Below are positions 1 to 25,835 of a stretch of 25,835 bases of DNA, one piece after another (position 1 is the first letter of the stretch; every line of letters begins with the position of its first letter). Both the position numbers and the translations under genes were made by a program. Source of the DNA: a virus. The DNA lies in the IMG/VR virus record IMGVR_UViG_3300009320_000105, positions 1 through 25,835 of that record; one strand, given 5' to 3'. Below the pieces are notes generated by a model. It had not been told where the DNA came from, ran no database searches, and saw nothing but the letters and a program-made list of their open reading frames with translations.

Positions 1-2
1 AA

Positions 3-164
3 AAAAAGGGTGGTATTAACATTAGAGAAATAGTAGATAAAGTCAAAGGGGCGTTTCAGAAAAAGCCGATTCCAGAAGAAAATTTGGTAGTCGGCAGGGT
101 TTATAAAAATGCCGAAGGTGTCTCAAAAAGGTATAAAGGGAACGGAGAATGGGAGGATATCTAA
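3..164 (+). CDS. C-terminal end of a small phage protein of unknown function (5' end outside window)
   Basis: An open frame enters from the left edge and ends at TAA 162-164, leaving 53 readable residues that finish in RYKGNGEWEDI. The stop abuts the ATG of the giant gene at 165, so the two are probably co-transcribed. The segment is lysine- and glutamate-rich, with no cysteines and no membrane segment. I do not recognise the family. The true start lies outside the window. Confidence 0.6.
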   Translation, partial: KKGGINIREIVDKVKGAFQKKPIPEENLVVGRVYKNAEGVSKRYKGNGEWEDI

Positions 165-3100
165 ATGCCTTTTATCCCCGTTCAAGAAGTAGGGCTTGCT
201 GGGTTCCAACCTGTCAGGGAAGACATAGATCCTCGTAAAAAATATCTGCGTGAAAGCGAAGAACAGATGGCTTCTGTCAAAAAGGTAGAAGAAGCCGTGC
301 CGGAAAAACTCCGTCCAGCAGCAGAGTCAACCTCAAAAATAGCCCTTAATAAAGTCTTAATGCCAATGATTTCCCCCGAGAAATACAAAGGCACAAATAT
401 ACCTAAAATGGGTATGCACGAAGTATTGACAGCCGGGTTAAGTTATCCGGCTAAAGCGTTTCCTTTAAAAGAACTTGGTGCAGCACAAACCCGAGAGTCA
501 AGCGGATCAGCGAGAGTAATGCAGGAGTGGGGGAAAGCTATTTCCGGACAAACTTTTAAGCCATTAACACCCATAAGAGTAAGGGGGTTTTGGCGACAAG
601 GATTAGCCGAAGCAGATGAAGGACACCCTTATAGTTATGAGCAATTATTCAATGAATTAGGATATAATCCCGGTGCCTCAAAAGCATTATCAGTTTTAGG
701 GAACGCCGTAGGAACCCCCTCTGGATATCTATATCTTATGGCGGTAAGCCCTTCTGCCTATAAATTCGCAAAATATGAAACTGTAAAGCAAATCCGGAAC
801 GCAAAAGAAATTACATTTGAGGTTGGTGACAATATAAATAGAGCCATAAAACAAGGTGTTCTTGATAGAAAAGCCATAATGGAATTAAAGCGGACGCTTG
901 ATCCAAGAACCTTTGATAAAATATCTCGACTTTCAAGGGAAATGTATAAGATTGTAAAAACGACTCCGGAATATACAGCAGGTGCCGGACAAACCATAAC
1001 CGGCCCAACAGCCAATATACCCGGTGTTCAGCAGGTAGTTAAGCCGATAGAACTTGGGCCTCCCTCTCAACAACTTTTAGATCAAGCCGCAAAAGGTGTG
1101 AAAGTTACGCCGCCCAAGATAGCCGTCAAAGCTGTTACCCCTCAACCTATTCCGCTACCTCCGGTTAAGCCTGAAATTAAATCAAGCGAGGGAGGGGAAA
1201 AAATATTAGAATTATCTCCTGCACAAATCAAACAAATGGGAAATTTAAGACCAGTGGGTGGTATGGCAATAGATGGCAATTCTCTTATTATGGCTCGGAG
1301 AGCAGGGGTTATAGATTTTGACTTGGGAGATATAAGCCCTAATGATAATGTTATAATAATAAATAAAGAAAACATTGCTGATAAAGAATATATAGCTGAG
1401 CACGAAAGACGCCATCACAAATTCAACAAATTGCAGGAATCACAAAGAGAACAAATACGGGAGTTAGTAGCTATAGAATTAAAAAATCCAGATTCCCCCC
1501 TATGGAGAATGGTAACATTTTTAAAGGGCGATGCCTTCGGGGAGGGCGAAGGAGGTTATAGTGAAGATAGGATTATAGATGAATTATTTGCACGCGGATT
1601 GATTGATAAACAATATAATCAGATTGTTAAATCTGCAAAAGAGAAGCCCGAAATCCCTGAATGGGTAAAAGAGTGGGCTAAAGAGGGCGAGAAGAAGTTT
1701 AAGCCGGTTAAGGAAGTGGAGCCTTCTGCACCGAAAATCCCTCAAGAAGAAAAAGATTTAATTATGGGTATGAAATCCGAGATAGAAAGGGGAGAAGCCG
1801 GCAAGCGCATAAAGACAGAAACAGGCGAATGGATTGGTCAAGGATCTACATTTCCGCAATGGTTCAGAGATGCTTGGACAAATTTGACTAAAAAGAAAGC
1901 ACTTGATATAATAGACAAGAAAGAGAAGGGTGAAAAATTAACAGAAAAGCAAGAACAGATTTACAAAAATCTATCGGAGGGATACGGAAATGAAGAACGA
2001 ATCAGAGAAGAACGAGAGCAACTCAGGAAAGAAAAAGTCTCAGAATCCGAGATTGAAAAAACTCTACGAGCTGGGGAAGCAGAGGGGGATCCTGAAGGCG
2101 CAAGCAAGAAAGATACAGAACGAGAACCCGAATGGGTAACAGAAAAGCAACCGGGTGAATCAGAAGAAAAGCCTCTCCGCGCTAAACATTTCACAACAAA
2201 AGAAGGCAAGGAAGCATTGGAACGAGGGGAAAGGTTTGATTTTACCAAGAAACCTATTCACGGCACAGGATCATTAGGAGGGGAGGAAAAACTTGGTAGA
2301 TTTGCTGGGGACAGGATATATCTTTCATTAGAAGATAGGATATGGGGAAAAACTTCTATTAGGGAAGGCGAAGATAAAATTGTTGAAGTAGGGGGATTAG
2401 AACATTTAAAAGAGTTGAAAAAAGCTGGTGCTGAAACCTTTTATGATTACGATAAGCAGAAATGGATGGCTAAGGTAGGCGCAAAACAGGTAATAAAAAA
2501 CCTTGAGTCTGTTGAATACGAGATAGATAAAGGGGCGAAGATAAAGGTTGTTGACAGTATTGAGGCATATAGGGAAGCCGAGGCAGAGGTTGGACATCCG
2601 GCACTTCATCAAGAGAAAGAGTTTTTTGACGCACTCGCTAAAAAGTATGACGCAGTAGTTTTTAAAAATGTTCGGAAAATCGCAAAAGAAACCGACCATA
2701 AGTTTTTCAAAGCAATTCTTGCAGATCAGATTATAGTTTTAAATGAGGATAAGGCACGGATTGTTAAACCCTCCCTTGCGCCGGAAGCCAAAATGTCTCC
2801 GACGCCTCTCCGACCTACCGAGGAACAGGTTGAGCATAAAGATTTAATAAAAGAATTAAAAGCAGAAAAGCCCGACGCTACACAAAAAGAGTTTGTATTT
2901 GAAAAAGGCAAGATCGTTCAAAAAGAAAAAGTCAAAGAAGCCGTCAAGGAAGAACCTAAATCCATAAAGCAGATAGCCAAAGAAACTGAAATCCTCGAAC
3001 CTAATGTTCGCAGGATCGTAGGCGTAGGCGCCAAGGAAGGCACGTTTAAAAGAGTAGGTAAGGGCGTATATGTTCTGCGTAATCAAGGGCGAGATGTTGC

Positions 3101-6100
3101 CTATATACATACCGGCGATGCTCTTGAAATTGTGCCGAAACTCGTAGATCAAGGATTTAAAGCTGATATGATATTCCTCGACGTCCCGTATAAAACACCG
3201 GCAGTTATCGGAGGCAATAGAGGGATTAAGTATGACTATATAACGCCTGAACAATTTTATACTATGGTTGAAAGGCTTGGACAAGTAATGCGCACATCAG
3301 ATACTCCTTTGATTTATATGTATTCCCAAGCCAAATCCGGATTAAAGGAAATGCAGAGATATACAGATGTATTCAATAGATTAGAAATGATTGCCGTCGG
3401 TAAGGGTGAATATACTAAATTACAAAAAGACGGAATTACAAGAGTTCGTAATATGAGGGGCGATATAATCGAGCCGGAAGGAATAATTGTCTTTAATTTT
3501 AGCGGGAAACTCACAAAACCTATAAAAAATCTTAACTTTAAACTTGTGAGGCCGAGGGGATATCAAACCGAGAAACCCCGCAAGATGTTAAAAGCTATGA
3601 TCGAAATGACTACTGAACAAGGCGAAGTGGTTTTTGATCCTTTCGCTGGTTCCGGCGTAACGATAGAACAAGCCGTTGCTACCGGCAGAAAGGGTGTGGG
3701 CGTAGAGATTTCCGAAAAAGCAGTAGAGGAACATATTAAGCCGAGGGTTGAGAAAGCCGCCGAAACCCCAAGTAAAGAGATGGGCGCTAAAGCAATTACT
3801 GATAAAGTTCCTGATGTAAATAATCCCAATAAGATAAATTATTGGGAGGGCAATGTATATGTCGAGGGGTGGTGTGATAAATGCTACGCAGGCACAGGAT
3901 TTGGAGAATATGAAGCACAGGAGAAAGTTAATTATGCTGAGGATATGACGCCTAAAATATTGCAACAAAAAGCTAAAGAAAAAGGGTTAGAACTGATCGG
4001 GGGGGAATTCGTAGAAACACCTGATAAAGATTTTATTTATGGAGTTACAGTGGGTTTTTATAAAAAACCGGTCAAAGGCGGTGGCGCAGGCGGTTCATCT
4101 GTCGCCTCTAAAGCACCAAAAGGATACGGCACGATCGAATCAAAAGAGGAAAAAGTAAGAATAACAGATAGAGTAAAGGTAGAGGCAGGTATGCCTCCTC
4201 CTGAAAGAATAAACTATATCAAGGAATTTCTTAAAATCCTATCTCCGGCGTCGGTATCAAATCTCGCGCAAGTAACCTCTCAAGTTATGCGGGGTGGATT
4301 AGCGAAGTTGGCACATAAAGACGTTACTGCTATTGAGGCGTTAAAGAAAGCCCACCGCGCCTTTACTTGGATGAACAAGGAGGATAGTTATAAATTCATA
4401 GATAATATGGAAAAAGGCCTTCCTCAAGAAAATGAAAAACTTCAAGCGTTCAGCGACGTAATGAGAAAACTCCTTGATGAAAGGCGAGAGTCGGTTCAAA
4501 ATCTTGGGAAAGGGCAATTACAAAACTTTTATAAGAATTATTTTCCTCATATATGGGAGAGATTTGAGCACGCAAAAGGCGTGATAGCAAAGATTATGGG
4601 GAAAAAGAGGTTGGAAGGCACGAAGGGTTTTCTTAAAGAACGAACTTATATGACGATTAAAGAAGGCCTTGAGGCCGGGCTTACACCGGTAAGCAATAAT
4701 CCTGTTGATCTTGTATTGCTAAAACTCCACGAAGTAGACCGGTATGTAATGGCGCAAAACGTCATAAGGGATTTAAAAAATAGGGGTATGATCCGGTTTG
4801 TATATTCTCGCAAGACGCCACCTCAAGGGTTTGCAAAGATAAACGACACCGCTTTTACTGTCTATATGCCTCCGGAGATAACGAAGAAAGAGGCGTTTGA
4901 CAGCATTTTAGTGGAACAACTTATGGATGTGGCGAAATCCCTTGAAATAGATACCAAGAGGTTTGTAACCATAGGAGGCACTCGTTGGGGGTATGCGCAA
5001 TGGCCTTCAACAGTAAGGACTAAATTTGCCAGTCCGGAAAGTGTATTGGCCCACGAAATAGGGCATATTTTAGGGTATAGGTTCAACCTGTTCAATACTT
5101 TCACGGCGTATAAAGACACCTATGTCCACACCTATGTCAAGGGCAAGAAGGTAGGAACAGAAGAAGTAAAGCCTACCAAAGAGGCGATTGAGTGGAGAAA
5201 AAATATAAACGAGCAATGGCGAGCGCTTGCCGATGCAAGGTATAAAGGTATAGACGCACCTGCGAGTTATAAAAACTATGTAAGGAAATACAGGGAAAAA
5301 GAGGCTGTTTTACTGGAAGCGCTGATCCATGCGCCGGAGGAATTCAAGAAATTAGCGCCGGATATATACGAATTATTCACGAAGTTTTTAAATGAGCACG
5401 GTCAATTAAGGCCGATCCTTGACATAAGACCTTCTCTGGTATTAGGGGAGGCTGACGCCAAGATAAAGATACCCGGGTTCACTACGTTGGGACATTATTA
5501 CGCACCTAAAGATGTGGCTTTAATCATAAATAATCACCTTTCGCCGGGATTAAGGACAAGCGACAATAAGCTCATAGCGACAGGATATAACTTAGTGAGG
5601 GGGTTTGGAAACATACTAAATCAAGTCAATTTATCGTTGTCGGCTTTTCACGGCTTAAACGTTACTACTGATGTTTGGGCTTCTACGGTAGGATTAGGGC
5701 TTCGGAAACTGACTATAAAAGGACAGCTCTATCAAGGATTGAAAGATTTGATTACATTTCCAATAGCACCTATTAAGGTCTTATGGGAAGGCTCGCGGAT
5801 TAAGAGGGCATATAAGCAACAAATGGATACTATACAGGATCCGAAATTAAGGCTTAAAGTAGATACGATGATAAGAGCTGGAGGCAGAGATAGGATAGAT
5901 GTGTTCTATTATAACCAACAAATCAAGGCGTTACAGAAGACATTTAAGGATATTTTGGTAGGATCGGGCATAGAGAAGATAGCTGCTATGGCGAAATTAC
6001 CTTTAAATATATTTGGATCCATTTTAGAAACCGCTGCCAAGCCGATTATGGAGTGGTATGTTCCTACCGGCAAATTAGGGCTATTTTCTAAACTCGCACA

Positions 6101-7229
6101 AAGCGAAATGGAGCGTGCTGCCTCCGGAGAAATAAACGACGAGCAATTGTGGTATATGCTTACAAAGGTATGGGATAGCGTGGATAACCGCATGGGATCG
6201 CTGATATATGACAACCTGTTCTGGAATAAGACCTTAAAAGACGTTTTGATGGCCTCTGTGAGGTCGGTAGGGTGGAATTTGGGCTCTTGGAGGGAATATG
6301 GGGGCATACCTGTTGATTTAGGAACTGCAGGAGCCCGTATAAGAGCAGGAGATAAGCTATTAAGCCATAAAATGGCGTATGGGATCGGCGCGATGATAGT
6401 ATATATGATCATAGGGGCAATTGCAACATATGTCTTGTCAGGGGAGCGCCCAAGAGAAATAAGGGACTATTTCTTCCCAAGAACTGGCAGAAAGAACCCC
6501 GATGGATCCGACGAACGGTTATCTCTACCTACTTACGCAAAGGATATATATGCCTACGCTACAAGGCCTTTACAAACATTTGTCAGCAAAAGGCACCCCC
6601 TAATCGGACTTTCCATGGAGCAGTTTAGGAATAAGGATTTTTATAATGTCATGCTTTATGATGAAAAGGATGGTTTAATGGAGCAACTTTATGATAGGAC
6701 AATCCACATAAAGAATTACGCCAAACCGTTTTCTTTTAAGAACTATGAAAGAATGCAACTCACCTCTCCTGATCCGCTGTTAAATATTTTGTTATCCATT
6801 ACCGGCATAATCGCGGCGCCTTCCTATGTTGCCCGGAGCAATGCGCAGAAACTTATGTATCGCTATATCTCTGAAAGGATGCCGGATACTACTCGCACAG
6901 AAGCGGATTTTGCAAAAACCTTGTATCGCAAGGTGCAGAAAGACAGAATCAGAAAAGGAGAGGTTCGGCCATGGCAGATTAAAGAGGAGGCCATAGAGGT
7001 GCTTGGGAGGGACGGCTATAGGAAGCTTGCAAAAGATTCGCGCTTAACTCCTTTCGTGGAGTCGTTTAAAAGGCTCACCCTTGAAGAAGGATTGAATGTT
7101 TATTCGATAGCTACTGATGATGAAAGAAAAGAAATTCTCCCTGTTTTACGAAAGAAATACAGAGATGCCGATAAACCAATAGAAGAAGACGTTAAAGCCC
7201 TATACATGGAACTTAAAATCTCCCCTTAG
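165..7229 (+). CDS. Giant phage polyvalent protein: two zincin motifs, ADP-ribosyltransferase-like region, winged helix, DNA methyltransferase, membrane-associated C-terminus
   Basis: 2354 residues. The ATG follows GGGAGG at 8 nt spacing. Visible in order: HERRHH at 413-418 (HExxH); an ART-like region at about 672-870, containing KYDAVVFKN and ADQIIVLNEDKARIV; a winged helix at about 932-970 (SIKQIAKETEILEPNVRRI); and an amino-methyltransferase with DVPY at 1006-1009 followed by FDPFAGSG at 1157-1164. Catalytic motif before the AdoMet-binding motif is the permuted order of beta-class enzymes, and DVPY replaces the usual DPPY. HEIGH follows at 1630-1634, then long helices and a hydrophobic segment at about 2070-2093 (AMIVYMIIGAIATYVL). 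This architecture matches the polyvalent proteins of phages and conjugative elements, thought to enter the cell with the DNA and to act on host proteins and incoming DNA. Delivery with the virion is inference. Activity of each domain is untested. The gene converges with the metallopeptidase at 7233. Confidence 0.85.
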   Translation: MPFIPVQEVGLAGFQPVREDIDPRKKYLRESEEQMASVKKVEEAVPEKLRPAAESTSKIALNKVLMPMISPEKYKGTNIPKMGMHEVLTAGLSYPAKAFPLKELGAAQTRESSGSARVMQEWGKAISGQTFKPLTPIRVRGFWRQGLAEADEGHPYSYEQLFNELGYNPGASKALSVLGNAVGTPSGYLYLMAVSPSAYKFAKYETVKQIRNAKEITFEVGDNINRAIKQGVLDRKAIMELKRTLDPRTFDKISRLSREMYKIVKTTPEYTAGAGQTITGPTANIPGVQQVVKPIELGPPSQQLLDQAAKGVKVTPPKIAVKAVTPQPIPLPPVKPEIKSSEGGEKILELSPAQIKQMGNLRPVGGMAIDGNSLIMARRAGVIDFDLGDISPNDNVIIINKENIADKEYIAEHERRHHKFNKLQESQREQIRELVAIELKNPDSPLWRMVTFLKGDAFGEGEGGYSEDRIIDELFARGLIDKQYNQIVKSAKEKPEIPEWVKEWAKEGEKKFKPVKEVEPSAPKIPQEEKDLIMGMKSEIERGEAGKRIKTETGEWIGQGSTFPQWFRDAWTNLTKKKALDIIDKKEKGEKLTEKQEQIYKNLSEGYGNEERIREEREQLRKEKVSESEIEKTLRAGEAEGDPEGASKKDTEREPEWVTEKQPGESEEKPLRAKHFTTKEGKEALERGERFDFTKKPIHGTGSLGGEEKLGRFAGDRIYLSLEDRIWGKTSIREGEDKIVEVGGLEHLKELKKAGAETFYDYDKQKWMAKVGAKQVIKNLESVEYEIDKGAKIKVVDSIEAYREAEAEVGHPALHQEKEFFDALAKKYDAVVFKNVRKIAKETDHKFFKAILADQIIVLNEDKARIVKPSLAPEAKMSPTPLRPTEEQVEHKDLIKELKAEKPDATQKEFVFEKGKIVQKEKVKEAVKEEPKSIKQIAKETEILEPNVRRIVGVGAKEGTFKRVGKGVYVLRNQGRDVAYIHTGDALEIVPKLVDQGFKADMIFLDVPYKTPAVIGGNRGIKYDYITPEQFYTMVERLGQVMRTSDTPLIYMYSQAKSGLKEMQRYTDVFNRLEMIAVGKGEYTKLQKDGITRVRNMRGDIIEPEGIIVFNFSGKLTKPIKNLNFKLVRPRGYQTEKPRKMLKAMIEMTTEQGEVVFDPFAGSGVTIEQAVATGRKGVGVEISEKAVEEHIKPRVEKAAETPSKEMGAKAITDKVPDVNNPNKINYWEGNVYVEGWCDKCYAGTGFGEYEAQEKVNYAEDMTPKILQQKAKEKGLELIGGEFVETPDKDFIYGVTVGFYKKPVKGGGAGGSSVASKAPKGYGTIESKEEKVRITDRVKVEAGMPPPERINYIKEFLKILSPASVSNLAQVTSQVMRGGLAKLAHKDVTAIEALKKAHRAFTWMNKEDSYKFIDNMEKGLPQENEKLQAFSDVMRKLLDERRESVQNLGKGQLQNFYKNYFPHIWERFEHAKGVIAKIMGKKRLEGTKGFLKERTYMTIKEGLEAGLTPVSNNPVDLVLLKLHEVDRYVMAQNVIRDLKNRGMIRFVYSRKTPPQGFAKINDTAFTVYMPPEITKKEAFDSILVEQLMDVAKSLEIDTKRFVTIGGTRWGYAQWPSTVRTKFASPESVLAHEIGHILGYRFNLFNTFTAYKDTYVHTYVKGKKVGTEEVKPTKEAIEWRKNINEQWRALADARYKGIDAPASYKNYVRKYREKEAVLLEALIHAPEEFKKLAPDIYELFTKFLNEHGQLRPILDIRPSLVLGEADAKIKIPGFTTLGHYYAPKDVALIINNHLSPGLRTSDNKLIATGYNLVRGFGNILNQVNLSLSAFHGLNVTTDVWASTVGLGLRKLTIKGQLYQGLKDLITFPIAPIKVLWEGSRIKRAYKQQMDTIQDPKLRLKVDTMIRAGGRDRIDVFYYNQQIKALQKTFKDILVGSGIEKIAAMAKLPLNIFGSILETAAKPIMEWYVPTGKLGLFSKLAQSEMERAASGEINDEQLWYMLTKVWDSVDNRMGSLIYDNLFWNKTLKDVLMASVRSVGWNLGSWREYGGIPVDLGTAGARIRAGDKLLSHKMAYGIGAMIVYMIIGAIATYVLSGERPREIRDYFFPRTGRKNPDGSDERLSLPTYAKDIYAYATRPLQTFVSKRHPLIGLSMEQFRNKDFYNVMLYDEKDGLMEQLYDRTIHIKNYAKPFSFKNYERMQLTSPDPLLNILLSITGIIAAPSYVARSNAQKLMYRYISERMPDTTRTEADFAKTLYRKVQKDRIRKGEVRPWQIKEEAIEVLGRDGYRKLAKDSRLTPFVESFKRLTLEEGLNVYSIATDDERKEILPVLRKKYRDADKPIEEDVKALYMELKISP

Positions 7230-7232
7230 TTT

Positions 7233-8039
7233 TTATTTTTCACCCACTATGTTAATGCTTGTTTTTTCAGATACATCCAATCCCGCAGTATAGTCAGGAT
7301 AAATTAAGCTTTCTATTTTATAGTAGTCTGTCTTTTTAAAAGCAAACTTAAAATCTGATTTTTCTGAATTAGTATTATTTTTAGAATCCTTGGTAATAGC
7401 AAAACAAGGTGGCATTTTTTCATATTTGCTTGATAATAGGTTTAGGCGCACATCTAAATCTGTAGCAAACCAATCCATAAAACAATAAGAACCTCCATTG
7501 ACTAAAGATACTATTTGGAGAGCGTTCCAACCAACATTAAAGGCATGTCCGGCAATACCCTTGCGGGCAAACCAATAGTTTTTTACTACATATATGCTTT
7601 TGTAATAATCTTCTGCTGAAATAGTAGTATAGCAGGATAACAAAGAAATTGCTTTTAAATCAGTCTGGAAATGAGTTTCTGGTGGGTTGTCAGGTAAATC
7701 ATATTCACTATGGCATAATTCATGAACAATTAAACATGTTAATATCGTAAATCTATTATCGTAATAATTTTGATATACATATTTTAAATAATTAACTGGC
7801 AATTTAACAACTCCATTGTCGTTTTCGGGGATACCCGGCATTTGACATTCATTGTCATCAACAATGCGTAATGTGTATTTATATTTTAGAGAAAAGTTAG
7901 AATTTATTTCTGTCCACAAGTTATTTACTTCACTTTTATAATTAGATGGAGGGGAATAATAATTGGCAGAAAAATTGAGCGTAGCGCAACCACTTATAAA
8001 AAACAAGAGGAGTAATAACAATCCAAATTTACCCATCAT
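7233..8039 (-). CDS. Lipoprotein with zinc metallopeptidase motif
   Basis: 268 residues. The N-terminus has a hydrophobic stretch (positions 6-15) and a lipobox ISGC with the lipidated cysteine at 18, so the protein should be exported and anchored to a membrane. HELCH at 106-110 is an HExxH zinc-binding and catalytic motif. E121, H123 or D127 could be the third ligand. The rest resembles no family I can name. The start is the first of two consecutive ATGs. An extended -10 (TGGTATAAT) lies only 5 nt upstream and no Shine-Dalgarno is present, so the message may be leaderless. The gene is a single unit, opposite in direction to its neighbours on both sides, which fits a moron (lysogenic-conversion gene) altering the host envelope. 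A lysis role is possible but less likely given its distance from the lysis cassette. Confidence 0.75.
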   Translation of the reverse strand: MMGKFGLLLLLLFFISGCATLNFSANYYSPPSNYKSEVNNLWTEINSNFSLKYKYTLRIVDDNECQMPGIPENDNGVVKLPVNYLKYVYQNYYDNRFTILTCLIVHELCHSEYDLPDNPPETHFQTDLKAISLLSCYTTISAEDYYKSIYVVKNYWFARKGIAGHAFNVGWNALQIVSLVNGGSYCFMDWFATDLDVRLNLLSSKYEKMPPCFAITKDSKNNTNSEKSDFKFAFKKTDYYKIESLIYPDYTAGLDVSEKTSINIVGEK

Positions 8040-8044
8040 TTCTA

Positions 8045-8072
8045 ATTATACCATGCCTTTTTTCAATAGCAA
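8045..8072 (-). promoter_or_regulatory. Extended -10 promoter for the lipoprotein metallopeptidase
   Basis: On the minus strand TATAAT (8045-8050) is preceded by TGG, giving the extended -10 form TGnTATAAT. A weak -35, TTGCTA (8067-8072), lies 16 bp away. The expected transcription start falls at or next to the ATG at 8039, implying a leaderless message. Confidence 0.55.
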
Positions 8073-8080
8073 CAATTTTC

Positions 8081-8109
8081 TTGACAAAGTTATGGTTATA
8101 TGATAAACT
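8081..8109 (+). promoter_or_regulatory. Sigma70-like promoter for the first RHH gene
   Basis: TTGACA (8081-8086), a 17-bp spacer, then TAAACT (8104-8109). The expected start is near 8116, only a few bases before the ATG at 8120. This supports that ATG as the start and argues against the in-frame TTG at 8081, which is part of the -35 itself. Confidence 0.7.
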
Positions 8110-8119
8110 TGTCTTACAT

Positions 8120-8281
8120 ATGACAGACATCACAAACTACCATTCCAAAATAACATTTCGCCTTCCTAAAAAGCAAAAGAAGCGCGTTGCGAAATTAGCA
8201 AAGGAAATGGGTTGGAACGAAAGCGACATCATGCGGAAGGCCCTTGCTAATTTTCTTGCTTATCGAAAAAGATTTAAATAA
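8120..8281 (+). CDS. Small ribbon-helix-helix DNA-binding protein (RHH1)
   Basis: 53 residues starting MTDITNYHSKITFRL. The pattern is a short beta strand (KITFRL), a lysine-rich helix (KKQKKRVAKLAKEMG), an N-E-S-D turn and a second helix (DIMRKALANFLAYRK). This is the CopG/Arc-like ribbon-helix-helix fold, which binds operators as dimers. The ATG at 8120 is chosen because the promoter's -10 ends at 8109. No Shine-Dalgarno precedes it, so translation is probably leaderless or nearly so. It is followed 41 bp downstream by a second RHH-like gene and is divergent from the metallopeptidase gene. It may repress its own promoter and the divergent one. The target is not shown by the sequence. Confidence 0.7.
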   Translation: MTDITNYHSKITFRLPKKQKKRVAKLAKEMGWNESDIMRKALANFLAYRKRFK

Positions 8282-8322
8282 AACTTATTCTCTGCCACAA
8301 GTCCAAAAGGAGAGTGATACCA

Positions 8323-8598
8323 ATGGTAATGAGTCGCTATGAGACTGAAACCGTGAAGATTGTTGTAACACTACCTGTATGGCTAAAGGACTACGTAGTG
8401 GAGTTCTGCAAATTCAACCACATTTCTGTAAGCCAACTTACAAGGCTTTTCTATTCAGAGCTGCAGGTTGAGTTTCCTGATTTGCCATTATCGAGCAAAA
8501 TCAAGAAATGGAGAGGTAGGATCTTTGAGTTGCTTGGTAATAACGGTAATCGTCAGGAAAAAGACGCCCATCAGGGTTATTATCTAAAAGGAAGGTAG
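8323..8598 (+). CDS. Ribbon-helix-helix-like protein (RHH2)
   Basis: 91 residues. The ATG at 8323 follows AAGGAGA with a normal gap. The ATG at 8329 is an alternative. The N-terminal half has an RHH-like pattern: strand VKIVVTL, helix PVWLKDYVVEFCKFN, a loop with SVSQ, and a second helix LTRLFYSEL. The C-terminal 40 residues are charged and look disordered. It lies between RHH1 and the strong promoter and dif-like site, so it may be a regulator or a partner of DNA at that site. It could also be an RHH-type antitoxin, but no toxin-like partner is adjacent. Confidence 0.6.
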   Translation: MVMSRYETETVKIVVTLPVWLKDYVVEFCKFNHISVSQLTRLFYSELQVEFPDLPLSSKIKKWRGRIFELLGNNGNRQEKDAHQGYYLKGR

Positions 8599-8617
8599 TG
8601 ATTTTTTTAGCTTGCCC

Positions 8618-8646
8618 TTGACAAACATAAAGGCTTGTGGTAATAT
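8618..8646 (+). promoter_or_regulatory. Strong sigma70-like promoter reading into the dif-like region
   Basis: TTGACA (8618-8623), a 17-bp spacer, then TAATAT (8641-8646): a near-consensus promoter. Transcription would start near 8653 and cross the dif-like site and the nested inverted repeat. No open frame with a ribosome site follows, so the product may be a non-coding RNA, or transcription itself may matter for the site. Confidence 0.65.
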
Positions 8647-8658
8647 TGGTATGTCCGA

Positions 8659-8686
8659 ACCGCCTATAATGTATCTTATGTTAACT
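8659..8686 (+). other. dif-like XerC/XerD recombination site (candidate phage attachment or multimer-resolution site)
   Basis: The left arm is ACCGCCTATAA, the 6-bp centre is TGTATC and the right arm is TTATGTTAACT. This is the 11-6-11 layout of dif. Compared by eye with E. coli dif, the right (XerD) arm matches 10 of 11, the centre 5 of 6 and the left (XerC) arm 6 of 11. Against B. subtilis dif the counts are 10, 4 and 8. The stronger conservation of the XerD arm is typical of real sites. It sits in non-coding DNA between phage genes. Known dif-using elements (for example CTX phage) borrow host XerC/XerD instead of coding an integrase, and plasmid cer-type sites resolve multimers in the same way. 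Confidence 0.7.
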
Positions 8687-8776
8687 TGGGTATTTAAAAA
8701 ATATATGCGTAACTGTAAGTCTTTCAACAAGTTACGATATATTGTTAGAATCGTGTGGATAACACTTTACCCAAGT
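8684..8776. repeat. Nested inverted repeats abutting the dif-like site
   Basis: Outer arms ACTTGGGTA (8684-8692) and TACCCAAGT (8768-8776) are perfect 9-bp complements. The left one overlaps the end of the XerD arm. Inner arms ATATATGCGTAACT (8701-8714) and AGTTACGATATAT (8730-8742) are complementary except for one bulged base, with a 15-nt loop. Together they can fold the strand into a long interrupted hairpin beside the dif-like core. The role is unknown; accessory Xer site, replication origin or RNA structure are all possible. Confidence 0.7.
8754..8762 (-). promoter_or_regulatory. DnaA-box consensus match
   Basis: TTATCCACA on the minus strand is a perfect match to the classical DnaA box. 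It lies inside the nested inverted repeat and about 50 bp from an AT-rich tract. A single box can occur by chance in 25 kb; its position in non-coding DNA next to a dif-like site is what makes it worth noting. Confidence 0.4.
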
Positions 8777-8932
8777 CACGCCAAGCAAGCTATTTTGCCC
8801 TTGCTTTGTAGCCCTTACGGTTTTAATCGACCTTGCGGCCTACTCCTGACGGCTTAATCTCCGTACTGCCTTCTCGGCGCTACCCATTCAGTTTCTAAAG
8901 ACTCTTTTACGGTCCTCTCTCATTTCACAAAT

Positions 8933-8957
8933 AAAAAAGCCCTGCTCTTACTCGGGC
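8933..8957 (-). terminator. Probable intrinsic terminator after the 41-residue gene
   Basis: On the minus strand, GCCC (8954-8957) pairs with GGGC (8939-8942) across an 11-nt loop, followed directly by six T residues (8933-8938). The stem is short but all G-C. The stop codon of the small gene (8948-8950) lies in the loop. Confidence 0.45.
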
Positions 8958-9073
8958 CCCAAAGCCATTAACCTTTTCAGGTAGCGTGGTCTTGTTCCTT
9001 TCAGAGACAGGGATTTAATGGACAGAAAAAATCCACGCTTTTCAAATTCGACTTTGGGGGCTTTGTGTTTCAT
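8948..9073 (-). CDS. Small basic protein, 41 residues, unknown function
   Basis: The protein begins MKHKAPKVEFEKRGFF and ends RLMALGPE. Three signals support it as a real gene: AAAAGGAG 8 nt before the ATG, a near-consensus promoter (TTGACA, 17 bp, TAAACT) ending 24 bp upstream of the ATG, and a terminator-like hairpin overlapping its stop. It is basic, has no cysteine and no membrane segment, and matches no family I know. Its place between regulators and the dif-like region suggests a small DNA- or RNA-binding or regulatory peptide, but that is only context. Confidence 0.55.
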   Translation of the reverse strand: MKHKAPKVEFEKRGFFLSIKSLSLKGTRPRYLKRLMALGPE

Positions 9074-9097
9074 GCGCTTCTCTCCTTTTCACCTAAT

Positions 9098-9126
9098 AGT
9101 TTACCTGATGGTCTTTTCCCTGTCAA
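9098..9126 (-). promoter_or_regulatory. Promoter of the 41-residue gene
   Basis: Minus-strand TTGACA (9121-9126), a 17-bp spacer, then TAAACT (9098-9103). It is the same hexamer pair and spacing as the RHH1 promoter. The expected start is near 9091, giving an 18-nt leader that contains the Shine-Dalgarno site. Confidence 0.65.
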
Positions 9127-9163
9127 GGTCTTTTTCCCGATTTTTTTAGGATCCACCCGAATC

Positions 9164-9586
9164 CTACAAGCTCTCTGCCTCATAATCTAAGCTTCTAAAA
9201 GCAGCTGCTGGGCTATGTTCTGTGTAAGGTATCCGACCCATGTACTTGTCGTGGTTGTATAATGGGTGGTTCTGCGGTATATGTCCCCATTCTACCATTT
9301 CAAAGTGTGTCCACCAATTGCCTCTTGTATTGCTGAGCTGGTATGCCAGCCTCGTCATTATCTTATGAGTAACGTTTAATTTCTGACTTTTCATGCCAGA
9401 AAGCATTGCCCTTGTGATCCCTAAGGCCATTGCCATCTTGTTGTCGCTTTTCCATCCTTTTGCTTTCTTGATCGCTGCCACAGCCCCTCTTTTAAAAACA
9501 AGCTTATATTCAGGATACGAGTATGTTAAATTAGATTTACCCTTTTTTGATACTTTATGTATAATCATATTGAACATTTTTTGCAT
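9164..9586 (-). CDS. Phage helix-turn-helix regulator
   Basis: 140 residues starting MQKMFNMIIHK. Residues about 40-80 read as a lambda-repressor/XRE-like helix-turn-helix: KKAKGWKSDNKMAMALGITRAMLSGMKS, followed by VTHKIMTRLAYQL. The C-terminus, from GNWWTHFEMVEWG to its PYTEHS stretch, is aromatic-rich and may be for dimerisation. The ATG at 9586 is chosen over an in-frame upstream start because GAGAGG lies at proper spacing. It is the second gene of an operon with the RHH protein at 9600 (13-bp gap). A role in lysogeny or early-gene control is likely from context. The operator and target are not proven. Confidence 0.6.
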   Translation of the reverse strand: MQKMFNMIIHKVSKKGKSNLTYSYPEYKLVFKRGAVAAIKKAKGWKSDNKMAMALGITRAMLSGMKSQKLNVTHKIMTRLAYQLSNTRGNWWTHFEMVEWGHIPQNHPLYNHDKYMGRIPYTEHSPAAAFRSLDYEAESL

Positions 9587-9599
9587 GATAGCCCTCTCT

Positions 9600-9776
9600 T
9601 TACAGCGATCTTCTCTTTGCAAAGCATTTTTTGTTGAAGAGATAACACTCTACGGCATTCTGAATGATGTCGGATTTATTGACTTCCTTTTGAATGCAGA
9701 CCTGAAGGAGCTTTTTTTCAACATCCTTTTTAAACCTTACTGCGTGAGCCTTGCCATACTTTTTTATTCTCGGCAT
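9600..9776 (-). CDS. Small ribbon-helix-helix protein (RHH3)
   Basis: 58 residues starting MPRIKKYGKAHAVRF. AHAVRF is a candidate DNA-contacting strand. The helices are KKDVEKKLLQVCIQKE and SDIIQNAVECYLFNKK, joined by a V-N-K-S turn. The layout parallels RHH1 (N-E-S-D turn, then D-I). An ideal Shine-Dalgarno (AAGGAGGT) precedes the ATG. It is first in the operon with the helix-turn-helix gene, downstream of a promoter with repeated AGTATAA elements that it may bind to control itself. Confidence 0.65.
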   Translation of the reverse strand: MPRIKKYGKAHAVRFKKDVEKKLLQVCIQKEVNKSDIIQNAVECYLFNKKCFAKRRSL

Positions 9777-9803
9777 AAGTACCTCCTTCTCACGTTAATT
9801 GTT

Positions 9804-9839
9804 TACTATAGTATAATACAAGTATAACAGTTCTGTCAA
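9804..9839 (-). promoter_or_regulatory. Promoter of the RHH3-HTH operon with overlapping operator-like repeats
   Basis: Minus-strand TTGACA (9834-9839), an 18-bp spacer, then TATACT (9810-9815). Overlapping it are a perfect 10-bp palindrome TACTATAGTA (9804-9813) and a direct repeat of AGTATAA (9810-9816 and 9821-9827). The repeats lie 11 bp, about one helix turn, apart. Such spacing suits tandem RHH dimers and would cover the -10. Confidence 0.55.
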
Positions 9840-9857
9840 GAATTATTTTTTAATTTC

Positions 9858-9887
9858 TTTACAAAGGGGCCATTCGTATGATATAAT
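9858..9887 (+). promoter_or_regulatory. Divergent promoter for the membrane-anchored protein
   Basis: TTTACA (9858-9863), an 18-bp spacer, then TATAAT (9882-9887). It is divergent from the RHH3 promoter, with the two -35 boxes 18 bp apart, so one operator complex could affect both. Confidence 0.6.
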
Positions 9888-9939
9888 TAACTTACCATTG
9901 GAAAGCAATTCCAGTCTTCATAAGGAGGAAATCTTAACT

Positions 9940-10383
9940 ATGGCTGAACAAATCAAGAATAAGAGAAAAGTTGTGTCTACTCCTATAATGGCTTTAGGGA
10001 TAATATTTTTAGGGATCCCCTTTTTGATAGGTATAACTGCATTCTTTTTATCGTTGATAACGCCAGAAATCAAATCAAAAACCCGTCTTAAAAAACAACA
10101 AATACAACAAGTTAAAGTAGATGTTCCAGATAAGATAGAAGCCTATACAGTGGCTCATGAATTTGTACTCAAAGAGCTCTTGGCTCCTAAAACTGCAAAG
10201 TTTCCCTGGGGTTCTGATGTTCATAAAGTAATTAATACAGGCAATAGATACAAAGTTACTTCTTATGTGGATGCGCAAAATGCTTTTGGAGCTTTAATAA
10301 GAAATCGTTATAGCGTCATAATGGAATACCATGGCAATGGCGAATGGAAATTAGTAAGCGTAAATCTTAAGCCGTCTCCGTAG
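9940..10383 (+). CDS. Membrane-anchored protein with a small C-terminal beta domain
   Basis: 147 residues. The ATG follows AAGGAGG with 11 nt between. One membrane segment (about 15-42, MALGIIFLGIPFLIGITAFFLSLI) is followed by a basic linker and a soluble domain from about 70 on (AYTVAHEFVLKELLAPKTAKFPWG to YVDAQNAFGALIRNRYSVIMEY to GEWKLVSVNL). Similar single-pass proteins with this AKFP/YVDAQNxFGA pattern occur in many bacteria with no assigned role. Its own promoter, next to the repressor operon, suggests expression in the lysogen, for example superinfection exclusion. That is inference. Confidence 0.6.
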   Translation: MAEQIKNKRKVVSTPIMALGIIFLGIPFLIGITAFFLSLITPEIKSKTRLKKQQIQQVKVDVPDKIEAYTVAHEFVLKELLAPKTAKFPWGSDVHKVINTGNRYKVTSYVDAQNAFGALIRNRYSVIMEYHGNGEWKLVSVNLKPSP

Positions 10384-10389
10384 TTCTTC

Positions 10390-11124
10390 ATGTCATACCG
10401 AACCATAACTATAGAATTTCACCACTCCTTCTCCCCTGCCTTTAAATTTGCCCTTGAAGAAGCCCAGACACAACTTTCCTTTAAGCAAATAGATTCAGGC
10501 AAGGCTTCAGTGTATACTGTTAGTTATAAAAGAAGAGAATTTAAAGCCCTGCACAAATTAATAGAATGCTTTAAAAATGTCAGGAATAAGCGCGTATATG
10601 TAGATAACCAAGAAATGCCTTGGCCTGAAGTTTTTCATTATAATTGGTGTTATAGGCTGAGGCAGCAGGCCTACGATCCTATTGAGTATTGCACAGGAGA
10701 TTCAAGGCAATATCCGGCCTTTAATCCCTGGGGATGCCTTCAAACTATGATGCCTTTAAGCAATGATACAGAGTGGCTTCATTACGGACAATTTGATGTT
10801 GACGGGACATTTATATTTGATAAGAAAAAAATAGGGCATTACCTTAAAGCAAATACTCACCGATTTAGATTTTGTCCAGCTTTAAACATAGATCTAATGT
10901 TCCAGGTTCTTGATGTCTTTCCTGAAACGGTTAATCCTAACATAGATTCTGATTGGGAATATATTGAGGTATACGGTAGGCATTTAACAATCGGTATAAG
11001 CACTTCTCCTGGAAGCAAGAAGCATTATTGTGGAGTCAGCCCTTCATCACCTGAAGCTATAAAAAATATATACCAGAAGATTTTAATCAAGCTAGGCAAT
11101 AAACGGGTACATACAAAGTCCTAG
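10390..11124 (+). CDS. Protein of unknown function, 244 residues
   Basis: It begins MSYRTITIEFHHSFSPAF, 6 bp after the upstream stop, without a strong ribosome site, so it is probably translationally coupled to the membrane-anchored protein. It looks soluble and rich in aromatic residues. Cysteines occur at NWCYRLRQ, YCTGDSRQ and WGCLQ. There is no signal peptide or membrane segment and I recognise no family. Its 3' end overlaps the last 33 bp of the membrane-protein gene on the opposite strand. With its partner it may form a two-gene exclusion or host-interference unit; only the gene order supports this. Confidence 0.6.
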   Translation: MSYRTITIEFHHSFSPAFKFALEEAQTQLSFKQIDSGKASVYTVSYKRREFKALHKLIECFKNVRNKRVYVDNQEMPWPEVFHYNWCYRLRQQAYDPIEYCTGDSRQYPAFNPWGCLQTMMPLSNDTEWLHYGQFDVDGTFIFDKKKIGHYLKANTHRFRFCPALNIDLMFQVLDVFPETVNPNIDSDWEYIEVYGRHLTIGISTSPGSKKHYCGVSPSSPEAIKNIYQKILIKLGNKRVHTKS

Positions 11125-11565
11125 ATTCAAGAGCATGCTGATAAAAAATTCCTCTGCAGCTGCATCGATAGGATTTCTAACCCCTAAATAAATCGACCAA
11201 GCTCCTATCCCAATGTGTGGAATGAAAACCCACCAAGCATTGCCACCGAATGCCCAGATAAATATAGCACCAGAAGCACATACCCCGAGCATATAAAGAG
11301 TGCGTCTTAATATTTTCATTGGGACAAAATCTGCACCATATCCCATGCTAAATCCCGCGAATAATAAAGGTAGTATTAAAAGCAATTGCCCTGTCCATAT
11401 ACCTTTAAATCCAGAGATTATATTAACGGTCAATGCTAAAACAAGAGCTCCACCTAATCGTCGTATTATCTTCTTTGCCCGACCTCCAATAGAGTAAAGC
11501 GTAGAAGCAATAACAAGACCTATTCCAGATCCGCTTGCCAGCCAAATAATGTCATATTCGCTCAT
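11092..11565 (-). CDS. Polytopic membrane protein, last gene of the tail/lysis block
   Basis: 157 residues, starting MSEYDIIWLAS. The ATG at 11565 is chosen because GGGGGA lies just upstream and it follows the lipoprotein stop by 1 nt. About six hydrophobic segments can be seen, separated by short basic loops such as GGRAKKIIRR. No family is recognised. The position after the lysis-like cassette fits a holin, antiholin or membrane-remodelling function, but six segments is more than most holins have. It overlaps the convergent gene by 33 bp. Confidence 0.6.
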   Translation of the reverse strand: MSEYDIIWLASGSGIGLVIASTLYSIGGRAKKIIRRLGGALVLALTVNIISGFKGIWTGQLLLILPLLFAGFSMGYGADFVPMKILRRTLYMLGVCASGAIFIWAFGGNAWWVFIPHIGIGAWSIYLGVRNPIDAAAEEFFISMLLNLGLCMYPFIA

Positions 11566-11566
11566 C

Positions 11567-11767
11567 TTAATCCCCCAATGCCTGCACAAGCCATCTCTCT
11601 GCCTGAGCTTGCGGGCTCTGTAAAAACTCTATTACTTGCTCTTTGCTACCCCACATAGACCTTATAGGTTCCGTATCAATTGGCCTTGTTCTTGAGCAGC
11701 TGATTGAGCTTGTCAATATCGCGATCAATACGATCGAGCATTTTACCTTTTTCAGGAGTCCATTCAC
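11567..11767 (-). CDS. Small lipoprotein nested out of frame in the coiled-coil gene (Rz1-like outer spanin candidate)
   Basis: 66 residues from a GTG start, with AGGAG 10 nt upstream. The N-terminus is basic (LLKKVK), then hydrophobic (SIVLIAILTSS), then ISC with the candidate lipidated cysteine at 24. Position -3 is serine, which is not ideal. The mature part is about 43 residues. Its first 92 bases overlap the coiled-coil gene in a different frame, an arrangement like lambda Rz/Rz1. It is not proline-rich as lambda Rz1 is. An outer-membrane spanin subunit is the best guess. Confidence 0.5.
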   Translation of the reverse strand: MNGLLKKVKCSIVLIAILTSSISCSRTRPIDTEPIRSMWGSKEQVIEFLQSPQAQAERWLVQALGD

Positions 11768-11888
11768 TTTTAAGTAGCTCCTTTCTCTTCTTTTCCAGAT
11801 TCTCAAGTTTATTTTTCCACCGCTCTACCCTGCCTTGGATAGGCAGTTTTTCCATTAAACCGCCTAAAAAAGAACCCCATCCTGCCAT
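11676..11888 (-). CDS. Small coiled-coil protein (possible spanin-type partner)
   Basis: 70 residues, ATG preceded by GGAGGTGAT. It begins with a glycine-rich amphipathic stretch (MAGWGSFLGGLMEKL), and the rest is a charged helix (VERWKNKLENLEKKRKELLK and DRIDRDIDKLNQLLKNK). No clear membrane helix is present, unlike a normal inner-membrane spanin. It contains the start of the nested lipoprotein gene in another frame. A partner role with that lipoprotein is inference from the arrangement. Confidence 0.6.
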   Translation of the reverse strand: MAGWGSFLGGLMEKLPIQGRVERWKNKLENLEKKRKELLKSEWTPEKGKMLDRIDRDIDKLNQLLKNKAN

Positions 11889-11939
11889 ATCTTATCACCT
11901 CCGGACCATAGATCATTAAAATACGCCCCTTAAAACCCT

Positions 11940-12341
11940 TTAAAACTTAATATTTATAAGGGTAGCCGAAAGTCCATAATCATACTCATTATTGCCCTTT
12001 GTTACGCCAAGCCTACCCCAGCCTGCATAAGTGCCTACCCTGCATTCGATAAGATCTAATACTGGTACTGTTACCCCGAGATCCTTAAGTTTTAGAAGTT
12101 CATAACTTATAACTCCTACAACCTTATCCTTTGAAGAATATCCGGCCTCAAAAGCTATACCTTTCCAGTTGATTAATTCCAGAGTGCTAAGATAATGGAT
12201 ATCGTGTTCCATTAAAGAATATGCAATGCCTTGCTTAAGAGCAGGTAATTTCTTTAATGAATCTTCAATTGATAAATCTTCTGCCAAAGCACTACCACAC
12301 AACACCATGATTGAAACCATCACAATACATAATGCTTTCAT
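11940..12341 (-). CDS. Exported protein, possible small outer-membrane beta-barrel
   Basis: 133 residues. The signal peptide MKALCIVMVSIMVLCGSALA has a likely cut after position 20 (ALA-ED). The mature part ends in alternating hydrophobic strands (AFEAGYSS, VVGVISYEL, TYAGWGRLGVT, YGLSATLINIKF) and a C-terminal phenylalanine, as in outer-membrane proteins. The start overlaps the upstream stop by 4 nt. It sits in the middle of the lysis-like cassette. It may modify the outer membrane or block receptors; no function is assigned. Confidence 0.6.
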   Translation of the reverse strand: MKALCIVMVSIMVLCGSALAEDLSIEDSLKKLPALKQGIAYSLMEHDIHYLSTLELINWKGIAFEAGYSSKDKVVGVISYELLKLKDLGVTVPVLDLIECRVGTYAGWGRLGVTKGNNEYDYGLSATLINIKF

Positions 12342-12595
12342 TTTACACCTCCTGTTTTTTGTCCGGCCTTAAAGCCGAAATAAAATGCCATTAATAACAT
12401 TACTATTTCCACTACAAAACGGGCTTCTATCTTTCCCACAACTGCAAGATAACAGAATGTCAAATAGATCATCCCAGCGTAGAGTGATCGGGGTTTGAGA
12501 AGTTGATCGAAAGGCGGTTCAGGTTTGATTTTGATTATTTCTAATGCGACAATCGCTAGAACTACTATTGAAAGAAATGTCCAAACATTCATCAT
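12338..12595 (-). CDS. Three-helix membrane protein, holin candidate
   Basis: 85 residues starting MMNVWTFLS. The ATG overlaps the upstream stop (TAATG), with GGGTGGA as ribosome site. Three hydrophobic segments are visible: TFLSIVVLAIVALEII, SLYAGMIYLTFCYLAVV and FVVEIVMLLMAFYFGF. A basic tail follows. Size, topology and neighbours fit a class I holin, which would form lethal lesions in the inner membrane at a set time. Sequence alone does not prove this. Confidence 0.55.
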   Translation of the reverse strand: MMNVWTFLSIVVLAIVALEIIKIKPEPPFDQLLKPRSLYAGMIYLTFCYLAVVGKIEARFVVEIVMLLMAFYFGFKAGQKTGGVK

Positions 12596-12891
12596 TATCC
12601 ACCCCACACCATTTTAATTCCTATTCCTACTATACCGCCTAATATGATAATAATTAAGGTCCATTGAATACTTACATGTTTCAATAAAACCTTAAGCTGA
12701 GTAATGATCCCATTGCCTCTTTCGTCTCCGAATAAAACCTTGTCCGCTTTTTGTATAAAGGAATTTGTGTTCTGAATATATCCTTTTACTTCAGCTACAA
12801 ATATTGCTTGGGCTTTTTCATTCTCTTCTATCTTTGAGAATAAACGCGTCATGGTTTCGTCATGTTTATTACAAACCTGTTCTGGAGGCAT
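12595..12891 (-). CDS. Coiled-coil protein with C-terminal membrane anchor (XhlA-like lysis protein candidate)
   Basis: 98 residues starting MPPEQVCNKHDET. The ATG at 12891 is preferred over upstream in-frame GTG and ATG codons because AAAGG stands 6 nt before it. This start also avoids overlap with the LamG gene. Residues 10-70 are a charged helix, followed by one membrane segment (IQWTLIIIILGGIVGIGI). The layout resembles XhlA/hemolysin-like phage lysis accessory proteins, which pair with a holin; the adjacent holin candidate supports this. Confidence 0.55.
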   Translation of the reverse strand: MPPEQVCNKHDETMTRLFSKIEENEKAQAIFVAEVKGYIQNTNSFIQKADKVLFGDERGNGIITQLKVLLKHVSIQWTLIIIILGGIVGIGIKMVWGG

Positions 12892-12893
12892 GA

Positions 12894-13757
12894 TCATCCT
12901 TTCAAATTTTTCCACCAACACATTAACTTTATCTTACAGCTCCACATTGGAGTGCCTATCTTATCGGGGTTTAAATTATTGATGTAATTTTTAACACATT
13001 GTATCATCATCACATTTCCTATGTCAGGAGGGATCCAATCCCTTGCGATGCCCTTGCTTATCCTGTATTCATCAAGCAATCCATTTAACCCCTTTGTCCC
13101 GCCGTTTTCCGCGCCAATAGCTATGAGAGCTGCTATATCCCCGAGTTCCTCATTTGCTGCTAAGGTCGCAGCCCAAGATAAAGATTTTGAATCGCCATCT
13201 ATAAACACATACATATTGTTTTCGCCTGTCCCATATCTAACTACTGCGACGTGATACCAAGTGTCGGCAGCTAAAAAGACTGCGCTCGAAGTATTAAAAG
13301 CCACAGCAGTAGAAGCTGCTCCCTCAAAGTAATAAAGGTATAATTTTCCACTACCATCAATTGCTATTTGAGCATAATTAGAACCATCTTCATACTGCTC
13401 ATACATCAATGTCGTAGATAATGCTGTAGGGTCGGTTGCGAATCTTATCCAATAATCTATGGTGAGAAGACCTGTTGCATAATACCAATCAGCGTGATCT
13501 GGATAAGTTATGTAGTCATTCCCGTCAAACTCTCCTGAATGAGAACCAAACTTCTTATTGACGGCGTCAAATGCGGGGTCACCTTCCGCTGTTGGGGTAT
13601 GCCCAGTTTCCCCGTCATCAGCCCACGCGTCATTATTCATATGAAGCAGCAGTCTAGTATACTCGTCAGAAGTGTATTCTTCTGTAGGCGGGGTAAAAGC
13701 ATAGACCGATGTCGAAAACAATAACAAAAGTCCTAATGCAATTTTAAGTATTTTCAT
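12894..13757 (-). CDS. Secreted LamG/concanavalin-like protein in the tail-fibre cluster
   Basis: 287 residues, ribosome site AGGGGA. The signal peptide has a likely cut after position 20 (VYA-F). A laminin-G/concanavalin-like beta-sandwich follows at about 30-245: LLLHMNN near the start, FDGNDYITYPDHADW, YWIRFAT, then DTWYHVAVVRYG, MYVFIDGDS and LNGLLDEYRISKG. These are the hallmarks of the LamG_3 type, which binds glycans. The cysteine-containing C-terminal tail (QCVKNYINNLNP) is unusual. It follows two other signal-peptide fibre-like genes. It probably binds cell-surface sugars, on the virion or after export. Confidence 0.7.
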   Translation of the reverse strand: MKILKIALGLLLLFSTSVYAFTPPTEEYTSDEYTRLLLHMNNDAWADDGETGHTPTAEGDPAFDAVNKKFGSHSGEFDGNDYITYPDHADWYYATGLLTIDYWIRFATDPTALSTTLMYEQYEDGSNYAQIAIDGSGKLYLYYFEGAASTAVAFNTSSAVFLAADTWYHVAVVRYGTGENNMYVFIDGDSKSLSWAATLAANEELGDIAALIAIGAENGGTKGLNGLLDEYRISKGIARDWIPPDIGNVMMIQCVKNYINNLNPDKIGTPMWSCKIKLMCWWKNLKG

Positions 13758-13816
13758 TTGAGATCCCCTTGTCTTGTCGTTAACTTAAAAAATTTCAGTC
13801 GTTCAATCCAACTTGT

Positions 13817-15520
13817 TTAATCGTAATTAAAAGTTATGTCTACCGACATTTGCAAAATAGCCGCATTAGGAACAGAGTCAAATTGTATGTATAGACACTT
13901 TGATGCAGGAACATCAGCAGTCCCAGACATAGAGCTATCACTACGGACACCGTTTGTAGTGTCAAAAGTTTCTATTAATACTGGATTTGCCAAGCCTATA
14001 AAAGTGTCCGCATACTTTAAATCCCCCGCTACTTCATTTCCGGCAGCGTCAAGCGTTACTTCTATTTTATCTATATTAAATGCCGCAGGCGTTAATGGCC
14101 AGATACATATTTGGGTATCCGCTGTAGCCCTGACATTGGGATTAGCCACGTTGAAGATTAAATGATGAGGCACTCCAGGCATATTGACGGTTGATTTGAT
14201 AGCATTTGCCCCAGCATTTACGCTGTCATTGAATACAAAATCAGTTCCGTCATGGTCTAATGTCTGAGCACCAAGAGTAATATTTTCATTGGCAGCAAGA
14301 GTAAATCCAGCAGCTGTTACAACGCCTGTTCCAAAATCTATCGCGTCATTTGTAAGTGCTGCCTCTACTGCTGCCGCTGTCAATTCAGCGTCATAAAAAA
14401 TATCTGCTGTGTCAGTTAATGAAGTAGAAGCTCCTGTGCATTCCGCACCTATAACTATATTGGTAACAGTATTATTGTCTGCATCTATTGCGGCATTAGT
14501 AATCGCACCAGTTGTAGATATATCCCAGTCAGCAGAATGTAATTCAAGTGTATTATCCGAGGTTATATTCATTACCCCGTCAGCGTCAGCGTCTAAATAT
14601 AATCCTGCGTCAAAGAACTCTAATTTACCGAGTGAAGTTATATCTACATCGTTCCCGTCAGCGCCACTCGCTAATACTTCAGCTAAAGTCTGATCATCTG
14701 TTCCTGAATTGTCACCGGTATTACTTCCTGATACTGATACTGCCCCGGCACCAATAGTTAAAACAGAACTATTTGCTACGTTACCAGTTAATGTAACCGT
14801 GCCTGTATCTACAGTAAGAGCAGTCGTTAAGGTGGCATTTGTTACTGAGCCTGCTGTCAGATTTGCCGCTGTTCCTGATATATTTGTTCCTACTAAGGCC
14901 GATGGCGTTCCCAAATTAGGCGTGGTAAATACGGGAGACGTTGAAGTTATTACACCTGAAACATCTAAGCCTCCAGTAAGTGTTCCTACTGCCTCCCCTG
15001 AATTACATTGCAAGGTAACATTAAAATTATCACCATCCTCATAAAGAGTAAGAGTCCCTGCGTCATACATTGAAAGATTGCCTGCGGCTGATGTAGCAGT
15101 TCCTATGGTAACTGCACCAATAAGATTTGATGTCCCATCTGCGACTAAATTAGTAACATCCATATCACCAGTACCTAAATCTATGTCAATATTTACATCG
15201 GTCACCAAGGCTTTATTGGCTACTGCTGTTCCATTAGTTATACCATCAAGTTTTTCTAAATCAGTTTCATTTATATCAGCCGAGCCAATAATAAAAGAAC
15301 TTGTTGCAGTTATGTCTCCTGAAGCCGTAACTGTTGCCTCGGTCACCCCATCCCTATCCGAATCAATATATAAACCATTTGTAGAGTCCCCTCTAATAGT
15401 ATCTACTGTGATACGCTTGAAGGTCTCTACCTTTTTCCCGTCAACTCTTTTCTCATCAGCAAATGAACTAGATGCAACAAATGCCAATGCCAAGAGCAAT
15501 ATCAAAATTTTACTTTTCAT
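13817..15520 (-). CDS. Large fibre-like repeat protein with Sec signal peptide
   Basis: 567 residues, with AAGGAGG 7 nt before the ATG. The signal peptide has a likely cut after position 21 (SFA-DE). The body is low-complexity beta repeat rich in T, G, A, D and N. It includes the phage tail-fibre signatures TTPNLGTPSALVGTNISGTAANLTAG and SGSNTGDNSGTDDQTLAEVLA. A distinct C-terminal beta domain starts at about 455 (MPGVPHHLIFNVANPN, ending SVDITFNYD), plausibly the receptor-binding head. No cysteine-rich or enzymatic motif is seen. An export signal on a fibre is unexpected, since virion fibres are normally assembled in the cytoplasm. Confidence 0.7.
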   Translation of the reverse strand: MKSKILILLLALAFVASSSFADEKRVDGKKVETFKRITVDTIRGDSTNGLYIDSDRDGVTEATVTASGDITATSSFIIGSADINETDLEKLDGITNGTAVANKALVTDVNIDIDLGTGDMDVTNLVADGTSNLIGAVTIGTATSAAGNLSMYDAGTLTLYEDGDNFNVTLQCNSGEAVGTLTGGLDVSGVITSTSPVFTTPNLGTPSALVGTNISGTAANLTAGSVTNATLTTALTVDTGTVTLTGNVANSSVLTIGAGAVSVSGSNTGDNSGTDDQTLAEVLASGADGNDVDITSLGKLEFFDAGLYLDADADGVMNITSDNTLELHSADWDISTTGAITNAAIDADNNTVTNIVIGAECTGASTSLTDTADIFYDAELTAAAVEAALTNDAIDFGTGVVTAAGFTLAANENITLGAQTLDHDGTDFVFNDSVNAGANAIKSTVNMPGVPHHLIFNVANPNVRATADTQICIWPLTPAAFNIDKIEVTLDAAGNEVAGDLKYADTFIGLANPVLIETFDTTNGVRSDSSMSGTADVPASKCLYIQFDSVPNAAILQMSVDITFNYD

Positions 15521-15554
15521 GTCTGTCCTCCTTTTAATCTGTTTTCTTTTTTCG

Positions 15555-16805
15555 TTAATTTAAAGTTTCTCCTATGACCGTTACATAAGCATTAACCGCA
15601 GGTGTCCCTGAATTAGTACATGCAATAAGAATCTCATCGCCGCTCGCCAATATTAGTTCTCCTGAGGGAATGTATGTATAATTTGTTTCACTTACTAAAT
15701 CCTCACTTGCAATCACCGTGTCATAAGTTGCGCCTGTTGTGCTATCAAATGTAAAGGTAACTGTTTGAGTTATCGATCCCGATGCAGTAAATAATATCTG
15801 TTTTACTCTCGTTTTAGCTGCAAAGTTCGTCGTATAGCTTAATGCCCCGACATTTAAATCCTGCGTAGATTCCTTTCTTGCAAGCGCCATGCCTTGCGTA
15901 AGAACATCTACATCGCCTATATTGCTTGAACCTGCAGGCAATGCTTCTCCGAATTTTATATCACCTATATATGTTGTATCAGTAATATCACTCGCAGGTA
16001 CAATTGATAGTGATGCGGCCATTGCCTGTTGGCCTAAATTGCCAGAGGGTAGAGTCACTATATCGACATTTCCTATATTATTATCCCCTGCGGCAATAGT
16101 GGCCACGTCGATTTGTAGATCTCCTGTTGCATCAGTATTTATAGCAGAGGTTATATCATCACCAAAAATCTGTACCTTTAAATTGGTAGCAGTCGCTTGA
16201 TCTACTGTTAAAGAACCTGCCGAGTCACCAGTTACAATCACCGGTGTCATGGAAGTTATTCCCTGAATTGTAAGGACTGCTTCATCAGCAGTGCCGGCTG
16301 TTCCAGAACCCCTTACATATAATTCATTATCAGAAGCAATATCAGCATCACCCTGCTGAATATTAGCATTACAATTTAAGCTGTCATGCGTTGCTTGTGT
16401 AGCGTCAAAAGAAGTTTCTGTAACTTCCACGTTTAAATCTGTCCCACCATCACTAACCTTTACAAATCCATTTGCTGTCAAAGATATCGGCCCGGTATCC
16501 CCATCAGTAATAGAATGAGGCGTGCCTTGATATATGCCACCTATCAACTGATGATCTGAGGTATTATCTGTCCAATCTGCATCATCTTGGTAGTAAGTAC
16601 TATCTGCTTCATCATCTACATTGGACTTTACTTCTAACTGATTGCTCGTATTGACTGCGGCCGTATTAGCGGTCGTTACGTCAGCTATCACAACAGCAGT
16701 ATCTATATACCCAGTATTTCCGATGTCTCTGGCATTATCCGATGCTCCTGCAATGCCCGGAACCATTAACAAAGCTGCAAAAATCAATACTAATAACTTG
16801 TTCAT
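15555..16805 (-). CDS. Fibre-like protein with Sec signal peptide
   Basis: 416 residues starting MNKLLVLIFAALLMVPGIAG. GGGAGG stands 5 nt before this ATG, so it is chosen over the in-frame ATG at 16829. The likely signal cut is after 21 (AGA-SD). The mature protein is an acidic, T/D/A-rich beta repeat (for example GDLQIDVATIAAGDNNIGNVDIVTLPSGNLGQQAM). The C-terminal domain (TRVKQILFTASGSITQTVTFTFD, ending AYVTVIGETLN) looks like a receptor-binding beta domain. It lies between a normal unexported fibre gene and a second signal-peptide fibre gene. Confidence 0.65.
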   Translation of the reverse strand: MNKLLVLIFAALLMVPGIAGASDNARDIGNTGYIDTAVVIADVTTANTAAVNTSNQLEVKSNVDDEADSTYYQDDADWTDNTSDHQLIGGIYQGTPHSITDGDTGPISLTANGFVKVSDGGTDLNVEVTETSFDATQATHDSLNCNANIQQGDADIASDNELYVRGSGTAGTADEAVLTIQGITSMTPVIVTGDSAGSLTVDQATATNLKVQIFGDDITSAINTDATGDLQIDVATIAAGDNNIGNVDIVTLPSGNLGQQAMAASLSIVPASDITDTTYIGDIKFGEALPAGSSNIGDVDVLTQGMALARKESTQDLNVGALSYTTNFAAKTRVKQILFTASGSITQTVTFTFDSTTGATYDTVIASEDLVSETNYTYIPSGELILASGDEILIACTNSGTPAVNAYVTVIGETLN

Positions 16806-16830
16806 GATACCCTCCCTTTGTTTGTTCATT

Positions 16831-17553
16831 TTATATATTTAAAGCAATATAGTTATATGACTCAGCGTTAATATTTAATCTATTAGCATCATCTGTCCCA
16901 TCTCCAACTGTAAATCCATCTGCGTCAAGAGATCGAATCTGGTCATCACTTATTGCAGCACCTACTATCGCAGAACTTAATCCTATGTCATCAGAAGTTT
17001 TTATACCCATATCAAACGCAGCTCCAGTTCTACCCCATACAATAAGAGCAGTAGGTTGAAATCCCACGCCTGTTATTGCTTTAGTGGCATTTCCGTCGCC
17101 TGTATATGTTCCTTTAGCAATTAGATGAGCCCATGCGGGAATTGTTGCTCCTATTTTAAGAAATTGTCCAGAAGTTCCTTTAGTAAGTTTTGACCACGTA
17201 TTTTCCGCAGAAGCATATAATATATCACCTGCGGTTGCCGTAGGCATACCTATGGCATCCCACGCTGCGCCATCATATATATAAAAAATATCCTCATCTG
17301 TTCGATAAAACGGCTGGCCTATAACTGGAGTTCCAGGCATACTTGTCCCCTGCGCCAAAGCTCCGCTATCTGCCAGTGAAATGGCAAGCCTAGTAACTAA
17401 ATCCGTTGCGCTGCCTGCGACATCCGCGCCTAACTCTGTTTCTATGGCTACGACTTCTGCTTGGATATCGTTTACATGAGCTGCCATTACAAGGTCAACT
17501 TTGTCAGTCTTCGTTGTAAATGTTTTTATACTTCCAGGATAATCAGCTGCCAT
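16831..17553 (-). CDS. Tail fibre/appendage protein
   Basis: 240 residues, no signal peptide. The N-terminal part (YPGSIKTF, then MAAHVNDIQAEVVAIETELGA) is a common phage-fibre attachment segment. The middle (GQPFYRTDEDIFYIYDGAAW, AGDILYASAENTWSKL) is typical fibre repeat. The C-terminal part (YTGDGNATKAITGVGFQPTALIVWG) resembles the beta-sandwich domain that recurs at phage fibre ends. It overlaps the preceding gene by 11 bp. It is probably the virion fibre or adaptor joined to the hub. Confidence 0.7.
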   Translation of the reverse strand: MAADYPGSIKTFTTKTDKVDLVMAAHVNDIQAEVVAIETELGADVAGSATDLVTRLAISLADSGALAQGTSMPGTPVIGQPFYRTDEDIFYIYDGAAWDAIGMPTATAGDILYASAENTWSKLTKGTSGQFLKIGATIPAWAHLIAKGTYTGDGNATKAITGVGFQPTALIVWGRTGAAFDMGIKTSDDIGLSSAIVGAAISDDQIRSLDADGFTVGDGTDDANRLNINAESYNYIALNI

Positions 17554-17776
17554 GATTTATCTTCCTTTCTATAATTTTAATCTGTTCCCGTAAATTCTGA
17601 TTTTGTATTTCTATCGAATGCAGTGATGCTTGAATTTTCAAAAGCGTTCTCTCTGCTTTAAATAATTCTTCATATAATAAATCCCGTAACTTTCTTATTT
17701 TTATTCCTTTTTTTGCATTAAGTTTTATCTTTTCCTCAACATCTTCTACTTTTAAAGGCTGATATGGATTTTCCAT
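17543..17776 (-). CDS. Small coiled-coil protein in the tail module
   Basis: 77 residues starting MENPYQPLKVEDVEEK. GGGAG precedes the ATG, which follows the hub stop by 1 nt. Most of the chain is one long helix with heptad-like spacing (AERTLLKIQASLHSIEIQNQ and LREQIKIIERKINHG). It may be a short trimeric adaptor or fibre chaperone between hub and fibre. No family is recognised. Confidence 0.6.
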   Translation of the reverse strand: MENPYQPLKVEDVEEKIKLNAKKGIKIRKLRDLLYEELFKAERTLLKIQASLHSIEIQNQNLREQIKIIERKINHGS

Positions 17777-17777
17777 T

Positions 17778-18887
17778 TTACTCCCTCGCAGCTCTAAGCT
17801 GCTCAATTTCGTATTCTATTCCCTTTAAGCTCTCAGTAGTACTTGGCCTCAATTTCCCTAAACTGAATTTTTTTGATAAACCTCCGCTGTCATCTAACTT
17901 ATACAATATCTTATTGATTTGATATTCAATGACTCCTGCGTACAAAAATACTCCGTAATATTTCTCACTATACCTTATACCTGCTTCCTTTATAACCGCC
18001 ATTCCTAATGGAACGCTATCCTCTATTAAAGTTTCATTATCTATCTGTTCACATGTCACCCTGCGCGACATATTCTCATTTTCATCAAGGACCGCGCTTC
18101 CATATTGATCTGCTACTGTATTTGTCACTATGGCTGCATTTTGGATAACCTTTTCCCTGAGTCCATATTTAACCTGACTAGCTGCCCTGTTAATAGTTCT
18201 CGTATATTTTGTGCCTGCAACATCACCGCCTTCTATAAGCATCCTATTGATTATTTGTCTAAATGTATCAAGTTGATTTACTTTTGTGATATTTTTCCCC
18301 AACCAGAATCTATAATTAACTGCTGTAGATCTTGCCTTAAAGAAAAATTTTCTATCTTTTCCGACTCCCCATTCTCTTGTTCCTACAAGATCGGCTAACG
18401 TCTTAAATGCACTAGCTGCTGAGACATTTTTAAATTCTAAACTATCTGCTGTAAATGAAGTAGCTTCTATATCTCCTGCATCATACGCAATATTTGTATT
18501 TGGCGTAACATAAGTATCGAGGATATCTTTTACTATGACGCTTATTTCATCCGATGTATAAGTTTTACTAACATGTATCCTTTCAAGCTGTGATGAATAT
18601 CCAAATCCTCTGACTTGCACCTTTTCATTATCTCCCAATGCAGGCGACCTATCTTCTATCAGTCCCTGATACCAAAGGCTAAATGTCCCAGCTCCTGTTC
18701 TCTTATAAATCCGAATATTAAAATCACCCCGAACGTATCCTACATCATCAAATTTCCTTGGTAATATAAATGAAAAATTTCCACATCCACCTATCCTTTT
18801 ATATTCCCATTGGATTTTCGTTGCTTCTTTTTCTAATACTTCCAATATATCAAAATTCGTATCTCTGATTTCTATCCTGTGCCTCAT
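17778..18887 (-). CDS. Baseplate hub / tail-tip protein (siphovirus Gp37-like)
   Basis: 369 residues starting MRHRIEIRDTNFDILEVLE. The ATG overlaps the Dit stop (TGATG), with AAGGTGG upstream; the in-frame GTG at 18896 is less well placed. The N-terminal part (IQWEYKRIGGCGNFSFILP and LWYQGLIEDRSPALGDNEKVQVRGFGYSSQLE) matches siphovirus tail-tip hub proteins of the ReqiPepy6 Gp37-like kind, which close the tail tube and carry the fibres. Order after the tape measure and Dit agrees. No lytic domain is seen at the C-terminus. Confidence 0.75.
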   Translation of the reverse strand: MRHRIEIRDTNFDILEVLEKEATKIQWEYKRIGGCGNFSFILPRKFDDVGYVRGDFNIRIYKRTGAGTFSLWYQGLIEDRSPALGDNEKVQVRGFGYSSQLERIHVSKTYTSDEISVIVKDILDTYVTPNTNIAYDAGDIEATSFTADSLEFKNVSAASAFKTLADLVGTREWGVGKDRKFFFKARSTAVNYRFWLGKNITKVNQLDTFRQIINRMLIEGGDVAGTKYTRTINRAASQVKYGLREKVIQNAAIVTNTVADQYGSAVLDENENMSRRVTCEQIDNETLIEDSVPLGMAVIKEAGIRYSEKYYGVFLYAGVIEYQINKILYKLDDSGGLSKKFSLGKLRPSTTESLKGIEYEIEQLRAARE

Positions 18888-19627
18888 CAATACCACCTTG
18901 ATTTATGTTCCACTGTAACCCTGCATGTAGCTCCTACAAATCTAAATAAATTTGAACCCGCTGCTACAGTTAAAAAATCTCCTCCAAATTCACTTATCCC
19001 GTCAACTGCATTGTTTTCTACCGTAAAATCCTTGGTATCTATTTCTAAGGTTACGCCATTATTAACTACGCCATTAAATACAAAGAGTTCTTTTGTTGTC
19101 TGGTTTTCAAGCTGAATCTCATCTGTTATCGTTCCACCTGTCGCGCATATGTAAATTATAGGTTCAGCAAAAACATTACCTAATCCATTTATATTAAAAG
19201 ATAATGTTACTCCTACAGGATTATTGACATCGCTATAAGATGCCGCTGCCATATAAAAAAACGGATCCTGTGATATAAAATCTATATTTATATTAATAAC
19301 ACCTTTATCTGTCCCTTCTGCAAATTTAGGAGTTATTTTATTGCAACAACAATTTACATACCTATCTGCGCGATGATAAAATTTATCTTCGCTTGCCAAT
19401 AACGCTTCCTGCATATCCATAAATTCTGTCCATGCAGTAGCCCGGGTGGCATTATGAATAGTCCCTTTTACTTTAATCTTTCTCGCTTTAAGATATGGAT
19501 CCTGAATAATACTACCATGCCTGCGAGGTACAGTATTTTGTTTAATATTATTGACCAGAGGTAAACTTTCTACTTCAAAGGTTTGATTTGGAAATGTATA
19601 AGACCCAAACATTAATGTATATATCAT
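18887..19627 (-). CDS. Distal tail protein (Dit-like, siphovirus tail component)
   Basis: 246 residues; the start overlaps the tape-measure stop by 4 nt (ATGA). The N-terminal half (FPNQTFEVESLP, PRRHGSIIQDPYLKARKIKVKG, ALLASEDKFYHRADRYVNC) has the usual Dit pattern: a ring-forming domain that joins the tail tube to the tip. A C-terminal galectin-like beta region follows (TTKELFVFNGVVNNGVTLEIDT). Three adjacent cysteines (about 93-95, NCCCNK) are unusual. Confidence 0.75.
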   Translation of the reverse strand: MIYTLMFGSYTFPNQTFEVESLPLVNNIKQNTVPRRHGSIIQDPYLKARKIKVKGTIHNATRATAWTEFMDMQEALLASEDKFYHRADRYVNCCCNKITPKFAEGTDKGVININIDFISQDPFFYMAAASYSDVNNPVGVTLSFNINGLGNVFAEPIIYICATGGTITDEIQLENQTTKELFVFNGVVNNGVTLEIDTKDFTVENNAVDGISEFGGDFLTVAAGSNLFRFVGATCRVTVEHKSRWY

Positions 19628-21888
19628 ACGACCCTCAAATTGCGTTCTATTTCATCGCCTAACTGTTCTGCAAGGTCTTCTATGTCTGTATCATTTTCTA
19701 ATTTAAGATCACCTTCAAATATAATATTTAATTCTTGAATTATCTTGCCTCCTGAATTGCTTCCCTCAGGGCCTGCAACTGTAATATCTCCTGACCTGAT
19801 AGCTGAGGCAAATGTCCTTGGCACAATCATCTCTCCTGGAGATACATTTGCAGGAATTTCATCAGTCCCTTCTGCGAAACCTACTGATGCAATTGTAGCA
19901 ATTTCAATTGCGCCCATAGCTGCTGTAATAGCTGCCCACACATAACTTATTGGCGGTGGATATGAAGCCAATGCAAATGTAACACCTGCCGCTGTATTCA
20001 TAATCGCTTCGCCAATTCTTATTGCTGACAAAGCAACCGCTGCCGCCTTACTTTCCTGAGCGGCCCCGGCTAAAACTCGCTTCATATTATCAAAAGATTT
20101 CTGCTGAAAGTCGTCCTTATCCTTATAATATTTATCATACCATTTTGTTTTTGAAGCTAAGCTCTTCTTTTCTCTCCCTTCTTCTATTAATAACATTTTT
20201 GCTTTATTTGCATTTCTAAGTCTTTCTTTGGTCATCCTCTTTTCGTTTTCTGCTTCTAATATTGCTGTCTTCTTTGCTTCTTTCTCTTTTGTATTATCTT
20301 CCTCTTCCTCTTCTTCCTCAGGTGCTTCTTTTTCTCCTCTAAATAACTCTGAAAAGCCAAGTGTAGCTGTAGCCTCAGCTATTCTCGTAATGGTCTCAAT
20401 CATTTTTTCAAGCCTAGGATCAATCTTATCAAGCCATTCCCACATTTTAGTGAAAAGGCCTTCTTCTCCGCTTAATGCCTCATCTAATCCTGTGACTTCA
20501 CCAAGCACTCTGCCTATATTCCATCCTATAAATGCTGCCCCTGCTATACCTGCAACACCGCCTAATGATACTTTCATCAAATTAATTGCAGTTGTAATCA
20601 TTTGAATAGAAGTAACTAACTGCGGAAGCACTATTAAAATTGGTCCTATCGTAAGCATTAAAAGTCCAAATAAAGTTACTGCTTTGGCCAGCCCTGCTGT
20701 AAATTGAGGATGTGCTGTGATCCATTCTCCTACTTTTTGAATCCACTCTTTAAAATCCTCTATCATGGGCTTAAGAACAGGTAATAATGTATCTCCGACT
20801 TTACGCGCAACCTCAACGATATTATTTACCAGAAGCTTAAGTTGTGATGCGGTAGTTTTAAAACGCTTCTCAGCCTCGATCAGCAAAGCTGTATTTTCAT
20901 CCCATGCTATATCAGATCTATCAATTGCGCTTCTTAAGGTATCGCTTGCGCTCGCCATTCTTAAAAATGAACTACGGACCCTCTCATTTGATAACCCCAG
21001 GCTCTCTAATATAGGTATAGCATCATCTCCAAGCTCTCCTATGCCTTCCACAAACCGCACAAACACTTCAGAAGGGTCCTTTTCCTTCATCTTCACGAAT
21101 TCTTCAACCGTCATACCTGCTACTTCTGCAAATACCTCTAGATCCTTATTGCCCGATGCCACTGCCGCGATCATTTTCAATATAACCTTTTGAACTGCAG
21201 TGCCACCCATTTCCGCCTTAACACCCACAGCTGTAAATGCCGTACCTATACCTAACACATTAGCTGTTGTCATATGCATAAGCTTGCCGGCACCTGCTAC
21301 ACGCGTAGCAAAATTGGTAATTTCAACTTCATTGGCTGCGAAGTTATTACCCAGATCTACTATAGACGCGCCCATACGGTCAATATTTGCAATTGGCTCC
21401 TGCATGACATTGGTAATCCTGGCGAACTGAATAGCTGCATCCTCAGTGGTTAGATCCGTAGTAACTCCGATTAATGCAATCGTCTCTGTGAATTTAGTAA
21501 GGTTTTCAACGCCCCGGATGCCCAGCTGGCCTGCTTTTTCGCCTATACGAGCCAATTCTGTGGCTGTGATGGGTATTTCTGTGGATAGACCCCTAAAATT
21601 GCCTTCTAATTGCTTAAATTCAGCCTCTGTGGCATCAACGGTCTTCCTAACCCCTGCAAAGGCACTCTCGAAGTCAATAGAGGCCTTTACCATGCCTCCC
21701 ATGGCCGCTGTGACAGCCACCCCGGCAATCGTCATCTGCCGGCCGACTTGACTGGCCATTTTGAGTATAGCTCCGCTGGATTTTTGTATCTTTGTGTTGG
21801 CCGTCTCTAGCCCTCTGTTAAGATTAGTCAGATCCGTTTCTATCTTGACAACTAGAGATCCTAAGTTACCTGCGCCGAATAAAGGCAT
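19624..21888 (-). CDS. Tail tape measure protein, TP901 family
   Basis: 754 residues. The ATG overlaps the upstream stop (TAATG). The TP901 core is at about 65-340: SIDFESAFAGVRKTVDATEAEFKQL, then ITATELARIGEKAGQLGIRG, then VVDLGNN-like and VGVKAEMGGTAVQK. A long hydrophobic region spans about 395-465, an acidic run of E and a charged coiled coil about 520-590. The C-terminal motif GFAEGTDEIPANVSPGEMIVP is typical of tape measures. It sets tail length and is ejected with the DNA. By the usual rule of about 0.15 nm per residue the tail would be roughly 110 nm. Confidence 0.9.
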   Translation of the reverse strand: MPLFGAGNLGSLVVKIETDLTNLNRGLETANTKIQKSSGAILKMASQVGRQMTIAGVAVTAAMGGMVKASIDFESAFAGVRKTVDATEAEFKQLEGNFRGLSTEIPITATELARIGEKAGQLGIRGVENLTKFTETIALIGVTTDLTTEDAAIQFARITNVMQEPIANIDRMGASIVDLGNNFAANEVEITNFATRVAGAGKLMHMTTANVLGIGTAFTAVGVKAEMGGTAVQKVILKMIAAVASGNKDLEVFAEVAGMTVEEFVKMKEKDPSEVFVRFVEGIGELGDDAIPILESLGLSNERVRSSFLRMASASDTLRSAIDRSDIAWDENTALLIEAEKRFKTTASQLKLLVNNIVEVARKVGDTLLPVLKPMIEDFKEWIQKVGEWITAHPQFTAGLAKAVTLFGLLMLTIGPILIVLPQLVTSIQMITTAINLMKVSLGGVAGIAGAAFIGWNIGRVLGEVTGLDEALSGEEGLFTKMWEWLDKIDPRLEKMIETITRIAEATATLGFSELFRGEKEAPEEEEEEEDNTKEKEAKKTAILEAENEKRMTKERLRNANKAKMLLIEEGREKKSLASKTKWYDKYYKDKDDFQQKSFDNMKRVLAGAAQESKAAAVALSAIRIGEAIMNTAAGVTFALASYPPPISYVWAAITAAMGAIEIATIASVGFAEGTDEIPANVSPGEMIVPRTFASAIRSGDITVAGPEGSNSGGKIIQELNIIFEGDLKLENDTDIEDLAEQLGDEIERNLRVV

Positions 21889-22094
21889 TATTTAAACCTC
21901 ATTGGTTTTATTTCTTCTACCTTTGTATAATTTTCTTGTTCCAAATCCCTTGCACAAATTGCATCAAACTTTCCCCACGCCTCATCTTTAATCGCTTCCA
22001 TGTCTAAAGCCACATCTGAAAATTGTTGTTCTACTTCCACAACCGTTTCAGCACGCCAAATTTCCTTACATATCATAGTAACTTTAAATTTCAT
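21888..22094 (-). CDS. Small protein between tail chaperones and tape measure
   Basis: 68 residues starting MKFKVTMICKEIWRAETVVEVE. GGAGG precedes the ATG. It is acidic with one strand-like N-terminus, contains two cysteines and has no known family. Its place, 1 nt after the chaperone stop and overlapping the tape-measure start, makes it part of the tail-assembly transcript. Confidence 0.55.
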   Translation of the reverse strand: MKFKVTMICKEIWRAETVVEVEQQFSDVALDMEAIKDEAWGKFDAICARDLEQENYTKVEEIKPMRFK

Positions 22095-22095
22095 C

Positions 22096-22386
22096 TTATT
22101 TTTCCTCCACTGGAAAGCCATCCTGTCTCATTTTATCAAACGCCGGACCGCCATCTTTAACTATTCCCGGCGGATCTAACTTATCTATAAACCTCATAAA
22201 TGCTTCTTTCTTCATTGAACCGTATGCGTAAGCTACAGCGTTAAACGTTGCAATCGTTCTTATTTTTAACTCTTGCAGTTTCTTCTTATTTATTAATTCG
22301 TAATATACTTTTAACTGCGCCCATGTCAGATGGTCTAATATAAAATCATGATCCCATCCGCATTCACAGGCCAAAAACACAATCAA
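22096..22386 (-). CDS. Tail assembly chaperone, downstream (GT/T-type) frame, probably read by -1 frameshift
   Basis: As a separate frame it would start at a TTG (22386) with no good ribosome site. The same frame is open upstream to about 22452. Translating through gives GVTGQEHRSTGEKVAIDE before LIVFLACECGWDHDF, a plausible continuation of the upstream protein. The body (ILDHLTWAQLKVYYELINKKK) resembles the T domain of phage tail chaperones, which load the tape measure. With a slip at 22440-22446 the fused protein would have 230 residues: 116 from the upstream frame plus 114 from this one. Confidence 0.7.
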   Translation of the reverse strand: MIVFLACECGWDHDFILDHLTWAQLKVYYELINKKKLQELKIRTIATFNAVAYAYGSMKKEAFMRFIDKLDPPGIVKDGGPAFDKMRQDGFPVEEK

Positions 22387-22391
22387 CTCAT

Positions 22392-22787
22392 CTATTGCAA
22401 CTTTTTCACCTGTTGACCGATGTTCTTGACCTGTGACACCAAAAAAGAGATATCATTAACCTCCAGAATTGCTTCTATGATGGCTATTTCATCCTTGATC
22501 TGGACATTATCTATCATCCATTCCCGAGGTTCACTAATAACCAATTCATAGATATCAATCAATCTCTCCCCGGCTGCTTCCGCAAGCACTGGCACTAGCT
22601 GTGCTACATTTCGAGTTTGGATATTATCCAATTTTAATTCTGATCTCTTTTCTGATAATTCCCTAAAAATATCAAATACTATTTTCAGGAATTTAGTCCT
22701 TGTTCTTATTACAAACGGCTTAATCTCAAATTCTTTCCCGACAATCTGAATCTTTTTAGTCTTTGGTATAAAAGCGGAATTGGACAT
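22392..22787 (-). CDS. Tail assembly chaperone, upstream (G-type) frame
   Basis: 131 residues, GGAGG about 10 nt before the ATG. It is mostly helical (RTRTKFLKIVFDIFRELSEKRSELK and VAQLVPVLAEAAGERLIDIYELV) and precedes the T-type frame and tape measure, the standard G position. It coats the tape measure during tail assembly. The C-terminal 15 residues after SFL come from the zero frame only and would be replaced in the frameshift product. Confidence 0.7.
   Translation of the reverse strand: MSNSAFIPKTKKIQIVGKEFEIKPFVIRTRTKFLKIVFDIFRELSEKRSELKLDNIQTRNVAQLVPVLAEAAGERLIDIYELVISEPREWMIDNVQIKDEIAIIEAILEVNDISFLVSQVKNIGQQVKKLQ
22440..22446 (-). promoter_or_regulatory. Programmed -1 ribosomal frameshift slippery site
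   Basis: In the chaperone's reading frame the codons are TCT TTT TTG, giving T TTT TTG. This fits the X XXY YYZ slippery rule exactly and lies 48 nt before the zero-frame stop. A -1 slip here joins the two chaperone frames. Confidence 0.65.
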
Positions 22788-22806
22788 CTCTATGTCTCCT
22801 CCTAAG

Positions 22807-23361
22807 TTAAGCTGCTACTGTCCTAATTATCTTAAAATGCTTCTTGTTCGCTGCTAGAGCTGCGGCATCAAAACCTGTTGTCGCTTCGACTGAATGAAAC
22901 TCATAAGGAAATTCATGAGTATCTGCTTCATTAAACGTCATAGCAATCTTACCTGCGCCTTCTACCTTAAACATGTGAATGTCTATGGTACTGCCATCAG
23001 GTTGTATGTGCAGAAATCTCACTGCCTTATCAGCCATATCCATGTCTCCGCCGAATTCAAACGTCTCATCCGGGTTGCTTGCGCCTGTAACACCTGCGCC
23101 CAGGGCTGCATTAAAGTTGTCAAAATTCCACTCTATGCCAGTTACCTTAAGGATTACTTCTTCCTTAATAGCATATTGCTTCACTTTTGACTGAGGGCTA
23201 CCCTGAAAAATCTCAAGGCGCGTTCTCTCAACTGAAAGTTCTGCATTGCCCTTTACTGCTCCGAGTTCCACAGTCGGTGTCGTTCCTTCCGATCCTAAAT
23301 ACAATACTCCAGGACCAAAAGAAAACCGCTTGTGTTGATACGTTGGGACATTATAAGCCAT
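22807..23361 (-). CDS. Major tail tube protein
   Basis: 184 residues, AGGAGG before the ATG. The sequence is strand-rich (RFSFGPGVLYLGSEG, VELGAVKGNAELSVERTRLEIFQG, VKQYAIKEEVILKVTGIEWN), and FDAAALAANKK is near the end. This length, the fold pattern and the place between tail terminator and chaperones identify the tube subunit that stacks in hexamers around the tape measure. Confidence 0.8.
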   Translation of the reverse strand: MAYNVPTYQHKRFSFGPGVLYLGSEGTTPTVELGAVKGNAELSVERTRLEIFQGSPQSKVKQYAIKEEVILKVTGIEWNFDNFNAALGAGVTGASNPDETFEFGGDMDMADKAVRFLHIQPDGSTIDIHMFKVEGAGKIAMTFNEADTHEFPYEFHSVEATTGFDAAALAANKKHFKIIRTVAA

Positions 23362-23365
23362 TGTC

Positions 23366-23560
23366 TCATTCCTCCTTTCCTTCAGATTTTACTTTATCGT
23401 CAATTGCCGTATTTCTCTTGCCACACCGGCAACAAGTAATCGTTACTTTTCCACCTTCTACATCTACATATAAATCTTTTCGCTTAATACGAATTATTTT
23501 ATTATCTTCAATCCAAGCTAATGTAAATTTACAAGCTATGCATAGCCATTCTTTTATCAT
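23366..23560 (-). CDS. Small zinc-ribbon protein, Com-like
   Basis: 64 residues; the start overlaps the upstream stop by 4 nt (ATGA). There are two CxxC knuckles: CIAC near residue 7 and CCRC near residue 43. The layout CxxC-xxxL to I-T-C-x-R-C-G-K-R resembles the Mu Com zinc finger, a translational activator. The lysine-rich middle could bind nucleic acid. Its tail-module location differs from Mu com, so the function may differ. Confidence 0.55.
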   Translation of the reverse strand: MIKEWLCIACKFTLAWIEDNKIIRIKRKDLYVDVEGGKVTITCCRCGKRNTAIDDKVKSEGKEE

Positions 23561-23970
23561 ATTGCCACCACCGCATATCTGGCCGGCAAATGATGTGATT
23601 TAGAATCAACATCATACATCAACGGCCCGATGCCTGTTTCCATGATCTGTTTTAATTCAATATCTATCGTTGTATCCTTCAAAGTTTCACGATGAAGCAA
23701 TGCCCTCACTCTTCTAAAACAAGTCATGACATCGTCAACTGTATATTTATCAACAGGAAACCACAAATCTATTTGAATAACTATATCCACCATGGCTGGC
23801 ACGTTAGTCCTTGCCTGTCCGGGCAAAAGCGCAATCGATATTGCTGGAAATATAGGATTTTCAATAGTAGACGGATGTTGAGCGTAAACTTTATCCTTCA
23901 CAAATCCTTTTATAGTTGTATCCGCTTTTAATATATTTCGTATTTTTTCTATTACCTTATATTCAGCCAT
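23557..23970 (-). CDS. Tail terminator / tail completion protein
   Basis: 137 residues, AGGAG before the ATG. The pattern (EKIRNILKADTTIKGFVKDKVYAQHPSTIENPIFPAISIALLPG, then DIVIQIDLWFP, then MYDVDSKSHHLPARYAVV) fits the gpU/DUF3168-like terminator group, which caps the tail tube and joins it to the head. Between an HK97 gp10-like gene and the major tail protein this is the expected order. Confidence 0.65.
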   Translation of the reverse strand: MAEYKVIEKIRNILKADTTIKGFVKDKVYAQHPSTIENPIFPAISIALLPGQARTNVPAMVDIVIQIDLWFPVDKYTVDDVMTCFRRVRALLHRETLKDTTIDIELKQIMETGIGPLMYDVDSKSHHLPARYAVVAI

Positions 23971-24475
23971 GCGTTTCAGCTCCTCTGAAATTTACAACTA
24001 AATCCCTGAGATTAGTATTTAACAGAACTCCTACTTTGCCCTGAAATCTTTTATTAAACAAACTACCTGATAATACATCTCTAGGTATCATTCTCGATGT
24101 ACCCCAGATAATAGCCTGCGCATATCCAGTCCTTCCTTGATCCAATCCCACCCATCCGCTGACTTTAAGCTGACCTCCTAGTACAGATGCTTCACTAGAT
24201 CCCTTGAATTTACTACTTAATAGTTTGCCGCTCTGTCGATGAACTAACCATGGCGGCTTATGTAATCCTTTGCCCTCAGGCCCATGCCTGCGCGCATAAG
24301 GATGCCCTAATTTAGTAAGATCAGCCTGGCTATGATCAGATAAGCTCATATTTTTAGTGACTTCTCCATCAAGTATATCAGCTGCTTTTTTCATTACCTT
24401 CGTAGCATGCCTTTCAAACCCGCCTCCGAATGCTTTTATATTTCTGGCAACTACATCTGCTCCACTAACAGGCAT
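23963..24475 (-). CDS. HK97 gp10-like head-tail connector/tail-completion protein
   Basis: 170 residues, AGGA just before the ATG, overlapping the glycosyltransferase stop by 11 bp and the next gene by 8 bp. The helical N-terminus (FERHATKVMKKAADILDGEVTKNM), the middle PPWLVHRQSGKLLSSKF and the strand-rich GQLKVSGWVGLDQGRTGYAQAIIWGTSRMIPRD match the HK97-gp10-like family of neck/tail-completion proteins. Confidence 0.75.
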   Translation of the reverse strand: MPVSGADVVARNIKAFGGGFERHATKVMKKAADILDGEVTKNMSLSDHSQADLTKLGHPYARRHGPEGKGLHKPPWLVHRQSGKLLSSKFKGSSEASVLGGQLKVSGWVGLDQGRTGYAQAIIWGTSRMIPRDVLSGSLFNKRFQGKVGVLLNTNLRDLVVNFRGAETHG

Positions 24476-25835
24476 TTTTTCCTACCTTTACATTCCCGAT
24501 GCTTTTTGATTTCAAATATTCTAATATCTCTTTGGCCTCAGGCACAAAAGGATGAGTCTCTGGGATAAATTGCAACACATTCTCTAAAAATATCTTTGTA
24601 CTTTTTATATTCAAAGCTGCCATCTGCTGATGTGAATGCCAAAATCTCGGATTGACTTGTATCGATTTCTGAAAGCACTGTAAGGCCTTTTTCTCTTCAT
24701 CATTGTTCAACCAATGAAGCGCAAGGTTAAAATAAGGCCGTGGATCCTTGCCTTCTGTTATTTCAATCTGCTGTTCATTAAGTTTTGTATAATATTGAAG
24801 CTTACCTTCCACTCTATTTTTATCCTTAAGATATCCACCATGATGTAATTTGACCGGCGAACGTCCTATCTTCACTGGTCTTCTATTTTTCATAGCCGCC
24901 ATCGAATCATCAATCGTTTCGTGAATTATTCCTGTATAATAAAACTCTGGAATATTACGATACAATCTGACTGACTCCGTAGATGCATATACTGGTTTTT
25001 GCCCGGGCATAGTTTTCTTAAGGTAATTTATAACATGGAAGATTATCGCATCTGCCTCAGACTCTATCATTTTGAACAATTTATAGATGTCTTCCATCTC
25101 AAATCTCTCATCCGCATCCATCATAAGGATCCATTTCTGCGTAGCATGTAACTTTGCAAAGTTACGAGGTATTGAGTAATTGTCCGGCCAGGGCATCTGT
25201 AATAATTTCACTGGTACAGATGAATATTTGGCAAAATGCTTTATCAATTCAACCGTTTTATCCGTTGATCCTGTATCAACAATAATATATTCGTCCACTA
25301 AACATTCTAAATTACTTATGCATGCCTGAATTCTTTCCTCTTCATTCTTGACCATCATGATGCAACTGATGCCATTATTAGGATCATACTTTTCAAGCTG
25401 CACATTCATATCTATCAAATGCGAATAATCCTTATTTCCAATATCTCTTGAATCCTTAAAGTGGTCATTCGCCTGATAAAATTCATACTTCTTTTGCCTC
25501 TGATCGGTCGTATCATATCCTAAATGCTTTACCCTAATATTCGACCATGTGATATTTTCAGGTGCTATAATCGGGTTTGATCCGCAATGATGTCCTTCCG
25601 GATGAATTGAAGTAATCTCCTGTCTTTTTATCAGCCTAAAAAATCTGTGATTAGTAAAATCACCAAAAGTAGAATCAGCTCTAAAATATTCGTCTCCATT
25701 GCGCCTCTCCCAAATAGTGCGCCATCTATAACTATAAGCAAATATCTCCGGATTGCGCGGATTCATCATCTTTTGAACCCTCTCGACAAATTTATCCTCG
25801 TAGACCTCATCTCCGTCAACTGATATGCACCAATC
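24465..25835 (-). CDS. Tandem family-2 glycosyltransferase (5' end outside window)
   Basis: The frame is open to the window edge: 456 residues are visible and the start is missing. The first residues, DWCISVDGDEVYED, are the metal/sugar-nucleotide motif of one GT2 domain. The ATG at 25769 is therefore internal. A complete second GT2 domain follows: GISCIMMVKNEEERIQACI, DEYIIVDTGSTDKTVELI, then WILMMDADERFEMED, with the DxD coded at about 25107-25121. The C-terminal region (PYFNLALHWLNNDEEKKALQCFQKSIQVNPRFWHSHQQ) is TPR-like. It transfers sugars to a protein or surface glycan; virion or host-envelope decoration is possible. It is unusual just before the neck/tail genes. Confidence 0.75.
   Translation of the reverse strand, partial: DWCISVDGDEVYEDKFVERVQKMMNPRNPEIFAYSYRWRTIWERRNGDEYFRADSTFGDFTNHRFFRLIKRQEITSIHPEGHHCGSNPIIAPENITWSNIRVKHLGYDTTDQRQKKYEFYQANDHFKDSRDIGNKDYSHLIDMNVQLEKYDPNNGISCIMMVKNEEERIQACISNLECLVDEYIIVDTGSTDKTVELIKHFAKYSSVPVKLLQMPWPDNYSIPRNFAKLHATQKWILMMDADERFEMEDIYKLFKMIESEADAIIFHVINYLKKTMPGQKPVYASTESVRLYRNIPEFYYTGIIHETIDDSMAAMKNRRPVKIGRSPVKLHHGGYLKDKNRVEGKLQYYTKLNEQQIEITEGKDPRPYFNLALHWLNNDEEKKALQCFQKSIQVNPRFWHSHQQMAALNIKSTKIFLENVLQFIPETHPFVPEAKEILEYLKSKSIGNVKVGKNAC

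Follow-up and report, generated by a model that had tools for sequence, protein, structure and literature searches.

A dif site of Omnitrophota at the junction of two tandem tailed prophages that probably exploit host XerC/XerD

Introduction

The stretch of viral DNA analysed here, IMG/VR record IMGVR_UViG_3300009320_000105 (25,835 nucleotides, referred to as the window), contains a short intergenic sequence that resembles dif, and the question that it raises is what such a site is doing between phage genes. An earlier note, made from the sequence alone, had described a dif-like site of 11-6-11 layout that a siphovirus carried as its own, with phage genes on both flanks and no integrase in view, and had offered either integration by host Xer recombinases or dimer resolution in a phage-plasmid as its purpose. 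Here we argue that the site is very probably the reconstituted chromosomal dif of an Omnitrophota lysogen, situated between two tandem tailed prophages that use host XerC/XerD. The features on which this reading is based are collected in Table 1.

Table 1. Positions of the features in the window, in the 95-kb contig G001 and in the Omnitrophota genome G041
Feature	Record	Coordinates	Strand	Remarks
Right end of phage B	window	1..8658		
2354-aa protein, N6/N4 methylase domain (phage B)	window	165-7229	+	
Lipoprotein-like ORF (phage B)	window	7233-8039	-	by eye
Ribbon-helix-helix protein (phage B)	window	8081-8281	+	
ORF (phage B)	window	8314-8598	+	
Complete dif site (11-6-11)	window	8659..8686	+	sequence, similarity scans, weight matrix
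XerC arm ACCGCCTATAA	window	8659-8669	+	assigned to phage B
Central region TGTATC	window	8670-8675	+	
XerD arm TTATGTTAACT	window	8676-8686	+	assigned to phage A
Copy of Omnitrophota dif right flank, in phage A	window	8687..8763	+	blastn, alignment
Right part of phage A	window	8687..25835	-	siphovirus by genes
HTH-like protein, 152 aa, dif-adjacent (phage A)	window	9164..9622	-	
Dit-like protein (phage A)	window	18887-19627	-	
Tape measure (phage A)	window	19624-21888	-	
Tail assembly chaperone (phage A)	window	22392-22787	-	
Host-like right flank	G001	1-460		
Half-site A/host-right	G001	461-488		ACTTTTTAAAA TGTATC TTATGTTAACT
Intact site B/A	G001	42,740-42,767		ACCGCCTATAA TGTATC TTATGTTAACT
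Half-site host-left/B	G001	95,192-95,219	minus	AGCGCCTATAA TGTATC TTGACAGATAC
G041 element, 9,778 bp	L177 (G041:C3)	32312-42117 of contig		bounded by two sites

Results

Identity of the site

We compared the window with the dif sequences of E. coli and B. subtilis, as we take these to be, and for both of them the top-scoring place was 8659-8686, with 21 of 28 and 22 of 28 bases identical, respectively. In 400 first-order Markov sequences of the window's length, scanned on both strands, scores of at least 21 (E. coli) and at least 22 (B. subtilis) each occurred at 0.0025 places per sequence, which corresponds to one place each per 400. The XerD arm by itself was not unusual, having 12 window matches at up to two mismatches where 14.07 were expected, so the strength of the assignment rests on the full 28-base site. 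When scored with a weight matrix for Omnitrophota dif, which is partly circular in that it was built from 57 loci chosen by their core, the site reached 48.6 bits, within the host range of 36.1-51.4 bits, and the runner-up place in the window scored -5.5 bits. A second dif-like site of the CTX-phi kind, inverted and about 90 bp apart, was not found in the window, where the next best place is the one at -5.5 bits. The dif-like 11-6-11 site of the earlier note was borne out by these comparisons and, judged from its sequence, is a genuine Omnitrophota dif.

The site falls between the ORFs at 8314-8598 and 9164-9622; an 81-aa ORF at 8612-8857 that overlaps it was taken as spurious. No tRNA was found, the single Rfam match up to E 1 was SCARNA6 (17.4 bits, far under the gathering score), and the 57-base stretch around the site matched seven phage records, all at E 0.4. 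By eye, a strong sigma-70-like promoter (TTGACA-17-TAATAT, window 8618-8646) is seen to run from the end of phage B towards the dif site and the copied flank.

The Omnitrophota dif

The inner bases of the site form a 22-base core, CCTATAATGTATCTTATGTTAA, whose exact sequence was present on 30 contigs in a collection of 84,980 genomes. By their titles, 26 of these contigs belong to Omnitrophota/Omnitrophica, two to an uncultured bacterium, one to a bacterium and one to Bacillota; two of the four genomes titled otherwise (G013 and G024) were later placed in Omnitrophota too. The core is nearly confined to this phylum. All 30 genomes had one exact copy, and six of them also had one further place at three mismatches. 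Allowing up to two mismatches, we obtained matches in 218 of 384 Omnitrophota genomes (166 were without a match), with two matches in three of the 218 (G142, G195 and G226, counted by eye). The Omnitrophota dif is mostly single-copy.

We measured GC skew in two genomes, G108 and G102, taking 20 stretches of 20 kb from each. In G108, where 18 stretches held bases, the skew was below zero at 0-83 kb, above zero between 126 and 1,072 kb and below zero again beyond 1,080 kb, changing from +0.072 at 1,052-1,072 kb to -0.114 at 1,080-1,100 kb, and dif lies at 1,073,657. A change from +0.122 (860-880 kb) to -0.129 (900-920 kb) also spans the dif of G102 at 894,576 (19 stretches with bases), yet it counts for little because the positive stretch stands alone among negatives and other switches occur. 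XerD-family proteins above the cut-off were detected in all 16 Omnitrophota genomes tried, and in 14 of them two matches reached 326 bits or more, as a pair of XerC and XerD would. A search for the dif of the host, which the earlier note had proposed, thus leads to a single-copy core in Omnitrophota with a skew switch at dif in G108.

Two further observations were made at these loci. In genome G015, two contigs, C7 (L179) and C52 (L028), stop at dif, and the right one has chromosome-like genes; this perhaps reflects a population in which occupied and empty sites are mixed. Genes that resemble the ORF6N type by eye lie just right of dif in L029, L036, L040, L042 and L179 and are possibly relics of earlier insertions.

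Across the 57 Omnitrophota loci, which are a related, non-random sample, the right side of dif was more conserved than the left. The motif [GT]TGGATAA was found right of dif, in one orientation, in 17 of the 55 loci whose flank was long enough (16 of these have it at +68 to +70), and left of dif, on either strand, in two of the 55. Side by side, loci such as L040 and L042 show about 85 bp of conserved right flank with an inverted repeat, GACGTAACT...AGTTACGTC, recognised by eye, and a DnaA-box-like sequence, TGTGGATAA, stands at about +68 to +70 in the Omnitrophota right flank. The copy in phage A was 75.7% identical over 74 bp to L040 and 74.7% over 83 bp to L042 by blastn. It holds GTGGATAA at the same place as the host loci and ends in GTGGATAAC, which starts at +69 from the site as in host genomes. 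This flank may be a binding site for a host protein. Because phage A carries it, however, likeness to the flank is in itself no proof of chromosomal DNA.

Arrangement of the 95-kb contig

IMG/VR contig 3300009105_000002 (G001; 95,319 bases) was reached both from the Dit-like protein and from the site; it contains the window in reverse orientation with two differences in 25,835 bases, away from the junction. Read on the dif strand, G001 consists of a host-like left flank, a first phage (B), the intact dif of the window, a second phage (A) and a host-like right flank. The earlier note was right that phage genes flank the site on both sides, but these flanks belong to two different phages; what it had taken for a siphovirus's own dif-like site is the point at which two different tailed phages, lying in tandem, meet.

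The three sites of G001 share an identical centre, TGTATC, and the unlike centre of the VGJ-phi type was not seen at any of them. Both arms are good at the B/A site only. Specifically, the XerC and XerD arms scored 16.2 and 21.3 bits at the window site, 14.9 and -34.9 bits at the host-left/B site and -1.2 and 21.3 bits at the A/host-right site. When A and B are removed on paper, AGCGCCTATAATGTATCTTATGTTAACT is left, which is the dif of 9 of the 57 Omnitrophota loci. A third, weak dif-like place at G001 70,113 (+; 6.2 bits) was set aside as chance. At the host-left/B site we also noticed by eye that the sequence with which phage B replaces the XerD arm forms a short palindrome with the centre, GTATCT-TGAC-AGATAC.

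The host-like flanks of G001 are short, about 100 bases on the left and 460 bp on the right. Compared by blastn with empty-site loci, the right flank was 90.6% identical to L030 over 64 bp and matched L019 at 83% over 59 bp and at 78% over another 59 bp. It also matches the end of the neighbouring gene in L019 (65% over 20 aa), and in the 12 loci of the L019 lineage the neighbours of dif are, judged by eye, chromosomal genes. In the left flank the host likeness is visible in the alignment, and blastn is weak (L045, 24 bases, E 0.029). With host-like dif flanks at both ends of G001, short as they are and weak by blastn on the left, the phages appear to be inserted at a chromosomal dif. The junctions differ in how often they were assembled: host-left/B was assembled again in IMGVR 3300009127_000013, B/A is present in two assemblies (the window record and G001), which could share an artefact, and A/host-right is present in one assembly only.

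Genes of the two phages

A and B are different phages with few common genes, and their terminases belong to different families. Phage A, which continues in G001 to its terminase, portal and RecT, has a phrog_38 large terminase, a portal, RecT, a ParB-like protein and siphovirus tail genes. Phage B, of about 52 kb, has a phrog_2 large terminase, an SU10-like portal, a RecT-like protein and the 2354-aa methylase-domain protein, which we take to be a 'polyvalent protein'. Among the ORFs of at least 90 aa that were picked, two A-B protein pairs were alike at 1e-4 (61% over 192 aa and 43% over 119 aa). The tape measure of phage A matched 424 of 50,697 phage records, all at less than 60% identity, and none of these records matched it over 80% of its length in one place.

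The tyrosine integrase family PF00589 had no match in G001-G004, with controls positive in 14 of 14 genomes, and the serine integrase family PF00239 had none in eight viral records including G001, with controls positive in 10 of 14. The earlier note's remark that no integrase was seen therefore holds for the whole 95-kb record, which had no PF00589 or PF00239 match; a phage-coded integrase, which that note had named as evidence against its reading, was not seen.

Proposed mechanism

In the model that we favour, the attP of each phage would be a dif with one arm replaced. attP-B would keep ACCGCCTATAA TGTATC and carry TTGACAGATAC instead of the XerD arm; attP-A would keep the centre, the XerD arm and the copy of about 77 bp of host right flank, and carry ACTTTTTAAAA instead of the XerC arm. 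Reconstructed as virtual sites, attP-B scored 16.2 bits for XerC, 11.1 for the centre and -34.9 for XerD, and attP-A scored -1.2 bits for XerC and 21.3 for XerD, so that each has the centre and one arm in common with Omnitrophota dif. Host XerC/XerD would recombine each attP with dif in the common centre TGTATC. Since each phage brings one good arm, an insertion would leave the prophage with a complete dif at one of its borders and a defective hybrid at the opposite border. In the double lysogen, the single complete dif would be the B/A junction, made of the XerC arm of B and the XerD arm of A, and either insertion order would yield the observed arrangement.

Both phages are best explained as integrative mobile elements exploiting Xer (IMEX), by way of host XerC/XerD at dif. 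Integration by host Xer recombinases, as the earlier note had suggested, is the best explanation of a true dif beside which no integrase was found; the dependence on Xer and its action, the role of the site in dimer resolution, the order of insertion and reversibility are what we infer from this arrangement.

The gene next to dif

The dif-adjacent gene of phage A codes for an HTH-like protein. A homologue (40% identity) lies directly beside a complete dif in IMGVR 3300044580_000221, on the XerD side as in phage A, and another (49% identity) directly beside dif in the Omnitrophota genome G170, where housekeeping genes (by eye) are followed by dif, the homologue and the contig end. G170 was the one genome among 384 Omnitrophota with a homologue. 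The earlier note had held that a site not conserved beside conserved genes would speak against it; this was not seen, as the HTH gene adjoins dif in both homologues found. Profile matches in G013, G037, G046 and G108 (E 2e-4 to 9e-4) covered the HTH part alone and were discarded, none of them being near the dif of its genome (G046 is without a dif match). The protein had no match among the 50,697 phage records, and its AlphaFold model was of low confidence (pLDDT 64.6). By its position alone, the gene is a candidate for an Xer activation factor similar to XafT, which activates XerD for a V. cholerae IMEX (PMC9765430).

A wider reading, which we offer as tentative and somewhat doubtful, is that the tailed phages of Omnitrophota form two complementary Xer-exploiting classes, in which the XerC arm would come from phages of the first and the XerD arm, together with a copy of the accessory flank of dif, from phages of the second. 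Because the arms are complementary, unrelated phages could stack at one dif, and a single working dif would be restored every time; the conserved site-adjacent HTH gene would be a phage-coded switch for host Xer, as an activation or directionality factor.

Other elements at dif

The spacer with the XerD half was found twice on one contig and strand in G041, the sole case among 384 genomes. The left of the two sites has both arms (XerC 8.6 bits, weak; XerD 21.3 bits) and the right one the XerD arm only (XerC -15.8 bits), which is the polarity of phage A. The outer flanks matched the dif flanks of L083 in register, on the left at 72% over 97 bp (E 1e-9) and on the right at 70% over 76 bp (E 1e-4), the right one also matching L087, L088 and L091 over 15-33 bases; the inner flanks matched no other host locus at E 0.1. 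The gene right of the element is hypA. The element itself codes for a packaging-ATPase-like protein (phrog_2666), for a protein with a P2-like coat-protein match of 24.9 bits, just below the Pfam cut-off of 25, and for an excisionase-like HTH protein, whose gene reaches with its end into the right att site. The element and phage B have one pair of similar proteins (42% identity over 74 residues). The element is probably tailless and PM2-like, not a tailed phage, and among the insertions at dif in Omnitrophota it is the clearest. The dif-flanked prophages that the earlier note had suggested looking for in hosts are represented by an element of 9,778 bp at dif, tailless by its genes. Together with the HTH homologue at the dif of G170, it lends the integration model support that is independent of G001.

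Apart from G001, pattern scans of IMG/VR yielded 11 contigs that carry either an exact site or a half-site. Ten of them come from other metagenomes, and one of these ten (3300009127) holds phage B itself; in contigs whose hosts are not known, half-site matches can arise by chance. Using distances entered by hand, we found the site within 350 bp of a contig end in 9 of the 11, where 0.62 were expected (0 of 200,000 simulations), as if assemblies branch at the dif site. L132, with Erf and exonuclease genes, a defective XerC arm (-20.9 bits), TATATC and TTATGTTAACT, resembles the early end of phage A and could be an A-type phage, for which the arm pattern is the sole support; as a second A-type phage with a host-like right flank it was rejected, the flank being without a blastn match to host flanks at E 0.1. 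The half-site scheme is a poor fit for several contigs. In G002 the dif is complete, the phage genes lie about 340 bp from it on the XerC side, and the left flank is host-like, resembling the one of L018 (85% over 27 bases, E 3e-4); L005, L006, G398, G399 and G400 have complete sites that stand outside the simple scheme, with a PF00589 integrase present in G399. IMGVR 3300001525_000131 (L116) has a dif-like site at 17754-17781 and, about 225 bp apart, a PF00589 integrase gene at 18006-19154, and is possibly an integrase-bearing phage that targets dif.

Discussion

Alternative explanations

Some plasmids carry Xer sites for resolution, and one or both phages could be phage-plasmids that keep a dif-like site for this purpose, with the 95-kb contig as a co-integrate formed via the site. 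An intact dif inside phage sequence and the ParB-like protein of phage A would agree with this. We nevertheless consider it improbable, because the contig ends resemble the left and right flanks of a chromosomal dif, the right one together with the end of the neighbouring host gene, because the one good arm of each virtual circle fits integration better than self-resolution, and because the G170 and G041 elements lie at chromosomal dif. Dimer resolution in a phage-plasmid, the second proposal of the earlier note, is thus disfavoured by the host-like dif flanks at both ends of the contig.

An assembly chimera, in which separate phages or prophages were joined through their common dif sequence, strikes us as quite improbable. 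The common stretch is just 28 bp plus a similar flank, and other dif-bearing contigs often stop near the site (within 350 bp in 9 of 11), so that assembly graphs may branch there; against this, two assemblies with two differences elsewhere contain the same junction, and all three borders have hybrid sites of the kind that a reciprocal exchange within a single 6-bp centre would make and that would not be predicted from a chimera.

The third alternative is a phage-coded recombinase of unrecognised type that targets dif without involvement of Xer, a possibility that also stands for the tailless, integrase-bearing Vibrio prophages at dif. Tailless dif prophages of Vibrio regularly carry integrase genes (PMC11630473), and L116 provides an integrase gene close to a dif-like site, but the 95-kb record had no match to PF00589 or PF00239 when the controls (14 and 10 of 14 genomes) were positive, and we judge this alternative to be very improbable. 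A DDE-transposase or an unknown integrase would likewise be an alternative to Xer. That the likeness to dif is due to chance, the TATAAT within the site belonging for instance to a promoter -10 region, is of negligible probability given 48.6 bits against -5.5 for the next best place, a phylum-specific 22-mer and a homologous right flank, and the chance, promoter and single-phage readings were all rejected on the matrix score, the phylum-specific core and the two-phage architecture.

Comparison with known systems

Integration by host XerC/XerD, the reading that we prefer, relates the two phages to known users of dif in different ways. Phage B is of the same type as TLC-phi and the gonococcal genomic island (GGI), in which the XerC arm and centre are like host dif and the XerD arm is divergent, as described in PMC5357621. 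The GGI, moreover, leaves one intact and one modified dif after insertion (PMC9765430), as we find for phage B. TLC-phi is a satellite phage and the GGI a secretion island, whereas phage B is a tailed phage of about 52 kb in Omnitrophota. Phage A does not belong to the TLC-phi/GGI type and is its mirror image, with the XerD arm kept; no class that keeps the XerD arm was met in the portions of the literature that we compared. This mirror-image att type may imply a different order of strand exchange. We had also considered B as VGJ-like and A as TLC-like, and rejected this because the accounts in the reviews make B TLC/GGI-like and A the mirror.

VGJ-phi and CTX-phi resemble the phages of G001 in inserting at dif via host Xer and in forming tandems of different elements at one dif (PMC4246890). 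CTX-phi, however, uses a folded single strand with two inverted sites, whereas the phages of G001 are tailed double-stranded DNA phages, and VGJ-phi has a centre without dif homology next to its XerD arm, whereas the centre in G001 is identical. LME-1 of Legionella is likewise a phage-like element whose att is a shortened dif, with an intact dif upstream and an altered one downstream; it depends on the single-recombinase XerL system with other arms, and the excerpted account tells of no tandem (PMC9765430). In Vibrio, tailless prophages integrate at dif, and the G041 element looks to be of that kind; the tailed prophages of the Vibrio survey used their own integrases (PMC11630473), and the phages of the window are tailed.

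In a limited search of literature available in part, no description was found of tailed phages at dif without an integrase, or of prophages at Omnitrophota dif. In the texts compared, so far as these extend, Xer is exploited in cultured proteobacteria by islands, a satellite, a phage-like element and phages that are filamentous or tailless. The phages of G001 differ in being large and tailed, and the chromosome dimer resolution that they appear to use is that of a host from a mostly uncultured phylum. The comparison provides a host assignment for phages A and B and an Omnitrophota dif with a conserved right flank that phage A has copied, and half-dif sites offer a simple way to find hidden prophages.
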